Source: Streptomyces sp. Tu6071
GTDB lineage: Bacteria > Actinomycetota > Actinomycetes > Streptomycetales > Streptomycetaceae
Assembly: GCF_000213055.1 (NCBI RefSeq)
Contig: NZ_CM001165.1
Location: 1,116,001 to 1,180,000 of the forward strand
Direction of reading: 5' to 3'
Length of the DNA: 64,000 nt
The notes beneath the pieces were generated by a model. That model was not told the origin of the DNA, made no database searches, and saw nothing but the letters and a program-made list of their open reading frames with translations. The translations under genes and the position numbers were made by a program. Shown one piece after another: positions 1-64,000 of the stretch. Within the stretch, counting starts at the first letter, position 1. Every line of letters begins with the position of its first letter.

Positions 1-2
1 CC

Positions 3-149
3 GCCGGACGCGTCCCCGTCGAACGCGGCTTCGCCCACCTGAAGAACCGGCGGATCCTCACCAAGCTCCGCACCTACCCCGCCCGCGCCACCCACCTGTT
101 TCGCGCGCTGCTCGTCCTGACGAACATCGAGGTCACTACCGACAATTGA
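3..149 (+). pseudogene. C-terminal end of an IS5-type DDE transposase, cut by the window edge
   Basis: The frame is open from the first bases of the window and ends at TGA 147-149. Its 48 residues include VERGFAHLKN, RRILTKLRTYP and HLFRALLVLTNIEV, the usual tail of Tnp_4/IS5-superfamily transposases, where the E of VERGF is the last residue of the DDE triad. The rest lies outside the window, so I cannot tell whether the element is intact. It is a different transposase from the one at 442-1361, whose tail reads VERAINKLNN. Confidence 0.7.
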
Positions 150-195
150 TCTCTACCGCAGGCAGCCCACGATCAGCACATGCCCCGGAACAGCG

Positions 196-383
196 TCACC
201 GGGCCGGGATCGGCCGAGTGAGGTTCACCGGGTTGCCGTCGGGGTCCTGGATGTGGGCGACGCGCCGTCCCCACGGCATGTCGTTGGGGCCGCTGCGAAC
301 CGAGCCGCCCAGTGCCTCCACCCGGCCGAGCGTCTCGTCCACGTCGAGGTGGCGGCGGTGCGGGCTCGGGGCGGCAGCGGATG
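196..383 (-). pseudogene. C-terminal remnant of a VOC/glyoxalase-fold protein
   Basis: Reading from about 383 down to the stop at 196-198, the frame gives HLDVDETLGRVEALGGSV, then HIQDPDGNPVNLTR. The DPDGN(P)xxL motif is the C-terminal strand and metal-ligand region of vicinal oxygen chelate proteins. The 5' part is missing: the insertion sequence starts two bases beyond, and nothing VOC-like follows on the far side. The gene was therefore interrupted and its remainder lost. Confidence 0.7.
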
Positions 384-387
384 ACTA

Positions 388-1380
388 GGAGCTGTCCGGT
401 CGATCATGTGACAGGTTCGCTCGTGGCTCGTTGGTCTGAGCATGGGGCGGGCTCTGCGGGGTGATTTGTCGGATGCCGAGTGGGAACGGCTGCGGCCGTT
501 GCGGCCGGTGGCGGGACCACCGGCAGGTGATCGACGGTATTTTGCACCGGGTGCGGACCGGGGTGTGGCGGCGGGATCTGCCGGAGCGGTTCGGGCCGTG
601 GAAGACGGTCTACGAGCGCCATCGGTTGTGGTCGGCGGACGGCACCTGGGAGAACCTGCTGCCGCACGTCCAGGCCGCAGCGGACGCGGCGGGGGACGTC
701 GACTGGGACGTCTCCGTCGATTCGACCAGCGTGCGCGCTCATCAGCAGGCGGCGGGCGCCCGCAAGGAACCACCACCCGCACTGTCCCTTTCAAAGGGGG
801 CGCGGCGGCAGAACACCAGGCCGAACCTCCGTGGCAGAGCCTGGTCGCCCGCCTGGCGAAGGTGGTGCGGGAGGTGAGGGACTGGGCCGCTCGCGGGGCG
901 GCTTCACCAGCAAGATCCACATGAGCGCCGACGGACGCTGCCGACCGCTCTCCCTGCTGCTCACCGCCGGACAGCGGGGCGGCAGCCCCCAGTTGAGGCC
1001 GGTGCTGGAGAAGATCCGCGAGCCTCGCCCCGGACCGGGCAGGCCCCGCAAGAAGCCCGACAGCGTCGCTGCGGACAAGGCACACAGCAACTGCCCCTGC
1101 CGCGCATTCCTGCGACGTCGCGGCATCCCGCACACGATCCCCGAGAAGACCGACAGTCAGGCCGGCCACCTGCGCAAAGGCTCACACGGCGGACGGCCAC
1201 CCAGCTTCGACGAAGACCGCTACAAGAAACGCAACACCGTCGAACGGGCCATCAACAAGCTCAACAACCATCAAGCCGTGGCCACCCGCTACGACAAAAG
1301 CGGCCACGTCTTCCTCGGCACCGCCACCGCAGCAAGTCTCGTCATCTGGCTCCGCACATGATCGACCGGACAGCTCCTAG
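388..1380. mobile_element. IS5-family insertion sequence with 26-bp terminal inverted repeats
   Basis: The 26 bp at 385-410 are the exact reverse complement of 1355-1380 (outer bases CTAGGAGCTGTCC). CTAG at both outer edges is itself palindromic, so it may be the duplicated target or part of the repeats. The element body, starting GAGCTGTCC, would then be 389-1376. It carries one transposase reading region broken over three frames, and it sits between a VOC remnant on the left and a STAS gene whose start is 68 bp past the right end. Confidence 0.85.
442..1361 (+). pseudogene. IS5-family transposase, broken by two frame changes
   Basis: Three successive frames join into one IS5-type transposase. 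The first (from ATG 442) gives the N-terminus DLSDAEWERLRPL. The second, from about 505, gives the DUF4096-type segment RTGVWRRDLPERFGPWKTVY and the catalytic block DVSVDSTSVRAH. The third, from about 860, gives RSRGGFTSKIHMSADGRCRP, ADKAHSN and the terminal KKRNTVERAINKLN block, ending at TGA 1359-1361. The first break looks like a short deletion near 500-510, because residues expected between LRPL and WRDHRQ are missing. IS427-group elements can use one programmed -1 shift, but both breaks here go the other way, so an inactive copy is likely. Confidence 0.8.
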
Positions 1381-1447
1381 GCGCTGGGGTGCTCACTGGA
1401 GTCCGGTCGGTGCGATGATCCTGGCATGCCAGGTGAGAGGAGCCTCC

Positions 1448-1801
1448 ATGGTTCAGGTGCCAGATGTGGAGCGTGTTGCTGATGCCGGGCAGTGGGCGGT
1501 GCTCGCCTTGACCGGGGAGGTCGACCTGAGCCTGGTGACTCGGGTACGGGAGGCGGTTGACGAGCTTGTCGCCGATGGCCGGGTGTGGGTGGTGTGGGAT
1601 CTGAAGCGCGTGAATTTCATGGACTCCTCCGGTGTGGGCGTCCTCGTCTACACGATGCGCTCGGTCGAGGAGCACAACGGCAGCGTCCGGCTGGCAGGGC
1701 TGAGCGGGCAGGTTCGTCGGCTGCTGACCCTGACCGGGATGGACACGGAGATCGACTGCTACCCCGACCTCGCCTCGGCATCAGACCAAAACCTTCAGTG
1801 A
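1448..1801 (+). CDS. STAS-domain anti-sigma factor antagonist
   Basis: The 117-residue protein is a single STAS domain of the SpoIIAA/RsbV type. The phosphorylatable serine lies in VNFMDSSGVGVLV, which matches the family signature D-S-S/T-G. Such proteins release a partner sigma factor by binding its anti-sigma kinase, and are controlled by serine phosphorylation and by PP2C phosphatases like the one at 19956-21695. I chose ATG 1448 because GAGAGGAG lies 5-12 bases upstream and the STAS fold begins soon after. The longer open frame begins inside the IS end repeat. The gene stands alone; the cognate kinase is not adjacent. Confidence 0.85.
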   Translation: MVQVPDVERVADAGQWAVLALTGEVDLSLVTRVREAVDELVADGRVWVVWDLKRVNFMDSSGVGVLVYTMRSVEEHNGSVRLAGLSGQVRRLLTLTGMDTEIDCYPDLASASDQNLQ

Positions 1802-1915
1802 ACAGAGAGCCAGCCAAGGAAACTTCCGGCCCCGCGCCGGGTTCGGCGCAATGCGCAACGTGGAGAGTTTACGGAGGGCGGTACCCCGGTCGGTCCGCTG
1901 GCCGGTGGGGCATTG

Positions 1916-2070
1916 ATGACCCTGTTGTTTGAGGCGGCGGGCGCAGGTGTGTACGCCACGGACGCCCGAGGCGTGGTGCTTGCCTGCAATCCATGGACGA
2001 AAAACTCCTCGGCTCCGAGCCGGGCTGCCTAATCGGTGCTGCGAGGAGATCGTCGGGGAAATCGGTCACA
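1916..2070 (+). pseudogene. PAS-domain fragment with a frameshift
   Basis: From ATG 1916 the frame reads LLFEAAGAGVYATDARGVVL then ACNPW. After 1993 a different frame continues the same fold with DEKLLGSEPGCLIGA. Together they match the first half of a PAS domain as found before GAF/SpoIIE phosphatases in Streptomyces (N-P/A-A-A-E-x-L-L-G-x-x-x-x-x-L-I-G). The join needs a one- or two-base frame change, and no downstream domain follows. It is probably the leftover of a sensor phosphatase. Confidence 0.5.
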
Positions 2071-2224
2071 CCAGCGAGGGTACGACCGGCCACCCCACGG
2101 CACGGGGCCCACTCCGGCCACCCTAGCCGTCTGCCGGTCACGTGGCCCAGGGCACTCCGAGCGTGACGAGCTGGGCGCGCTGTCGTCTGCCACTACAACG
2201 TCAGTCGTTCTGCCACGGAAGGTG

Positions 2225-2632
2225 TCAGCGAGGCTGGAGTTCGGCGAGCAGGCTGCGGATGCGCCGCTCGATCGCGTCGCGGATCGGGCGGACGGCGTCG
2301 ATGCCTTGCCCGGCCGGGTCGTCGAGCTTCCAGTCGAGGTACTGCTTGCCGGGGAAGACCGGGCAGGTGTCGCCGCAGCCCATGGTGATCACCACGTCGG
2401 ACGCCCGAACGACTTCCGTGGTCAACACCTTCGGCGTCTCGGCGGACATATCGATGCCGGCTTCCGCCATCGCTAGCACGGCGGCGGGGTTCACGGCGTC
2501 GGCTGGTGCGGACCCGGCGGAACGGACCTCGACCTGGCCTTCGGAGAGGTGGGTGAGGAAGGCGGCGGCCATCTGCGAGCGGCCGGCGTTGTGCACACAC
2601 ACGAACAGCACGGACGGCTTGGACTCAGACAC
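2225..2632 (-). CDS. arsC: Arsenate reductase (LMW-phosphatase type)
   Basis: The 135-residue protein has the low-molecular-weight phosphatase loop CVHNAGRSQMA near residue 12, so Cys12 is the attacking residue in arsenate reduction to arsenite. Later cysteines (TMGCGDTCPVF, near residues 85-90) are in place for the disulfide relay of thioredoxin/mycothiol-linked ArsC, and DWKLDDP is the conserved acid loop. Its start overlaps the end of acr3 by 8 bp, so the two are likely translationally coupled in arsR-acr3-arsC. The product arsenite would be the substrate of the pump encoded just upstream. Confidence 0.93.
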   Translation of the reverse strand: MSESKPSVLFVCVHNAGRSQMAAAFLTHLSEGQVEVRSAGSAPADAVNPAAVLAMAEAGIDMSAETPKVLTTEVVRASDVVITMGCGDTCPVFPGKQYLDWKLDDPAGQGIDAVRPIRDAIERRIRSLLAELQPR

Positions 2633-3749
2633 GGGCGGAACCTTCGCGGGAGACGGCCGGTGCAGCCGCTTCAGCGGGCTGGGGGAAGAAGCGGCGGGCG
2701 GCCAAGGCGACGTAGACCAGGCCGATCAGGACGGGCACCTCGATGAGGGGCCCGACCACTCCGGCGAGCGCCTGGCCGGAGGTGACGCCGAAGGTGGCGA
2801 TGGCGACCGCGATGGCCAGTTCGAAGTTGTTGCCCGCGGCGGTGAACGCCAGCGTGGTGGCACGCGGGTAGTCGAGTCCGACCGCGCGGCCGGCGGTCAT
2901 GGATCCGGCCCACATCACGGCGAAGTACGCCAGTAGCGGCAGCGCGATCCGTACGGCGTCGAGCGGCTGAGAGGTGATGGCGTCGCCTTGGAGGGCGAAG
3001 AGTACGACGATGGTGAACAGCAGCCCGTACAGGGCGAACGGCCCGATGCGTGGGATCAGCGTGGTCTCGTACCAGGCGCGTCCTTTGGTTTTCTCACCGA
3101 GGCGGCGGGTGAGGAGCCCGGCCAGCAGCGGGATGCCGAGGAAGATCAGCACCGAGCGAGCGATCTCCCAGACGGGGACGTCGAGGGCGGTCTGCTGGAG
3201 GTCGAGCCAGCCGGGGAGCACGGTCAGGTAGAACCAGCCGAGCAGGCCGAAGGCGAGGACCTGGAAGACGGAGTTCAGCGCGACGAGGACGGCTGCGGCC
3301 TCCCGGTCGCCGCAGGCGAGGTCGTTCCAGATGATGACCATCGCGATGCAGCGGGCCAGCCCGACGATGATCAGTCCGGAGCGGTACTCGGGCAGGTCGG
3401 GCAGAAAAAGCCAGGCGAGCGCGAACATCAGCGCCGGGCCGACGATCCAGTTCAGGACCAGGGACGGGATGAGCAGGCGCCGGTCGCGGGTGACAGTGTC
3501 GAGCCGGTCGTAGCGGACCTTGGCCAGGACCGGGTACAGCATCACGAGCAGGCCCAACGCGATCGGCAGAGAGACCCCGGTGACGGTCACCCTCGCGAGC
3601 GCGTCACCCAGGCCCGGCACCAGGCGGCCAAGGCCGAGGCCGGCGGCCATCGCGGCCAGAATCCAAACGGCCAGGAAGCGGTCGAGGAACGACAGTCGCC
3701 CGGCGACCGGTCCGCCGGGCCGCGCCGTGGTGGCGGTTTCGGCGCTCAT
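2625..3749 (-). CDS. acr3: Arsenite efflux permease, ACR3 family
   Basis: The 374-residue membrane protein has about ten hydrophobic segments and the ACR3 core LARCIAMVIIWNDLACGD near residue 135, including the essential cysteine that binds As(III), plus the late motif AFTAAGNNFELAIAVAIA near residue 305. It exports arsenite using the membrane potential. The ATG overlaps the arsR stop by 4 bp and the 3' end overlaps arsC by 8 bp, making a compact three-gene operon. Length is normal for the family. Confidence 0.95.
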   Translation of the reverse strand: MSAETATTARPGGPVAGRLSFLDRFLAVWILAAMAAGLGLGRLVPGLGDALARVTVTGVSLPIALGLLVMLYPVLAKVRYDRLDTVTRDRRLLIPSLVLNWIVGPALMFALAWLFLPDLPEYRSGLIIVGLARCIAMVIIWNDLACGDREAAAVLVALNSVFQVLAFGLLGWFYLTVLPGWLDLQQTALDVPVWEIARSVLIFLGIPLLAGLLTRRLGEKTKGRAWYETTLIPRIGPFALYGLLFTIVVLFALQGDAITSQPLDAVRIALPLLAYFAVMWAGSMTAGRAVGLDYPRATTLAFTAAGNNFELAIAVAIATFGVTSGQALAGVVGPLIEVPVLIGLVYVALAARRFFPQPAEAAAPAVSREGSARV

Positions 3750-4147
3750 GCGGCGGTCCCGGAGTGCGCGCTCTCGGTCCCAGGCCGCCCGGCGGGCCGG
3801 GTGAGGATCGCGGCGAGGCGGTCGGTCATCTCGGGCAGCAGCCGGTAGTAGACCCAGGTCCCGCGCCGCTCGGAGTCGATGAGGCCGGCCTGTTTGAGCA
3901 GCTTGAGGTGGTGGGAGATCGTCGGCTGGGAGAGGTCGAAGGCCGGGGTGAGGTCACAGACGCAGACCTCCCCGCCCGCGCGGGACGCGATCATCGACAG
4001 CAGCCGCAGGCGCACCGGGTCGCCCAGGGCTTTGAACACCTTCGCCAGCGTTTCGGCCTGATCCTCGTCCAGTGGGGCGGTCAGCAGCCCCGGACAGCAT
4101 CCGCCGGCGCCGTCCTGACTGAGCACCGCAAATCCTTGTTTTGACAT
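3746..4147 (-). CDS. arsR: ArsR-family arsenic-responsive repressor
   Basis: This 133-residue winged-helix protein carries the recognition region FDLSQPTISHHLKLLKQAGL and the wing RRGTWVYYRL. A metalloid-binding CVCDL motif lies just before the recognition helix, and an additional CC pair near residue 17 could supply a third thiol. It is the first gene of the ars operon and would repress it until As(III) binds. The 80-bp gap to the divergent arsI-like gene holds the likely operators. The Shine-Dalgarno sequence upstream of ATG 4147 is weak. Confidence 0.93.
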   Translation of the reverse strand: MSKQGFAVLSQDGAGGCCPGLLTAPLDEDQAETLAKVFKALGDPVRLRLLSMIASRAGGEVCVCDLTPAFDLSQPTISHHLKLLKQAGLIDSERRGTWVYYRLLPEMTDRLAAILTRPAGRPGTESAHSGTAA

Positions 4148-4227
4148 GCTTCTATGTTGACGTTTTTCTATTCAGGTCGCAAGGTTGCATCGACAGACAT
4201 CAATGCAACCTGATCGAGGAGACTACT
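4148..4227. promoter_or_regulatory. Divergent ars control region with a 9-bp-arm palindrome
   Basis: The gap between arsR and the arsI-like gene holds AGGTTGCAT (4182-4190) and its exact complement ATGCAACCT (4203-4211), separated by 12 bp. Nearer arsR there are two TTGAC words (4141 and 4157) and an ACAT-6-ATGT dyad around 4144-4157. Several of these lie where an ArsR dimer could block both directions at once. Which dyad is the operator cannot be decided by eye. Confidence 0.6.
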
Positions 4228-4701
4228 GTGTCCCGTGTCCAGCTCGCGCTCAACGTCGCCGACCTCGAAGCATCGATCGCCTTCTACTCCAAGATGTTCG
4301 GCGTCGAGCCCACCAAGCGCCGCCCCGGATACGCGAACTTCGCCATCGCCACGCCGCCGCTCAAGCTCGTCCTCATCGAGGGCGAGCCGGGCCAGGTCAC
4401 CCGCCTGGACCACCTCGGTGTTGAGGTGGAGAGCACCGACGAGGTCACCGCCGCCACCGCCCGGCTCAAAGACTCCGGGCTCGCCACGTTCGAGGAGAAC
4501 GACACGCCCTGCTGCTACGCCCTCCAGGACAAGGTGTGGGTCCACGGGCCCGGCAAGGAACCGTGGGAGGTTTATGTCGTCAAGGCCGACGCCGGCCAGC
4601 TCGGCAAAAACGCCGCATTGCAAGGCGACACCTGCTGTGCGGGCCAGCCGGAGGCGGCCGAGACCGCACCGGTGGCCGCCGACTGCCCCTGCGGCAGCTG
4701 A
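4228..4701 (+). CDS. arsI: ArsI-type C-As lyase, VOC superfamily
   Basis: The 157-residue protein is a one-unit pair of VOC repeats. The metal-site residues of Thermomonospora ArsI are present: Gln in SRVQLALNV, His in RLDHLGVEV and Glu in PWEVYVV. The vicinal Cys pair that binds trivalent methylarsenic is in ENDTPCCYAL. The family is known to cleave methyl and aromatic arsenicals using Fe(II) and oxygen. The C-terminus adds a Cys-rich tail (DTCCAG, DCPCGS) that may bind extra As(III). I chose GTG 4228 because GAGGAG precedes it by six bases and it begins the fold. An upstream in-frame ATG at 4141 lies inside arsR. Confidence 0.88.
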   Translation: MSRVQLALNVADLEASIAFYSKMFGVEPTKRRPGYANFAIATPPLKLVLIEGEPGQVTRLDHLGVEVESTDEVTAATARLKDSGLATFEENDTPCCYALQDKVWVHGPGKEPWEVYVVKADAGQLGKNAALQGDTCCAGQPEAAETAPVAADCPCGS

Positions 4702-5153
4702 GAAACCTCGTACGCGCCGGACAGGTCGCCTTCCCCTCTGGGTGAGTTGCGCCGGGACGCCGTTCTCGGCCCGGCTGCGCCACCCCCACGCCCAGGCCCT
4801 CGTAGCCCTCAAGCCCATGGTCCTCCCCCGAGGCCCGAGGGGACGGGCCGCTCCGCTCTCTTCCGCGCGACCCACCGCGCACGTACCGCGAAGCCACGCG
4901 GGAAGGCCGCCCTCGCCTTCGCCGGCAGCATCCGCTGCACGGGTCGCACCGGGCCCGCCGCGAGGCGCCGGTGCCCGGGCGTTTCGAGCCGGAGCTCCTG
5001 CTCTGCCCGCCTCTCTCGCCGACCGCTGCTGCCACGCGATCCGACCGCTGGGGGTGGGCGGCGTTGCGCCAGGTGGTTGTGCTGTGGGACACATGGCGAT
5101 TGTTGGGGTGGTCAATCCGCCTGGTTGGGGCGGTGGTCCGTTCCTATGGGCAC
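4702..5153. other. Intergenic stretch with no supported gene
   Basis: About 450 bp between arsI and the secreted protein. Open frames here on both strands are rich in Arg, Pro and Ala with no recognisable fold or ribosome site. I found no long hairpin. Confidence 0.5.
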
Positions 5154-6275
5154 ATGCCGACAACCCTGCCTGTCCATGTCCCTGGTGAGCGTCGTGGCGT
5201 GCGACGTTCCGCGTTTCGCGCCGCTTTGGCCGTCGTCACTGCGGCGACCGTGACCGCCGCCGGTTTCTCGCTGTCCGGTACCGGCGCGAGGGCCGCTGAC
5301 GGTGATGTGGCCAACAGCGTCCTGGCCGATCTCACCCTCTCCGATGTGCCCGTGGCCGGGCTGAACGCCTTCACCGGTGTTTTCGGCACGGCCGGTTCCC
5401 CGCCGAACGGGGGACTGGACAACGGGGACCTCTCCGACCCGTCGGGTGTCCTGGACTTTCTGACCGTTCGGGGTCAGGCGGTGGCCAGGACGAACGCCGA
5501 GGCGCAGAGGAACTTCGCGCAGGCACAGGCCTCCGGGTTCACCCTCTCGCTGAACGAGCGGGACTTCCTCAGCGTGGGGTCCCTGGACGCCTACGCCGAG
5601 TGCGTCCCCGCCCCGATCGGCCCGCTCGCCCTGGCCTACGCGCGCACCGACTCCAACACCATCGGTGTCCTGGGACGCCAGGTGCCCACCGGGACGACAC
5701 AACTGGAGGTCACCGGAGCGGAGCTGGGCGCCGAGGACGTCAGCACAGCCACCCTCACCGTCCGGTACAACCGGATCGAAGACCCCTCCGGGGGCACCTA
5801 CCAGGCGCAGACCTCCGCCCGGGCGGGCCTGGACATCACCATCTCCGGGAACCTGCGCGACGAGGACGGCCAAGAGCTCTACGACGGACCCCTCGTCGAC
5901 GCCGAGCTCGGCCACGTGAACGTCACCTGCGACGACACCACCACACCGCCCGTCACCACACCTCCGCCCCCTCCGCCGCCGGTCACCGACCCGCCCGTCA
6001 CCGTTCCGCCGGTGACCGTTCCGCCGGTGACCGTTCCGCCGGTCACCGTGCCTCCCGTCACCGTCGCGCCGATGACCGACCCGCCCGTCACCATCCCGCC
6101 CGTCACCGTGCCCCCGGTCACCGTTCCGCCGGTCACGGTTCCCCCGGTCACCCTTCCGCCGACCAAGCCCCCCGTCACCAAGCCGCCGGTCACGCATCGT
6201 CCTACTCCCACCCCGACGAAGCCCGCACCCAGCCACAAGCCGGACCACGGCTACGGCGACCACAGCGACGACTGA
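5154..6275 (+). CDS. Secreted protein with a C-terminal PPVTV repeat stalk
   Basis: The 373-residue product starts with a twin-arginine-rich signal region (GERRGVRRSAFRAAL, then an Ala/Val core ending GARAAD), so it is exported. Residues 45-260 are a beta-rich domain with only two cysteines (AECVP, VTCDD); its end (LDITISGNL, YDGPLVDAELGHVNVTCD) resembles what I know as choice-of-anchor domains, but I do not name it firmly. Residues 265-350 are pentads PPVTV/PPVTD/PPVTI, followed by a TPTPTKPAPS and His/Asp-rich end. There is no sortase motif. The stalk may span or bind the wall. ATG 5154 lacks a good ribosome site; the GTG at residue 16 is an alternative start. Confidence 0.75.
   Translation: MPTTLPVHVPGERRGVRRSAFRAALAVVTAATVTAAGFSLSGTGARAADGDVANSVLADLTLSDVPVAGLNAFTGVFGTAGSPPNGGLDNGDLSDPSGVLDFLTVRGQAVARTNAEAQRNFAQAQASGFTLSLNERDFLSVGSLDAYAECVPAPIGPLALAYARTDSNTIGVLGRQVPTGTTQLEVTGAELGAEDVSTATLTVRYNRIEDPSGGTYQAQTSARAGLDITISGNLRDEDGQELYDGPLVDAELGHVNVTCDDTTTPPVTTPPPPPPPVTDPPVTVPPVTVPPVTVPPVTVPPVTVAPMTDPPVTIPPVTVPPVTVPPVTVPPVTLPPTKPPVTKPPVTHRPTPTPTKPAPSHKPDHGYGDHSDD
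5985..6180 (+). repeat. 15-bp tandem repeats coding for PPVT(V/D/I/L)
   Basis: Around a dozen near-identical 15-base units (for example CCGCCGGTGACCGTT) follow one another in frame within the secreted protein gene. Such units can change in number by slippage without breaking the frame. Confidence 0.8.
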
Positions 6276-6290
6276 GCAGCCGCTCTTGCG

Positions 6291-6334
6291 GTCGGCGAGG
6301 CCCCGGCCGCCGGGGCGGCCGGGGCCTCGCCGAC
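6291..6334. terminator. Strong hairpin after the secreted protein gene
   Basis: The arms 6291-6308 and 6317-6334 are perfectly complementary over 18 bp with an 8-base loop, starting 15 bases after the stop at 6275. There is no clear T run, as is common in high-GC actinomycetes. Confidence 0.8.
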
Positions 6335-6611
6335 CTGCTTGATGCGACCGCGCGCCCGCATCCACTCCGCCAGAAAGGCTCGCCCACAGCTCGTGCGTCA
6401 CGCGCTCGCGCTGAGCTTCGCGTTCGTTCTTCCGCGGTCCGGTCCGGTCACAGCGGCGGCGAGGAAAGATCCCGTGCTGTCGCCCGGTCGCGCGGGCATC
6501 TGTCGCGGGATGGCAACGCAGGAACGAGTATTTCTGCTGAAGAGGTCAGGCTGATCATTTGTGAGGGTCCGTGAGGCCTGGTGAGCGGTTGAGGCGCTGA
6601 AAGGAGCGATC
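6335..6611. other. Non-coding stretch before the amide hydrolase gene
   Basis: No supported gene. It presumably holds the promoter of the gene starting at 6612, but I see no clear -10/-35 pair. Confidence 0.4.
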
Positions 6612-7598
6612 ATGTGCACGCGTGCGGTCTGGACGCATTCTGGTGACGCGGTTCTCGCGGGCCGGAACATGGACTGGCAAGAGGACCTGGGAACCAACCT
6701 GTGGGTGTTCCCCCGGGGCATGGAGCGGGTCGACGGTCTCGGCGGGACGCTCACGTGGAAGTCGTCCCACGGAAGTCTCGTGGCCGCTGCCCATGATCTG
6801 GCGACTGTCGACGGACTGAACGAGGAGGGGCTCGCAGCTCATCAGCTCTTCCTCGCCGAATCCGACTACGGGCAGCGGGACGAGGGCCGTGTCGCTCTGA
6901 GCGTCGCGGTGTGGATGCAGTACGTCCTTGACAACTTCACGACCGTCGCCGAGTCCGTCAACTGGATGGTCTCCTCTCAGCTCCAGATCGTGACACAGAG
7001 CGACCCGTCGAGCGGCAAGGCGGTGAACCTGCATCTCGCGCTGGAGGACCGCTCGGGAGATTCCGCGATCATCGAGTACCTCGACGGAATTCCGCAGGTG
7101 CACCACGACCACGCCTACACGGTCGTCACCAACTCACCCCCCTACGAGCAGCAGTTGGCTCACCTGAAAACCATTCAGGGACTGGGAGGCAGCACCCCGC
7201 TGCCCGGTGGCACCGATGCTTCCGACCGCTTCGCCCGCGCGGCCTACTACCTCACCCGGCTGCCGCAGCCGACCAGCACCTCCGAAGCGGTCGCCTCGCT
7301 CCTGAGCGTCATGCGCAACGCCGCCCAGCCATTCCGGGTGCCCGACCCCCACAAGCCCTACGCCTCGCAGACGATCTGGCGCACGGTCATCGATCTGACC
7401 CACGGTATTTACGTGTACGAATCGACTTCGCGGCCCAACATCATCTGGGTGCGCATGTCGGAACTCGACCTCTCCGAGGGCGCGCCCGCCATGAAGCTCG
7501 ATCTTGCCGACGACACCGGTCTCAGCGGCGGGTTCGTCGGGGACGTCTCCGCCCGGTTCACCCCCTCCACACCGATGCACTTCCTGCCGGCGCACTGA
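6612..7598 (+). CDS. Linear amide C-N hydrolase (choloylglycine/penicillin V acylase family)
   Basis: The 328-residue protein begins MCTR, so removal of Met exposes the N-terminal Cys nucleophile of the Ntn-hydrolase family. Other family marks are GRNMDWQEDL near residue 18, DGLNEEGLAAHQLFL near residue 67, and TVVTNSPPYEQQL near residue 170, which holds the conserved Asn. Members hydrolyse penicillin V, bile salts or acyl-homoserine lactones, and the substrate cannot be read from sequence. No signal peptide is present, so it is probably cytoplasmic. AAAGGAG lies just upstream of ATG 6612. The gene is single with unrelated neighbours. Confidence 0.9.
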   Translation: MCTRAVWTHSGDAVLAGRNMDWQEDLGTNLWVFPRGMERVDGLGGTLTWKSSHGSLVAAAHDLATVDGLNEEGLAAHQLFLAESDYGQRDEGRVALSVAVWMQYVLDNFTTVAESVNWMVSSQLQIVTQSDPSSGKAVNLHLALEDRSGDSAIIEYLDGIPQVHHDHAYTVVTNSPPYEQQLAHLKTIQGLGGSTPLPGGTDASDRFARAAYYLTRLPQPTSTSEAVASLLSVMRNAAQPFRVPDPHKPYASQTIWRTVIDLTHGIYVYESTSRPNIIWVRMSELDLSEGAPAMKLDLADDTGLSGGFVGDVSARFTPSTPMHFLPAH

Positions 7599-8035
7599 GC
7601 TGGCGCGTCGCGGGCACTGTCACGATCTCCGCCGCGAGCATCCCCTCGCGCTCGCGGAACACGATGACCCGCTCCTCCCCGCTCCGTCCGGGGGAGGTGC
7701 CGGGTGCACACGGGCCCTCGAAATCCGTCCGGCCTTTCCTACGGGAGCATCGGCCCGGCCGTGACCGGCAGCGCCGCGCAGGGACCGTGAGGGCAGCACA
7801 CGTGGTGGTGAGCTCGCGGTGCGCCGGGAGGAGTGTGCCGGGGGATCGACCGTACCTGCGGGGCTCGACCGCCCCGGTCAGGTACCCGTTTCCAGCGCGG
7901 TGGCCGCGCGGGCGGCCTCCGTGCTGAAGAACCGATCCCCGGGGTTTGCGCACGAGCTGCGTTGCTACGGGGAGAGGGGCCGGCGGATCGCTCCAGCCCC
8001 TCCCACTACGCCGTCCGGCGTCCCTGTTCGCCGGG
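7599..8035. other. Intergenic stretch, 437 bp, between convergent genes
   Basis: No credible gene. A short minus-strand run near 7620-7690 (ERVIVFREREGMLAAEIV) reads like natural protein but has no start, fold or continuation, and may be a scrap of a lost gene. Confidence 0.4.
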
Positions 8036-8863
8036 TCAGACCTTGAGGAACTCCAGGAGGTCCTTGTTGAACTTCTCCTTGTCGCCCGGGACGAGGGCGA
8101 TGCCATGGGAGCCGCCCTCGTAGACCTTGAGTTCGGCGCCGGAGACGAGCTGGGCCGTCTTCTTGCCGGTGGCCTCGAAAGGGACGACCTGGTCGTCGTC
8201 GCCGTGCACGACGAGGGTGGGGATGTCGAACTTCTTGAGATCCTCGTGGAAGTCGGTCCCCGCGAAGGCGTCGACGCAGGCCACCCCGCCCTCGATGGTC
8301 TCGTTCATGGCCATGAGCCAGAACGCGTCCTTGTTGCCCTGGGTGACCTTGTTGCCCTCGCGGTTGGCGCCGAAGAAGCCGACCGCGGTGTCGCGCCAGA
8401 ACTGCGAGCGCTCGGCGAGGATGCCGTTCTTGATGTCGTCGAAGACGCTCTGGGGGACGCCCTCGGGGTTGTCGGGGCCCTGGAGCATGAGCGGCGGGAT
8501 CGCCGAGAGCAGGACGGCCGAGTGAACGCGCTCGGTGCCGTGGCGGCCGATGTAGCGGGCGAGTTCGCCGCCGCCCATCGAGTGCGCGACGAGCGTGACG
8601 TCACGCAGGTCGAGCTGCGTGATGAGGTCGTTCAGGTCGTCGGCGAAGGTGTCGAAGTCGTAGCCGTCGAAGACCGGCGTCGAGCGGCCGTGGCCGCGCC
8701 GGTCGTGCGCGATGCCCCGGTAGCCGGCGTCGGCGACCGCCTTGAGCTGGTCCTGCCAGGCGTCACCGCTCAGCGGCCACCCGTGGATGAAGACGACCGG
8801 GCGGCCCTGGCCCCAGTCCTTGTAGAAGATCTCGACTCCGTCACGCGTCGTGCAGACAGGCAT
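8036..8863 (-). CDS. Alpha/beta hydrolase (non-haem chloroperoxidase-like)
   Basis: The 275-residue protein has the complete catalytic triad of the fold: Ser in VAHSMGGGE near residue 97, Asp in VHGDDDQVVP near residue 228, and His in GGSHGIAL near residue 256. The oxyanion motif HGWPLSGDAW and HDRRGHGRS are typical of the haloperoxidase-like esterases. Physiological role is probably ester hydrolysis rather than halogenation. I chose the start at 8863 because GAGAAGGGA precedes it and the fold begins at once; the longer frame adds an Arg-rich leader. Confidence 0.9.
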   Translation of the reverse strand: MPVCTTRDGVEIFYKDWGQGRPVVFIHGWPLSGDAWQDQLKAVADAGYRGIAHDRRGHGRSTPVFDGYDFDTFADDLNDLITQLDLRDVTLVAHSMGGGELARYIGRHGTERVHSAVLLSAIPPLMLQGPDNPEGVPQSVFDDIKNGILAERSQFWRDTAVGFFGANREGNKVTQGNKDAFWLMAMNETIEGGVACVDAFAGTDFHEDLKKFDIPTLVVHGDDDQVVPFEATGKKTAQLVSGAELKVYEGGSHGIALVPGDKEKFNKDLLEFLKV

Positions 8864-9410
8864 GGTGGTCCCTTCTCGGAGGTGTGGGGCGCGCCCGCGG
8901 TCCCTTGGGTGACCCCCGAGGCGCCGGCAGTTAGGCACCGCGCCTCAATCTTCACTATCACCCGAAAAACGGCAAATCGCATATTGCGACGAGGGGTACC
9001 TGGAGCAGGTGGAGTCGTCCGCCCACGCAACCTCCGCCACCTCGCCGCTCAGACCCTCCCGAACCCAAGCCCTTCCGTATCCGGCCGGTGCGGCCAACCC
9101 GGGCACAGGGACCTGTTCACCCCCGAGTGCGGGCTCGGCCGGGATAGCGGCGCCACGAGACGAGCGGAAAGGCGGTGCGCACGGTGTCGAGGCCACACCG
9201 AGTTGCCGAAGATCGGGTAATCGCCCTACCGGCAGGGGTGCACCTGCCCGGGCGAGGTGCCCGTCCCGGCGCCGCCGACTGTGCGGGCGGATTCCGGCCG
9301 GCAACGGATCGCCGCTTCCATGCCACCGTCACCGCCGCGGCACTCCGGCGCTGGAGCCACCAGTGATCCGCCGGACGGAACCTGGTGCGTACGCGTCCGC
9401 CCCATCTCGT
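8864..9410. other. Intergenic stretch, about 550 bp, between divergent genes
   Basis: It contains an AT-richer run at 8945-8990 that may hold the promoter of the hydrolase gene. No gene is supported on either strand. Confidence 0.45.
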
Positions 9411-9456
9411 TTGACATATCGCTAGGGCCCTAACATTATTGGTTAGGTGGCTAGCG
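9411..9456 (+). promoter_or_regulatory. Promoter overlapped by a long dyad; leaderless start of the marR-like gene
   Basis: TTGACA (9411-9416), a 17-bp spacer and CATTAT (9434-9439) form a good -35/-10 pair. An interrupted palindrome covers it: CGCTAG-3-CCTAAC-7-GTTAGG-3-CTAGCG at 9420-9456. The GTG start of the gene at 9447 falls about seven bases after the -10, so the mRNA is likely leaderless and the dyad is the probable site of autorepression by the MarR product. Confidence 0.75.
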
Positions 9457-9914
9457 AAAAGATGCACGGACAGCACGAGTCCGCGGGTGCGTGGGCGAAG
9501 CGGTACTACCAGACCAGTCAAGCGGCTCTGGAATCGGTCCTGCGCCCCTACGGGCTCGGGCCGACCCAGTGGTACGTGCTGTATCACCTGGCTCACGACG
9601 GTCCGACCAAGCAGCGCGACCTCGTGCGCGCGCTGCGCATAGAGCGGGCCACGATGACCGGCGTCGCGTCCGCACTGGTCCGCAAGGGGTTCGTCGAACA
9701 GACACCCGACCCCGGAGACATGCGTCAGAAGACGCTGCGCCTGACCGAACCTGGCCGCGAACTGTGGACACGGCTGCCCGACCCCGTCGCCCGCATCCTC
9801 GCCGTCGCCTTCGATGGCGTGAGCGAGGAGGAGCAGGCACGGGTCGCCGCCGTGCTGCGCGGGGCCACCGAACGACTCGCCCACCATCTGAAGGAAGAGA
9901 CAACCCCCTCATGA
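9447..9914 (+). CDS. MarR-family transcriptional regulator
   Basis: The 155-residue protein has the MarR winged-helix core: LGPTQWYVLYHLAHDG, TKQRDLVRALRIERATMTG as the recognition region, then the wing PDPGDMRQKTLRLTEPGRE. MarR proteins bind palindromic operators as dimers and release them on binding phenolic or oxidised ligands. It overlaps the next gene by 4 bp (ATGA), so the reductase is in the same operon and likely under its control. The GTG start sits inside the operator-promoter; ATG 9462 is an alternative but has no ribosome site. Confidence 0.88.
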   Translation: MASEKMHGQHESAGAWAKRYYQTSQAALESVLRPYGLGPTQWYVLYHLAHDGPTKQRDLVRALRIERATMTGVASALVRKGFVEQTPDPGDMRQKTLRLTEPGRELWTRLPDPVARILAVAFDGVSEEEQARVAAVLRGATERLAHHLKEETTPS

Positions 9915-10726
9915 CGATCCTCGTCACCGGCGCCACCGGACTGGTAGGCGCGCGCCTCCTGCCCCGCCTCGTCGATGCCGGCATCGACTGCCGCGCCCTC
10001 GTCCGCCCCGGCAAGTCCGCCCCCGAAGGCGCCACGCCCGTCGAAGGCGACATCCTCGACCCCGCTTCCCTCGACGGGGCACTCGACGGCGTCACCGACG
10101 TCGTCCACCTGGCCGCCCTGTTCCGCACCCAGGACACGGCCGCCATCCACCGCACCAACGTCGAGGGCACCCGCAATCTCATCGCGGCGACCAGGGCCCA
10201 GGCCCCGCAGGCACGCTTCACCATGGCCAGCACCAACCTCGTCTACGGCTCCGGCCTGACCCGCCCCGCCCGCGAGGGCGACCCCACCACCGCCGACCTC
10301 CCCTACCCGGCCAGCAAAATCCTGGCCGAGGCCGACCTCAAAGCCAGCGGCCTCAACTGGAACATCCTGCGCTTCGGCTTCGTCTACGGCGACAAGGACG
10401 GCCACCTCGAATCCGCCCCCGCCCTCATGGGCGGCTGGAAGTGGCACCCCGCCCAGACCCTCAGCCTCATCCACCACCGCGACATCGCCACCACCGTGAG
10501 GCTTGCCCTCGCCGGGGCGCTCGACGGACACACCGTCAACGTCGTGGACGAGGCCCCCACCACCATCTACGAAATCGCCCAGATCGTCGGCGCCCCCTAC
10601 GAGCCCTCCGCCGAACCACTCCACGACCCCTGGACGGGCCGCGCCGACGGCACCCTCCTGCGCACCCTGGGCTTCACCCCCACCGTCCCCACCGTCCACC
10701 AGGCCCAGCGCGACGGCCTGCTGTAA
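9911..10726 (+). CDS. NAD-dependent epimerase/dehydratase-like reductase
   Basis: The 271-residue protein is an extended SDR. TGATGLVGARLLPRL at the start is the GxxGxxG dinucleotide site, VVHLAALF is the following strand, and LPYPASKILAEADL gives the active-site YxxxK, with STNLVYGSG as the Ser strand. The second half (DEAPTTIYEIAQIVGAP) is the substrate lobe. Substrate is not evident. It is translationally coupled to the MarR gene, which suggests a detoxifying reductase induced by the ligand that regulator senses. Confidence 0.88.
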   Translation: MTILVTGATGLVGARLLPRLVDAGIDCRALVRPGKSAPEGATPVEGDILDPASLDGALDGVTDVVHLAALFRTQDTAAIHRTNVEGTRNLIAATRAQAPQARFTMASTNLVYGSGLTRPAREGDPTTADLPYPASKILAEADLKASGLNWNILRFGFVYGDKDGHLESAPALMGGWKWHPAQTLSLIHHRDIATTVRLALAGALDGHTVNVVDEAPTTIYEIAQIVGAPYEPSAEPLHDPWTGRADGTLLRTLGFTPTVPTVHQAQRDGLL

Positions 10727-10736
10727 GGGGAGCAAC

Positions 10737-10787
10737 GCGCGGCGCTGCGGCGGGTATCAGTCTCCCGGAGCCGCTGCGGCGCCGCGC
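10737..10787. terminator. Hairpin ending the marR-reductase operon
   Basis: Arms 10737-10753 and 10771-10787 pair over 17 bp with two G-U-type mismatches, starting 10 bases past the TAA stop. Confidence 0.7.
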
Positions 10788-10985
10788 ACCGACAGCAATG
10801 CCCCCTGCCCTGTGCCGCCCGCGTACGGCTCCATGATTCCCTCCATGTCAGCGCGACGACCGTTGCGCGAGCCATCACCGTCGCAGGTGGCACCCGGTCC
10901 AGGAACGGCCGGCCTGGAAGTTCGCATGAGCGGCCGGACAGTTCCCAGGTGGGGGTTGGGGCGGGTTCTCCTCGTGGTCCCGGCG

Positions 10986-11840
10986 TCAGAGCACGACGTC
11001 GGCGAGTCGGCGGATCTCGTCGATGTCGTCGCTGGTCGGGTTGAGGATCAGCTCATCCGCACCGATGGCTTCGAACTCATCGACGGTCTTCTTGACCACG
11101 TCCGCCCCTCCGCTCACCGCGGACGCGATGAAACCGGCTGTCTCCGCTCCCGCGGTGGAGTAGTAGTCGTAGACGTTCGCGCGCCCGCCCTCGGCATCCT
11201 TGATGGCGTAGTAGGCGATGGCGACCAAGTACGGAGAACCCTCGCGTCCGGCCTCCTTCCAGGCTGCGCGCACGCTGTCGAAGGAACCGGCGATCATGTC
11301 CGCCGGTACCGAAGCGCCGATGTAGCCGCGGCCGGAGCGCGCCACCCGGTTGTACGAGGCCCGGACCATGCCACCGAAGAGCAGAGGCACCTCACGGCTG
11401 CCCTTGGGCACCAGCGGGTTGTCGCAGCCGGCGGGGGTCTCGCCGCGCCACACGCTCTTGTAGGTCTCGATGTCGCGGTCGAGCCGCTTGCCCGTGCCGC
11501 GCGCGCCCAGGCCCTCCACGACGAAGTCGTCGGCCCGTCCTCCAAGGCCGATGCCGAGGGTGAGACGCCCGCCCGAGACACCGTCGATGCCCTGTGCTTC
11601 CTTGGCCAGGAGGTGAGCGGGCCAGACCGGGCCGAGCAGGACGTTGCTGATGAGCCCGATCCTGCTGGTGGCGCCCGCCGCCGCCGCGAGCGCGACCGTG
11701 TCCATCACCCCCGGGTAGGCGATACGGCCCACGCTGCCCAGGGTGGAGAAGCCCGCGTCCTCGGCACGCCGTGCCCATTCCGGAATGATGTCCGCTTTGA
11801 CATCGCGTATCTGATTGGGGATCCCGATACCGATCTTCAT
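10986..11840 (-). CDS. LLM-class flavin-dependent oxidoreductase
   Basis: The 284-residue protein starts MKIGIGIPNQ and shows the luciferase-like TIM-barrel marks ARRAEDAGFSTLGSVGR, AAAAGATSRIGLISNVL, LAKEAQGIDGVSGGRLTLGI (including the G-R-L-x-L-G-I-G block) and VPLLFGGMV. These bind reduced FMN or F420; Streptomyces members are often F420-dependent, but the cofactor cannot be told by eye. I placed the start at 11840; the upstream extension is Pro-rich and untypical. GAGCACAGCTC just upstream contains a weak ribosome site. Confidence 0.88.
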   Translation of the reverse strand: MKIGIGIPNQIRDVKADIIPEWARRAEDAGFSTLGSVGRIAYPGVMDTVALAAAAGATSRIGLISNVLLGPVWPAHLLAKEAQGIDGVSGGRLTLGIGLGGRADDFVVEGLGARGTGKRLDRDIETYKSVWRGETPAGCDNPLVPKGSREVPLLFGGMVRASYNRVARSGRGYIGASVPADMIAGSFDSVRAAWKEAGREGSPYLVAIAYYAIKDAEGGRANVYDYYSTAGAETAGFIASAVSGGADVVKKTVDEFEAIGADELILNPTSDDIDEIRRLADVVL

Positions 11841-12036
11841 GAGCTGTGCTCCTTGTGCGAGTGGTGGGTGGGTCGGATCTTCGTGCTTCCCCGTGGCATC
11901 GCCCTGCGGCGCTTGCCGCTCCTTCGGAGGCTCGGGAGTGATGGGCGGTGGAGGTGCCCTGGGCGTCCGGTGAGCCGGAGCCACCGGCAGGACAACGGCG
12001 GAGTGGCGTGCCCCGTATCACGGATGTCCGCGTGTC

Positions 12037-12828
12037 CTACGGATGCCCCCCGTCGAGGGGCAGATCAATTCCGTTGGCCAGGCGGTTCTCCAGCAGGAAC
12101 CGGCTGGCGCCGACGACGTCGGCCATGCGGCCGAGCTCACCGGTCAACGTCTGCGCCCGGAATGTGGCCAAAGCGTCGCTCAGTTCAGGTTTGCCTTGCC
12201 AGAACGGGCTGTCGCCGATGGGCCCGGGGTGGATCGCGTTCACCCGGACCGGCGCGAGCTCGGTGCTCAAGGTCCGCACCATGCCGGTCACGGCGGCGTT
12301 GACGGCCGTCAGGATCGTCGAACCGGGATACGGGTAGTCCTTGGCGCCGCCGCCGAACAGCAGCACCGCCGCATCCGGCGCCAGTCGTTCCGCGAGGGCG
12401 GATATGACGGCCGTGTACCCGACGATCTTGGTCACGGCCAACGTGCTGGCGGCCGCTATGTCGAAGCCGGACAGGGTGTTCCGGTCGCGGACCATCCCGG
12501 CCAGGACGAGCCGGTCGAGTCGCCCGACCGGGGCGAGTGCCGCGGCCACGGTCTCCGGACGGCTGAGGTCAAGCGCCAGGCCGGTGACCGCGTCGGCACA
12601 AGGTCGGCCGCCGCTCGTGGTGAGGGCCGGTGGATGGCCGGGCACGGTGGAGCTGCTCTGAGCGGCACCACGTGCCCCCGCCGCCTCGGCGGTGAGTTCG
12701 GAGGCCACGGTCTCGGCCCGGTCGGCGTCGCGCCCGGTGATGACCACCTTCGCGCCGTCGCGCAGGTAAGCGGCCGCCAGTTCGCGTCCGGTGCCCTGTG
12801 TGGCGCCGACGATGAGGATGCTGGTCAA
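12037..12828 (-). CDS. SDR-family protein lacking the Tyr-x-x-x-Lys pair
   Basis: The 263-residue protein has a Rossmann nucleotide site (VGATQGTGRELAAAYL, then TGRDADRAE) and ends like an SDR (RVNAIHPGPIGDSP, LPLDGGHP). The active-site region reads KDYPYPGSTILTAVNAAV, where Tyr and Lys would be expected as YxxxK; no Lys follows at the right spacing. A 30-residue Ser/Pro/Gly-rich insert (about residues 50-80) separates the second and third strands and is unusual. It may be an inactive or altered reductase. It lies between the LLM oxidoreductase and a hemerythrin-like gene on the same strand. Confidence 0.78.
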   Translation of the reverse strand: MTSILIVGATQGTGRELAAAYLRDGAKVVITGRDADRAETVASELTAEAAGARGAAQSSSTVPGHPPALTTSGGRPCADAVTGLALDLSRPETVAAALAPVGRLDRLVLAGMVRDRNTLSGFDIAAASTLAVTKIVGYTAVISALAERLAPDAAVLLFGGGAKDYPYPGSTILTAVNAAVTGMVRTLSTELAPVRVNAIHPGPIGDSPFWQGKPELSDALATFRAQTLTGELGRMADVVGASRFLLENRLANGIDLPLDGGHP

Positions 12829-12909
12829 CTCGTTTTCAGCCTTTCATCGAGGTGCGTGGTATCGCGGTCCGTCGCCCAGTCATGCCGACTGCTCATCCGA
12901 AGGAGCTCG

Positions 12910-13629
12910 TCAAGCCGCTGCGGCCAGCCGCCGCCGGTAGCGCGCGTACTCCCGCGGGCCGCTGACGGCGAGCTGCGTGAACAGATCGGGAGGCAAGGAG
13001 GCTTCGAGCACCCCGTACAGTTCCGGATCGATGTCGTGCAGCAGCATGCCGAAGAACAGGGGGTACTGTTCCGGCCGCAGGCAAGCGATCCCGTGCATCC
13101 CCACCTCGCCCCACTCCGGCGCGCTCAGCCACGTGTCGATGAGGACGAGTGCGTGGGTCTCCTCGGCTTTCAGATGCGCCTCCACGACCGGGATCAGCTC
13201 GCGCAGCGCGTCCACGACGGCCCCGCGGCGCACCGCGTCGGGGTTGGCCCGCCAGGACGCGGCCGCGCCGGTGAGCGTGGCCAACCCCCGGTCGATCCCG
13301 GCGTGGTCGGCCTGCATCGTGGCCAGCACGGGCGCGGCGTCTGCCGGGGCGCGCTCGGCGAGCTTCGGCCAGACGAGTACGTCCTCGCCCTCATGATGGG
13401 CGTGCAGGATCAGGGTGACGAAGTCGATGTGGTCGGCGACGACCTCGACGCGCTCACCGTCTCCCGCCCCGGTGTCCTCGACGTACGCGGGGAGATCAGC
13501 CAACTCCCTGCGCAGCATGGCGTGGATGGCGTACATATCACGGCTGTCGGCCGGTGAGTCGTTGCCGGCCGGCTCGGGGTGGTCGGGGGGCGCGCCGCCG
13601 GGTGCGGGTGCGGATTCGGGCTCAGTCAC
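12910..13629 (-). CDS. Hemerythrin-like (HHE) domain protein
   Basis: The 239-residue protein holds helix motifs of HHE domains: MYAIHAMLRREL, VTLILHAHHEGEDVLVWPKL (H-x-x-x-E), MQADHAGIDRGL and EAHLKAEETHALVLI, which supply His/Glu ligands for a di-iron site that binds O2 or NO. A Pro/Ala-rich head of about 30 residues precedes them. Start GTG 13629 is preferred because GGAGAG lies upstream. The tail FGMLLHDIDPELYGVLEASL is common in actinobacterial HHE proteins. Function in redox or nitrosative stress is plausible but not shown. Confidence 0.85.
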   Translation of the reverse strand: MTEPESAPAPGGAPPDHPEPAGNDSPADSRDMYAIHAMLRRELADLPAYVEDTGAGDGERVEVVADHIDFVTLILHAHHEGEDVLVWPKLAERAPADAAPVLATMQADHAGIDRGLATLTGAAASWRANPDAVRRGAVVDALRELIPVVEAHLKAEETHALVLIDTWLSAPEWGEVGMHGIACLRPEQYPLFFGMLLHDIDPELYGVLEASLPPDLFTQLAVSGPREYARYRRRLAAAA

Positions 13630-14424
13630 GGATGCTCTCCAGTGCAGGCATGGTGCCGTCCGCGGCGGAGCGGATCGGCCGGTCCGTCGCGGGAGCATGA
13701 TGTGCAGGCACATGCCCGTAATCGATCGCGCTACGCGTCATCCGCCAAGTGCTGACTTACCCTCAGGCACCGGCTGACAGGCGGCAGAAGTCGTCAACCC
13801 GAAGGGGGAAAGGTGCTGGCCGCTGCGCACCGTGCCCACCGGCCGGATCATGCCCGACCACCGGCCTCCCCGGCGTCCAACGGCTCTGCGTCGAGCTTGT
13901 CCTGCCTCGGCGGCCGTGCGGGAGCGGTACCGCGAGCGGCCCTCAGCCGTCCCGCTGCTGGGCGGCACCATCTCGGCCGCCGGCGTCCTCGCGTGTCACT
14001 GGAGCAACGGACAGGTCGGCCCGTCACGTACACCGTGAGTGCGGTCGCCTGGGCAGCCGTGCGGAACATCGGCCTCGGCCGCCACCATGACCTCCGGCTA
14101 CTCGCTCGGCTCAGTCGTCCAGCGCGAGGTGATCACGCTCGACCTCGACCTGCTCCGTTGCCTGGCCGGGACAGTGGACCGGCCGGCGAGGAGCGAGACG
14201 TCAACGATCCCGCGCTGGGGCCCGTGGCCTCTCATACACTCTCCAGGTCCCCGGCACCCGGCAGGAGTGGAAGCACATGGCAGCCCCCTCGGGCAGCAGG
14301 GGGTGAGGGTGACGGAGCGCAGGAGGCACGGTCGTGAGCGGGCGGACGGGCGCTCGCCCCACAGCCGTCCGGCCGGCAGCTGCAAGGGTTGTCGAGCCGC
14401 CGCGGCGGCGGTGCGGACGCGGGC
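13630..14424. other. Intergenic stretch, about 800 bp
   Basis: I find no gene with a recognisable fold or ribosome site here. A short plus-strand frame near 13920-14038 (LLGGTISAAGVLACHWSNGQ) might be a scrap, but it has no good start and no homologue I recognise. Confidence 0.4.
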
Positions 14425-15489
14425 TCAGGCACGGCGGCCGTCCGGGGCGAGGAGCCGGCCCGCGCGCTTGCGGGTGCGCAACAAGATGGCGCTGTCGAGA
14501 ACCGCGCCAGCGCCGAGCAACTCCTCCAATCGGGTCTGGAAGCGGTCGGCCTGGAGCAGTCCGCTCGTCCAGGCCGTCACGACAAGTGCGGCGGGGCCGG
14601 TCGTTGACAGGCAAAGCCGCACGCGTGGGTCGACACACAGCCGTGCGAGCGCGGCCTCGCGCCGCACGGGTGGTGCCGCGCACCACCACACCCCGGCGAC
14701 CGGGCGCCCGGTCCATGGTTGCGCGAGCTCGCAGCGAAGGACGAGCGCTCCGGCGCCGAGGAGCCGGTTGACCTGCCGCCGTATCGTCGCGGCGGGCCGT
14801 CCCGTGCGGACCGCGAGGTCGACCGCGCGAGTGCGGCTGTCCTCGGCGAGAGCGGCGACGAGCGGCGCGTACACGGGCGACTGGAGGTCGATCGGGCCCG
14901 CGGTGAGCGGGGCCCGCGTGCGGGTGGCCCGCGGGTGGGCGCCGATTGTCGCGCACTGGGCCGGGTCGAGCGCGCCGAGGCGCCAGCCGCCGCCGTCCCG
15001 GTGGACCATCGTGCCGAGATGGCTGCGCAGCGCGGTGATGCCGGGCACGCGGCTCACCTCGTCCAGGAGCAGCCGGGACAGTTCGGCGAAGGAAGAGGCG
15101 GCGAGGGTCAGGACGAGTTGTCTCCCGCGCGCGGCGAAGGCGAGGCCGCGCACGAATGGAAGGGCCTCCAGTGCGCTGACCACGGTGTCCAGGTCGGCGA
15201 GAGCGCAGTCGACCTCGACGAGCGCACGCTGCGCGGTGGCTCCGCCGACCCCGCTCGGCGGGCTCGCGCAGAGCCAGGCGAGACGCCGCTCGCGCAGCCG
15301 GGCCCAGCGCGCGGCGAGTGCCGTGGGAGAGGCACCGAGGACGGGGGCGAGGGCGCTCCACGGGATACGGGGGGCGAGTTGGAGGGCGTGGAGGAGGGCG
15401 AGGTCGGACTCGGTGAAGGGGGTGGGTGGTGCAGGCCCACCCGGATGCGCGTTTTCGGCGCGGGAGGGGCCTTCGGCGCGTGTTTCCAC
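14425..15489 (-). CDS. Lrp/AsnC-family transcriptional regulator, double-unit type
   Basis: The 354-residue protein has two DNA-binding helix-turn-helix units. The first is near residue 30 (TESDLALLHALQLAPRIPW to LGASPTALAARWARLRERRL) and the second near residue 190 (SPVYAPLVAALAEDSRTRAV to TIRRQVNRLLGAGAL), with RAM-like ligand regions after each. This tandem arrangement is common in Streptomyces. The start GTG 15489 has GAGAAGGA ten bases upstream; the longer frame would overlap the divergent SDR promoter. It is divergent from the SDR at 15609 and may control it. Confidence 0.85.
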   Translation of the reverse strand: METRAEGPSRAENAHPGGPAPPTPFTESDLALLHALQLAPRIPWSALAPVLGASPTALAARWARLRERRLAWLCASPPSGVGGATAQRALVEVDCALADLDTVVSALEALPFVRGLAFAARGRQLVLTLAASSFAELSRLLLDEVSRVPGITALRSHLGTMVHRDGGGWRLGALDPAQCATIGAHPRATRTRAPLTAGPIDLQSPVYAPLVAALAEDSRTRAVDLAVRTGRPAATIRRQVNRLLGAGALVLRCELAQPWTGRPVAGVWWCAAPPVRREAALARLCVDPRVRLCLSTTGPAALVVTAWTSGLLQADRFQTRLEELLGAGAVLDSAILLRTRKRAGRLLAPDGRRA

Positions 15490-15608
15490 AGGTGCGATGT
15501 CCTTCTCGTGCCGCTCGCCTACGGTCGCCTGAACGATGGCGCGCCTTCGGCACCAGGGCGCCGAAGACGCGTGAAGCGTCACGTACTTCAATGAATGCGG
15601 GTGATCTC

Positions 15609-16370
15609 ATGACGACGGCGACGGGCGTACTCGCGGGGCGGGTTGCGCTGGTGACAGGAGCGGGTCAGGGTATCGGCGCGGGTATCGCGCGGGCGCTCGC
15701 CGACGAGGGCGCGGACGTGGCTGTGCTCGACCTCGACGCAGGGCGGGCTGAGGCGGTCGCGGCGGAGGTGGGCGGACTCGCGGTGCGCTGCGACGTGAGT
15801 GACGCCGCACAGGTCGCGGCAGCGGTCGCGACGATTGTCGAGCGCTTCGGCACCGTCGATGTCCTCGTCAACAACGCGATGGCCCAGCGTCCCGGCGTCC
15901 CGCTCGCGGAGCTGGCAGAGGAGGACTTCGCACTCACCTATCGCGTGGGCCCCTTGGGTAGTTTCCTGCTCATGCGCGCGTGCTTCCCCTACCTGCGCGC
16001 GTCGGAGGGCGGGGGGCGGATCGTCAACTTCCGGTCGGGCTCGGAGCTCGACGGACTCGCGGGCTACGGGGCGTACGTGACCGCCAAGGGCGGCATCGCG
16101 GCGCTCACGCGCGTCGCGGCACGCGAGTGGGGCACATACGGCATCACCGTCAACGCGATCTCTCCCTTCGTCCTGAGCGAGCGGGCGCGGCACTGGTTCG
16201 CCGATCGCCCCGAGGAGCTGTCCGGTCTGCTGGCGAAGACCTCGCTGCGGCGCGCGGGCGATGCCGAGGCCGATGTCGGCCGCGCGGTCGTCTTCCTCGC
16301 TGGCCCGGACGCGGCGTACATCACGGGGTGCACGCTCCCTGTGGACGGTGGCGGACAGTTTTTCAGCTGA
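15609..16370 (+). CDS. SDR-family oxidoreductase
   Basis: The 253-residue classical SDR has TGAGQGIGAGIARAL for nucleotide binding, an acidic end to strand 2 (VLDLDAGR, favouring NAD), the catalytic YVTAKGG (Tyr and Lys) with Ser in FRSGSELDGL, and the terminal DGGGQFFS. The usual NNAG reads NNAM. ATG 15609 has little ribosome site; ATG 15591 is in frame and possible. It is divergent from the Lrp-type regulator and 90 bp upstream of a response regulator. Confidence 0.88.
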   Translation: MTTATGVLAGRVALVTGAGQGIGAGIARALADEGADVAVLDLDAGRAEAVAAEVGGLAVRCDVSDAAQVAAAVATIVERFGTVDVLVNNAMAQRPGVPLAELAEEDFALTYRVGPLGSFLLMRACFPYLRASEGGGRIVNFRSGSELDGLAGYGAYVTAKGGIAALTRVAAREWGTYGITVNAISPFVLSERARHWFADRPEELSGLLAKTSLRRAGDAEADVGRAVVFLAGPDAAYITGCTLPVDGGGQFFS

Positions 16371-16460
16371 GGAGGTCCATCAGGCTCGGGCGGGAAACAC
16401 GGCTTCCGCGGCCCCGCGGTCGTGGCGGTTGCCGCTCCCCGTACGACTACCGTTGCCCTC

Positions 16461-17105
16461 ATGACCCTCCTGACCGTCGTCGTGGCCGACGACGAGCGCC
16501 TCGTGCGTGAGTCCTTCGCCGCGATCCTCGACGCAGAAGAGGGCATCCAGGTCCTGACGACGGCCGGGGACGGGGCCGCGTGTGTCGAGGCGGCGCGGAG
16601 GCTGAGCCCCGATGTCGTGCTCGCAGATGTACGGATGCCGCTGCTCGACGGGGTCGAGGTGGCGCGTGCGCTCGCGAACACGCCGATCGGCGTCGTGCTC
16701 ATCACAGCCTTCGACGAGGACACCGTGCTGCGAGCCGCACTGCGCCTGGGGGCCAGCGGATTCCTCCTCAAGGACGCGAGCCCGGCGCTGCTCGTGGAGG
16801 CCGTGCGCGCCGCCGCGCGCGGTGACGCGCTCGTCTCCCCCTCGCTCACCCTGCGCCTGCTGCGCGGGCTGGCCCCCCAGGACCCGGAGCCGACCGTGCT
16901 CAGCGCGCGCGAACAGGAGATCACCGAGCACGTCGCCCAGGGCCGCACCAACCAGGAGATCGGCACCGCCCTTGGGCTCTCCCTTTCCTCCGTCAAGACC
17001 TACCTCGACCGTGTCCGCACCAAGCTCGGCTTACGTAATCGGGTCGAGATCGCAGCCTGGGCCTGGGAACGGGGGCTCGTGCAGGCAGGGGGCAGAGGAC
17101 GCTGA
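16461..17105 (+). CDS. LuxR-type two-component response regulator (NarL family)
   Basis: The 214-residue protein has a receiver domain with acidic pocket VVADDERLV, phosphoryl-acceptor Asp in VVLADVRMPLLDG near residue 53, Thr in VLITAFD and Lys in GFLLKDASP. A GerE-type helix-turn-helix follows: LSAREQEITEHVAQGRTNQE and SLSSVKTYLDRVRTKLGL. It would bind DNA once phosphorylated. The natural partner is the NarL-type kinase at 18168, now frameshifted and separated by an SDR gene on the other strand. Confidence 0.93.
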   Translation: MTLLTVVVADDERLVRESFAAILDAEEGIQVLTTAGDGAACVEAARRLSPDVVLADVRMPLLDGVEVARALANTPIGVVLITAFDEDTVLRAALRLGASGFLLKDASPALLVEAVRAAARGDALVSPSLTLRLLRGLAPQDPEPTVLSAREQEITEHVAQGRTNQEIGTALGLSLSSVKTYLDRVRTKLGLRNRVEIAAWAWERGLVQAGGRGR

Positions 17106-17160
17106 ACCGCCGGGCGGTGCCGGCGGCGGCAGGGAAGCGCCTCCGGCCCGCCGCCCGCGC

Positions 17161-17991
17161 TCAGGCCCCGCCCCGCGCCCTCTCGTCGGCTCGGAACGGC
17201 TGTGTCCCGAACTCCCGCATGTCCGCCGCGTAGGGGGCCATGCTCAGCACCCCGCCGTCCACCGCGTGACTGCTGCCGGTCACGAAGCCCGCGTCGTCCG
17301 AGGCGACGAAGGCGACGAACTTCGCGATGTCCGCCATCCGCCCGAGCCGGGGAGTCGCGTGGTGCCGGTCCATCATCTCCAGCCACCTCGTCCCGCCGAG
17401 CGCGGCGCGCGCCTCGTCGGCCATCGTGATGCCGGGCATCACGGCGACACAGCGGATGTTGTCCTTGCCGTACTTGGCGGCGACGGAGCGGGTCAGCGAG
17501 TTGATCCCGGCTTTCGAGGCCCCGTACGCGAAGCGTGTGGGCTCGCCGACGACGCCGGAGCCTGAAGAGATGTTGACGATCACGCCGCCGCCTGTCCGGC
17601 GGAAGTGAGGTATCGCGTACTTGCATCCCAGCATCGGGCCCCGCAGGTTGACCTCCAGGCTCAGGTCCCACAGCTCCGCTTCCATCGTGACGAGGTCGTC
17701 ATCGCCCTGTGACGCGACGGTGGCGGCGGCGTTGTTGACGAGGATGTCGAGGCGGCCGAAACGGCGCGTGGCTTCCTCGGTCATCGCGCGGACGGCGGCC
17801 TCGTCCCGTACGTCCGTGCCCGCGGCGTACGCTGTCCCGCCCCTCCGCACGATTTCCTCGGCCCGCGCGGTGGCGGACTCCGCATCGAGGTCGGTGAGGA
17901 GGACGGAGGCGCCCCGGGTGGCGAGCTCCGCCGCCGTGGCGGCGCCGATGCCCCCGCCCGCTCCGGTGACGATCGCGACCTTGCCTTGCAT
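17161..17991 (-). CDS. SDR-family oxidoreductase
   Basis: The 276-residue protein shows TGAGGGIGAATAAEL, LLTDLDAESA (NAD-type acidic residue), NNAAATVAS, ISSGSGVVG, YGASKAGIN (the catalytic Tyr and Lys) and AVDGGVLSM. All catalytic residues are present. Start 17991 has AAGGGAACC upstream; the longer frame is an Arg-rich extension. It lies between the two-component genes on the opposite strand, which suggests it was inserted there or that the pair was never one operon. Confidence 0.88.
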   Translation of the reverse strand: MQGKVAIVTGAGGGIGAATAAELATRGASVLLTDLDAESATARAEEIVRRGGTAYAAGTDVRDEAAVRAMTEEATRRFGRLDILVNNAAATVASQGDDDLVTMEAELWDLSLEVNLRGPMLGCKYAIPHFRRTGGGVIVNISSGSGVVGEPTRFAYGASKAGINSLTRSVAAKYGKDNIRCVAVMPGITMADEARAALGGTRWLEMMDRHHATPRLGRMADIAKFVAFVASDDAGFVTGSSHAVDGGVLSMAPYAADMREFGTQPFRADERARGGA

Positions 17992-18167
17992 GGTGGTTCC
18001 CTTCGCTGTGCGAGTACGGGTCCAATCTTCTTCAGAGCGGGGGCGGGCGGCCTCGTCCGCGAGGAGGGCTCGCCGGAACCCGTGTGGGTCGTCCGGCCGA
18101 CAAGCCATACCCACGCGATTCCGGAGGGGCCGCCACGCTCCCTGAGCGGCTTCCCTACCCTTGAGGA

Positions 18168-19306
18168 ATGGACTGGAGAATTCCGTTTGCCCCCCTCGTC
18201 CGCCGTCTGCTCTCGACCGCGGCGCTCGCTACCCTGCTGCTCGTGTGGCTCGCGGACGTGGGACTGCTGCGCGCCGGAGCTGAGCGGGGCGGGGGCGTAC
18301 CGCTCACCGCTTGGCTCTCCGTTCTGCTGACCGGTCCGCTCGCCGCCTGCGCGCTCCCGGACCACCCACGCCTGCCCGCGCTCACGCTGCGGGTGCGGGC
18401 GCTGGGCATCGCGGCGCTCTCGCTCGCGGTGACGCTCGCGGCACCGTGGCAGGGGAGCGCGCCGGCGAACTGGGGGGTCCTGGAGTCCCTGGCGCTGCTC
18501 GTCCTCCTGGTACGGGTGTTCGCGGAGGTGCGGGCGCCCGGGCTGCTCGCCGCGGTACTCACGGTGGCATTGCTGCTCCAACCCTTGCGGCTGCGCGATA
18601 CGGGCGCATTCTTCGGCGGCCTGTACGTGCTCGCGGCGGCGCTCGCCGGGGCCCTCGTCCTGGGCGCCTCGGTCCGGTCCTCGGCGCGGCGCTCGCGGGA
18701 GGCGCTGAGCGAGGAACGCAGGGCGCTCGCGCGCGATGTACACGACCTGCTCGGTCACCACGTGACGGGGATCATCGTGCAGGCGCACGCGGCGCTGCGG
18801 ATCGGGGAGCGGCGCCGCATCGAGGAGACCCTGGAGTCGATCGCGCGCGGCGGCACGGAATCGCTCGACGCGATGCGCGCGCTCGTCCGGGTCCTGCGTG
18901 AGGAAACGCCGCGCGAAGCGACCGACCCGCTCACCGAGATCCAGGCCCTCCTGGCCCGCCACGACCCCGTCCCGCACTTCGAGGCGAACCTCGCGGCCCG
19001 CTCGGGGCCACTACCGCCCGTACTGAGTGTGCCGTGGTGCGGGAGTCGCTGACGAACGCGCTCCGGCACGCGCCCGGCGCCCCGCTGACCGTCCGCCTCG
19101 ATGCCGCGCCCGGAACCGTCCACCTGGCCTTGACCAACCCCCAGCCCCCCAAAGCGATCACCAACCCGGCGGGAGGAAGCGGCGGCCACGGACTGGTGGG
19201 GCTGCGGGAGCGGGTCACGGCGGCTGGGGGGCGTCTGGAGGCAGGGGTGACGCAGGCGGGTGACTGGCAGGTACAAGTTGACCTTCCACGTCCCTCCTGC
19301 GGTTGA
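18168..19306 (+). pseudogene. NarL-type sensor histidine kinase with a frameshift before the ATPase domain
   Basis: The first frame (18168-19052) has about six hydrophobic segments, then RRALARDVHDLLGHHVTGII, the HisKA_3 dimerisation helix with its phospho-accepting His. It ends early in the run after LPPVLS. A second frame picks up at once with VVRESLTNALRHAPG (the N-box) and GGHGLVGLRERV (the G-box) and ends at 19306. A single-base change near 19015-19030 would restore one gene of about 379 residues. If real, it leaves the response regulator at 16461 without its kinase; a sequencing error is the alternative. Confidence 0.8.
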
Positions 19307-19955
19307 ACGAGCGGAGCCGCCGGAGGCCGCCCGGCCGAAGTCAGGACCACGCCTGCCACCTCGACGGGCCGCCGCGTCGGCGCCGGGCTGCGGCGCGTTC
19401 CCGTAAAGCGTGCCCGATGACGCCTGGAGCAGGCCGAGTGGCCGCCCCTTCCTGCCGGAGACGTCGAGGCCGCGCCCGCCGGTCCGGACCGCCGAGCCCG
19501 CCTGCGGCAAGCCCAGGTCGTCGCGGCCGGCCAGCGCCTCGGCAGGCCGCACCGTACGGGCCCTCACCCCGGCGCCATGCCCCCAGGCACCAGGCATTCA
19601 GCTCTGGTACGGGGCCACGCCCCCCGACCCGCGCGCGTGTCTTCCCCGCGGCGATGCTGCCGATGTCTTGAGCCTCGCGGAGCACGGCGTCACGAGCCGG
19701 GCCCGCGGGCATCGCCCTCACCATCGCCGCGAGCTGACGCACCTCCGCACCCCGCTGCCCGGCCGGCATTTCCGCCGCCAGCCCCTCCCGCGCCGGCTCG
19801 GCCCACGCGCGCATCACCGCCTCCTCGTCGCGTCCCCCGCGCCCGTCCACTTCGCCTCCCCGGTAGCTGGGACATCATGTTTTTTCCCTTTATATTTGGA
19901 TAATGCGCTCGACAAAGGTCATGCCTTCCGCCGCCAAGTCGACGGAGGCCGCGGG
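19307..19955. other. Intergenic stretch, about 650 bp, with one doubtful frame
   Basis: There is no firm gene. See the separate low-confidence minus-strand entry. The end near 19875-19905 is locally AT-rich and may hold the promoter of the phosphatase gene. Confidence 0.4.
19341..19850 (-). CDS. Doubtful hypothetical protein or fragment
   Basis: The first 80 residues (EEAVMRAWAEPAREGLAAEM, QLAAMVRAMPAGPARDAVL, DIGSIAAGKTRAR) have the composition of a natural helical protein. The remainder is Arg/Gly-rich and looks like an out-of-frame tail. I do not recognise the family. It may be a frameshifted small gene. Confidence 0.25.
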   Translation of the reverse strand: MDGRGGRDEEAVMRAWAEPAREGLAAEMPAGQRGAEVRQLAAMVRAMPAGPARDAVLREAQDIGSIAAGKTRARVGGRGPVPELNAWCLGAWRRGEGPYGAACRGAGRPRRPGLAAGGLGGPDRRARPRRLRQEGAATRPAPGVIGHALRERAAARRRRGGPSRWQAWS

Positions 19956-21695
19956 ATGACGGACTCCGGAAGGCTGGAAGCGCTGCGGCTGGCGGGGCTG
20001 ACCGCGGCGGCCGACCCCGGCATGGACCGCTTCGCCCGGTTGGTCACGCGGGTTCTGCGCGTTCCGGTGTCCCTGGTCTCGCTGCTGGAGGCCGACCGGC
20101 AGGTGTTTCCCGGGATGGTCGGGTTGTCCGGGCTCTGGGCGGCCCGGCGCGAAACCCCCTTGAGCCACTCCTTCTGCCAGCACGTCGTCGCGGACGGCAA
20201 GCCGCTGATCCTCAGCGACACCCGGTCGTCTCCCCGCACCTGCGACAGCCTCGCCATCCCCGACCTCCAAGTGATCGCATACGCCGGTATGCCGCTCACC
20301 GACGCGGACGGGCAAGTCCTCGGATCGCTCTGCGCCATCGATCACGAGCCTCGCGAGTGGACTGCGGACGAGCTGCGCGATCTCGAGGATCTGACCGCGG
20401 CCTGCTCGATGGAGCTGAGGCTGAGGATCGCCTCGGAGCTGATCCAGCGCGACCGCGACCACGCCGGCCTCCTTCTGCGCGCGGCCGTCGAGCTCGCCCA
20501 CGCCCGCGATCTCACGGATCTGACCCGGCGCCTGCGCCACCTGTTCCAGGGGCCGGCCGAACCCACCTTCGTGGGCCTGCTCCTGGCGGACGGCGGAAAG
20601 CTGTGGCGCGTGATCGACCCGGAGGACGTACGGCCGGTGGAGAGCACCATCGACCATCTGGAGTGGGACGCCTGCTTCCCCAGCGCCCTGGCCATGCGCG
20701 AGCAACGCGCCGTCTTCGTACCGAACCGTCCCACGCTCCTGCGCGGCTACGGGCCCGAGGCCGTCGCCGGGTACGACTCGCTGGGTCTCGAGTCCGTGAT
20801 GTGCGTTCCGCTGCCGGACCGGCGCGGTGTCCTGACGTGGTGCTGGTCCCGCCCCCATGTGCTGGCGCCCACGGAGGAGGCCGTCCTCACCACGGTGGCG
20901 GGGTACGTGAGCCAAGCGGTGGAGCGTACCCGTTTCGTGGCCGACCGGCTGAGCACCGCGGAGCAACTGCAGGCCGCGATGCTCACCGAGCTGCCGGACG
21001 TGCCGGGCCTGGACATGGCGGCCCTGTATCTGCCGGCCGCCGACCAGGACATGGTCGGCGGCGACTGGTACGACGCGTATCCGCTGCCGACGGTGCCGCC
21101 GGCGGCCGGGCGCGCCCTGATGGTCTCGATCGGCGATGTCATCGGGCACGACGTCCAGGCCGCCACAGTGATGGGCCAGATCCGCAGCATGCTCCGACAG
21201 GCGAGCCTCGACGACCCGGCCCACTCCCCCTCCGCCGCCCTCGACGCGATCGACCGGGCCATCGGCACCCTGCCCCTGGGTCTGGGTGTCACGGCGGTCC
21301 ACGCCCGCCTCGACCTCGACGATGGCCAGTGGCGGCTGACCTGGTCCAACGCCGGACACCCGCCGCCGCTGCTGTACACCCCGGAAAGGGGCGTCTCCTC
21401 CCTGGGCGACCACGATCTGCTCCTCCTCGGCACATCGGGGGACGACCCGTCCCGCCACGACCACACGCGCCATCTTCCGCCGGGCAGTGTGCTCCTCCTC
21501 TACACCGACGGCCTGGTCGAACGCCGCGACGCGGACATCGACATCGGCACCGCCCGCACGACTGCCGTGCTCGCCCGCCATCGCGACAAACCCCTGCCCC
21601 TCCTCCTGGAAGCCCTCTCCGAGGGCCTGGCGGACATCCCGCAACGGGACGACGTGGCAGTACTCGCCGTCCGAGTCACCCGGACGGAACCATGA
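19956..21695 (+). CDS. GAF-GAF-SpoIIE serine phosphatase (PP2C type)
   Basis: The 579-residue protein has a first GAF domain (about 25-155: SLVSLLEADRQVFPGMVGL, LSHSFCQHVV, YAGMPLTDADGQVLGSLCAI), a second, weaker GAF (about 190-335) and a SpoIIE phosphatase domain (about 350-575). Metal-binding acids occur in GGDWYDAY, IGDVIGHDVQAA and NAGHPPPLLY, then LLYTDGLVERRD and QRDDVAVLAVRV. Such enzymes dephosphorylate STAS antagonists like the one at 1448-1801 and so free a sigma factor. GGAGG lies seven bases before ATG 19956. Confidence 0.92.
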   Translation: MTDSGRLEALRLAGLTAAADPGMDRFARLVTRVLRVPVSLVSLLEADRQVFPGMVGLSGLWAARRETPLSHSFCQHVVADGKPLILSDTRSSPRTCDSLAIPDLQVIAYAGMPLTDADGQVLGSLCAIDHEPREWTADELRDLEDLTAACSMELRLRIASELIQRDRDHAGLLLRAAVELAHARDLTDLTRRLRHLFQGPAEPTFVGLLLADGGKLWRVIDPEDVRPVESTIDHLEWDACFPSALAMREQRAVFVPNRPTLLRGYGPEAVAGYDSLGLESVMCVPLPDRRGVLTWCWSRPHVLAPTEEAVLTTVAGYVSQAVERTRFVADRLSTAEQLQAAMLTELPDVPGLDMAALYLPAADQDMVGGDWYDAYPLPTVPPAAGRALMVSIGDVIGHDVQAATVMGQIRSMLRQASLDDPAHSPSAALDAIDRAIGTLPLGLGVTAVHARLDLDDGQWRLTWSNAGHPPPLLYTPERGVSSLGDHDLLLLGTSGDDPSRHDHTRHLPPGSVLLLYTDGLVERRDADIDIGTARTTAVLARHRDKPLPLLLEALSEGLADIPQRDDVAVLAVRVTRTEP

Positions 21696-22326
21696 CGGAA
21701 CACCGGCCCCCGACAGCGCGGACCTCACGCACCGTTACCCGTGCCTCAGCCATCCGCAGCTGAAAAAGCCGGCTGTCGCGACTCCCCGTGCTACTGCTCC
21801 GGCCATGGCATTCGGGAAACGCGGGTGCGACAGCATCGGCGTCCTCAGGTGACGGCGACAACATCCTCGTGCAGCTCCACCGGGTGGTGGACGGCACCGG
21901 ACCGGGCGCGTCACACGGCTTCCCCAGCCATGGCCCTCACGCCCTTTCCCGTGACGGGCGCTCGGTCCGTTCCCGCCGGAGCGCACTCCTCTCTCTGCCC
22001 GCGGGGGGGCAGAACGGGCAGAAAACGGGCTCCGCCTGTGGTCCTCGATTGGTTTGCCAAGTGGGAACCAGGGCACGGCAGAAGGTACGGTCCTTCTCAT
22101 GACGCATGGGGTTCTCGGACACGGGCGGGAGTGGCATCGCCGGGACGGGCCCGCGAGGCGCTCGTATTCGGTGGCGGTTGAACCCGTAGCGCCATGACGT
22201 GAACACAGCGCCGTGAAGGTCCGCACGGGTGGCCTCCCCGAGCTCCTGCGAGCAGCGTTCGCTTCCCCCTCCCCCACTTCTCGGGCGCCGTCTCGACCGC
22301 GTCCGGAGCAGTCCGACAGGTGGACC
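21696..22326. other. Intergenic stretch, about 630 bp
   Basis: No supported gene on either strand. The frames present are shadows with no recognisable fold, and I found no obvious repeat. It presumably holds the promoter of the ATPase gene that follows. Confidence 0.45.
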
Positions 22327-24375
22327 ATGCACATAGCCCTCTCCCCCCAGGCGCGACCCGCGGATCACCGCGCGGGGACGGCCTGGGCCCGGCGGCAGCG
22401 GCTCTTCACCGGCCGGGTCGCCGAACTGCAGCTGCTGCGGGACTCGCTGCTCGGCACGCCGCCGGGCTGCCAGGTCCTCTGGCTGCACGGGATGGCCGGT
22501 GTGGGCAAGAGCACGCTGCTGCGGCTCTTCGTCGCGGAAGCGCGGGAGTCGGGCAAGGCAGTGCGCTTCGTGGACATGCGCAGTACGGCGCCGACGCCGA
22601 AAGGTTTCCTCAGCGCGCTGCGGGCCCCCGGCGGGCCGGAGGATCCCGAACTGCTCGTCATCGACTCCGCGGAGCTGCTCGGCCCGCTGGAGTCGTGGCT
22701 CCGGGACGTCTATCTGCCGGGACTGCCCGCCGAGCGTCCGGTTCTGGTAGGTGCCCGGCGCCCTCCCTCGGCCGAGTGGCGCACCGATCCTCAGTGGTGG
22801 GACATGCTGCACACCGCCGTACTCGGCCCGATGAGCGACACCGAAGCGGAAGCGCTGCTGCGTGACCGAGGTGTGCCCGATTCCTCGGTTGCCTCGCTGA
22901 CACGGGCCGCGTGCGGGCTTCCCCTGGCGCTCGCGCTCTTCGCCGAGGCCCGCCAGCAGGCCGAGACCGAGGGAACGGGCCCGATCGGCCCGCTGGAGGA
23001 GTCACCCGAGCTGGTGGGCGAACTGCTGCGCCTCCTGCTGCGCGAGAGCCCCACCCCTGACAGAAGCGACGCCCTCGCGGTTCTCGCCCTGGCTCGTGTC
23101 ACGACCGAGGAACTCATACGGCACACGCTCGGCGTGGGGTTGGCGGAGGCTCACGCGCTGGGGAACTGGCTGCGGGACCTCTCCTTCGTACGGAGCACCG
23201 CCGAGGGACTCGTGCCACACCCGCTTGTGCGCCGGACGCTGCTCGCGGACCTGCGCTGGCGGGGGCTGGAGAGGTACGAGCGTCTGCACCGTTCACTGCA
23301 CGCGCACCTGACGGAGCGGCTGACGCGGCGCACCGGCGGACGCTGGGCGCTCGGGGCGGGCCTGACCCACCTGGGCAGCCTCAGCCGTGCGGTGCGGGAA
23401 GCCGTGGACTGGGAGGGGTCCGACCGGCTCCACCTGCGCTCGGCCCGCCCCGACGACAAGGACGCGGTCCTCCGTGCCATCGGCACCGAACACGGCGCGG
23501 CGGCAGCCGCGACGGCGGGCGCCTGGTGGGAGCGGCAGCCGTCCGCGTTCTCGATCGCCGAGGAGGGCGGAGTCCTCGCCGGCGTCCTCTGCGCCCCCTG
23601 GCTGGAGGCTGGGGCGACGGGGCTGCCCGACGACCCGGTCGCGGAGGCGGCGCTGACCCGTACACGGGAACGGGCCCCGCTGCGACGGGGTGAGCGGATA
23701 CTCCTCGCCCGGTGGAGTACGGGCTCCCCGGCCGCGACGGCCTTCGCACTGACCACGTTGTGGGCCGGGGTGCCGCGACTCGCGGTGAGCTGGACCTGCG
23801 TCCCCGTGCGGCAGACAGGGTTGGCCACGCTCCTCGCTCTGTACGGGCAGCGGGCCGAGGCCCCGGTGAGTAACGGGCAGGGCGAGGTCGTTCTCCTGTA
23901 CGCGCAGGACTGGCGCGGTACGGGTTTCGCCGCGTGGGCGGGTACTTTGTGCGAGCGGCTGCTCACCGACGACCCGACGGCGCTGAGTGCCCCGTCGAGC
24001 GACCCTTCGCAGACCGAGATGCCCTGGCCGGCTTTCGCGGAGGCCGTCAAGGACGCCTACCGCAACGCGCGGGACCCGCGGCTGCTCGCCGACAGTCCCC
24101 TGCTGGCGACACGTCTGGTGCCGCCGGGAGGAGACGCGGTGGCGCTGCGAGGGGCGCTCGTGGAGGCCGTGCGTCGGCTGCCCGAGTACACGGGGCAGCC
24201 GCAACTCGGCGAAATCCTGGAGATCACGTACCTGGGCGAGCGGCGCAGTCAGCGGGCGGCGGCCAGCCGTGCGCGGCTCTCCTTCAGCACCTACCGGCGC
24301 CGCCACGCGGAGGCACTGGCGAAGGCCGCGGAGCTCCTGCGCGAGCGGATGCTGTACGGAGTCGGGGTCCGGTGA
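22327..24375 (+). CDS. STAND-like ATPase with a C-terminal helix-turn-helix-like tail
   Basis: The 682-residue protein has a P-loop (LHGMAGVGKSTLLRLF, near residue 60) and a Walker B strand (ELLVIDSAELL, near residue 112) followed by GLPLALALFAEA, the layout of AP-ATPase/NACHT signalling NTPases. Its middle is alpha-helical, with an acetyltransferase-like stretch not clearly assigned (about 360-560). The end (EILEITYLGERRSQRAAASR, LSFSTYRRRHAEAL) resembles a helix-turn-helix seen after such ATPases in actinobacteria. It could sense a signal and act on DNA or protein partners. It is followed 174 bp later by the ricin-domain gene on the same strand. GTG 22213 is an alternative start. Confidence 0.72.
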   Translation: MHIALSPQARPADHRAGTAWARRQRLFTGRVAELQLLRDSLLGTPPGCQVLWLHGMAGVGKSTLLRLFVAEARESGKAVRFVDMRSTAPTPKGFLSALRAPGGPEDPELLVIDSAELLGPLESWLRDVYLPGLPAERPVLVGARRPPSAEWRTDPQWWDMLHTAVLGPMSDTEAEALLRDRGVPDSSVASLTRAACGLPLALALFAEARQQAETEGTGPIGPLEESPELVGELLRLLLRESPTPDRSDALAVLALARVTTEELIRHTLGVGLAEAHALGNWLRDLSFVRSTAEGLVPHPLVRRTLLADLRWRGLERYERLHRSLHAHLTERLTRRTGGRWALGAGLTHLGSLSRAVREAVDWEGSDRLHLRSARPDDKDAVLRAIGTEHGAAAAATAGAWWERQPSAFSIAEEGGVLAGVLCAPWLEAGATGLPDDPVAEAALTRTRERAPLRRGERILLARWSTGSPAATAFALTTLWAGVPRLAVSWTCVPVRQTGLATLLALYGQRAEAPVSNGQGEVVLLYAQDWRGTGFAAWAGTLCERLLTDDPTALSAPSSDPSQTEMPWPAFAEAVKDAYRNARDPRLLADSPLLATRLVPPGGDAVALRGALVEAVRRLPEYTGQPQLGEILEITYLGERRSQRAAASRARLSFSTYRRRHAEALAKAAELLRERMLYGVGVR

Positions 24376-24549
24376 ACAGACCGTGGGACCACGGACGTCG
24401 AGGCCCCCCGCCCGCCCCGGCGTGCGCCCCGTGGGGCACGCCGTGTGAGGCGTGGCCGGACGGCAGGTGGTGCGCGGCAGTCCGGCACGGAGAACAAGCG
24501 GCCGGGCGGCCATCGGGAACTGGAAGCATCGTTGACTTGGGGACGAACG

Positions 24550-25479
24550 TTGAGCGACACGGAACAGGACGACACGAAACGACGGCAGCGGGCACGCTTC
24601 GTCGACGCGCTGACCAAGACCGCCCAGCAGCCGGGGGACCGCTCCCGGGTGGGCACGAAGGTCGCGGGGGCGGCGGCCGTGCTCGCGCTCGCCGCCGGAG
24701 CCACGATGGGCATCGGCGCCTGGCGCAGTTACCAGTCCGATCAGGACTCGAAGGAGAAGCTGGCTCTGAAGGAGGCCGCGCAGCAGCGGCGAATCGTCCC
24801 CTCCTCGCCTTCCGCCTCGGCCTCGGCGAGCGAGAAGCCCGCGGAGAAGGCGAGGACGGCCGAGGCGCCGGCGGCAGGGAGCGGTGCCGCAGTCGTCGCG
24901 GCACCGACGCGCGAGGCGGCGCCCTCCCCCTCCTCCTCGCCGACAGCCGAGGACTCCCCCTCACCGACAGCCGCGAAGAAATCGGACAGCACGGTCAACC
25001 GCCTGCTGGCAGCGGGGCATTCCCGCGTGCTCCTCAAGAACGTGAAGAGCGGCATGTGCGCCGACATCAGCGGCTACGGCGCGGGCAAGGTCAACGGGTA
25101 CGTCATGCAGTACTACTGCGACGGGAGCGCCAAGGACAACCAGCTGTGGAGCATGGTCGTACGGCGCGCGGGCAAGGGACCGGGCGGTGCCGACCTCGTC
25201 TCCTTCATCAACGTCAAGGACGATCTGTGCATCGACCTGCCCGGCTACAAGGGGCTCTCGCCCGGCTGGGGCCTCGTCGAGGGGGTCTGCAACACCGCGA
25301 CCGCCGACAACCAGGAGTGGTGGCTCGACCCTGCGGGTGGGGGCACGGTGCGCATCCGCAACCTGGCGAGCGGCAATCTGTGCATGGAGGTCAAGGACGA
25401 CTCCACGCAACGCGCCGCCCGGCTCCAGCTCGACAAGTGCGGCACTGACGCCGACAGCCGCTGGATCGTGCTGAGTTGA
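24550..25479 (+). CDS. Single-pass membrane protein with an extracytoplasmic ricin-type beta-trefoil lectin domain
   Basis: The 309-residue protein has a short charged head, one membrane helix (AGAAAVLALAAGATMGIGAW, near residues 38-57), a Ser/Pro/Ala/Glu-rich stalk (about 75-150) and a beta-trefoil domain. The three trefoil subdomains carry QxW-type motifs: KDNQLWSMV, DNQEWWLDP and DSRWIV, with paired cysteines in each. The lectin would face outward and bind carbohydrate. TTG 24550 is preferred because GGGGA lies just before it and the sequence turns acidic there. It converges with the giant gene; the two stops are about 100 bp apart and share a terminator. Confidence 0.82.
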   Translation: MSDTEQDDTKRRQRARFVDALTKTAQQPGDRSRVGTKVAGAAAVLALAAGATMGIGAWRSYQSDQDSKEKLALKEAAQQRRIVPSSPSASASASEKPAEKARTAEAPAAGSGAAVVAAPTREAAPSPSSSPTAEDSPSPTAAKKSDSTVNRLLAAGHSRVLLKNVKSGMCADISGYGAGKVNGYVMQYYCDGSAKDNQLWSMVVRRAGKGPGGADLVSFINVKDDLCIDLPGYKGLSPGWGLVEGVCNTATADNQEWWLDPAGGGTVRIRNLASGNLCMEVKDDSTQRAARLQLDKCGTDADSRWIVLS

Positions 25480-25520
25480 GCGCGGGTCGGGCGGACTGAG
25501 CGGAGCCACCCTCTCCGTAC

Positions 25521-25552
25521 GGGCCCGGCTGGGGAGTTCCCCGGCCGGGCCC
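25521..25552. terminator. Bidirectional hairpin between the lectin gene and the giant gene
   Basis: Arms 25521-25534 and 25539-25552 pair over 14 bp with one G-U-type mismatch and a 4-base loop. It lies between two convergent stops (25479 on plus and 25583 on minus), so it can serve both. Confidence 0.75.
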
Positions 25553-25582
25553 TTCGCACGTCCTGCTCCGGACGGGCCGTGC

Positions 25583-28500
25583 TCACCTTCCCCGAGGACC
25601 TGGTGTCAGGGTGTCCAGCGGGAAGCCGGAACCGCCCGTCAGCTCCGCGCAGCGGTCGGCACTCAGGCGTCCCGCGAGGCCCGCGAGACTCTGCCACGCC
25701 CGCTGCGCCAGGGCGCGGTGTTCGCGCTGCTCCTGCCGCAGGCGGCGAAGCTCCTCCACGACGGCGTCGAGGGAACGCGCGGCCTCTCCCCGTCTCTGGA
25801 CGGCCCTCCGGTGGTCCTCCCGGAGCTCCTGGAGAGCGAGCCGGCTGGATTCGGTGATTCCCTCGGCGGCCCTCAGCTCGGCCTGCAGGCTTTCCAGCCT
25901 TTCGGTGAGACGGGCGACCTCCGCGCGGCTCGCCCGCAGTGCGCCCTCGCTGCTTCCCCACGCGCGCAACGCCTCGCGCTGTAGCTGCTCGGCGGCGCGC
26001 AGGGCGTCGACGGCGGCGTCCGGCGCGGGGGTACCGTCCGGCGCGGGGACGGCGGCCGCACGCGCGCGGAGGACCCGCTCGTCCGACGCGCGGAGGGACT
26101 CCTCGGCCTCCTCCACCTCGGTCTCAGCCGTGGCGACAGCCCGGAGCCCCTCGGTGAGTCGTCCCGCGGTGTCCCCGCGCCGGGTGCGTGCGCCGTTCTC
26201 GGCGGACTGTGCTTCTTCGTAGGAGGTGCGTGCCGCCTCCACGCGGATGCGCAGTCGCTCGCTCTCGCCCTCGGTCCGCGCGACGTTCGCGCGCAGGCCG
26301 TCGAGGCGGGCCTCCAGAGGCTGCTGCTCCGCCAGGGCCATCGCCTCCGCCTCGGTCTCGGCGGTGTAGGTGCTGCCGGCCGTTCGCAGTTCCTCCCATC
26401 CCTCCCGCGTCGTAGCGGTCACGTCCGAGAGCGAACCATCGGGTTCGATCGGCCAGAATCGCAGCCCGGTAGCGCCGCGTACGGCGAGTTCCACCCGGCG
26501 GTGGGCGATCTCCGCGACGCGAATGCCCACGTAGAGGGCCCTGCCGAGAACGGAACCGTCCGGGTCTTCGCCGACATCCACCCACAGCTGCGCACCGTCC
26601 GGCTCCGGTGCGAGCCCGGAGGCGAGCAGGCGGGGAAGCTCGGTGACCGGCTCCCGGATCCAGGCGCGGGAGTCGGCCGCCTCGTGCCGTGGGGCGGCGA
26701 CAGCCTCCTCCCGCCCTGTGGCGGGCGAAGGGCGCTGCCGACGCAGCAGCACGTCCATGTCGTACGCCCAGGGCTGGGAGGGTTCGCTGACGACCCCGTA
26801 GCCGAGCAGGTCGCGTTCCCCCGCGCGCAGGGTCACACTGCCGGTCACATAGCGGATGCCCCGCGGCCCCGTGACGGTGACGACAGCGTCGGCGTGCGCG
26901 AGGTGTGTGTAGGTGTCCCCTGCCGAGGCGGTGCCGGTCTTGACCCGGTACTGGCCGCCGGTGGTCACATTGCTGTCGGTGCTCCGTGTGACGGGCTGCG
27001 CCGAGAACAGGGGCTGGCTGCCACCGGGCACGTGCCTGTTGCCGCGATCGGCACTGAGCGCGAAGCGCTGGCCCAGTTCGAGGCCCTGGCTGCTGCTCGC
27101 GGTGCTCACGTCGACTCGCGTGCTGTTCCGGGCGCTGTCCGCGGCGACATCGGATGCGGCAGGCGTGAAGGGCCGCGGGTCGTAGACATCCACCTGGAGC
27201 GAGACGTGCGAGGCGTTGTCCGTCGAGAGGGGCCAGCTGCCGGGCATTCTGGGGTGGAGGCCGGCCGCCGTGCCGGGGGCGGTGAGCGCCGCTCCGCGTC
27301 CGGCGTGGGCGAGTTCGGTGAGGCGCGCGTTGGCCGCGTCAGGGTTGCTGTCAGCCGTCAGGCCCCAGTGCCCCTCGACACCGGGCGCGACGGCGCGAAT
27401 CGCCTCGGCCAGCTCCGGGAAGGCGTTGAAATGGCTGAGCGGAGTGGTCCCGGTGGGGACGAACCGCGGGTGGGTCCGCAGCGTACGGGACGCCTCCGCT
27501 CCTTCGACGGCGGCCGGCGCCAGGCGCGGGTCCTCCTCGTTCACGCGCGGGCGCAGCGGCGTCCACTCGACGCCGGTCGGTGCCGTTCCCTCGCCGGCGG
27601 AACGGACGCGGGTGTCGGCCGAGGCGAAACGGAGCGCCACGTCGGCCGGGACGGTGGACTCCTGAGGGGGCACCCCGCGCAGGAAGCCATCCAGGACGGC
27701 TTCGAGGAGGGGGCGCTCGCCGCGGTGCGCCACGGCGGTCAGACTCCCGCCGAGCAGCCCGCCCAGCAGCTCGAAGACGTCCGTGGAGATGAGGGTGGTG
27801 CGTACCGAAGCGGTCAGGCGGTAGCCGACCCGGTCGAAGTCCGCGACGCTGTCGGTGCGCTGCCAGAAACGCTCGTCGGCGGTGTGGTCGGAGCGGCGGG
27901 TCAGCGCGTGGGTGCGGCTCGCGGAGGGCAGTGCCGACCAGCGGTCGATGTAGCGGGAACGCCCTCGCGGAGCACGCAGGCCGAGGTCGAGCAGGCCGGT
28001 GACGACACGCGAGACGGTGTCGCTCTCGATCGTGTTCCCCGGAGCGTGCGTGGACTGCTGCTCGACCCCTGTCTTCTCCGCACCGGGACGTCCCCGGACT
28101 TCGCGCAGGGCAGGAGTCTGGGCCTCGGTCTCGGCTACGAGCGTCAGCTCGACCAGGCGGGCGTCGGCCCGTGCCCCGTAGCGGAACCACAGGCTGACGG
28201 AGCCGCGCGCCACGAGGGCGCGCAGTCCCGGCGAGGCGGTGAGGTCCGCGATGCGGGAGGCGACGCCCGGCAGGTGTGCGATGTGGCCGGGGCGGGTGAC
28301 GCCCGGAGCCACGCGCTCCACCAGTCGCGCCGCTTCCCGTCCCAGACGGTCACGGCTCAGCCTGCGCGTGATCGCGTCGTCGAGGGGGGTGACGGCCAGA
28401 ACGGCCCCGAAGCCGGGCGTCCGGGTGCGGGCGAAGTCGTCGGGCGGTGACACGGTCGTCTCCGGGACGGCCGGGAGGTCGATGCCCTCTATTCCTGTGA

Positions 28501-31500
28501 ACCAGCGTGCTTCCCGGAGGAGTTGTGTCGGGGAGAGCCGGAACTGGACGGCGCCGGGCAGATCGATGGCGAGGGTGATGTCCTGCTCGCTGCCGATGCC
28601 GACGGCGTTGCCCAGGACGTTGGCAGTGCCGCGCCGGACGGTGAGCAGCAGGGTGAGGTCCGTCGTGACGAGGTGCTGTCCCGCGCCTTCCGTGCCACCG
28701 CGTGTGGTGGCACTGGTGGCGGCGATGTCGTCGAAGTGCTCGTCCCGGTGTGCGCGCGAGAGCGTACCTGCCACGTTGCCCTGGATGATCCGGGCCACCG
28801 TGCCCTGCGGCGTCGGGCGGGGGGCGGCGCGCAGAGCGGTCAGCTCGGCGTTGCCGGTCACGGCGCTGCTCCGGGTGCGTCGCGTGGTGGCGAGGTCCGT
28901 CGCGTTGACGTCGCTCTGGCCCGAGACGGGGAAGGTGCTCCGCACCGCCGGGTGGTGCAGGTAGCCCTCCACGTCCACGGCGAGGTGACGGTCGGCGCCG
29001 AGGCCGGGCAGGACGATTCCTTCCGCGGTGTAGACACCGTTGAGGATCTGATGGGCCCGCGCGAGGAGGCTCGCCACGCGGACCTGCTGGTAGGCACTCT
29101 CGTTGGCGAAGGCGCCCCAGTCGCGCGGGTCCTGACCGGCGAGGTGGGCGACGGCCGAGGAGACGACCGGCAGGACGGCGGCCCCGCGGGAGGCGGCCGC
29201 GGTCACGCGGCCGAAGACGCCGGGGGCGGGCCGTCCCGGGTAGGTCTCGGCGGCGACGAGACGCAGGGCCTCCTGGATCGCTTCGGTGGCACGGAAGATG
29301 TCGGCGGTGGCGTCGTCGGGCAGCCTGGTGATGCCGGGCAGCGGATTGCCCTCGGCGTCGACGAGGCCGAGCCGGAAGCGGTCGTTGTCCTGACCGGGAC
29401 CGGTGCGGGGCGCGCGGATCGTGTAAGCGGGCACCTCCGGCACCTCCCGCGGTGCGGCGGGAGCCTCGGTGCCGGTGGTGGTGGCGCTGCCGGTGGCCGG
29501 GGCCCGGCCGGGGTCCGGTTCCGTCCGGTGGTGCGTGACCGCGAGCCGGACGGTCGCGGTCACGGTGCCGGGCGGCGCCTGGACCGGTGGGGGAGCCTCG
29601 GTCTCATCGGCGCTGTCGGCGAGATCCTCCTCGGTGCGCGGCTCCTCGGTGTCTTCCGCGCCGGTGGTCGCCGGGCGCGGTGCGAGTGTCCTCAGCGGGG
29701 CGGTCTCCGTGCCGGGCGGGACATCGAGGCCCGGCACGTCCTCCTCGGGATCCGTGGCGACGGTGATCCGCTCCAGGGGCTCGGCCCGCGGCGCCGGGGG
29801 CTCCGCGAATCGGGCGACCGGCTCCGGCGACGTGCCTTCGTAGAGGTCGAGTGCCACGCGGGCGGGTACGGAGAAGATCTCCGTACCGTCACTGGGGTTG
29901 CCCACCGCTTGCTCGGTCGCGATGGCGGAGCCGCTGGACGCGGCGTGGGCCCATGTCCGGTTCGCGACACCGTCGAAACCGTAGTCCACGGACCAGTTTC
30001 CGGCCGGCTGGCGGGGGCCACCGCCGAATCCGGCGCCTCCGCCGAACGCGGTGGAACGTTCCCGGGTCCCACGCGCTTCGTGCGAGCCGGTGGCGGTCGT
30101 GCCGATGCCCGGTAGTCGCAGCTCGTGGCGGGCGGCGGGAGCCCCCGCGTCTCCGGCGCGCGGCACTCGGTCGCGGGTGACGCCCAGACGCAGTTCGGCC
30201 CGGGTGGTGCCGGCTGTCGTGGGCAGTTCGAGCCACAGCGACCGCCCGCCCTCGACCGCGTCCGGCAGGGCCGCGGCACGGCCGATGCGGGAACGCAGTT
30301 GCTCGAAGCGCTGGAGGTTGGTCAGCTGGGCACGGGCGCGCCTGTCCTGGAGCCGTCCCTCCCACACCTGGTGTGCGAGCGGCGGCAGGTAGCGCAGCTC
30401 CCGCAGCCGCGTCTCGGCGCGATCGAAGATCTCGTCCACGCCCTCGAGGGCGAGTGGCACAGCGGTGTAGCCGATGGCGGCGAGTGCGTCGAGGTGGGCC
30501 GGCAGGACGCGGGCCTCCTCGTCCGTGGGCGGGGCTCCCGCGGCGGTCTCCTCCGGCAGCAGCCGCAGTTGGACGCTCTCCCCGCCGCGTTCGACCCGCA
30601 CAGGGCCCTGCGTCCCGCCTCCGGCGCGCAGGAGGGTGAACTCGTAGACGACGGCGGCGGGGGTCAGCAACTGCCCGCTGGAGGCCGTGAGTCCGTGCAT
30701 CAGTCCGGCCTTGGACGTGGTGCTGAACGTGTCCCCCGACTGCCAGGACCCCAGGAACTTGGCGTATACCCGGCCGCCCCAGCGATCCTCGGCGCCGGGA
30801 TGACCGGCCGCCGTGCTGGGGGTGAAGGTGGGGGCCACGTTGACTGTCAGGCCGGCACCGCTGACCGAGCGCGCCGTGCGCTCGGTGCCCGTGGTGTGCG
30901 TGAACCGGAGTTCGAGCGACTTGTCCCCGTCGGCTGTCTGGGCGGTGGGCTCGCCGGGTGTGACGACGGCACGCACGCGGAGGAGGCCCAGAGCCGTTCC
31001 CTCGTCGTCGGTGAGGAGCGGGGACATGACGCCGCGGTCGCGTTGCAGGTGCAGGGAGCCCCTGTTCATCTGCTCGTCGAGGAAGCCCTCCAGAGCGTGG
31101 CGTGATCCCTCGCCGAGGGCGCGCAGCCCGGGGAGTTGCGGGTGCTCGATGATCTGTGCGGGGCGCAGGTCGGTGTCCAGGACGTCGTCGATGCCCCACA
31201 GCGGGAAGGTGTCGAGTCCCGCGGCGCGCGGCAGCGGCGCCGCCGTCCCCTCCGCGCCGATCCGGTTGCCCGGGAACCAGAGGTGCATGGGCCCGTGGAC
31301 GTGTTCCGGGCCCCAGCCTTCGGCGCTGTCCGCCGCGCCGTCCACACGGACCTGCCAGACGCCGTCGAAGCGCACGGCGCCGGCGTCGTCGCCCGCCCGC
31401 TGGAGGACCTTGACCGAAAGGCTCTCGCTGAGGCCGACGTTGAGCGTGCGCTGACGCATGGTCACGTTGGGCGTCACCGTCACGGCGATCCAGCGGACCG

Positions 31501-34500
31501 GGCCCGAGGCGGGCTGGGGCAATGCGACGTAGGGCAGTGAGAAGGTGCGCGAAGTGCCGGAGCCCTGCGTCGAGGTGAGAGCCTGGACGCCCTCGCTCTG
31601 CCGTTCCAGGCGGCGGGTGCGCGGCAGGTTCCGGGTGATGCCGGTGCGCGGGTCCGGGCGCGGGGTGGTGAGGCGCAGCCGTATGTCCACCGTGTGCGTG
31701 ACCTCACCGACGCGTACCGTCATGCGATGGCCTCTGCTGCCACGGATCCGGGGCAGGTTCTCGGCGATCTCGGCGGAGCCCAGCGTCTCGTTCAGGTGTG
31801 CGCGCACCGTCTCCCGCGTGTCGTCGGCGTCCATCGGCAGCGCGGCCACGATCTGGCCGCGCAGGCCGCTCAGCACCTCGGCGGAGGGGAGCTCCCAGGC
31901 CACGAAGCCGACCGAGCCGTCGTGGCGCGCTCCGTAAGCCTGGATGTACGGCGAGAAGGCGGGCAGCGTTCCGGTGATCTCCGTCGTGGCAGGCGTCTCG
32001 GTGGTCTCCGTGGTGGCGGCCTCCTCACGAGGCCCGGTACGGGTTTCCGTCTCCTCCGCGGCGGCTTCCTCAGCAGGCGGGACGTGGGTCCTTCCGCTCG
32101 TGGCCTCCTCGGAGGGGCGAGATGTTCCGGCCTCGGTGGGAGTTCTCCCCTCCGTCGCTCGCGTCGACGTCCGGGTTCCCGGCGCGGTGCCGGCAGCTGC
32201 CGGCGCCACCTCCCGCGCGGGGATGACTCGTGGGGCGGCGCCCGGGGCGGGGGCGGCTTCCTCCGGGCGCGGGAGGGGTGCGGTGCCGGCCGGGTGCAGC
32301 GGCGCGGGCACGGGCCGGGGATCGATCCCGAAGAAGGTCTCGGGCACCGTCGGTGCGGGGGACGGCTTTGCCGGGGCGGGGCGCACGGCAGGCGGAGGCG
32401 GCGTGGTCCGGGCCGCTTCGCGGGCGGCGCCCGCGCGTTCCGTGGCGACCCACCGCGAGGTGTGCGGGGCGGGGTCCGGGGTGTGCAACAGGACGACCTC
32501 GCGTCCCTCGCGCGGGCCCGCGGCCCAGGCCCGGCCGTCGGGCAGCAGCACGACGACGCGGAGGCCGAGCACGGGCCCGGCCACCGCGAGAGCGAGCCAC
32601 TCGGAGGCGGCCGGGCCGGTACCCGTCCGCATTCCGGCCACGAGCGCGTCCGGCTCGGCGCCGGGCAGCAGCGGAACGCCGGGGTGAGGGCCCTCGGCAG
32701 GCAGCGCGAGCGTACGCCGCGCCTCGGGCAGCGCGAGTTCCGCGGCCAGTTCGTCCGCGAAGCGTTCCCTCAGCTCGCTCGGGGTCACGGGCCGTTCGCC
32801 TCGTGCGAGCGCGGAGGTCTCGGCCGGGGCGACTGCGGTGAGCAGGTGTGTCGTCGTGTCGCCGGTGGGGAGGATGTGCACGGGTGTCAGTCCGCGCTCC
32901 TCCAGGTAGGCGTCCGGCGTCACGCGCGCCGGGGCCTCCCGGCCCGGAGCGGGGGGCTCGTCCTTCCGCGCAGGGGCGGGGGACTCGCCTCCCCTTGCGG
33001 TAGCGGGGACTTCACGCACCGTCGCGGGTACACCGGTGACCCGTTCCGCCACGGGACGCGATCCGTCCCGTGGCGGAGTCTCCGTCCCGGTGACGCCGTC
33101 CTCTTCCGGTGCGGGAGGTGTGGTGGCCGCCTCGTGCTCCTCGACCCGGCGGCTCATCTCCTCGTACATGCGCACGATGTCGGCGACGCGGCCGCTGCCC
33201 GCCGGCGTCTCACGGGACGGCGCCGGGGGGGTGGGCGGGGCCAGCAGAGCTTCTTCCGACGAGTGGGCCGCCGGGTGGTCGGGCGCCGGGGGCGCCTGCC
33301 GGACGTCCTCGTCCCGGGACGGGGCGGGCAGGCGCAACGTGCCGGTGTTCGCGGCGTCCAGCACGGCGCGCAGCGTGTCGGGGTTCACCGGCCCGGGCTC
33401 GGCGCCGGACCGCGACGCCTCGGCGTGGGTGAGGACTTCGAGTTCCCGCCACCCGAGCGGGCCGGCCCCCTGCGACAGGCGCAGCCTCTCCAGCGTGCCG
33501 AAGCCGGTGAGGAGGGGCAGGAACTCGTCCTGGCGCTCCGGGCGCGTGTCGATGTCGAACCCCTGGACGAGACGCAGCGCGCGGATCCAGCGCAGGACGC
33601 GTGTGGTGCGCCGCGCCGTGTCCGCCGCCATCCCGGCGAGGTCGGCGAACGCGTCCAGCCGCCGGCTGTCCGGCTCGGGAAGGAACTGGTACCACGAGTA
33701 CCGGGGCCGTGCCGGGTCGTCCGTCTTGACGACGCGTGGCGGATTATCGCCATGCGCCTCCTCGATGGCGACGGCGGCGTCCGAAGCGAGCACGGGGTGT
33801 CCGGTCCGGTTGGCGACCTCCTGGGCCGCCGCCGGGCGCGTGAGCGGGTCGGCGCCCGGTCGCACCATGGCGATCTCGCACCACAGAAGCCACAGTGGTA
33901 CGTCCGGCGCGAGCCGTCGCACGCTGGGCCGCCGAGCGAGCACGCCGCCGAGTTCGCGCGCCGGGACGGCGTGGTTGGCACCCGTGCCGCGGCGGGGCAG
34001 GACGACACGGCCGCGTTCGCCGTGGCCGATGGACACGTAGGAACCGGAGAGGCCGCGCGGCAGGAGGAGCAGTGGGCCCGAGGCACCGCTGGTGAGACCG
34101 GGGATCGGCTCCAGGTCGTCGTAGTAGTAGAGCATCTCGGAGACGTGGCGCAGCGCCTCCTCACGACGGGCGACATCGGCCTCGTCGAGGTGCGCGCGCC
34201 CGGCCAGTTCCTGCCCGTCCGCCGTGAGGATTGGGTAGGAGGACAGGTCCTCGTCGGCGAACATCGTGGCGTCGGCCGCCTGGATCGTCGATCCGGGCCC
34301 GGGGACGAGGCCGGGGTCCGCGGGGACCCAGAGGCCCACGGGGGTCATCTCGCCGTCCGCGACGGGGGGGAAGGCGAAGGCCCGGATTCCTTCGGCGACG
34401 GGCTGGAGCCGGTAGGGCCTGGTGACGCCCCACGCGCGCGTCCCGGCCGCGTCCGCGACGAGCCGGGTCAGCACCTCCGAGGTGTCGCGGGGACGGGGCC

Positions 34501-37500
34501 CGACACCCACCACGACGGCGGCGTTCGGGTCGCGCCTCGGGTCGGCACCGACGAGCGCGGCGAACTCGGCCTCGTCGAGTGTGACCGTGTCGCCATTCCC
34601 GACGGCGACCAGGACGTCTCCGCCCTCCTCGTCGCGCTCGGCGACGGCCACGTGCGGGCGGGTTCCGCTCCAGGGGCCGCGAGCGGTGTGCAGGCGGTTG
34701 TCCTCCCCCGGCGCGAGGACGCTGTCCGCGTCCAGGACCAGCCCCGTACGGCCGGTGAAGTTGCGGCCGAGGAAGGTGCCGGAGGCGTCGGTGAGCACCG
34801 ACGCGGGCCCGAAGGCGCCCATCCTTCCCACACGGTAGGCGACGAGGGAGGGCAGGTCGCCGGACCAGCCCGCGCGCGCCGCGCTGGAGACGGTCTGCAA
34901 CGCCTCCATACGCTGCTGGGGTCCGACCTCCTGTCCCGGGGCCACGCGCAGGAGGCGCCGGACGACCGAGTCGAAGTCGAAGGGGGTCCCGGTGAGACGG
35001 GGGGTGGCCTGGTGGGCGCCGACGAGCGTGTGCAGGGCGGTGTAGAGACCCGGGAACTGACCGCTGGCCTCGACGCCCTCGCCGAAGGCGCGCCGCAGCA
35101 CTCCGGCCATCCTGGGATCGATGGCGGCCCGCGCGGCGGAGCCGTCGCCGGTCGGCGGGGCGGGATGCCAGGCGGTGCCTTCGGTACCGCCACGCGGTGT
35201 GAGGGGGTGAGCGACTACCGCGGAGGAGTCCGGGAGGGGTGTCGGGGAGGGGGTCTCTTCGACGCGTGTCCAAAAGGCCCGGAAGGCGCTGAGGACGAGC
35301 GGATTGTCGAGGCCGCCGCGTGCGGCGGGACGGCCGGGACCGTAAAGGCGCTGGAGGAGGGGCAGGAGGGCGGAATCGTGTCGCTCGACCCAGTCGGCGC
35401 CGTTGTTGCGGCGGGCCCCGGAGAGTTCGTCGATCCCGGCGTTCGCGGCGTGGTAGGCGGTCGTGAGCTGGGCGAAGTACTCGTGCGGGTCCGAGGACGA
35501 ATAGTTGGGGAAGGCTCCGTCGGGCCAGTGAACGGTCTCACCTGCGGCCTGGGCGGCGCGCTTGGCGTGGAAGACGTCCTCGATCCGCTGCCGGTCGGCC
35601 GGATCAAGGACGGACTCGACGGCGTGGGCCCACTCGTGGCGTGCGCTGGAGTAGCCGTCCGCGTAGGTACCCGCACCGTGGACCGCGGCGGGTTCACCGA
35701 GCAGATTCTCCTCCGGCACGCCCGCACGCCCGCGGGCGTAGCCGCCTCGCGCCGTGCGCAGCGAGCGACCGTCGGAGCCCCGCAGGCCGCGGAAGGCATC
35801 GACATCGGTGAAAGGAACGTCGCGGGGCACGACGAGCAGGTGACGGCCCGTGGTGAGCAGCGCCTCGGCCACATCGGCGTCGGCGGTCATCTCCTCGACC
35901 AGACGCCGCGCCTCCGCGCGCGCCTCCTCCGGGTCGTGGACACCGTCGGGCACCACGACGAGCCAATCGGCGGCCAGTTCCCGGAATGCGGCGTCATCCA
36001 GCCTCTCGCGCATGGCCCGCACGAGCCCGGGATCGGCGACCAGACGGGACCTGTCACCCGGTGCGAGCGCCCCCAGCCGCGCGTCGCGCTCCGACGCGCT
36101 CAGGCCGGGAAGGGTGTCGGCCAGTTCCGCCAGGGTTGCGGGCAGTACTCTCCCCGTCCCTGGCGCGGGGACCGGCACCGGCCCCGAACGCGGTGTCTCG
36201 GTCGCGGGAACGCGGCGCGGCCGGTCGAGCACCGGCGCCGGGGGCGCGGGGTAGGCGGCATAGCCGACCGGCGGCAGGCCGCGCACCGCGCGGGCCTCGT
36301 TGTAGGTTTCCAGCGCCACCCCGGCCAGGGTGTCCGACTGTTCGAGAACATCGTCATCACGAGAGTCGACAGGCGCGTAGGAGCGGACCTCCACCCGCAC
36401 GGCCGCCGGCACGATGCGCGGACGCCCCCAGCCGTCGGGGTTGCTGTCGAGGGTGTCGAAGTTCGAGCGGACCACGTGCGATTCGTACTGGTCCACGGGG
36501 CGGGCGGGACTCTCCCGGAGCAAGTTGTCCAGGTACTCGCCGAGGGTGGGCCGCGGGCCCAGACCGACGTCCCGCAAGCGCTGCGTCAGCGGATCGCCGT
36601 CATAGCCCAGAGCGGAGCCCATCACCCCCGCCAGAGTCGCGGCCTGGTGCTCGAGGAAGGCGCGGGGCGCGGCACCGAGAGAGGCACGGACCGCGGCCAG
36701 CGACTCGCGCGAGGTCGCCGCCGTCCAGTCCTTGGGATAGTTCGTCCTGGGCTGACGACCGCGGAAGGCCGAGGCCACCTGCGCGTACCCCAGGGTGAGA
36801 GCACCCACGAGATCCGCCATGTCGGACGCCGTGGCCGCCTCCGCCCACTCGGGGTACGTCCGCAGCCACTCGGCGAACCGGCTACCACCAGCCTCGCCCA
36901 CGAGGAGAGCCTGACGGCCGTCCTCGTGCGCGGCCGTCAGGACGGGCCCGGCGGCCGGACGCATACGGCCCAGCACATGCCGCAACAAGGCGGGATAGCC
37001 AGCCACTGGCACGGCCACGGTGTGGTGCACCAGGATCTGGGTGGAGGGGTGCTCCTGGAGCCACAACTCCTCCGCTTCCATGTCGACGGTGTAACCGTGC
37101 GAAGCGGGGAAAAGCGCCGGGAAACGAGCAGTACGGGGCGCGTGCGCGATGCGGTGCAAGGCGTCCAGGAACGCCGTCGCCACCGCTCGCGGCTCCGCGC
37201 GTCCGTCGTCCTGGCCGCCCGCGAGGGCACGAGCCGGGCGCGAGACGATCTCCAGGACGGCATGCTCGCCCACGTGATCGATGGTGATGTCGAGCAAGCC
37301 GTCCACACTCACCAGCGTGCCGAGCGCGCGATGGTCCACGTCACGCGGCACGGCCACACGCATGAGGTGCACCTCGGCCTCGAAGCCTCGCGCCGGAGCG
37401 AAACCCTCGACCTGGGGGGTGTGTTCCGGCGACGGCAGCAGCGGTGCGGCACTCCTCTGCCCCAGGTCGCGCGGCGAGCGTCGGCGGGATGATCCCGCCG

Positions 37501-40500
37501 CACCCGCCGCCGGCTGCGCCGAGCGCTCCTCGATCTCCCGCCGAAGACGCCTGACCGCCTCGTCGCGCGAACTCCTTCCACTCTTCGTCGCCCGCCACTC
37601 GGCGATCCTGTGCGTCACACGGTCGCGCAGTGCCGCCTCGTTCGGGCCACCCCAGCCTTCCTGGAGACGCCGCACCGCGCGATCGACCGCGCGCAGTTCC
37701 TCGGAACGACGCCCGCCACCCGAACGCTGCACCCACTCCCGAATGATCCCGGGGACCCGGCCGGACGAAGAGGACTGCCCGGGTGCCTGCGGGGCGAGCC
37801 GCACCGATTCGTCGGCGGCGGCGCCGACGGGCCGCTGCCCCGCAGCAGCCTGCGCTCCCGTGTGCGGAAGTGGCGGCGGGGGGGCCGGGGTCGCTTCCCG
37901 CACAGGGGAAACGGGCCCGGTCGGTGCGGCGTCCCGCTCTCCGGCGGGCTCGCCGCGCGAGGGGTCCGCCGTCTCGACGGATTCGGTGCGCGAGGTATCC
38001 GGCTGGTCTTCCACGGGCGCCCTGTTCGCCGCGTTCGAGGTGTGCCGGGTGGGGCCGGCTGTCGCGGGATAGGTGACCACCGGCACGCCGCCGACCGGCT
38101 CGTCGGCGGGTTCTTCCCTGCCCGGAGCGGGCTTCACCACGGCCGGGACGGCCTCGTACGCGGGCGATGCCGGCTTGGCCGTCGCAGGGACCGTGTCGTC
38201 TACCGCGCCCCTTGGTCCGGCCCCGGAACGGGTCGCCGGTTCTGCGGTGTCCCGCCGCCGGGTGGTGGGTTCCTCCGGGGCGGGCACGGCGCGAGCGGGG
38301 GCTTCCCGAGAAGCCTCCTCGCGCGCGGGCTCTCCTCCCCCGCGCCGCTGGGCTTCGACGCCGGCACGCTCGGGGGAGATCGCGGGCAGGCCGGTGCCCG
38401 ACGCCCCCGCGTCCTCTCCGTTCGTGGCGACGGGCGACGGCGTGCGGGACGTGTCGTCGGTGATCCTCGCGGTCGCGAGCTCCTCGACCCGCTGGTCGAA
38501 ACGTTCCCGGAAACGTGCGATGTCCCCGCCCGGGGCCCACGCCCGCTCCGCCTGCTTCGCCCAACCACCGGCCTCCGCCGACGACATACCGTGACGCTCG
38601 GCGAATCGACGGACGAGATCGCTCCACTGCTCGGGGGAACGGTTCGCCACCCGGTCTTCGATCGCGTGGTCCAGCAAGCGGCTCGCCACGCTCTCCTCGA
38701 CGCGCTGCCACCCGCGTGCGTCGCCCTCCATGCGCGCTTCGCGATACGCCGCGCCGAACCGCGCCGCCTCCCGCGCGTCGAGGCCCTGCCCCCGGGCGTG
38801 CCGCTCCATCGCCCTGCCCCACTCGTCCGGCGACATCCCCGCGATCCGCTCGCGCTGACCCGTCTCGGTGGCGGGACTCCGCACGGCCTCCTGTGCGTGC
38901 GTCTCCCTCGTGGCGGACGCCGAGGGCTTTGCCGGGACGTGCTCCTCGTACACCTCGTCGCGGGCGCGACCGGACACGCCCTGGCCGTCCTTCAAGAGAC
39001 CGTGGTCCCGCAGCATTCCCTCGTACACGCCGTGCCCGGACGGCAGCGCCGAAACGCCCTCCTCCTTGGTCGGCTGGGGAGCCGGACGGCTCGTGACAGG
39101 CGCCGCGCTCGTCGGCTCGTCCCTCGCCGGAGGCGTCGTCGCGCCCGCCGTGCCCTCGTGCCTCTTCGCCCCCAGCTCCTCGACCCGCTGATCGAAACGC
39201 TCCCGGAAACGCCCGAGGTCCCCACCCGCGGCCCACGCCCGCTCCCCCTGCTTCGCCCAACCACCGGCCTCCGCCGACGACATACCGTTGCGCTCGGCAT
39301 GACGCCGGACGACATCACCGAACTGCTCCGGCGTACGGTTCGCCACCCGCTCCGCGATCTCCCGATCCACCCCCGACCGGTCCCCGCCCGAACCGGGCCG
39401 GAGGGTGGGGGCCGGGTCATCGGTCCGACCGGGCGCGGGGGGAGGCGTCTCCTCGCCCGCCTCCCGCCGCGCGGTGCCGGACGGCGTGCCGTGGTCCCGG
39501 GCGGGCGGGGGCACATCGGAGGAGTCGTTCCGCCCGGCCGAGTCCGGACCGCTCTCGCGGGCCGGAGCGGCGGGGGGCCCCGTCTCCCCGTCCCTGGCCC
39601 CGTGGACCTGGTCCCACAGGGCGTCACGCTTGTGCTTGCCGAGTGAGTCGAGCCAGTCGGGGACGGACGGGCGCTCGCGTTCCGCGACCGTCACCCGTCC
39701 GTTTCCGGGTCGTTCGGTGACGGGAGCGCCACCGCCCGGGGATCGCCGCGAGACGTCGCCGTGCCCGTCGCCGTCGGACCGTCCGCTTCGGTCGAGGCCG
39801 TCGCCGCCGGACCGGTCGTCGCGACCGGCCCGGCCGTCGCGGCCACCGTACGCGTCGTCGCCGTCGTCACCGTAACCGGTACGCGAGGTGCGTGGGCCAT
39901 TGCCGCCACCACCGTTCTCACCCCGGCCCGCGCCACCGGCTTCGGGCGCTCCGCCGGAGCGTGAGCCGTCCGGGAGCGTGTCACCGTGAGCGGCCCCGCC
40001 GCGGCCGTCGCCGCCGTTCCCCGGCCGGTCAACGGGCTTGGGGAGCGGGGACGAGGAGGTGCCGTCCTGGGCGGAGGGATGCGGAGTCCGATGGTCGCTC
40101 GTGCTGTGCGCCTGCTGCTCCGCACGGGACTCACGGAGGGCGTCGAACCAGGCGGTGGCCGCCTTGTTCTCAGCCGGGGAGTCGCCGGTGGCCCGCGCCC
40201 GCACCCAGTCGTCGTGCAACTCCCGGGTCCTGGCGGCGGACAACCCGCTGCCGCGGGCGTCCTCCCACATGGCGTCCAGGCGGCGCCGGCTCCAGCCGGG
40301 ACTCTCCTTGAGCGGAGGGGCGCCATGGCGCTCCTGACCGGGGTACGGCTCACCCGGACGGTTCTGTCCGTCGCCGTCCCTGCCACGGCCGCCGGTGTTC
40401 TGACGGCCATGACCGTCCCTGTCACCGCCGCCGGTACCCCGTCCGTCCCCCGGCCGCGGGGCCGCCGAGGAGGAGGTGTCGTCCTGCCCGTGCGTCCTCG

Positions 40501-42778
40501 GCGGGCGGTGGTCGCGCATACCGTTCAGCTGCTTCTCGACGCGCGCGTCGGCGACGGCGTCGAACCAGGCGGAAGCGGCCTTGTTCTCGGCCGCCTTGTC
40601 ACCGGAGACACGGGCGTCGGCCCAGTCGTCGTACAGGGCGCGAGTCCTGGACTCGGACAGGCCGCTGTCGCGGGCGTCCTCCCACATCCGGTCGACGCGT
40701 CGCCGGCTCCACCCCGGGCTCTCCCGCAAGGGAGTGGAGCCCGAGCCGTCCGTGTCCGAGCCGCGCCGGTCGCCACGAGGCGGCGGAGCGGAGTGCGATT
40801 CATGGCCGTCACCGGTCCGCGATGTCCCGGTGACGGGCCGCTCGCCGGCCGGGGGCTGCTGGGTCCGTCCGTCCGCGTCGGGACGGCGCGCCGGCGGCGG
40901 CGCGACCGGCTGGTCTCCCGGCGCGGGACGGGAAGCCCGCGGAACGGCGTCGCCCGGTCCCGTCTCGGTCGTGTCGCGGGAGCCGCCGCCCGGTACGGGA
41001 GTGTTCCGACGCTCGCCGCCGGTCCCGGCGGACTGCCGTGAGGGATCGTCCACTCCCCCGGGCTCACCACTCCGATTCGCCGGCGGCTGGGCGAGATGGT
41101 CCGAGCTGTCTCCCGTACGCACTCGCTCGGCCGGATTGCCGTGCGCGGGCGGCTTCGGCACCGCGCCCTGGTCGCCGATCCGCTCGGAGTGACCGCCCGC
41201 GGGCGCGCGCTGGGCGGAGCGGTTCGTGTCATCGTCGCGGCTGTTCGTCCCCCCGGGGCGTTCGGCCGCGGGCGGCGCGGTGCCGAGCGAGTCGGCACCG
41301 CGCCCGCCGGCACGTGGCGGCGTACTGTTCTGCGCCCCCTCGCCGCCCGGCGCCTGCCTGGCGGGTTCGGTCACCGGAGGAGCGGTACGCGTCCCCTGGT
41401 TCCCGACAGGCTCCCGGGACGAGGAGGTGCCGCGACGCGGCACGTCGTTCTGGACGCGGTCGCCGGAGCCGGCAGGCGCCCGCCCTCCCGGGTCGCGGGC
41501 CGGGGGCCCGGCATGGCTCACGCCGTGTTCGGAGGTGGCGGGCGGGGGCACCGCGCGGGTGTCCTGTCCGTTGCCTCCCGGCCCGGAGCGGTCCCCGTGC
41601 GGGCCCGTGTTCTCCGCGACGCGGTTCACGGGGACAGGCCGCGACTGGCTCCCGCCCTCGGGCGTCCCGTCCGGGGTGCTCTGTCGGGGGGCCGTCGTGG
41701 GCGGGGGCGTGGAACGCGTTCCCTCTCCCCCCGTGCGCTCGCCACCGGAGTACGAGCCGTTCCGGATCTCGGCCTTATTGGTGAGCGGGGCGGGCGTGCC
41801 GGTGGCGCGCCCGGCGCCTTCGGCGCGCGCTGCGGGCGGTGGGGGCATCCCGACATCGTGCGTGCGGTTCCCGCCGGCCGGGCCGCTGCTGGTGGGTGCC
41901 GAGTCGTTGACGGAGACGCCGCCCTTGACAGGAGGTGGAGTTCCGCCGGAGCCGGCCGGGGACTCGTTGCCGCCGCGCCTGGTCTGCGGGGGCGGTGGGT
42001 TGAAGGTGTTGTCCTTGCCGCCTCCTACGACCGAGTCGGCGTCGCCGGTGCGGTCCGTCTTCGGGACCGGAGGGGTCTTCACGGGCGGGCTCCCGGCGGG
42101 GACGCCACCGGGCGACCCGGGTTTCGGCACGCCGTGGTATCCCCCGAGGCCTCCCGCGATCCCGCCGAAGCCGCCACCGATACCGAGTGTCAGCGCCTCG
42201 GCACCCCAGTCGATGTCGTAGTCCGTGTGCGCGATCGCGGCTCCTGCCGCGCCGACCCCCAGATCGAACGCGAGCCCGGACGCGGACCCGATCACGGCGC
42301 CGCCGATCGAACCGACCACGGCGCTGCCGATCGGGCCGAGGCGTCCCGCCATGGAGGCGATGACCGGGATGAGCCGGGCGATGAGCTGCCCGATCATGGC
42401 GAGCACGCTCTCCAGGAGCGGCCCCAGGTAGAAGAAGACCGCACCGAGGAGGGCACCGAGGATGTCGGCCCACATCATCGCGTTGAGCTTCTTCGCGTAC
42501 TCCTCGGCCGCCTCGTGCAGCTTGTCGGCGTACCGGTTGATCGTCTGCCCGACGGTCCAGGCGGTCTCGATCGCGTCGTCCAGGTTCTTGGCGGTCGCGT
42601 CCGTCCAGGCGAGCCGGGCCCCGTTGCCCGCCGCCCCCGTCCACGTCATGCCGGCCACGTCCGAGTCGACCGCGGTCCGGCGCTCGTGGAGTTCGTCCCC
42701 CAGCTTGATCCAGGCGTTGCCGAGGGCGTAGATGTCCTCGAGCTTGATGGTGTTGAGTACCGAATCCGCGGAAGCCAT
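25583..42778 (-). CDS. Giant type VII-associated multidomain protein (5,731 residues, lonely-Cys-like)
   Basis: One unbroken frame of 17.2 kb; ATG 42778 has GAGGAGG eight bases upstream. Order: 1-95 helical WXG100-like head with MTWTGAAG (Trp46); 98-190 strongly hydrophobic; about 240-680 and 1450-1670 disordered Pro/Gly/Arg/Thr linkers; two copies of an SPGWSRRR module (about 683-760 and 823-896); PEQF/PEQW helical repeats (about 1143-1205, 1312-1438); an unassigned domain (about 1798-2172); a metallopeptidase-like domain with HEWAH at 2381-2385 and Glu2433; a domain (about 2553-3144) with the lone Cys2967 in LWLLWCEIA; an alpha/beta domain about 3285-3450; beta-rich regions about 3606-5480; a coiled coil about 5480-5690. 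Only two cysteines were found (2967 and 5710). NCBI names such giants 'lonely Cys' proteins, from memory. It lies 79 bp after eccC; its start favours export by EccC. Effector, scaffold or surface protein are all open. Confidence 0.88.
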   Translation of the reverse strand: MASADSVLNTIKLEDIYALGNAWIKLGDELHERRTAVDSDVAGMTWTGAAGNGARLAWTDATAKNLDDAIETAWTVGQTINRYADKLHEAAEEYAKKLNAMMWADILGALLGAVFFYLGPLLESVLAMIGQLIARLIPVIASMAGRLGPIGSAVVGSIGGAVIGSASGLAFDLGVGAAGAAIAHTDYDIDWGAEALTLGIGGGFGGIAGGLGGYHGVPKPGSPGGVPAGSPPVKTPPVPKTDRTGDADSVVGGGKDNTFNPPPPQTRRGGNESPAGSGGTPPPVKGGVSVNDSAPTSSGPAGGNRTHDVGMPPPPAARAEGAGRATGTPAPLTNKAEIRNGSYSGGERTGGEGTRSTPPPTTAPRQSTPDGTPEGGSQSRPVPVNRVAENTGPHGDRSGPGGNGQDTRAVPPPATSEHGVSHAGPPARDPGGRAPAGSGDRVQNDVPRRGTSSSREPVGNQGTRTAPPVTEPARQAPGGEGAQNSTPPRAGGRGADSLGTAPPAAERPGGTNSRDDDTNRSAQRAPAGGHSERIGDQGAVPKPPAHGNPAERVRTGDSSDHLAQPPANRSGEPGGVDDPSRQSAGTGGERRNTPVPGGGSRDTTETGPGDAVPRASRPAPGDQPVAPPPARRPDADGRTQQPPAGERPVTGTSRTGDGHESHSAPPPRGDRRGSDTDGSGSTPLRESPGWSRRRVDRMWEDARDSGLSESRTRALYDDWADARVSGDKAAENKAASAWFDAVADARVEKQLNGMRDHRPPRTHGQDDTSSSAAPRPGDGRGTGGGDRDGHGRQNTGGRGRDGDGQNRPGEPYPGQERHGAPPLKESPGWSRRRLDAMWEDARGSGLSAARTRELHDDWVRARATGDSPAENKAATAWFDALRESRAEQQAHSTSDHRTPHPSAQDGTSSSPLPKPVDRPGNGGDGRGGAAHGDTLPDGSRSGGAPEAGGAGRGENGGGGNGPRTSRTGYGDDGDDAYGGRDGRAGRDDRSGGDGLDRSGRSDGDGHGDVSRRSPGGGAPVTERPGNGRVTVAERERPSVPDWLDSLGKHKRDALWDQVHGARDGETGPPAAPARESGPDSAGRNDSSDVPPPARDHGTPSGTARREAGEETPPPAPGRTDDPAPTLRPGSGGDRSGVDREIAERVANRTPEQFGDVVRRHAERNGMSSAEAGGWAKQGERAWAAGGDLGRFRERFDQRVEELGAKRHEGTAGATTPPARDEPTSAAPVTSRPAPQPTKEEGVSALPSGHGVYEGMLRDHGLLKDGQGVSGRARDEVYEEHVPAKPSASATRETHAQEAVRSPATETGQRERIAGMSPDEWGRAMERHARGQGLDAREAARFGAAYREARMEGDARGWQRVEESVASRLLDHAIEDRVANRSPEQWSDLVRRFAERHGMSSAEAGGWAKQAERAWAPGGDIARFRERFDQRVEELATARITDDTSRTPSPVATNGEDAGASGTGLPAISPERAGVEAQRRGGGEPAREEASREAPARAVPAPEEPTTRRRDTAEPATRSGAGPRGAVDDTVPATAKPASPAYEAVPAVVKPAPGREEPADEPVGGVPVVTYPATAGPTRHTSNAANRAPVEDQPDTSRTESVETADPSRGEPAGERDAAPTGPVSPVREATPAPPPPLPHTGAQAAAGQRPVGAAADESVRLAPQAPGQSSSSGRVPGIIREWVQRSGGGRRSEELRAVDRAVRRLQEGWGGPNEAALRDRVTHRIAEWRATKSGRSSRDEAVRRLRREIEERSAQPAAGAAGSSRRRSPRDLGQRSAAPLLPSPEHTPQVEGFAPARGFEAEVHLMRVAVPRDVDHRALGTLVSVDGLLDITIDHVGEHAVLEIVSRPARALAGGQDDGRAEPRAVATAFLDALHRIAHAPRTARFPALFPASHGYTVDMEAEELWLQEHPSTQILVHHTVAVPVAGYPALLRHVLGRMRPAAGPVLTAAHEDGRQALLVGEAGGSRFAEWLRTYPEWAEAATASDMADLVGALTLGYAQVASAFRGRQPRTNYPKDWTAATSRESLAAVRASLGAAPRAFLEHQAATLAGVMGSALGYDGDPLTQRLRDVGLGPRPTLGEYLDNLLRESPARPVDQYESHVVRSNFDTLDSNPDGWGRPRIVPAAVRVEVRSYAPVDSRDDDVLEQSDTLAGVALETYNEARAVRGLPPVGYAAYPAPPAPVLDRPRRVPATETPRSGPVPVPAPGTGRVLPATLAELADTLPGLSASERDARLGALAPGDRSRLVADPGLVRAMRERLDDAAFRELAADWLVVVPDGVHDPEEARAEARRLVEEMTADADVAEALLTTGRHLLVVPRDVPFTDVDAFRGLRGSDGRSLRTARGGYARGRAGVPEENLLGEPAAVHGAGTYADGYSSARHEWAHAVESVLDPADRQRIEDVFHAKRAAQAAGETVHWPDGAFPNYSSSDPHEYFAQLTTAYHAANAGIDELSGARRNNGADWVERHDSALLPLLQRLYGPGRPAARGGLDNPLVLSAFRAFWTRVEETPSPTPLPDSSAVVAHPLTPRGGTEGTAWHPAPPTGDGSAARAAIDPRMAGVLRRAFGEGVEASGQFPGLYTALHTLVGAHQATPRLTGTPFDFDSVVRRLLRVAPGQEVGPQQRMEALQTVSSAARAGWSGDLPSLVAYRVGRMGAFGPASVLTDASGTFLGRNFTGRTGLVLDADSVLAPGEDNRLHTARGPWSGTRPHVAVAERDEEGGDVLVAVGNGDTVTLDEAEFAALVGADPRRDPNAAVVVGVGPRPRDTSEVLTRLVADAAGTRAWGVTRPYRLQPVAEGIRAFAFPPVADGEMTPVGLWVPADPGLVPGPGSTIQAADATMFADEDLSSYPILTADGQELAGRAHLDEADVARREEALRHVSEMLYYYDDLEPIPGLTSGASGPLLLLPRGLSGSYVSIGHGERGRVVLPRRGTGANHAVPARELGGVLARRPSVRRLAPDVPLWLLWCEIAMVRPGADPLTRPAAAQEVANRTGHPVLASDAAVAIEEAHGDNPPRVVKTDDPARPRYSWYQFLPEPDSRRLDAFADLAGMAADTARRTTRVLRWIRALRLVQGFDIDTRPERQDEFLPLLTGFGTLERLRLSQGAGPLGWRELEVLTHAEASRSGAEPGPVNPDTLRAVLDAANTGTLRLPAPSRDEDVRQAPPAPDHPAAHSSEEALLAPPTPPAPSRETPAGSGRVADIVRMYEEMSRRVEEHEAATTPPAPEEDGVTGTETPPRDGSRPVAERVTGVPATVREVPATARGGESPAPARKDEPPAPGREAPARVTPDAYLEERGLTPVHILPTGDTTTHLLTAVAPAETSALARGERPVTPSELRERFADELAAELALPEARRTLALPAEGPHPGVPLLPGAEPDALVAGMRTGTGPAASEWLALAVAGPVLGLRVVVLLPDGRAWAAGPREGREVVLLHTPDPAPHTSRWVATERAGAAREAARTTPPPPAVRPAPAKPSPAPTVPETFFGIDPRPVPAPLHPAGTAPLPRPEEAAPAPGAAPRVIPAREVAPAAAGTAPGTRTSTRATEGRTPTEAGTSRPSEEATSGRTHVPPAEEAAAEETETRTGPREEAATTETTETPATTEITGTLPAFSPYIQAYGARHDGSVGFVAWELPSAEVLSGLRGQIVAALPMDADDTRETVRAHLNETLGSAEIAENLPRIRGSRGHRMTVRVGEVTHTVDIRLRLTTPRPDPRTGITRNLPRTRRLERQSEGVQALTSTQGSGTSRTFSLPYVALPQPASGPVRWIAVTVTPNVTMRQRTLNVGLSESLSVKVLQRAGDDAGAVRFDGVWQVRVDGAADSAEGWGPEHVHGPMHLWFPGNRIGAEGTAAPLPRAAGLDTFPLWGIDDVLDTDLRPAQIIEHPQLPGLRALGEGSRHALEGFLDEQMNRGSLHLQRDRGVMSPLLTDDEGTALGLLRVRAVVTPGEPTAQTADGDKSLELRFTHTTGTERTARSVSGAGLTVNVAPTFTPSTAAGHPGAEDRWGGRVYAKFLGSWQSGDTFSTTSKAGLMHGLTASSGQLLTPAAVVYEFTLLRAGGGTQGPVRVERGGESVQLRLLPEETAAGAPPTDEEARVLPAHLDALAAIGYTAVPLALEGVDEIFDRAETRLRELRYLPPLAHQVWEGRLQDRRARAQLTNLQRFEQLRSRIGRAAALPDAVEGGRSLWLELPTTAGTTRAELRLGVTRDRVPRAGDAGAPAARHELRLPGIGTTATGSHEARGTRERSTAFGGGAGFGGGPRQPAGNWSVDYGFDGVANRTWAHAASSGSAIATEQAVGNPSDGTEIFSVPARVALDLYEGTSPEPVARFAEPPAPRAEPLERITVATDPEEDVPGLDVPPGTETAPLRTLAPRPATTGAEDTEEPRTEEDLADSADETEAPPPVQAPPGTVTATVRLAVTHHRTEPDPGRAPATGSATTTGTEAPAAPREVPEVPAYTIRAPRTGPGQDNDRFRLGLVDAEGNPLPGITRLPDDATADIFRATEAIQEALRLVAAETYPGRPAPGVFGRVTAAASRGAAVLPVVSSAVAHLAGQDPRDWGAFANESAYQQVRVASLLARAHQILNGVYTAEGIVLPGLGADRHLAVDVEGYLHHPAVRSTFPVSGQSDVNATDLATTRRTRSSAVTGNAELTALRAAPRPTPQGTVARIIQGNVAGTLSRAHRDEHFDDIAATSATTRGGTEGAGQHLVTTDLTLLLTVRRGTANVLGNAVGIGSEQDITLAIDLPGAVQFRLSPTQLLREARWFTGIEGIDLPAVPETTVSPPDDFARTRTPGFGAVLAVTPLDDAITRRLSRDRLGREAARLVERVAPGVTRPGHIAHLPGVASRIADLTASPGLRALVARGSVSLWFRYGARADARLVELTLVAETEAQTPALREVRGRPGAEKTGVEQQSTHAPGNTIESDTVSRVVTGLLDLGLRAPRGRSRYIDRWSALPSASRTHALTRRSDHTADERFWQRTDSVADFDRVGYRLTASVRTTLISTDVFELLGGLLGGSLTAVAHRGERPLLEAVLDGFLRGVPPQESTVPADVALRFASADTRVRSAGEGTAPTGVEWTPLRPRVNEEDPRLAPAAVEGAEASRTLRTHPRFVPTGTTPLSHFNAFPELAEAIRAVAPGVEGHWGLTADSNPDAANARLTELAHAGRGAALTAPGTAAGLHPRMPGSWPLSTDNASHVSLQVDVYDPRPFTPAASDVAADSARNSTRVDVSTASSSQGLELGQRFALSADRGNRHVPGGSQPLFSAQPVTRSTDSNVTTGGQYRVKTGTASAGDTYTHLAHADAVVTVTGPRGIRYVTGSVTLRAGERDLLGYGVVSEPSQPWAYDMDVLLRRQRPSPATGREEAVAAPRHEAADSRAWIREPVTELPRLLASGLAPEPDGAQLWVDVGEDPDGSVLGRALYVGIRVAEIAHRRVELAVRGATGLRFWPIEPDGSLSDVTATTREGWEELRTAGSTYTAETEAEAMALAEQQPLEARLDGLRANVARTEGESERLRIRVEAARTSYEEAQSAENGARTRRGDTAGRLTEGLRAVATAETEVEEAEESLRASDERVLRARAAAVPAPDGTPAPDAAVDALRAAEQLQREALRAWGSSEGALRASRAEVARLTERLESLQAELRAAEGITESSRLALQELREDHRRAVQRRGEAARSLDAVVEELRRLRQEQREHRALAQRAWQSLAGLAGRLSADRCAELTGGSGFPLDTLTPGPRGR
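35480..35638 (-). other. Metallopeptidase-like active site inside the giant gene (HEWAH ... E)
   Basis: HEWAHAVES codes from 35638 downward: His2381, Glu2382, His2385 fit the zinc-binding HExxH rule. 48 residues later SSSDPHEYFAQL provides Glu2433 as a possible third ligand, the spacing and local sequence seen in anthrax-lethal-factor-like (ATLF) peptidase domains, where the acid lies in an (E)YFA(E/Q) helix. The match is motif-level only. Confidence 0.6.
38460..39355 (-). repeat. Duplicated PEQ(F/W) / MSSAEAGGWAKQ helical modules within the giant gene
   Basis: Around 39165-39355 and 38465-38665 the frame reads NRTPEQFGDVVRRHAERNG or NRSPEQWSDLVRRFAERHG, then MSSAEAGGWAKQ, ERAWAPGGD or ERAWAAGGD, and FRERFDQRVEEL. 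A third, more divergent unit (MSPDEWGRAMERHARGQG) sits between them. Confidence 0.75.
40095..40735 (-). repeat. Two copies of a 70-residue helical module within the giant gene
   Basis: About 40500-40735 and 40095-40315 encode segments beginning ESPGWSRRR, then MWEDAR(D/G)SGLS, R(A/E)LYDDW or LHDDW, AENKAA(S/T)AWFDA. They are far more similar than the flanking disordered linker, so one arose from the other by duplication. Confidence 0.75.
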
Positions 42779-42857
42779 GGGAGCGCCCTCCTCGGGCGTA
42801 CTGCTGATGTGCGGGCGGGGGGAGGAGCGCGGGGCCGGTGAGCCCCGCGCCAGGGGG

Positions 42858-45800
42858 TCAGGAGCGGGCGACGACTGCCTCGTGCGGCGGCGGGCCGTCG
42901 TCGTGACGCGCGGCGGCACCGGACGTCCGCGCCTCGTCGCGCTCGTCCATCGCGATCTGCACGACGGTCGGTTCGTGCTCGCGGCGGATGAGCAGGCCGC
43001 GGCCCGGATCTGCGCGGCGCGCGCGCTGGTCGGCCAGGAGGACGCCCTCGCGGTGGTCGCCCGACAGCAGGAGGCCGCTCGTGCCGTCCTGCTTGAGCTT
43101 GCTCAGCAGGGTGTCGGAGAGCAGGGCGCGCCCGGCGCCGGCGACCCGGCGGGCGAGGACGACGTGGAACCCGATCTCCTCGGCCTGCGCGAGGAAGGGA
43201 GCGAGCGGAGCGAGCGGGCCCTGCCCCATGCCTCCGGAGGCGAGGTCGTAGTCGTCCGCCACGAGGTACAGCTCGGGCCCCTGCCACCAGCTGCGGGCGG
43301 CGAGTTCGGCGGCTGTGATGTCCGGCGGGGGCATCCTGGTGCGCAGTGTCTCGGCGAGGGCCTGGGCCTGACCGGCGACCAGCTCGGCGTTGCTTCCGCG
43401 TGCGCCGATGTACTCGGGCGGCACGATGTCGAGCAGGCTGTGCCGGTAGTCGACGACCATGAGCCGCGCCTCCTTCGCGGAGCAGCGGTCCGCGAGGCCG
43501 CGCATCCAGGCGCGCAGGAAGGCGGTCTTGCCGGAACCCGAGTCCCCGAAGACGACGAAGTGCGGCGCGCCGGAAGTCAGGTCGAGGCCGACCGGGGCGA
43601 GGTCCGACTCGCGCAGGCCGATGGGCACCTCGCGCCCGCCGAGACCCGGGCCGTGCCCCTCCCAGCGGTTGGCGGGGCCGGACGTGGCCGCGCCGGCGAG
43701 CTCGCGCACGGTGACGCGGCGGGGGAGGACCCGCAGGGCGGGAGCCGCCGGTCGCTTCCACGCGGCGGCGATCCTGGCGACAAGGGTCCGCTCGGCCTCG
43801 GCGAGTCCCTCGGTCGTGTCCACGCCATCGAGGCGGGGAAGTGCCACGTGGTGGGTGAGGCCCGGCGGCAGGATGCCGCGTCCGGGCAGGCCCTGTCCGA
43901 TTCCTCGGGCGGCGGCGCGGTTGATCTCGGACTCGCTGGGATCGTTCAGTCGCAGTTCGAGGCGGCCGGGGATGCTGTCGCGCAGAGCGGGACGTATCTC
44001 CGCCCAGCGGTTGGCGGTGAGCCACAGGTGGACGCCGACACCGAGCCCGCGTGCGGCGATGTCGGTCAGCGCGGCGGCCGCGTCGTCCTCGGCGGTCTGC
44101 AGGGCCGGCCAGTTGTCGACGACCAGGACGACGTCGGCGCCGCGCACGCCTTCGGGCAGCTCCCCGGCCAGGCGTCGGGTGCGCAGTTCGGCGGCGGACT
44201 GGATGCGCAGCTCGCGGAACATCGCCTCCCGCGCGTTGATGAGGCGGCTGGTCTCGGCGAGGACGCGGCGTACGCGATCCTGGTCGCGACGGCCGGCGAT
44301 GCCCGCGACGTGCGGGGCGTCGGCGAGCCCGTGGAGCGTGCCGCCTCCCATGTCGATGACGTAGAACTCCACTTCGTCGGGCGTGTGGGTGAGCATCGCG
44401 CTGAGCATCGCGGTGCGCAGGAAGGTGGACTTCCCGCTCTGCGGCGCCCCGACGAGGGCGATGTGTCCCTGACGTCCGGTGAGATCGATGCCGATGGGGC
44501 GCTGTTCCTGGCGGGACGGCAGGTCGATGACGCCGGCGGGGAATTTGAGGGTGCCCGGCAGCGGCCAGAGCGGTGCGACGAGGCCCCGCTCGGGGTCTTC
44601 CGCGGGTTCGCCGAGCAGAGGAAGGAGGCTGATCCGCGCGGGCAGCGGCGGCAGCCACACCTGGTGGCCGGGGGTGTCCCCGCCGAGCAGCCGCTCGACG
44701 GCGAGCGCCAGCTCGGTGGTGGTGTTCTTGCCGGTCCACGCCCAGTCCGGTTTCTCCTCCTGCGGTACAGGCGGGGGGAGTTCGCCGTGGACGGCGAACG
44801 GCACCGGGTCGAGCGCCGCAGCGGGCGCCTCCGGATCGTGGCCGTGATAGGGGGCGGAGACGTGGGCGACGCGGAAGCGCTCGTACACCGTCTCGTCGAC
44901 CTTCAGGTAGGCGGAACCGGGGATGGCGGGGAGGCTGTAGGCATCCGCCGTGCCGAGGACGGCGCGGGACTCGGCGGCGCTGAAGGTGCGCAGACCGATC
45001 CGGTAGGAAAGGTGCGATTCGAGGCCCCGCAGGCGCCCTTCCTCCAAGCGCTGCGTGGCGAGCAGCAGATGGATGCCGAGGGAGCGGCCCACGCGGCCGA
45101 TCTGCACGAAGAGGTCGATGAAGTCGGGTCGTTGGGAGAGGAGTTCACCGAACTCGTCGACGACGACGAGCAGGTGCGGCAGCGGTTCGAGCGGACGGCC
45201 CTCGGCGTCGGTGGCGCCGGCCTCGCGGCGCAGCTGGTACTCGCGCACCGAGTCGGCGTTGCCGGCTTCGCGCAGCATCCGCTGACGGCGCTGCTGTTCG
45301 CCTTGGAGCGCCTGGCGCATGCGGTCGACGAGGGCGAGGTCGTCGGCGAGGTTGGTGATGAGGCCGGAGACGTGCGGCAGTTCCGTGACGCCGGCGAAGG
45401 TCGCGCCCCCCTTGAAGTCGACGAGGACGAAGGCGAGGTGTTCGGGCGAGTGGGTGAGCGCCAACCCGGTGACGAGGGTGCGCAACAGCTCGCTCTTGCC
45501 GGAGCCGGTGGCGCCGACGACGAGGCCGTGCGGACCGATGCCGCCCTGGGCGGCTTCCTTGAGGTCGAGGACGAGGGGCTGGCCGCTGCCCGTAACGCCG
45601 AGGGGGACGCTGAGCAGGTCCCGGCCGTCGGGGGCCCGGCGGCGGTCGCGCGGGTCGAAGGAGGCGATGTCGGCGATACCGAGCATCCCGGAGAGCGAGA
45701 CGTGCTCGGACAGGACCTGTTCGCGCTCGCCGGAGAGCAGCAGCGGGGCCAGGGCGCGGGCCGCGGCCTCCAGGACGCCGGGGGCCGCGGTGTCGACGGT

Positions 45801-46997
45801 GGCGTTCGCCACGCTCGCGTGCAGGGCGGAGTCTCGGCTCTCCAGGACGAGCTCGCCGCGCGCGTCGAGGCGCGCGCGCACGTCGACGCGGCCCGGCTCC
45901 GACCGCTCTTCGTCCACGAGGCACACGAGATGCAGGCCGATCTCGGGGCCGGCCTCGGTGAGCAGGTCGTTCAGGAGTGCCGAGCGGGCCCAGGCGGCTT
46001 CGGGGTCGTAGTCGTCGATGAAGACGACGAGGTGCCGCCGGGCGCCGGTGCCGCGCTGGGTGAGCAGGCGGTTGCCCCGCTCGGCGCGCGCGAGGAGCGC
46101 TTGGTCGAGGAGGGCGCGCAGGTGGTCGTGGAGGCCCGTGAGGTCGTCGGCGAGCATCGGTACGAGTTCCTGCTCGCGGGGCGCGCCTTCCTGTTCCGCG
46201 GGCTGGGCGTGCGGCAGCCACTTGGCCCAGTCCCAGGCGGAGTGCCCCCCGGTGACGACGGCGACCCGGACGTCGTCCGGCGCGTGCAGGGTGGAGAGCT
46301 GGAGCAGCAGCGCCTGGGCGAGTTCGCGGCCTTTGGCCCGCGGGCCGAGGACGCTGAGAACGCCGGATGCGCCGAGGTCGAGCCAGGCCGCCTGGTCCTC
46401 GATGGCGGAGTGCTGTTCGACGAGTTCGGCGGCGGCATGGCGGCAGGTGCTGTCGAACTCCACGGTCGGGTCGCTCTGCTCGTGCAGGCGCAGCGGGGCG
46501 AGGGGCGCCACGCTACCGGTGCCGACGCGCAGGCGCAGGAAGTCGTCGTCCCCGGGGCGGCGTTCCCATACCCTGCGGCGGCGGGTGGCCAGCGCCCAGA
46601 GCCGGTCGGGATGCGGATGGCGCCAGGCGTCCGCGGCACGCTGTTCCGCACGGGTGCGCAGGGCTTCCTTGCGCATTCCCGCGAGGTATTCCATGTACCG
46701 GTCGCGCTGGCGGAACTGGTTGCGGCGGCGGCTGCCACGCAGCTGCATCCGCACCCCGATGGTGATGCCCACCGAGACCACCACGAAGGCCATACCGAGC
46801 AGAATCATCCAGGCCCGCCCGTAGGCGACCATGTACGCCGCCATGCTGACGCTGGACAGCAGGGGGAGCAGGAGCATGAGCCAGCTCGCCGCGCCCTGGG
46901 GCTGGGGGCGCTGCGGTGGGGCGGCGAGCGTCGTGCCGCCCCGCGGGGCGGGAGGCGGCGTGATCCGCACTGGACGGTGGAAAGGTATTCGACTCAC
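42858..46997 (-). CDS. eccC: Type VII secretion FtsK/SpoIIIE ATPase EccC (three motor domains)
   Basis: The 1,379-residue protein has two N-terminal membrane helices (about 38-58 and 63-82), a linker domain, and three ATPase domains with P-loops GATGSGKSELL (about 494), GAPQSGKSTFL (about 856) and GDSGSGKTAFL (about 1151). Walker B strands read HLLVVVDEFGELL, VVLVVDNWPAL and LYLVADDY. Only the first has the Asp-Glu pair, consistent with EccC families where the first motor is the active one and the others bind substrate. This is the export motor for WXG100 proteins. It lies directly upstream of the giant gene in the operon and 54 bp after a WXG100 gene. Length matches EccC (Ca+Cb fused). Confidence 0.95.
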   Translation of the reverse strand: MSRIPFHRPVRITPPPAPRGGTTLAAPPQRPQPQGAASWLMLLLPLLSSVSMAAYMVAYGRAWMILLGMAFVVVSVGITIGVRMQLRGSRRRNQFRQRDRYMEYLAGMRKEALRTRAEQRAADAWRHPHPDRLWALATRRRRVWERRPGDDDFLRLRVGTGSVAPLAPLRLHEQSDPTVEFDSTCRHAAAELVEQHSAIEDQAAWLDLGASGVLSVLGPRAKGRELAQALLLQLSTLHAPDDVRVAVVTGGHSAWDWAKWLPHAQPAEQEGAPREQELVPMLADDLTGLHDHLRALLDQALLARAERGNRLLTQRGTGARRHLVVFIDDYDPEAAWARSALLNDLLTEAGPEIGLHLVCLVDEERSEPGRVDVRARLDARGELVLESRDSALHASVANATVDTAAPGVLEAAARALAPLLLSGEREQVLSEHVSLSGMLGIADIASFDPRDRRRAPDGRDLLSVPLGVTGSGQPLVLDLKEAAQGGIGPHGLVVGATGSGKSELLRTLVTGLALTHSPEHLAFVLVDFKGGATFAGVTELPHVSGLITNLADDLALVDRMRQALQGEQQRRQRMLREAGNADSVREYQLRREAGATDAEGRPLEPLPHLLVVVDEFGELLSQRPDFIDLFVQIGRVGRSLGIHLLLATQRLEEGRLRGLESHLSYRIGLRTFSAAESRAVLGTADAYSLPAIPGSAYLKVDETVYERFRVAHVSAPYHGHDPEAPAAALDPVPFAVHGELPPPVPQEEKPDWAWTGKNTTTELALAVERLLGGDTPGHQVWLPPLPARISLLPLLGEPAEDPERGLVAPLWPLPGTLKFPAGVIDLPSRQEQRPIGIDLTGRQGHIALVGAPQSGKSTFLRTAMLSAMLTHTPDEVEFYVIDMGGGTLHGLADAPHVAGIAGRRDQDRVRRVLAETSRLINAREAMFRELRIQSAAELRTRRLAGELPEGVRGADVVLVVDNWPALQTAEDDAAAALTDIAARGLGVGVHLWLTANRWAEIRPALRDSIPGRLELRLNDPSESEINRAAARGIGQGLPGRGILPPGLTHHVALPRLDGVDTTEGLAEAERTLVARIAAAWKRPAAPALRVLPRRVTVRELAGAATSGPANRWEGHGPGLGGREVPIGLRESDLAPVGLDLTSGAPHFVVFGDSGSGKTAFLRAWMRGLADRCSAKEARLMVVDYRHSLLDIVPPEYIGARGSNAELVAGQAQALAETLRTRMPPPDITAAELAARSWWQGPELYLVADDYDLASGGMGQGPLAPLAPFLAQAEEIGFHVVLARRVAGAGRALLSDTLLSKLKQDGTSGLLLSGDHREGVLLADQRARRADPGRGLLIRREHEPTVVQIAMDERDEARTSGAAARHDDGPPPHEAVVARS

Positions 46998-47051
46998 GGT
47001 GGCTGCCTAGTGGGCTGTCGTCGGACGGGGCGGGGCGCGGGGCGGGGGAGC

Positions 47052-47504
47052 TCAGTCGGGGAAGGTCATCGTGATGGCCGTCTTGTTGGTGTCGGTCTCC
47101 TCGGCGGGCGGCGTGTCCTTGGGGTCCTCGCCGGACCCGCCGCCGGTGAGCGCGTCGTGGAACTTGCTGAAGCCGTCCTTGATGCCGTTCTCGGCCAGGC
47201 TGTAGTTGTGCTCGGCGTCCGAGACGCCGCCGGCGAGCACGGGCAGCACGGCGGGGGTGTCGTCGTCCTTGAGGCCGAACAGTTCACGCATCACGCGGTT
47301 CCACTCGTCCACAACGGCCTGAGCGTCGGAGGCGGCCTTCCCCTCCCAGCGCAGCCGCAGCCCGAAGATGCGGTCGCCGATGGCCTTGGTGGTCTCCGAA
47401 ACCTCCTTGCTCAGTTCGGTCAGCTTCTTCGCCGACGACGCCATCCCCTGCGGGGAGATCTTGAGGGAGGAGGAGTCGTAGTCGGCCTCGCCGTTGGCTG
47501 CCAT
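47052..47504 (-). CDS. WXG100-family protein
   Basis: The 150-residue protein is a helical hairpin with WEG (Trp53, RLRWEGKAASDAQ) between the two helices. The acidic C-terminal tail (EDPKDTPPAEETDTNK) extends beyond the usual 100 residues. It is the gene just upstream of eccC and therefore a strong candidate substrate or partner of that motor. ATG 47504 follows GGAAAGG at seven bases. Confidence 0.9.
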   Translation of the reverse strand: MAANGEADYDSSSLKISPQGMASSAKKLTELSKEVSETTKAIGDRIFGLRLRWEGKAASDAQAVVDEWNRVMRELFGLKDDDTPAVLPVLAGGVSDAEHNYSLAENGIKDGFSKFHDALTGGGSGEDPKDTPPAEETDTNKTAITMTFPD

Positions 47505-47574
47505 GACGCACCTTTCCGGCGAAATGCGTTGCCGGGCGCGGGAGTTGCTCCCGTACTCGACATCACTTCCGCGC

Positions 47575-47640
47575 TGGCAAATACCTGTATAAGTGGTAGA
47601 GCTGGCAGAGTTGTTCAGAACAGATCCCCGGTCGCCACAG
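47575..47640. promoter_or_regulatory. Divergent promoter region within the type VII cluster
   Basis: This gap between the minus-strand WXG100 gene and the plus-strand gene at 47676 is locally AT-rich. On the plus strand it contains TATAAG (about 47588-47593), and TGTTCAGAACA (47612-47622), a perfect 11-bp palindrome that could bind a regulator. No firm -35 was seen. Confidence 0.45.
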
Positions 47641-47675
47641 CCCCAGGATGGTGCCGGGCGGACAAGGGAGCGTGC

Positions 47676-48302
47676 ATGAGCGGCGGAATAGAGTCCGCGT
47701 ACGACAAGACCCCCCTGCCGGAGCCCGACGAATCGGACGACGGTTCGGAGAAGAGCGCCGACAACGGCAAGGACCTCAGCGGACTCGTCCCGGAGGACAA
47801 GGTCGCCTGGACGACCGCTCCCTCCTTCAACGACGAACCGCAGGACATCGGCGGCGGCGGCGACGAGGCGGACAAGAAGGACCCCGGCCCGCCCTCCGGC
47901 GACATCGACGTCGATCTCGCCTCCCTGCGCACCGCCGAGGCGTCCATGCTCGTGGAGGCGCGCGCGATGGTCGCCAAGTACGAGGAGGTACGCGCGCTCG
48001 TCGCCTCCGCCAAGGACACCGTCTTCGGGCAGACCGCCAAGGACAAAGCCGAGAGTGGTGAGGGCCACACGAGCCTGGCCAGTGGCTACAAGCCCCCGGC
48101 CGAGGACTCCGACAACCCCTTCGCCCCCGCGGCACGCGAGTTCGCCGCCGAGATGAACCCGGCGATGGAGCGCGCGCTGCTCCAGGTCGGCTCGTCCCTG
48201 GAGAAGTTCGGCGAGTACATCGCCTTGGTCAACCACTCGGGGCAGGTCTACGGACACGCCGACCGCGAGTCGCGCTTCCCGGCCCCGCCCGGCAACGCCT
48301 GA
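47676..48302 (+). CDS. Helical acidic protein of the type VII cluster, opposite strand
   Basis: The 208-residue protein has an acidic disordered head (residues 1-75, Asp/Glu/Gly/Pro) and then a two-helix region: DVDLASLRTAEASMLVEARA through VASAKDTVFGQTAKD, and AAREFAAEMNPAMERALLQV to NHSGQVYG. The hairpin length fits a WXG100/ESX-like fold but there is no WXG tripeptide. It is the only cluster gene on the plus strand. AAGGGA lies seven bases upstream of ATG 47676. It may be a chaperone, a regulator or a secreted partner. I do not recognise the family. Confidence 0.8.
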   Translation: MSGGIESAYDKTPLPEPDESDDGSEKSADNGKDLSGLVPEDKVAWTTAPSFNDEPQDIGGGGDEADKKDPGPPSGDIDVDLASLRTAEASMLVEARAMVAKYEEVRALVASAKDTVFGQTAKDKAESGEGHTSLASGYKPPAEDSDNPFAPAAREFAAEMNPAMERALLQVGSSLEKFGEYIALVNHSGQVYGHADRESRFPAPPGNA

Positions 48303-48307
48303 GGCCC

Positions 48308-48347
48308 GCCCTTCGGCCGCCCCGTACCGGACGGGTCGGCCGAGGGG
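48308..48347. terminator. Hairpin between convergent type VII genes
   Basis: CTTCGGCCG-C-CCCGT pairs with ACGGG-T-CGGCCGAGG across a short loop, six bases after the stop at 48302 and 29 bases before the opposite stop at 48376. It can serve both strands. Confidence 0.6.
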
Positions 48348-48375
48348 CTTCTGAGGGCGTGCGCCGCGGCGACGC

Positions 48376-48717
48376 TCAGCCATCCGCGCCCCCGCCGCCC
48401 TCCCCGTGGAGGTTGCGCTCGTTCTTCTCCTCGGCAGCGTGGTAGTTGTCATAGCTCGTCTGCATCTTGGTGATGATGTCCGCGAGGACCTTCCTGAGGT
48501 CCTCCTGGCACCTGTGGAACCAGTTCGTGATCTCGTCGAAGGTGCCGAAGGCCGGGCTGTGCCAGTCGTCGCCGACGCTCTTCATGGCCGTGTCGATGTC
48601 GTCCATGAGCTCGTTGACGTGCTGGGACGATGTCCGGACGTATCCGAGCGTGTCCCGCAGTTCCGCCAGGTCGGCCTTGAACTCCTCGAAGGTGATCTCC
48701 TCAGCCATGCCTGGCAC
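48376..48717 (-). CDS. WXG100-like protein (WHS variant)
   Basis: The 113-residue protein has two amphipathic helices flanking DDWHSPAFGTF (Trp52), where Ser replaces Gly of WXG. The C-terminal tail (AAEEKNERNLHGE) is charged. It is likely a secreted partner or substrate of the EccC system. AGGAAGG lies six bases upstream of ATG 48717, so I prefer that start over ATG 48708. Confidence 0.88.
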   Translation of the reverse strand: MPGMAEEITFEEFKADLAELRDTLGYVRTSSQHVNELMDDIDTAMKSVGDDWHSPAFGTFDEITNWFHRCQEDLRKVLADIITKMQTSYDNYHAAEEKNERNLHGEGGGGADG

Positions 48718-48798
48718 ACCTTCCTCTCCCCCGGTCGCCCGGGGTCTGCGGTCGCTGCGCGGCGTACGGGACGCGCGCGGGGTGAAGGAGCGCGCCGG

Positions 48799-51519
48799 TC
48801 ACAGCGTGCCCTCGGGCGGCAGATCGTCCGGCAGGAGCACCGTGAGGAGCCCTGGTTCGGCGGCGGCCAGCCCGGCCGGGCCGAGGTCGAGTTCCGCGAC
48901 GCGCTGAGCGTGCCGCTCCGTCATGCGCTGGAACACCTGCCGAGCGCTGCGCCCGTTCCCGAAGCGCTCGCCGCGCGGCAGCGTCTCGAAGTAGTTGTGC
49001 AGCGCCTCCAGGGTCTGTGGCGCGCACGTGTACTCGTGACGCGTGGCCTGGTACTCGACGATGCGCACCAGTTCCGCGGAGGAGTAGTCCTCGAAGGAGA
49101 GGGTGCGGGTGAAGCGAGAGGCGAGGCCCGCGTTGGAGCCCAGCAGGCGGTCCATCTCGCTGGGGTAACCGGCGACGATGACGACGATCTCGTCGCGGTG
49201 GTCCTCCATGAGCTTCACGAGCGTCGAGACGGCCTCGGCACCGAAGTCCGTCACCTGCCCTTGCGGGACGAGGGAGTACGCCTCGTCGATGAAGAGCACG
49301 CCGCCCAGGGCGCGTTTGAAGACGGCGGTAGTGCGGGGCGCGGTGTGCCCCACGTACTCGCCGACCAGGTCCGAGCGGTCGGTCTCGACGAGATGCCCCC
49401 GGCTGAGCAGGCCCAGGGCGGCGAGAAAGCCGCCGTACAGGCGGGCCACGGTGGTCTTGCCCGTGCCGGCGTTGCCGGCGAAGACGAGGTGGCGGCTGAG
49501 CGGCGGCGGGGCGAGCCCGGCGTCCTGACGCACCTTGACCATCTGCATGAGCCGGGTCAGGGTCAGCACTTCGCGCTTGACGCCGTCGAGACCGACCAGG
49601 CGGTCGAGTTCGGCGTGCAGTTCCGCGAGCCGGGCGGCGTCGTCACCGGTCCCCTCTTCGGCCTCTCCGGCACCCGGCTCCTCCTCCGTCACGCCCGGTG
49701 TGCGGAGGGCGGGAGTGGCGGCGAGGACGGGGGGCCTGCCGTCCTCGCCGCCGAGTCCGGGCAAGAGCGCTTCGGCGACGTCTTCGACCTCGCAGTCCTC
49801 GGCGCGCACGGTGGCGCCCTCCGCGCGCAGCAGGTCACTCCCCGTGGCCGCGACCGTGCAGCGGCGCAGCACGATGTCGCTGCCTGCGGCGGCGTAGACC
49901 GCGGGGAAGCTGCTGCGGTTGAAGCGGCAGTCCTCGTAGGTGCCCGTGCCGCCCTCGTCGACGAACAAGGCGTTCTTCGCGGCGCCGTCGACGACGAGGC
50001 CGCGCACCTGGGGCCGGGCCCCGGCGCGTACGACGAGCCCGCTGCCCCCGGGCGCGGTCACGGTGCCGCCCTGGATGACGACGGTGCTCTCCTCCTCCGC
50101 GACCACTCCGGCCCCGCCGCTGCCGGAGACCGTCAGCTCCTCCAAGCGGGCCCCGGTGCGGGAACCGACCCGGACGCCGCCGTCGGTGGTGCCGGAGACC
50201 GTGCAGCGAGCGAGGAGCGGACGGTGGCTGGTGCGCAGCAGGACGCCGTCGCGGCCACCGGTAAAGCGGCACTCGCGCAGCGCCGCGTCACCGTCCTCGA
50301 CGACGACGGCGGCCAGTTCGGCACCGCTCACCTCGCAGCCGGTGGCGAGGAGTTCGGCCCGTGCGGTGACGCGGAGCCCGTACTCGGGCGATCCGCTGAC
50401 GACGCAGTCGCGCGCCTCCAGCCGGGCGGCACCGCCCAGGTGGACGGCGGTGTAGGCGGTGTCGCGCACGGTGCAGCCGGTGAGCGCGAGGCCGGACTCA
50501 CCGACGGCGTAGAGCCCGTTGGCCCCGGTGCGGGCGAAGGTGGACTCATGGGCGGAGACGTGGGCGCCGTCGCGTACCACGAGGGCGCTGTCGGCGCAGT
50601 CCACCGCACGCAGGGAGTGGAGTTCGCCGCGCGCCTCGCCGGAGAGGAGGACGGCGGCGCCGTCGGTGTGGTGGACGTGGCAGTCGTCGAGCCGTACGGC
50701 GCTGCCGTCCTCGGCGAGCACTCCGGCGCCCCGGGTGCGAAAGATCTCGCAGCCGCGCAGGCGTACCCCGTGCCCGGCGGCGCCATCGACACGCGCCGGC
50801 TCGGGGTGCGCCTCGGCCTGCCGTCCGGCGGCGCCCCGGGCCCACAGCCCCTGGCCTCCCGTCTGGTGGAGACGGCACTCGTCGAGGCTCGCCGTGGCAT
50901 GGCCGACGACGAGGACGGCGGATTCCCCGCTCGCGCGCACTTCGCAGCGGTTCAGTCGCAGGTGTGCCGCGCCGGTGACGAGAACGCCGTGGCCGGTGAC
51001 GCCGTCGATCAGCGAGTCGACCACCTCGACGCGCGTCTCGTCCTCGACGCGCAAGCCCTCGCCGGTGCCACCGGCCAGGGTGACGTTCTCCAACGCGGCC
51101 CGGGCGGTGCCCGTCAGGCGCAGCGAGGCGGCGCCCGAGCGCCTGACAGAGCAGTCGACGAGCACCGCTCGGGCCGTACCGGCGACTTCGACGCGCCCGC
51201 CGCTGATCTCGCAGCCGCGCAATGCGGGTTCGCCGCCGCGCAGGAGAACGGCCGGCTCACGGGGAGCGTCGGACTCGATGGCGAAGCCGCGTATCTCCGC
51301 CCGCCCGGAGTGCACCGTGAGGGCGGGACCGCGGGCGGCGACGAGCCGCACGGTGCCCTTCGCCACGAGGCTGACGTCCCGGTCCAGGACCAGGCTCTCG
51401 GTGTACGTGCCGGCCTGGACGGTGACCACGGCGCCGGGCTTCGCCGCGCGTACCGCCGCACCGATCGTCCGGTGGCCGCCCCAGCTCCCCGGGGCGACGC
51501 GTTCGGCCGCAGCCCTCAT
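48799..51519 (-). CDS. Right-handed beta-helix fused to a CbxX/CfqX-type AAA+ ATPase (EccA-like)
   Basis: The 906-residue protein has two parts. Residues about 15-600 are repeated 20-25-residue rungs (VRLRGCEIFRTRGAGVLAED, LTGCTVRDTAYTAVHLGG, and so on) typical of a right-handed parallel beta-helix. After an acidic linker, residues 640-900 form an AAA+ domain with LVGLDGVKREV, VFAGNAGTGKTTVARLY (P-loop near 681), GGVLFIDEAYSL (Walker B near 745), VIVAGYPSEMD and ASRFTRTLSFEDYS. Mycobacterial EccA has the same AAA+ type but a TPR head; here a beta-helix takes its place. It is between EccD and a WXG100 gene. A GTG at 51522 is the alternative start. Confidence 0.9.
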   Translation of the reverse strand: MRAAAERVAPGSWGGHRTIGAAVRAAKPGAVVTVQAGTYTESLVLDRDVSLVAKGTVRLVAARGPALTVHSGRAEIRGFAIESDAPREPAVLLRGGEPALRGCEISGGRVEVAGTARAVLVDCSVRRSGAASLRLTGTARAALENVTLAGGTGEGLRVEDETRVEVVDSLIDGVTGHGVLVTGAAHLRLNRCEVRASGESAVLVVGHATASLDECRLHQTGGQGLWARGAAGRQAEAHPEPARVDGAAGHGVRLRGCEIFRTRGAGVLAEDGSAVRLDDCHVHHTDGAAVLLSGEARGELHSLRAVDCADSALVVRDGAHVSAHESTFARTGANGLYAVGESGLALTGCTVRDTAYTAVHLGGAARLEARDCVVSGSPEYGLRVTARAELLATGCEVSGAELAAVVVEDGDAALRECRFTGGRDGVLLRTSHRPLLARCTVSGTTDGGVRVGSRTGARLEELTVSGSGGAGVVAEEESTVVIQGGTVTAPGGSGLVVRAGARPQVRGLVVDGAAKNALFVDEGGTGTYEDCRFNRSSFPAVYAAAGSDIVLRRCTVAATGSDLLRAEGATVRAEDCEVEDVAEALLPGLGGEDGRPPVLAATPALRTPGVTEEEPGAGEAEEGTGDDAARLAELHAELDRLVGLDGVKREVLTLTRLMQMVKVRQDAGLAPPPLSRHLVFAGNAGTGKTTVARLYGGFLAALGLLSRGHLVETDRSDLVGEYVGHTAPRTTAVFKRALGGVLFIDEAYSLVPQGQVTDFGAEAVSTLVKLMEDHRDEIVVIVAGYPSEMDRLLGSNAGLASRFTRTLSFEDYSSAELVRIVEYQATRHEYTCAPQTLEALHNYFETLPRGERFGNGRSARQVFQRMTERHAQRVAELDLGPAGLAAAEPGLLTVLLPDDLPPEGTL

Positions 51520-51592
51520 CACGCCTCCGCCCGCCGGGCCCCGGTCCGCCGAGCCCGTGGCTCACGCACTGCCGACGCACGGGGGGCGGGCC

Positions 51593-52939
51593 TCACAGAC
51601 TGCTCCCGAGGTTGGCGAGTGTGTCGAAGAGGCCGAAGACACCGGCCGCGAGAGGGACCGAGACGACCGCCAGGACTGTGGCGAGGCCACTTGGCCAGCT
51701 CGGTCGCTCCTGCTCGGCGGGGCGCAGAGCCGCGCCGAAAGCGAGGAACAGCCCGCAGGCGAGCACGACGATCCCCGCGACGAAGGCGCCGAGCGGCCCG
51801 GCCGACGGGGAGTCGAGCACGTACTCGGGAACGCGGACGGCGAGGGCGAGCAGACCGAGGACGGCCGCAGCGAGCTGTGGGCCCACAGCGCTGAGCACCC
51901 GCACGCTCCCGGCCTGCAGGAGCAGGCCCACGCCGACGCACGCGGCGAGCACGAGCGCGTACAGGTCATCGGTGAAGGCGAGGACGAGCAAGGAGGAGGC
52001 GAGCCCGGCGGAGGCCACGGCGCTGAGTGTGGTGAGGAGCCAGTTGCCGCGCCGTACGACGGCCGCCACGTCGTCCGGGTCGATGATCTCGGCTCCGGTG
52101 TCCGCTCTCATCGGGACGAGCACCGCGATCAGGCTGGTGAGCCGGGGCAGCAGCCCGGCGAGGAGGAACAGGACCGTGGCCACCACGGCGGCCGAGCCGA
52201 CGGCACTCGCGTGCGACAGCGCCAGCGGGACGACGAACAGCGCCACGATCACGGCGAAGATCTGCAGGAGCACGGTGCTCGCCGTCGGCAGGGCGAGGAG
52301 CCCGGCCAGGGCCCCGACCACGGCCGCCACCGCGACCGCCACCGGCGTGGCGTGCGGTCCTTGCACCGGTCCACCGAGTCCCGCCATCGCCATGAGCGGG
52401 CAGGCCGCGAGGGCGAGGATGCGGCGCACCACGGGCGGTACGGGCCAGTTCTTGCGCGTGGCGTAGCGGGCCAGGAGGGCGCAGCCGAGGGAGGTGAGCG
52501 CGACGAGCACCCAGGAGGCGGCGACCGGCCGGTGCGCGCCGAGCCAGGACGCCGAGCCGAGGGTGACGAGGAGCCCGGCGAGCACGACGCTCTGGGCCCG
52601 CCGTCGCGCGTTCCACAACGCGCCGTCACTGCGGGCACTCGCCACCTGCTCGTCGAGGTCGGTGACCTGCAACTCATCGCGCTCCGCGGCACGTTGGTCC
52701 CGCAGATAGAGCACGGCACCATCGAGTACGCCCGCTGCCGCAAGGGAGGAGCCGGGAGCGAGGGGCATGCCCCCGGACTCGGCGAGCGACCAGACCGGAG
52801 CCAGGTCCTCGGGCTCCGTCTGGCCGCACAGGGTCGCGAGCCGAGGTGTGTACTCGGCGATGGGTGCCTGCGCGGGAAGCGCGAGGTCGACGCGTCTGCG
52901 CTCGCCGACGACAGTGACCCGGCAACGTTCATCGGGCAC
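51593..52939 (-). CDS. eccD: Type VII secretion channel protein EccD
   Basis: The 448-residue protein starts with a ubiquitin-like YukD-type domain (about 1-85: RCRVTVVGERRRVDLALPAQ to GVLDGAVLYLRDQ). After a hydrophilic joint it has about eleven membrane helices from residue 118 to the end, the usual EccD topology forming the inner-membrane pore. A hydrophilic loop (PMRADTGAEIIDPDDVAAVV) lies in the middle, as in EccD. It follows two WXG100 genes and precedes the AAA+ gene. The GTG start has GAAGGA eight bases upstream. Confidence 0.92.
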   Translation of the reverse strand: MPDERCRVTVVGERRRVDLALPAQAPIAEYTPRLATLCGQTEPEDLAPVWSLAESGGMPLAPGSSLAAAGVLDGAVLYLRDQRAAERDELQVTDLDEQVASARSDGALWNARRRAQSVVLAGLLVTLGSASWLGAHRPVAASWVLVALTSLGCALLARYATRKNWPVPPVVRRILALAACPLMAMAGLGGPVQGPHATPVAVAVAAVVGALAGLLALPTASTVLLQIFAVIVALFVVPLALSHASAVGSAAVVATVLFLLAGLLPRLTSLIAVLVPMRADTGAEIIDPDDVAAVVRRGNWLLTTLSAVASAGLASSLLVLAFTDDLYALVLAACVGVGLLLQAGSVRVLSAVGPQLAAAVLGLLALAVRVPEYVLDSPSAGPLGAFVAGIVVLACGLFLAFGAALRPAEQERPSWPSGLATVLAVVSVPLAAGVFGLFDTLANLGSSL

Positions 52940-53015
52940 GAAAATGTTCCTTCGATATGGGCGTGCGGAACCAGTCGGGAGGCGGACGGGGCCGCCGTCC
53001 CCGCGAGTTGAGAGC

Positions 53016-53330
53016 TCAGTGCCGCCAGGTCGACATGTTCGACCACTCGGCGTCGCTGTAGTTGTTCCAGTTGACGTGCATCGCCTGGGCGATGCGGCCG
53101 AGCACTCCGTCGGGCCCGAAGAGCCCTTCGGCGGCCATGTCCCACTCGTTCTGCAGGTCTTGGTAGTACGACGCCGCCTGGCTCTCGCGCCAGGCGTCGG
53201 CCAGCGGGGCGAGCTGCGACTTCAGCGCCTGGAGCTCGCCGGAGATCTCCCCCGCCCGCGCGTTGAGCGTACCGCCCGCGGCGGCGAGGCCCTCGCCTAC
53301 GTAGATCGGCGTACCGTCGACATTGGGCAT
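53016..53330 (-). CDS. WXG100-like protein (WRE variant)
   Basis: The 104-residue protein has helix one (GGTLNARAGEISGELQALKS), then LADAWRESQAASY (Trp47), then helix two and a tail ending WSNMSTWRH. It lies between the first WXG100 gene and eccD, and pairs with it as in esxBA. AAGGAG is just upstream of ATG 53330. Confidence 0.9.
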   Translation of the reverse strand: MPNVDGTPIYVGEGLAAAGGTLNARAGEISGELQALKSQLAPLADAWRESQAASYYQDLQNEWDMAAEGLFGPDGVLGRIAQAMHVNWNNYSDAEWSNMSTWRH

Positions 53331-53385
53331 GGTCTCTCCTTGGTTGTCCGGCCGTCGGCCCCGGGACACCGCCCGGGGCGGCGGA

Positions 53386-53751
53386 TCAGTTGAAGTTGGT
53401 CCCCGCCGGCGCCTTCGGCACGTCCTGGCCGAGTGCGACGAGGTTGTTGATGTTCTGCTGCTCGGATTCCTTGTAGTTCACGTAGTTGCCCTGAAGGCCC
53501 TTGGAAATGCCCTCGAGGGCGTCGTGCAGCATTCGTGCGTAGATGTCGTACTCGGCCATGAGCGTCTGGAACTGGGTGTGGGCGATGCCCTGCCAGCTCG
53601 CCTCCAGGCTCTGCACGTACGTCTTCAGCTCGCCGAGCTGGGTCGCGATCTCGGTCGCGGTACTGGCCGTGTTGCTGGACGCGTTGGCCAGGTACTCCGG
53701 CGTGACGCGGTACGTGACGCCGCCGACGCTCACAGGGGGCTGCTCAGCCAT
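53386..53751 (-). CDS. WXG100-family protein, first gene of the type VII operon
   Basis: The 121-residue protein has the canonical hairpin with SLEASWQGIAHTQF (Trp53, WQG). Helix one (NASSNTASTATEIATQLGEL) and helix two (QTLMAEYDIYARMLHDALEG) are clear, and the tail is Asn/Ala-rich. It is 55 bp from the next gene and is the likely first cistron. GAAGGG is upstream of ATG 53751. Confidence 0.92.
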   Translation of the reverse strand: MAEQPPVSVGGVTYRVTPEYLANASSNTASTATEIATQLGELKTYVQSLEASWQGIAHTQFQTLMAEYDIYARMLHDALEGISKGLQGNYVNYKESEQQNINNLVALGQDVPKAPAGTNFN

Positions 53752-53781
53752 GGATTTCCGCCCTTCTCGCCTGCTACCGCG

Positions 53782-53850
53782 AGTATTCAAACATTTCAGG
53801 GTTTACGACTGCCCTCCTGTGAGCCCGATTGAGCAGTACTTGAACATCTC
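53782..53850 (-). promoter_or_regulatory. Pair of 16-bp direct repeats upstream of the first WXG100 gene
   Basis: AGTATTCAAACATTTC (53782-53797) and AGTACTTGAACATCTC (53835-53850) match at 12 of 16 positions, 53 bp apart (about five helical turns), in an AT-rich patch 31-100 bp upstream of the operon start. They look like activator sites, but I see no clear promoter hexamers. Confidence 0.45.
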
Positions 53851-53964
53851 GTGAGCACCCTGACCGCGGGCCCGGAGGAGGCGGGGCGGCCTGCGTGCCG
53901 GACCTCGCAGTCGAGGCCGGTCCACAGGCGGCGGCTGCCGTCGGAAGTACGAGTGAGCTGGAGT

Positions 53965-54640
53965 TGCACGCCACGGCGGACGCGGCTCAGGAGCAGCAGG
54001 GCGCAAGTGGCCCTGGTCACGGGCGCAGAGCATGTCCCACTGGGTGTCCCAGGCGTCCCCTGTGTGCCCAGGAACGCGTCCGCGGCCTCGCCTCCGGTGA
54101 CCGCCGCGAGCCGTTCCAGCACTTCGAAGACGGCGCTGAAGGCCAGGCGGGCACAGACGGTGAGCGGCGCAAGCCAGCGGCCGCCGCGCGACGGGGGGGT
54201 ACGGACCAGGGGTTCGCGTACCAGGACGGCTGGGACGAAGCCCTGAACGAGGTGGCCGAGACGGTCGTACAGGTTGCGCTCCCATCCGAGCCGGTCACGC
54301 ACCCAGTCCCCTGCCGGCACCTCCGCGTAGGCGTAGTGACCGCCCACCACGAGGCTCGGCGCGTGCGCCGCCAGCAGCCCGCACAACAGGTCACTCAGCG
54401 TAAGACGGCAGCGCAGCAGGATCGCCTGGGGGCAGGCCTGCCATCACCCGCACCGTCTCCAGCACCCAGGTCGTCGGATCGGCAGCGCCGAGCCGCGACG
54501 CGACGAGCGCCATAGTCACCACGACGGCGAGGACGGCCCGCAGACGGCGCCGAGGCGGCGCGCTCGCCTTCGATGTCTTCCGCGCGGGGCTGCTGTCGTT
54601 GCGACCGCCCCTCCGTGCCGGCCACGTCCGCGGCTGCGAG
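53965..54640 (-). pseudogene. DUF2238 (YjdF-like) membrane protein with several frameshifts
   Basis: Stitching frames gives the family: LRAVLAVVVTMALVASRL, DPTTWVLETVRVMAGL (about 54430-54530), then, after a frame change near 54425, DLLCGLLAAHAPSLVVGGHY, AYAEVPAGDWVRDRLGW, YDRLGHLVQGFVPA, then AADAFLGTQG; a second change gives GDAWDTQWDML; a third returns to ATCALLLLSRV. The HYxYAEVP, YDRLGHxxQGFVPA and DTQWDM motifs are the family hallmarks. At least three indels make it non-functional. Confidence 0.8.
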
Positions 54641-55993
54641 CGGAGCGCGCTGCTGGGGCTTGTCTGACGGGCCCGCGCGCCGGACTCCTTGCGGGGCTCG
54701 GGCTCGTGTTCCCCCTCCTACCCCAAGTGCAGAGATACCGCGGCAAGGCCGCTCGCACGCCATGGTCTGCGCCCAGGCAACCTGGGCCTCTTACGTACTT
54801 GTGGTCGACGTCCCGTGTCGCGCCCGGTGGCGGTGGAGTGCCGCCTGATGCTTCTGGCCTGTTCACTGCACGAGTTCGCGGTTCTCGCTCTCGTCGGCCA
54901 TGGCGTCACGCTGGCTGTCTCCCGTGTCACGCGACCGGTGCTGCGCGCACGGGGTGTGGCCGCTGTGGGCATTGCACCGCTGGCCGTCATGGGTGCGGGC
55001 CAGTCGGCGCGGGTGTCCCGGATCGAGGGACCGGGGCGGCCTCACCACCTCCTGATCGTGGCCGGCGTCGGCGTCGCGCGCGCTTTGGAGACCCTGAGGG
55101 CTCAGGGGCCGGTAGGGCTTCCGCCCCCGGCCGTACCGATCCTCGTGCTCCCGCGTCTCCTGCCGCCCGTCCTCTCGCTGGTGAAGCTCCCCTTCGTCGA
55201 TCGGTACGTGGTCGACGGCAACGTGGGAGTCGCCGTGCTGCTCGGCGCGTGGACGATCACGCCCATCCGCGGCAGAAGAAGCACTCCCGCACAGCATGGA
55301 TCGCCGCGGTCGCCGTACTGGCCGAACTCGTGCAGCCGAGTCTGTCCCTACGGACTCCAGGGAGTCGCCGCAATGACGCCACAGCGATCAGCGCCACCGT
55401 ACGCGAGCAGGGCCGCCCCGGCGGCGGACTGCTCTACCTCGTTGTCCACGCCCGGGCCTTGACCGCGGCCCATCCCGAGGACACTCGGCTGCTGCAAGAT
55501 CTCGCAGTGGCGCAGGCCCCGTTTCATCGCACGCCCTTGCAGGTGCGAGGCCGCAGGCCCGCGAGATCACGCCGCGCATACCGGCACCGTCACGCCCGTC
55601 ATGCAGGAGGCGGCGGGGGAGGTGGAATTCGACCGCTTCGCCGCGGTCCGGGCACTCGGCGTGCCCCCGCCGGCCGATCCGGGGGCGCGAAAAGACGCAC
55701 TCTGCGGCTCCATTCTCATGAGCACGCGACAGCCCGCGCCCATGGGGCCCGGGTGACCGTCCACGTCCGGAACCGCGACCCCGCCTCCGAGGGCCGGGCA
55801 GCCTCCGTACAGGAGCGGTGGTCGCAGAATTCCGCTGCCCGGCCCCCGGATGTCGCGTCGCGGGCGGAGTCCTGGCCGATCCTGTGGGCGAGAGCGTCAG
55901 CCGGATGGGGCGACCACCGGATGCACCCCCTTGTTCCACCGGCCCCTTGACACTACTCTCAAGTAATTTCCTTTGCTGGAAGGCGAGTTGAAG
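54641..55993. other. 1.35-kb stretch with only decayed fragments
   Basis: No intact gene. A plus-strand frame at 54848-55260 has hydrophobic runs (LVGHGVTLAVSRVTR, VDGNVGVAVLLGAWTI) that may be a broken membrane-sensor head. A 51-residue frame at 55601-55756 (EVEFDRFAAVRALGVPPPAD then ALCGSILMST) reads like a natural C-terminus of unknown family. The last 60 bp carry the probable promoter of the UspA gene, with TTGACA at about 55947. Confidence 0.45.
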
Positions 55994-56443
55994 ATGAGCG
56001 GCTATGAAATGATCATGGTCGGGACGGACGGGTCCGAATCGTCTTTCGCAGCCGTGGAGAGTGCGGCCCGGCTTGCCGCAACGTGCGGAGCGGGACTCGT
56101 CATCGTCTGCGCCTACGATCCGATGGAGGGGTCCGAGCTCGTGAGGGCGCAGGACAGACTGGGGACAGAGGCATACCAGGTGGTCGGCTCGGCACCCGCC
56201 GAGAGCGGCTTGCGTATCGCAGCGGACCGCGCTCGTGCACAGGGTGCCGAGCAGGTGAGGACCACGGCGGTGCAGGGGGAGCCGGTGGCAGTGCTGACGC
56301 GCGCAGCACGAAAGCACTCCGCCGACCTCCTGGTCGTCGGCAACCGAGGACTCCGCTCCCTGGCAGGACGCATTCTGGGATCGGTTCCCGCGGACATCGC
56401 CCGTAAGGCCCGCCTGGACGTGCTGATCGTGCACACGACGTGA
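55994..56443 (+). CDS. Universal stress protein (UspA family, ATP-binding)
   Basis: The 149-residue protein is one USP domain: MIMVGTDGSESSFAAVESAA at the start and the ATP-binding GNRGLRSLAGRILGS (G-2x-G-9x-G-S/T) near the end, followed by RLDVLIVHTT. The cyclase gene starts inside its stop codon (GTGA), so translation is coupled. GGAAGG lies upstream of the ATG, at a slightly long spacing. Confidence 0.9.
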   Translation: MSGYEMIMVGTDGSESSFAAVESAARLAATCGAGLVIVCAYDPMEGSELVRAQDRLGTEAYQVVGSAPAESGLRIAADRARAQGAEQVRTTAVQGEPVAVLTRAARKHSADLLVVGNRGLRSLAGRILGSVPADIARKARLDVLIVHTT

Positions 56444-57531
56444 GTGGCGCGGAGACCGGCGCCGATCAGGCCGACGCTCCCGGGGCGCACCCTTCGCTGG
56501 AGGAGGCACTCCTCGGCGGCGCACGCCGGTGGACGCGACGCGAGGTCGCCGAGCTGGCCGGCATACCGGGCGAGCGGACCGAACGGATCTGGAAGGCGCT
56601 GGGCTTTCCCACCGCCGACGACAAGGCGAGGGTCTTCACGGATGCCGATGTCGAGGCCCTGCGGGTCGGAGAGCGCCTGATCGCCGCGGGTCTGATGACC
56701 GAGCACAGCGAGACGGCGATGGCGCGCGCCCTGGGACATCATTTGTCGAGGCTGGCGGAATGGCAGGTCGACACCCTGCTGGCCTGGCTCGAGCCCGACG
56801 ACCTCCCCGAGGGCGGTGAGGGGGCTCTGGCGACTCACGCTCTCGCGCTGCTGCCGGAGATGGAATTGTTGCAACGACACGTGTGGCGCCGCCATCTCGC
56901 CGCCCGCACCCAGCGCGCCCGCGCGGAGACACGATACGGCTCCTCCGCGGCAAGGGGGACGCGGCCCGCCCGCGCGGCTTCCTCCAGCGCGTCGAGGGCT
57001 GAGCACCTGCCGCCCGGGGACGCCGGCCTGCGCACGCTCGCCGTGGGCTTCACCGACATGGTCGGCTACACACGCCTGACCCGCGCACCGAGCTCGACCG
57101 ACTTCATGCGGGTACTCGACTCCTTCGAGGAACTCACCTCAAGTGCGGTCGTCGACGGCGGCGGGCGAAGCGTGAAGACGATCGGTGACGAGATCCTCTA
57201 CGTCTGCGAATCGCCCGCCGCCGCCGCGAGCATCGCACTCGAACTGGCGGCCGGATCCGGAACCGGGCAGTTGCCCACCGTGCGCACGGGCCTGGCATAC
57301 GGGGAGGTGCTTCACCGGTTCGGTGACGTATACGGCGCGGTGGTCAACGTCGCCGCACGCCTGACCAGTCTCGCCCGCTCCGGCACGGTCCTGATCGACA
57401 CCGCCCTGGCGAGCGAACTCCACGGCTGCGCGCACTACGAGCTCACCGCGCTCCGCCCCGTGTCCGTACGCGGGTACAGCCGCCTGCGGCCCACCCTCCT
57501 CAAACACGCCGGACGAACCCCACGCGGGTGA
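56440..57531 (+). CDS. Class III adenylate cyclase with an N-terminal regulatory domain (Rv1264 type)
   Basis: The 363-residue protein begins with the helical adenylate-cyclase regulatory domain (about 15-130: RRWTRREVAELAGI, RVFTDADVEALRVGE, MTEHSETAMARALG). A helical linker leads to the catalytic domain (about 200-345), with metal-site Asp in GFTDMVGYTRL, substrate Lys in SVKTIGDEILY followed by the second Asp, and transition-state Asn/Arg in AVVNVAARLTS. All key residues are present, so cAMP synthesis is expected. The N-terminal part resembles the pH-sensing domain of Rv1264. It starts 4 bp inside the uspA gene. Confidence 0.92.
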   Translation: MSGAETGADQADAPGAHPSLEEALLGGARRWTRREVAELAGIPGERTERIWKALGFPTADDKARVFTDADVEALRVGERLIAAGLMTEHSETAMARALGHHLSRLAEWQVDTLLAWLEPDDLPEGGEGALATHALALLPEMELLQRHVWRRHLAARTQRARAETRYGSSAARGTRPARAASSSASRAEHLPPGDAGLRTLAVGFTDMVGYTRLTRAPSSTDFMRVLDSFEELTSSAVVDGGGRSVKTIGDEILYVCESPAAAASIALELAAGSGTGQLPTVRTGLAYGEVLHRFGDVYGAVVNVAARLTSLARSGTVLIDTALASELHGCAHYELTALRPVSVRGYSRLRPTLLKHAGRTPRG

Positions 57532-58160
57532 GCGGGACTCTCGTCCCCGTCTCGGCTGTGCATCGCTCGCAAGGAACGCCGAGGCAGGCGTGCCGCTGCC
57601 CCCGTTCCAGAGGTGGGCGGGTGGTCACCGCCGGAGACGGATCCGCGTCACCAACCCGGCGACCACGCAGTAGGCCCCTACACCGTGCGTGTCTGGGACG
57701 CTCCGTCGGCGAGCTCCTCAGCCTCGACATGGCCACACCCGCCAAAGGCCGCTTCATCGGAGCAGCCCACGCCGCGGATGGGCCCGTCACCCAACGCCGT
57801 AGGACGGCCGTTGAGGAGCCAGCCATCCTCGTCGAGCGACTTCCCGCACACCGAACTTCCACGCCGCAGCAGGACGACACGACTTCTTTGCCCACCAGGC
57901 AGGCCCGGGCAGCCGCGGCAGCGGCAGTCGGCGCCGTCCTCAGCCTCATCGACAACTGGCTCAGCGACGGCCTGGTTGCCACCGAAGACGAAGTAGGGAC
58001 CTGGACCGGCGTCACCGCACTTGCCGTCTACACGGGAACGGCAGACCCGACCGACCGCCCCAGGAGCGCGTAAGAAGCAAGGACGTGGACGACGATCGGC
58101 GGGCCGTCGTGCTGCACCCAGCCTTCAGCATCGATCATGTCACCTGGCACCATGATCGGC
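57532..58160. other. Intergenic stretch with a possible broken regulator
   Basis: About 630 bp. The only protein-like frame is the one listed at 57690-58073. No repeat was found. Confidence 0.4.
57690..58073 (+). pseudogene. Possible C-terminal remnant of a TetR-like regulator
   Basis: The frame reads VGELLSLDMATPAKGRFIGA and AAAAAVGAVLSLIDNWLSDG, resembling the ligand-binding half of TetR proteins. There is no helix-turn-helix upstream, and the 5' part of the frame is Arg-rich and unnatural. Low certainty. Confidence 0.3.
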
Positions 58161-58790
58161 ATGAGCGAGACAACGGAAGCCGAAGACAACGAAGTTGCTG
58201 TCCTGACCACGCCCCAGGAGTGGCGTGGCTTTCTGGAGCAGTACAGCTTGCTGTATGCGAAAGTCCGCGCCGACGAGGAAGAGCTGGGCGATCTCCTGGA
58301 CGAGGACCAGATCGAGGCACTGGAAGAAGGCGGGCGCGTCGATCTGTGGCTCGGCGGGGCCGCCGCCCGGGAGGAAGCTCTCGACGTTGCCGAAGATCGG
58401 CTCGGCGTGACCTTCCCGCCCAGCCTGCGCGGGTTCTTCCTGGCGAGTGACGGGTGGACGCGCCTTGAGGACAACGTGGACGCCGTCCACCCTTGCGGCC
58501 GCCTGGGGTGGATGCGCGACAGCGAGGCCGGCAGTCGCGTAATCGAGACCTACGCCTCCATCACCGGCAACGAGGACGACGTCGAACTGTTCCGCCGGTC
58601 TCTCCAGATCGCCCGGGGCGAGGACTTCTGGCTGCTGGATCCGACCGAGGCCGGGCCAGACGGCGAATGGGCCGCCTACGAATTCGCACCCAAGTACGGC
58701 GACACCACCAAGCACCCCAGCTTCTACGCTCTCTTCCGCACCGGATACGAGAGCATGCAAGAAGACGCGGACGACGAGGACCTGGACTGA
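58161..58790 (+). CDS. SMI1/KNR4 (SUKH) family protein
   Basis: The 209-residue protein holds the SUKH core: EALDVAEDRLGVTFPPSLRG, FFLASDGW and, later, ITGNEDDVELF and HPSFYALFRTGYESM. Both ends are acidic (EDADDEDLD). SUKH proteins commonly neutralise polymorphic toxins, and two Rhs fragments lie within 5 kb. No good ribosome site precedes any of ATG 58137, 58152 or 58161; 58161 is chosen because the sequence becomes regular there. Confidence 0.82.
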   Translation: MSETTEAEDNEVAVLTTPQEWRGFLEQYSLLYAKVRADEEELGDLLDEDQIEALEEGGRVDLWLGGAAAREEALDVAEDRLGVTFPPSLRGFFLASDGWTRLEDNVDAVHPCGRLGWMRDSEAGSRVIETYASITGNEDDVELFRRSLQIARGEDFWLLDPTEAGPDGEWAAYEFAPKYGDTTKHPSFYALFRTGYESMQEDADDEDLD

Positions 58791-58887
58791 GCGCGACCGC
58801 CCAGCACCCTGCTCAAAAGAGCTCTTTGTCCCAGCAAGGCTGTTTGATATCTCGGGTGGCAGGGCGACTTCAGGCCGTCGTGCGTGC

Positions 58888-59044
58888 GTGACGATCACGC
58901 ACAGTTTTTTGGCGTCCCTGTCCATGCGGCCGCCCTTGATCTCGATCGCTCTGGATCGAGGCTCCCGGCTGCTGGAGCACGTCCTGGCCACCGGCCGCTT
59001 CGGCGTCAACGTGCTCTCGGACCAGCAAGACGCACTCGCCACCA
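58888..59044 (+). pseudogene. Flavin-reductase-like domain remnant
   Basis: The frame gives ITHSFLASLSMRPPLISIAL then GRFGVNVLSDQQDALATR, the FMN-binding core of flavin reductase-like proteins (S-F-x-S-L-S-x-x-P-P-L, then G-R-F-x-V-N-V-L). It ends where Rhs sequence begins, so two gene scraps are joined near 59045. Confidence 0.55.
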
Positions 59045-59443
59045 GACGAGGGCGGGAAGACGAGCTACGTCTACGGCGCCCCCGACCAGTACGGCATGCC
59101 CGTCATCGAGCAGGTCACGCCGAAGGAGGGGACGGCGTACATCGACCACGATCCCACCACCGGTCAGCCCCTCTCGCTCCGGACGACGAACGGGTACGAG
59201 GCGTACTACATCGTCGACGGCATCGGGAACCCGGTCCAGATCATCAACCAGTCCACGGTCCAGTCCACGATCTACGACTACAACCCCTACGGCACCGTTC
59301 AGACGACGAAGGAAACCGGCACCGCCGGCACCCAGAACCCCTACCGCTTCGTCGGCGGCACCTACGACAAGACAACGGGCTACGTGAAGTTCGACCAGCG
59401 CTGGTACGACCCCACGACTGGTCGGTCTACTGCGCAGGATCGG
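59045..59443 (+). pseudogene. Rhs/YD-repeat core fragment
   Basis: The frame reads DEGGKTSYVYGAPDQYGMPV, GNPVQIINQST, YDYNPYGTVQ and then the conserved Rhs core NPYRFVGGTYDKTTGYVKF, QRWYDPTTGRSTAQDR. After that last motif the frame becomes unrelated, so the toxin tip is missing and no N-terminal barrel is present. Confidence 0.85.
59335..59443 (+). repeat. Rhs core, left arm of a large inverted pair
   Basis: This sequence is near-identical, in inverted orientation, to 63129-63236. Both encode NPYRFVGGTY(D/E)KTT to DPTTGR; scattered third-position differences separate the copies. Confidence 0.75.
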
Positions 59444-61355
59444 TACCGTTTCGTTGTTTGCTGCCCGTCTTCCGCCGGTCGACCGGCGACGGACCGGTGT
59501 CGGCGTCCCCGGGCCCGAGGATCTGGACTACCTGGCGGGCGAGCGCACCCGCCGCCCTACAGCGGCAGAGCGGCGGGAGGAGGCGGAGGGGCTGACCCGG
59601 CCGCTCGGCGACCCGGACGAGGCCGCACACCGCCACGCGCACCGCAAGGCCGCCGCGCCGGTCGCGGGCGGCACTCTACACGTGCCCGTACAGCCCGGCC
59701 CCCAGGACCGCGAACACCTCCCCGACACCACCACTCCCGTATCGCGACCCGGGTTCGAGACGGGCGCGGCCGAGGTGCGCGATCCCGGGATCCCGCCACC
59801 GCAGGCCAGGGGGTGAGCGCCCTCACCTGCCCAATCCTCTGGTCACGCTGCCGCACCGCACGAAAAGCTGCATGTCACACCTATCCCCGGGCCGTACGGA
59901 ACGAGACGCACATATGAAGAACCGGCAGCAGCGGCGGCACTCGCGCGCTCTTCCGCAGCGCCCGCTCGGCGGTGAAAGGACTGCGCCTGCCTGAGGGAGC
60001 CGGCCTCGAGGAGGCGGCCGTGCGCGTCGCCCTGCACATCGGCCGGCCCCTGTCTCTTCTGCCCGCCGAGGAACTGCCCCTCCATGGCGCCCTGACCCGC
60101 GCCATCGACGGCACCCTCGCCGCCCGCGTCCCCGTCCGCGGCGCGTTTCGGGAGCAGCCGGACACCTACCTCGTGCACCTGGCCTGCCGGGGCCTGGCCC
60201 GCGCCCTCCTCGGCGTTCCCGGGGAATCCCCGTGCGGGCATCGACTACCGCACCGAGGTCGAGCGGCCCGCCACCACCGACGCACACGGTCTCTGACCCC
60301 CATACGGGCCTGCGCCGTCAGCGGGACGCGCTGGGCAGGGCGCGCCCGCACACGGTCGCGTCATCATCCGTGGCCCACGAACAGAAACCGACACCGGCCA
60401 GCTCACGAGCGGTGAGGGGGATCAGCCCCTCCCAGCGCGCCCCGTGCTCGCGGGCGATGGCCGGCGCTACCGGCACCGGTGGGTGGCGAGCGGGCACTGG
60501 AGGAAGCACCGATCCGAGCGGTACAGCGAAGAGACCCGCGCGAGCAAGCGATGGGTCCCGTCGCACGTGAAGGGCCCGGACGGTGCGCCGCTGCTGCCCA
60601 CGGAGAAGGTCAACGTCTGGCGACGGTAAGCCCCCCGGCACGACGAAAGCAGCCCGCCCGCCTGCCGGAGCAGGGAGCGGGGAGCGGTCCCTCCAACCCG
60701 ACCGCGACGACACCCTGAGCGACCCACCCTCACCGCCGCCTGACTCGGCTGCACCCGCGCCGCCCCGCCGCTTCGCCCACGCGGAGGCTTCTGGCTCGCA
60801 TGGAGCCGGCCCCCGTGTCGTCGCTGTCTCCGCACCCTCCTGTTGAGCCCCTCTTTGCGGGAACGTGTCGAAGCTCGCGGAGACGTAGTCGGGGTTGTTC
60901 GCCGGGCGCCGGGGTGCCGCGGCGGCGGGCAGTGGGGTGATCGGAGCAGAGAGCGAAACGGCGGGAGCGCCGGTCCGTACGCTGGCCGCTCTGGCCGCGG
61001 TTCTTGAGCCGCGCGCGGGCGCAGTACGTCTCGTAAAAATCCCCGAGGAGGTCCCGCGCCGAGGACCCGCGCGATCGCGTGGACGTGCGCGCGAGTGCTG
61101 AGCGAGAGGGACCGGCGGGGGTGAGCACCGCCTGGGGACAACGCGCCCCGGCGGCGGTGTGCCGATCAACTCGATCAAAGCTCCCGGTTCTGCCGTTGTG
61201 CGATGACCCGCCTGGGCGTCAACTTTCGCCTGCCCCACGGCAGATCTTCACTCCCTCTCCGCCTACTCCCGGGAGAAGTGTGGAATTTTTTTCCCATCTG
61301 TCTGCTCGCTCTGATCTGTTTGACTCGAAGGCTCCGGGTCAAGGGGGGATTTCCT
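59444..61355. other. 1.9-kb stretch without a firm gene
   Basis: Plus-strand frames at about 59960-60290 (GLEEAAVRVALHIGRPLSLL, ALTRAIDGTLAARVPV) look like part of a natural protein split by a frameshift; a tail YRTEVERPATTDAHGL follows in another frame, ending near 60296. I do not recognise it. The rest, including 60640-61340, shows only Arg/Pro/Ala-rich shadows. One fragment is listed separately at 60444. Confidence 0.4.
60444..60629 (+). pseudogene. C-terminal fragment of a mobile-element-type protein
   Basis: YRHRWVASGHWRKH, KRWVPSHVKGPDGAPLLPTE and KVNVWRR are a C-terminal signature I know from uncharacterised proteins on actinomycete plasmids and prophages (H-W-R ... H-x-K-G-P-x-G-A-P-L-x-x-x-E-x-V-N-V-W-R-R). 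The start of the gene is absent. Confidence 0.45.
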
Positions 61356-61631
61356 ATGAGGTTTCCGGCAATTGCCGTCTCTGCCGCATTCGTGGTGACC
61401 GCGCTCGCGGGAGCGGTTGCCTGCTCGTCGACGGATGAGTCAGGCAGCGCAGGCCGGTCCGTCCGGCCGGGAACCTCGGCGAAACCGGCTGCCGACCATC
61501 AGGGCGAAGCGGCCACCGGAAGCACGATTGATCCCTCCGCGTGCGCTACGTCCGCTTCGGCGATCCCGCCGGAGTGCGCCTCGGACACTCCGTACGCCGA
61601 CACCACCGTGGGAGTCCCGGCGCCGGAGTGA
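61356..61631 (+). CDS. Small secreted lipoprotein of unknown function
   Basis: The 91-residue protein has a signal peptide (MRFPAIAVSAAFVVTALAGA) with Cys in LAGAVACSS as a lipobox-like site near residue 22, followed by a Ser/Gly/Pro-rich tail with two more cysteines (PSACATS, PPECAS). AAGGGGGG lies upstream of ATG 61356. No family is recognised. A large palindrome follows its stop. Confidence 0.65.
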   Translation: MRFPAIAVSAAFVVTALAGAVACSSTDESGSAGRSVRPGTSAKPAADHQGEAATGSTIDPSACATSASAIPPECASDTPYADTTVGVPAPE

Positions 61632-61655
61632 TCCCGCCGACAGCGGTCCCGAGCC

Positions 61656-61709
61656 TGAGACGTGAAGGCGGGCAGTGCCACATGTGGCACTGCCCGCCTT
61701 CACGTCTCA
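61656..61709. terminator. Perfect 54-bp palindrome after the lipoprotein gene
   Basis: Positions 61656-61709 are perfectly self-complementary (27-bp arms, no loop base), centred on CACATGTG, 25 bases after the stop. Likely a strong bidirectional terminator; there is no T run. Confidence 0.75.
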
Positions 61710-61886
61710 CTGCGCGCGAGCGGCGCTTCCCGCAGGCCAGCGGCTCTCGCTTCCGGCCCACGCAACGCCACAAGTCGTTGTGATCATTCCTTGTTGGCGC
61801 ACCAGCCGCTCGGGTACCCTCACGCTTTGTTCATTGGATCATCACAATAACCTCCGGTGTGAGGTCTGAGTGGGGGACGGTTACAG

Positions 61887-62417
61887 ATGCGCATCAAGTG
61901 GCGTAGCAAGCTTGCTGTGTTGGCGGGGGCTTCGGCCTTGGTTCTCTCGTCCGCGGCGGCGTGGCCGGCGCAGGCTGACGATGCCGCTCCGCCGGGATGG
62001 GTCGAGGTGGACGTGCCGCCTGGTATGAAGATCACCGAAGGTGTGGCACCGGCACCTGGCACCCCCCTGCCTGATATGAGTGACGTAGCGAAGGCCTCCT
62101 CCCCGGGCAGCACGTGCCTGGGGAAGACCGCCGCCTACGGCTCCAACGGTTGCTTCCAGCACAACGGCGACATCATCTGGGCGGGCGACACCGAAAAGGA
62201 CGGCATGTCCGCAGCTGTCGGCGTCTACACGGACTACGGCCGACCCGCCGAAGCATGCCTTGACACCCTCGGGGTCAACACCTGGGCCACCTGCAACAAG
62301 GACTACAGCGAAAAGGGCAACGTACGTCTGCAGGTATGGCGTTACGACGGCGACACCGGCAAGTTCTACCAGCCCGAGGCGTGGTCCAGCTGGATTCCCG
62401 TCGACGGACAGTACTGA
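61887..62417 (+). CDS. Secreted protein with four cysteines, unknown function
   Basis: The 176-residue protein has a Streptomyces-type signal peptide (KWRSKLAVLAGASALVLSSA, ending AWPAQADD). The mature part has four cysteines in GSTCLGKTAAYGSNGCFQHN and EACLDTLGVNTWATCNKD, consistent with two disulfides, and regular spacing of Trp/Tyr/Gly residues as in small extracellular beta proteins. A GGGGGAC run precedes ATG 61887. I do not recognise the family. Confidence 0.75.
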   Translation: MRIKWRSKLAVLAGASALVLSSAAAWPAQADDAAPPGWVEVDVPPGMKITEGVAPAPGTPLPDMSDVAKASSPGSTCLGKTAAYGSNGCFQHNGDIIWAGDTEKDGMSAAVGVYTDYGRPAEACLDTLGVNTWATCNKDYSEKGNVRLQVWRYDGDTGKFYQPEAWSSWIPVDGQY

Positions 62418-62510
62418 TCCAGGCATACCGAGTCCCGGGCGCTGCCGCGCCCTGACTCAACCCTGCCCGTCGGGCCCCGACCGCCTCGGACACCCGACAA
62501 CAGCCAAGAA

Positions 62511-62558
62511 GCGCCCCCCGCCGAGCGGATACGAATCCACCCGCTCGGCGAGGGGCGC
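62511..62558. terminator. Hairpin after the secreted Cys protein gene
   Basis: Arms 62511-62528 and 62541-62558 pair over 18 bp with one mismatch and a 12-base loop, followed by a TTGCTCTT patch. It begins about 95 bases after the stop. Confidence 0.7.
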
Positions 62559-62846
62559 CTTGCTCTTGGCAGCGGCGCCCCCGAGAATCCGCGCGATGCG
62601 TGACCGGGCGGGACGGCGCGGATCATCGTGCCCGTTTTCCTCCAGACCGACGAGGACGGGGAGAGGATGGTCGCGAGCGAGGCGTACCGACCGCTCGTCG
62701 CCGTGCTCCAAGGCCTGCCCTCGCACGTCGAGCACCTGGTCGAGGAAACTCAGGCCGCAGGCCCGCGTCCTCGGCGAACGAGCCCGCCGCTTCCCCGGCC
62801 ATCGCGCAAGGGATAGTGGATACGGCTCCTGCGGCGGGACCCGCGG
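62559..62846. other. Short stretch without a firm gene
   Basis: A plus-strand frame at 62628-62816 (PVFLQTDEDGERMVASEAYR, VAVLQGLPSHVEHLVEE) has a natural-looking first half and an unnatural Pro/Arg end, so it may be a frameshifted scrap. Nothing else is supported. Confidence 0.4.
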
Positions 62847-63317
62847 CTACGGTGGCACCCCTATGCAGGCACCCTCAACAGCCTTTCCTACGGCCAACCC
62901 AAAACCGATGCCGACAGCCTTGCCGTAATCACCGTCGAGAGTCGCGTTCCACATTTTCCCCACTGTTGCCAAGTCATTCGCTACGTTTACAGATTTCCAC
63001 GCGTAGCCACCGACCTTGGACAAGGAGGCGAGAAACGACTTCCCTGTCGGGTCAATATTATTGATGGGGTCGTCGCCAGCGTACGCATAGTGGTTTCCTC
63101 GGTCAGGATTGGCGAGGAAACTGAGCTTGTCCTGGGTGGTGAAGCGGCCGGTGGTGGGGTCGTACCAGCGTTGGCCGAATTTCACGTAGCAAGTGGTCTT
63201 CTCGTAGGTGCCGCCAACGAAGCGGTAGGGGTTACGAAATGGGGTGGGTGTCCTCGACCTTCTCGTGGCATTCCACTCGAAAAGCCTGGCCAGCAGCGGC
63301 AAAGACCCACACCTCAA
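62847..63317 (-). pseudogene. Orphan Rhs C-terminal tip on a core fragment
   Basis: After an unrelated head (upstream of about 63236) the frame runs NPYRFVGGTYEKTTCYVKF, QRWYDPTTGRFTTQDKLSFL, then HYAYAGDDPINNIDPTGK, which is the Rhs core and its conserved exit. A tip of about 63 residues follows (VGGYAWKSVNVANDLATVGK, KAVGIGFGLAVGKAVEG) and stops at 62847. The tip is hydrophobic, with no catalytic residues I can name, and may be truncated. It lies opposite in strand to the Rhs fragment at 59045. Confidence 0.75.
63129..63236 (-). repeat. Rhs core, right arm of a large inverted pair
   Basis: Inverted copy of 59335-59443. The two arms bound about 3.7 kb. Confidence 0.75.
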
Positions 63318-63328
63318 CGTTGATGTGA

Positions 63329-63346
63329 CCTACTCACGTGAGTAGG
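63329..63346. promoter_or_regulatory. Perfect 18-bp palindrome, possible operator
   Basis: CCTACTCACGTGAGTAGG is fully palindromic. A shorter CAACGTTG dyad lies just before it. No gene start follows directly, so its target is unclear. Confidence 0.35.
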
Positions 63347-63757
63347 CTGCAACGTCGGGTCGGGTCAACAGCGTGGGCGTCCGCGCGACAGCGCTGAGGC
63401 GTGCGGCACCTCAGCTCGTTCATCTCACCTCCGAATTTTCGTAGGTCCCCCTGCTATGGCTGGCGGTCAGCCCATCCACCCGAGCGCGGTGTCGGGTCGG
63501 CAGTGGTCGCACACCTCGACGCCCTCAGCGAGCGCCCCCAACGTCTGGTCGCGGGTGATCCCGCGCGAGCGCTTCCCGATCGACGGCGACGACGATGCGC
63601 GCCATGTCGAGGCCCCGTGACGACGGCCGGGCGGGAGGGGCTGCGTGAGCTGGCGAAAATCGTGCCTATGCGAAGGCCCCCCGCAGGAACCGAGGCCTTC
63701 GCATATACGCAGGTCAAATGCCGGTCACGAAGGTGAGTTCAAGGTGGGACTCTTGGA
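63347..63757. other. Stretch with one hairpin and no firm gene
   Basis: A 12-bp-arm inverted repeat (63667-63678 with 63694-63705, TATGCGAAGGCC) may terminate transcription coming from the left. No gene is supported. Confidence 0.45.
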
Positions 63758-64000
63758 ATGCGTCCGAACCGCCGGACGGCGGCGCACCTGGCTGCGCTGC
63801 TTCCCGGGATACGGGTGGAGACCGACCCGAGCCCCGAGCGCAACGCCTTCGTCATCGGCGGCGAGCGGTACGCGCTCGACCACGGCCAGTCCGAGTACGT
63901 CCTGCTCGCGCGGCTCACGACGGGGCGCGAGGAGCTGACGCGGCCGGTGTTCCTGCTGTGCGGGCAGCGCTCGGTGAACAACCAGGCAGCCGCGCGCTAC
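63758..64000 (+). CDS. Partial hypothetical protein running off the right edge
   Basis: The first 81 residues read RRTAAHLAALLPGIRVETD, RNAFVIGGERYALDHGQSEY and VFLLCGQRSVNNQAAARY, a natural-looking soluble protein. AAGGTGGG is upstream of ATG 63758. I do not recognise the family, and the end is outside the window. Confidence 0.6.
   Translation, partial: MRPNRRTAAHLAALLPGIRVETDPSPERNAFVIGGERYALDHGQSEYVLLARLTTGREELTRPVFLLCGQRSVNNQAAARY

Follow-up and report, generated by a model that had tools for sequence, protein, structure and literature searches.

The window, the whole stretch of 64,000 nucleotides analysed here, contains a type VII-like locus that ends in a single giant gene lying directly behind eccC, as the earlier note had it. 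On the minus strand the order of transcription is two WXG100-like genes, eccD, a gene for a beta-helix/AAA protein, a further WXG100-like gene, a WXG100 gene, eccC and finally the giant, with a 208-aa gene placed on the opposite strand between the last two WXG100-type genes. The genes of the locus are:

24445..25479, plus strand: ricin-B-lectin gene, convergent with the giant
25583..42778, minus strand: giant gene, 5,731 aa, ATG start, defined by its reading frame, an orthologue and dN/dS
42858..46997, minus strand: eccC, with three FtsK/SpoIIIE-type stretches and three Walker A motifs
47052..47504, minus strand: WXG100 gene immediately 5' of eccC, with YSLAE
47676..48302, plus strand: gene of 208 aa running against its neighbours, with YGHAD close to its end
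48376..48717, minus strand: WXG100-like gene, with YHAAE
48799..51522, minus strand: EccA-like (EccA/SpoVK-type) AAA ATPase fused to a right-handed beta helix
51593..52939, minus strand: eccD, comprising a YukD and a transmembrane part (TIGR03920, 97.4 bits; cut-off 94.95)
53016..53369, minus strand: WXG100-like gene, with YSDAE
53386..53790, minus strand: WXG100 gene, with YKESE

A 466-aa frame at 47052-48452 was discarded, as it is actually the WXG100 gene read together with the antisense of the plus-strand gene.

The giant frame consists of 5,731 stop-free codons on the minus strand, opening with ATG 42778 and closing with the stop at 25583, and the unbroken 17.2-kb frame described previously therefore stands, as does its strong ribosome site: the ATG follows the end of eccC (42858) after 79 bp and has GAGGAGGG just upstream. 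The longest conceivable frame would start at GTG 42919 (5,778 aa); ATG 42778 was preferred because the GTG frame overlaps eccC and the ATG has the ribosome site. Long shadow frames are common at a GC content of 71.7%, reaching 1,932 aa on the plus strand, and the frame was therefore tested for coding. The GC content at codon positions 1/2/3 is 0.76/0.60/0.87, and Streptomyces pyxinicus has an intact orthologue of 6,038 aa, which starts at position 2567 of its locus (L004), where the eccC frame ends at 2508. Over 5,691 aligned codons the two genes have an NG86 dN/dS of 0.42, estimates of this kind being crude at 71.7% GC. Module by module, the ratio is lowest in the head (0.13), followed by the zinc metallopeptidase or zincin (0.24), BETA1 and BETA2 (0.31), module M (0.35), the lonely-Cys domain (0.45), the linker (0.53), the small module (0.54) and the coiled coil (0.70). 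The frame is real, and chance is excluded: that it is a spurious product of GC-rich DNA, born of chance or of an assembly artefact as the long shadow frames on the opposite strand might suggest, has a negligible probability in view of the codon-position GC, the intact orthologue, the dN/dS and the existence of homologues of like design. In strain NRRL F-5630 (L002; protein P0003, 4,637 aa) the N-terminal part of the giant is out of frame with the remainder.

The modules of the protein were mapped with profiles made from alignments of the giant and its relatives. From head to tail, all on the minus strand, they are:

42059..42778, minus strand: WXG100-like helical head (W46-T-G) and hydrophobic neck, residues 1-240 (sequence, weak Pfam match, dN/dS)
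37862..42058, minus strand: Pro/Gly-rich linker bearing helical modules, residues 241-1639 (sequence, dN/dS 0.53), probably disordered
40499..40756, minus strand: helical module a, copy 1, residues 675-760 (profile mapping)
40082..40327, minus strand: helical module a, copy 2, residues 818-899 (profile mapping)
39161..39370, minus strand: helical module b, partial copy, residues 1137-1206 (profile mapping)
38459..38866, minus strand: helical module b, residues 1305-1440 (profile mapping)
36164..37861, minus strand: module M, residues 1640-2205, in common with giants P0007 and P0016 (profile mapping)
35315..36109, minus strand: gluzincin-type metallopeptidase, residues 2224-2488 (HEWAH and Glu2433)
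33350..35101, minus strand: lonely-Cys domain, residues 2560-3143, with a caspase-like core in the model (NF012197, model)
32399..32926, minus strand: small module, residues 3285-3460 (profile mapping)
29801..31957, minus strand: BETA1, residues 3608-4326, with very long strands in the model (alignment, model)
26396..29572, minus strand: BETA2, residues 4403-5461 (profile mapping)
25586..26371, minus strand: C-terminal coiled coil, residues 5470-5731 (weak SMC matches)

This map recovers every part that had been read from the sequence before: the WXG-like head, the hydrophobic neck, the duplicated helical modules, the peptidase-like and lone-Cys domains, the long beta-rich regions, one of which was modelled, and the coiled coil. 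A search of slices against Pfam and NCBIfam, suggested at the same time, gave no Pfam match at E 0.1 for three overlapping slices of the giant; NCBIfam returned NF012197 ‘lonely Cys’ (E 2.6e-69) and weak SMC matches over the coiled coil. A terminal toxin domain was recognised in the giant with neither collection.

W46xG is found in three of the four giant heads compared, and the head of the giant matches PF25547 below the Pfam cut-off (E 0.0059). None of the four has a YxxxD/E motif in its first 130 residues. The neck, judged by eye, spans residues from about 101 to 215. Two candidate relationships of the head were rejected. When six modules of the giant were searched against PHROGs, the head gave the only match below 0.001 (E 0.00032), which was attributed to composition and not to kinship with tape-measure proteins; likewise, kinship with the heads of six other giants (P0007, P0009-P0011, P0014 and P0017) is not shown by an hhalign E of 0.0095 and a probability of 4%. 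Module M matched no known fold by sequence, and its profile found no credible match among PDB sequences. The small module, for which the middle of the L005 copy reads X, is possibly and tentatively a decayed OTU-like fold, as judged from a motif and not from a tool match.

By its motif the metallopeptidase is a gluzincin, with HEWAH at residues 2381-2385 (35624-35638) and a downstream Glu2433. HExxH and the Glu are intact in 24 of 28 zincin copies; one has Asp and three are decayed. Similarity to known families is weak: one of ten members matched PF07737 (ATLF, lethal-factor-like) at E 0.0065 and two of ten the M90 model at E 0.0098, the giant's own copy matching neither in Pfam. The zincin profile had no credible match among PDB sequences.

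The lonely-Cys domain scores 234.5 / 237.5 bits with NF012197, over the curated cut-off of 200 bits. Its match of 237 bits covers positions 7-576 of 707, compared with up to 907 bits for the best members of the survey described below, and on sequence it is a divergent branch of the family. The protein has only two Cys in 5,731 aa, at 2967 and 5710, and the former (33878-33880, minus strand) is the sole Cys within the domain. Together with His2919 (34022-34024, minus strand) it forms a predicted dyad, and the columns of both residues are invariant in all 22 aligned lonely-Cys members. Among 40 copies, which are not independent since P0010 and G131, and P0005 and P0006, resemble near-duplicates, His and Cys are jointly present in 34 and jointly absent in six. 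P0008 accounts for five of these six, so that the losses amount to few events. The same protein keeps HExxH and Glu in all six of its zincins, yet five of its six lonely-Cys copies are without His and Cys.

A His-Cys catalytic pair, with the His first, is a defining trait of caspase-like (clan CD) peptidases. In the model of the lonely-Cys domain the His is located in strand 360-367 and the Cys immediately past strand 408-412. Foldseek returned no match under E 0.001, its top rows being reductases, while in a VIA comparison the nearest rows were C80-type toxin peptidases, at Z <8, a range where common arrangements can score. Pfam peptidase families, C80 included, had zero matches in the 22 lonely-Cys members at E up to 1, and the profile found no credible match among PDB sequences. 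In sequence and model the His2919/Cys2967 pair, His first, matches the clan CD catalytic layout, and catalysis is predicted; the domain probably resembles the caspase-like peptidases that process toxins.

Beyond the lonely-Cys domain lies BETA1-BETA2, a beta module of 1,850 aa that recurs in other giants. BETA2 follows BETA1 in the mapped homologues, with the exception of P0008, a partial record; that the two are copies of one another found no support in hhalign (probability 0.2%). BETA1 has many invariant residues over 15 aligned sequences, and the alignment of BETA2 contains partial rows. Of five models, that of BETA1 has a middling pLDDT of 78.9 (pTM 0.73) and the other four have values of 65.8-73.5. 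The BETA1 model has strands of 27 to 35 residues, and structurally it comes closest to pore-form perforin-like proteins and outer-membrane barrels, superficial likenesses with TM <=0.16 and an rmsd ranging from about 3 to 23 A across short segments; all that is shown, therefore, is a long beta meander. Residue alternation exceeds that of shuffles at 0.05 (uncorrected) in six of 15 strands, and in two of five among strands of at least 27 residues. With such TM values and mixed alternation, BETA1 was rejected as an established pore, and a membrane role of BETA1-BETA2, suggested by the model, is a guess. Neither the BETA1 nor the BETA2 profile had a credible match among PDB sequences. BETA1 matches occur in five of 101 genomes, the window's own counted. 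Outside that genome there are five BETA1 frames, four of them no more than about 21 kb from an eccC and the fifth on a contig that has no eccC.

A search with residues 1900-4200, covering the 972 candidate proteins that share most words with it, matched at least 16 proteins, the query among them; the others are 3,822 to 7,478 aa long. Modules are shuffled among these relatives: P0008 has six zincin and lonely-Cys pairs in a row, P0011 has two BETA1-BETA2 pairs, and genome G068 has five such pairs in one frame of 15,168 codons adjoining eccC (L053-L055). Pfam domains within the same proteins as these modules include PF15644, PF22596 and PF18626, which we take to be toxin-type domains.

When 150 Streptomyces genomes were sampled, scoring six candidates per genome and merging rows of one frame into one, lonely-Cys matches were found in 36, the window's own included, with 20 over the family cut-off. 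They comprise 45 distinct frames, of which one belongs to the window's genome. Measured from stop to stop, 27 of the other 44 frames are longer than the giant (among them one of 8,816 in G057, read through a TGA) and seven reach at least 10,000 codons. The giant had been ranked among the largest substrates of the pathway, should it be exported; that ranking has to be given up, and its size is no surprise. The longest, an open frame of 17,018 codons beside eccC in G069 (G069:C1; L048-L051), is to our knowledge among the longest bacterial frames.

The survey also bears on the link with type VII secretion. From 29 genomes, 33 of the 45 lonely-Cys frames share a contig with an eccC over the cut-off (TIGR03924), none of the 33 being more than 42.2 kb away from it, with distances taken between matched domains and not between gene ends. 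In 31 the giant and eccC are on opposite strands; the window and G133 are the two cases in which they are on the same strand. For the remaining 12 frames, from nine draft genomes split into about 100 to 810 contigs (G032, G056, G077, G084, G112, G126, G127, G135 and G138), the contig has no eccC above the cut-off. The association is not due to chance and is without exception where it is testable, so that giants of this family are not located mostly away from eccC, an outcome that had been named as a possible refutation.

A complete ESX (T7SSa) set comprises EccB, EccC, EccD, EccE and mycosin. Like ESX loci, the window has EccC, EccD, an EccA-like ATPase and WXG100 proteins; unlike them, its locus is without EccB, EccE and mycosin, and the EccA-like ATPase is fused to a beta helix. 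Profile searches of the whole genome gave zero matches for eccB and eccE, an eccB too divergent for the model being conceivable, and no mycosin in the locus, as the genome's matches, one of them over the cut-off, all lie outside the window. Thus, the exporter may not work as a standard ESX system. In G069, G068, G053, G131, G100, G025, G091 and G133, eccB is found within 3.4 kb of the eccC that adjoins the giant. In the five of these genomes that the mycosin search covered, a match that stays under the family cut-off is located some 2 kb from eccC, and in the same five there is no EccE beside the giant, matches occurring only elsewhere. Strain AcH 505 has the gene order of the window's cassette, with the opposite-strand 208-aa gene kept in place, and its sole eccB match is about 320 kb away; the eccB-less cassette is therefore conserved in at least two species. 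The 208-aa gene has no Pfam or NCBIfam match, and none of its 56 homologues, the named ones being from Streptomyces, Actinomadura, Actinoallomurus and Actinacidiphila, has a precomputed Pfam domain. It may mark eccB-less cassettes. Sequence like the beta-helix/AAA gene is also present near the giants of G068 and G100 (L052, L066).

On its 3' side the giant is followed by the convergent ricin-B-lectin gene in all four orthologous loci (the window, L002, L003 and L004). In none of the four does a gene on the giant's own strand come after it; the place where an immunity gene would usually lie thus holds none, which makes a target other than sister cells more likely. Elsewhere in the window, an Rhs-core-like fragment at 59096-59917 on the plus strand (TIGR03696, E 3.6e-9) and a second, identified by eye, at 62847-63317 on the minus strand have a SUKH-like gene close by (58137-58790; E 2.5e-5, slightly under the cut-off); these are perhaps the remains of an Rhs toxin-immunity locus.

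At the level of how it would work, the giant, with a probable caspase-like domain inside its chain beside putative effectors, is like the MARTX and large clostridial toxins. The C80 domains of those toxins are activated by inositol hexakisphosphate and bring about self-cleavage. The His-Cys spacing is 49 in the cysteine protease domain of Vibrio cholerae MARTX and 48 in the giant's lonely-Cys domain. Unlike these toxins, the giant has no C80 Pfam match and is type VII-linked in a Gram-positive organism, and unlike classical polymorphic toxins it has no immunity gene directly downstream. It resembles the lonely-Cys proteins of NF012197 in exceeding the curated cut-off and having a single conserved Cys in the domain. 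Zhang et al. (2012, PMC3482391) have described giant multi-peptidase toxins of actinobacteria, for example gi 345002682 and 326780819, and arrays of caspase-like domains in which the catalytic residues are sometimes missing; the kind is therefore already known. Compared by description, the giant, with a metallopeptidase motif and a probable caspase-like domain in one actinobacterial chain, is like them and differs in that no ADP-ribosyltransferase or MCF1-SHE domain was recognised in it; in the available part of that paper no mention was found of a BETA1-BETA2 module or an eccB-less locus. Among the papers listed, none deals, at the level of title and opening of the abstract, with lonely-Cys giants as type VII cargo in Streptomyces, and PMC12691689 and PMC12419801, as far as their accessible text goes, treat other proteins. 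Within the literature searched, novelty lies in the structural reading of the lonely-Cys domain, in His and Cys being lost together, in the figures that link the giants to eccC, in the BETA module and in a cassette without eccB.

The earlier note had left the function unknown. Export and target, along with self-cleavage and toxicity, are things that we infer from architecture and analogy. The function can nevertheless be narrowed, because of the caspase-like appearance of the lone-Cys domain, the gluzincin motif and the description of the group in 2012 as giant toxins of many domains. We consider it reasonably probable that the giant works in the manner of MARTX and large clostridial toxins, as a self-processing multi-effector, and that a stripped type VII system exports it. 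YxxxD/E is a type VII export signal, which in ESX pairs can sit on just one of the partners. YxxxE is present in all four small WXG100-like proteins of the cassette and in none of the four giant heads, which suggests that the giant is exported as a partner. Its WXG-like head, devoid of YxxxD/E, would pair with one of the four co-encoded proteins; EccC would recognise the pair, and export would proceed via EccC and EccD, with the beta-helix/AAA protein as a putative chaperone-like ATPase. Outside the cell, BETA1-BETA2 might aid docking to, or crossing of, a membrane, the weakest step of the scheme. Upon a signal, the caspase-like domain, with its modelled His2919/Cys2967 dyad, would cut the chain, and cleavage would free the zinc metallopeptidase, and perhaps further modules, to attack the target.

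The best of the alternatives, if an unlikely one, is that the giant belongs to the surface or matrix proteins of the Streptomyces life cycle, such as an adhesin or hyphal-wall scaffold, with a link to type VII secretion; its own peptidases would mature or release it, and it would be no toxin. Long linkers, a coiled coil and beta modules capable of tandem repetition, as in the five pairs of G068, are consistent with such a protein, as are the lack of a directly downstream immunity gene in four of four loci and of a recognised terminal toxin domain, and a presence in 36 of 150 genomes also fits an accessory surface trait; the toxin-type Pfam domains within the relatives' chains and the shuffling of catalytic domains as modules argue for a toxin instead. 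So does the same domain mix, in company with ADP-ribosyltransferases, given by Zhang et al. (2012, PMC3482391). A bolder form of the favoured reading, in which the EccC/EccD/beta-helix-AAA exporter is the genome's only type VII system, it exports a self-cutting giant, and BETA1-BETA2 is a new membrane-crossing device, is rather doubtful. Quite improbable, finally, is that the giant is not exported at all, either because its proximity to eccC reflects shared regulation alone or because a cassette devoid of EccB, EccE and mycosin does not secrete. All 33 lonely-Cys frames that share a contig with eccC lie close to it, the head is the most conserved module, AcH 505 keeps the gene order of the stripped cassette and the four small proteins carry YxxxE, each of which counts against this view, whereas the unmatched eccB and eccE of the genome and mycosin of the locus, the four heads without YxxxD/E and the unproven passage of so long a chain are in its favour.

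If the giant is indeed an exported, self-processing multi-effector, some very large bacterial proteins, with frames of up to 17,018 codons, would be tied to type VII secretion, and the ‘lonely Cys’ would gain a probable job in caspase-like self-processing. The cassette would also provide a naturally reduced type VII machine with which to ask whether EccB, EccE and mycosin are needed, and the locus makes the membrane passage of such long chains a testable question.
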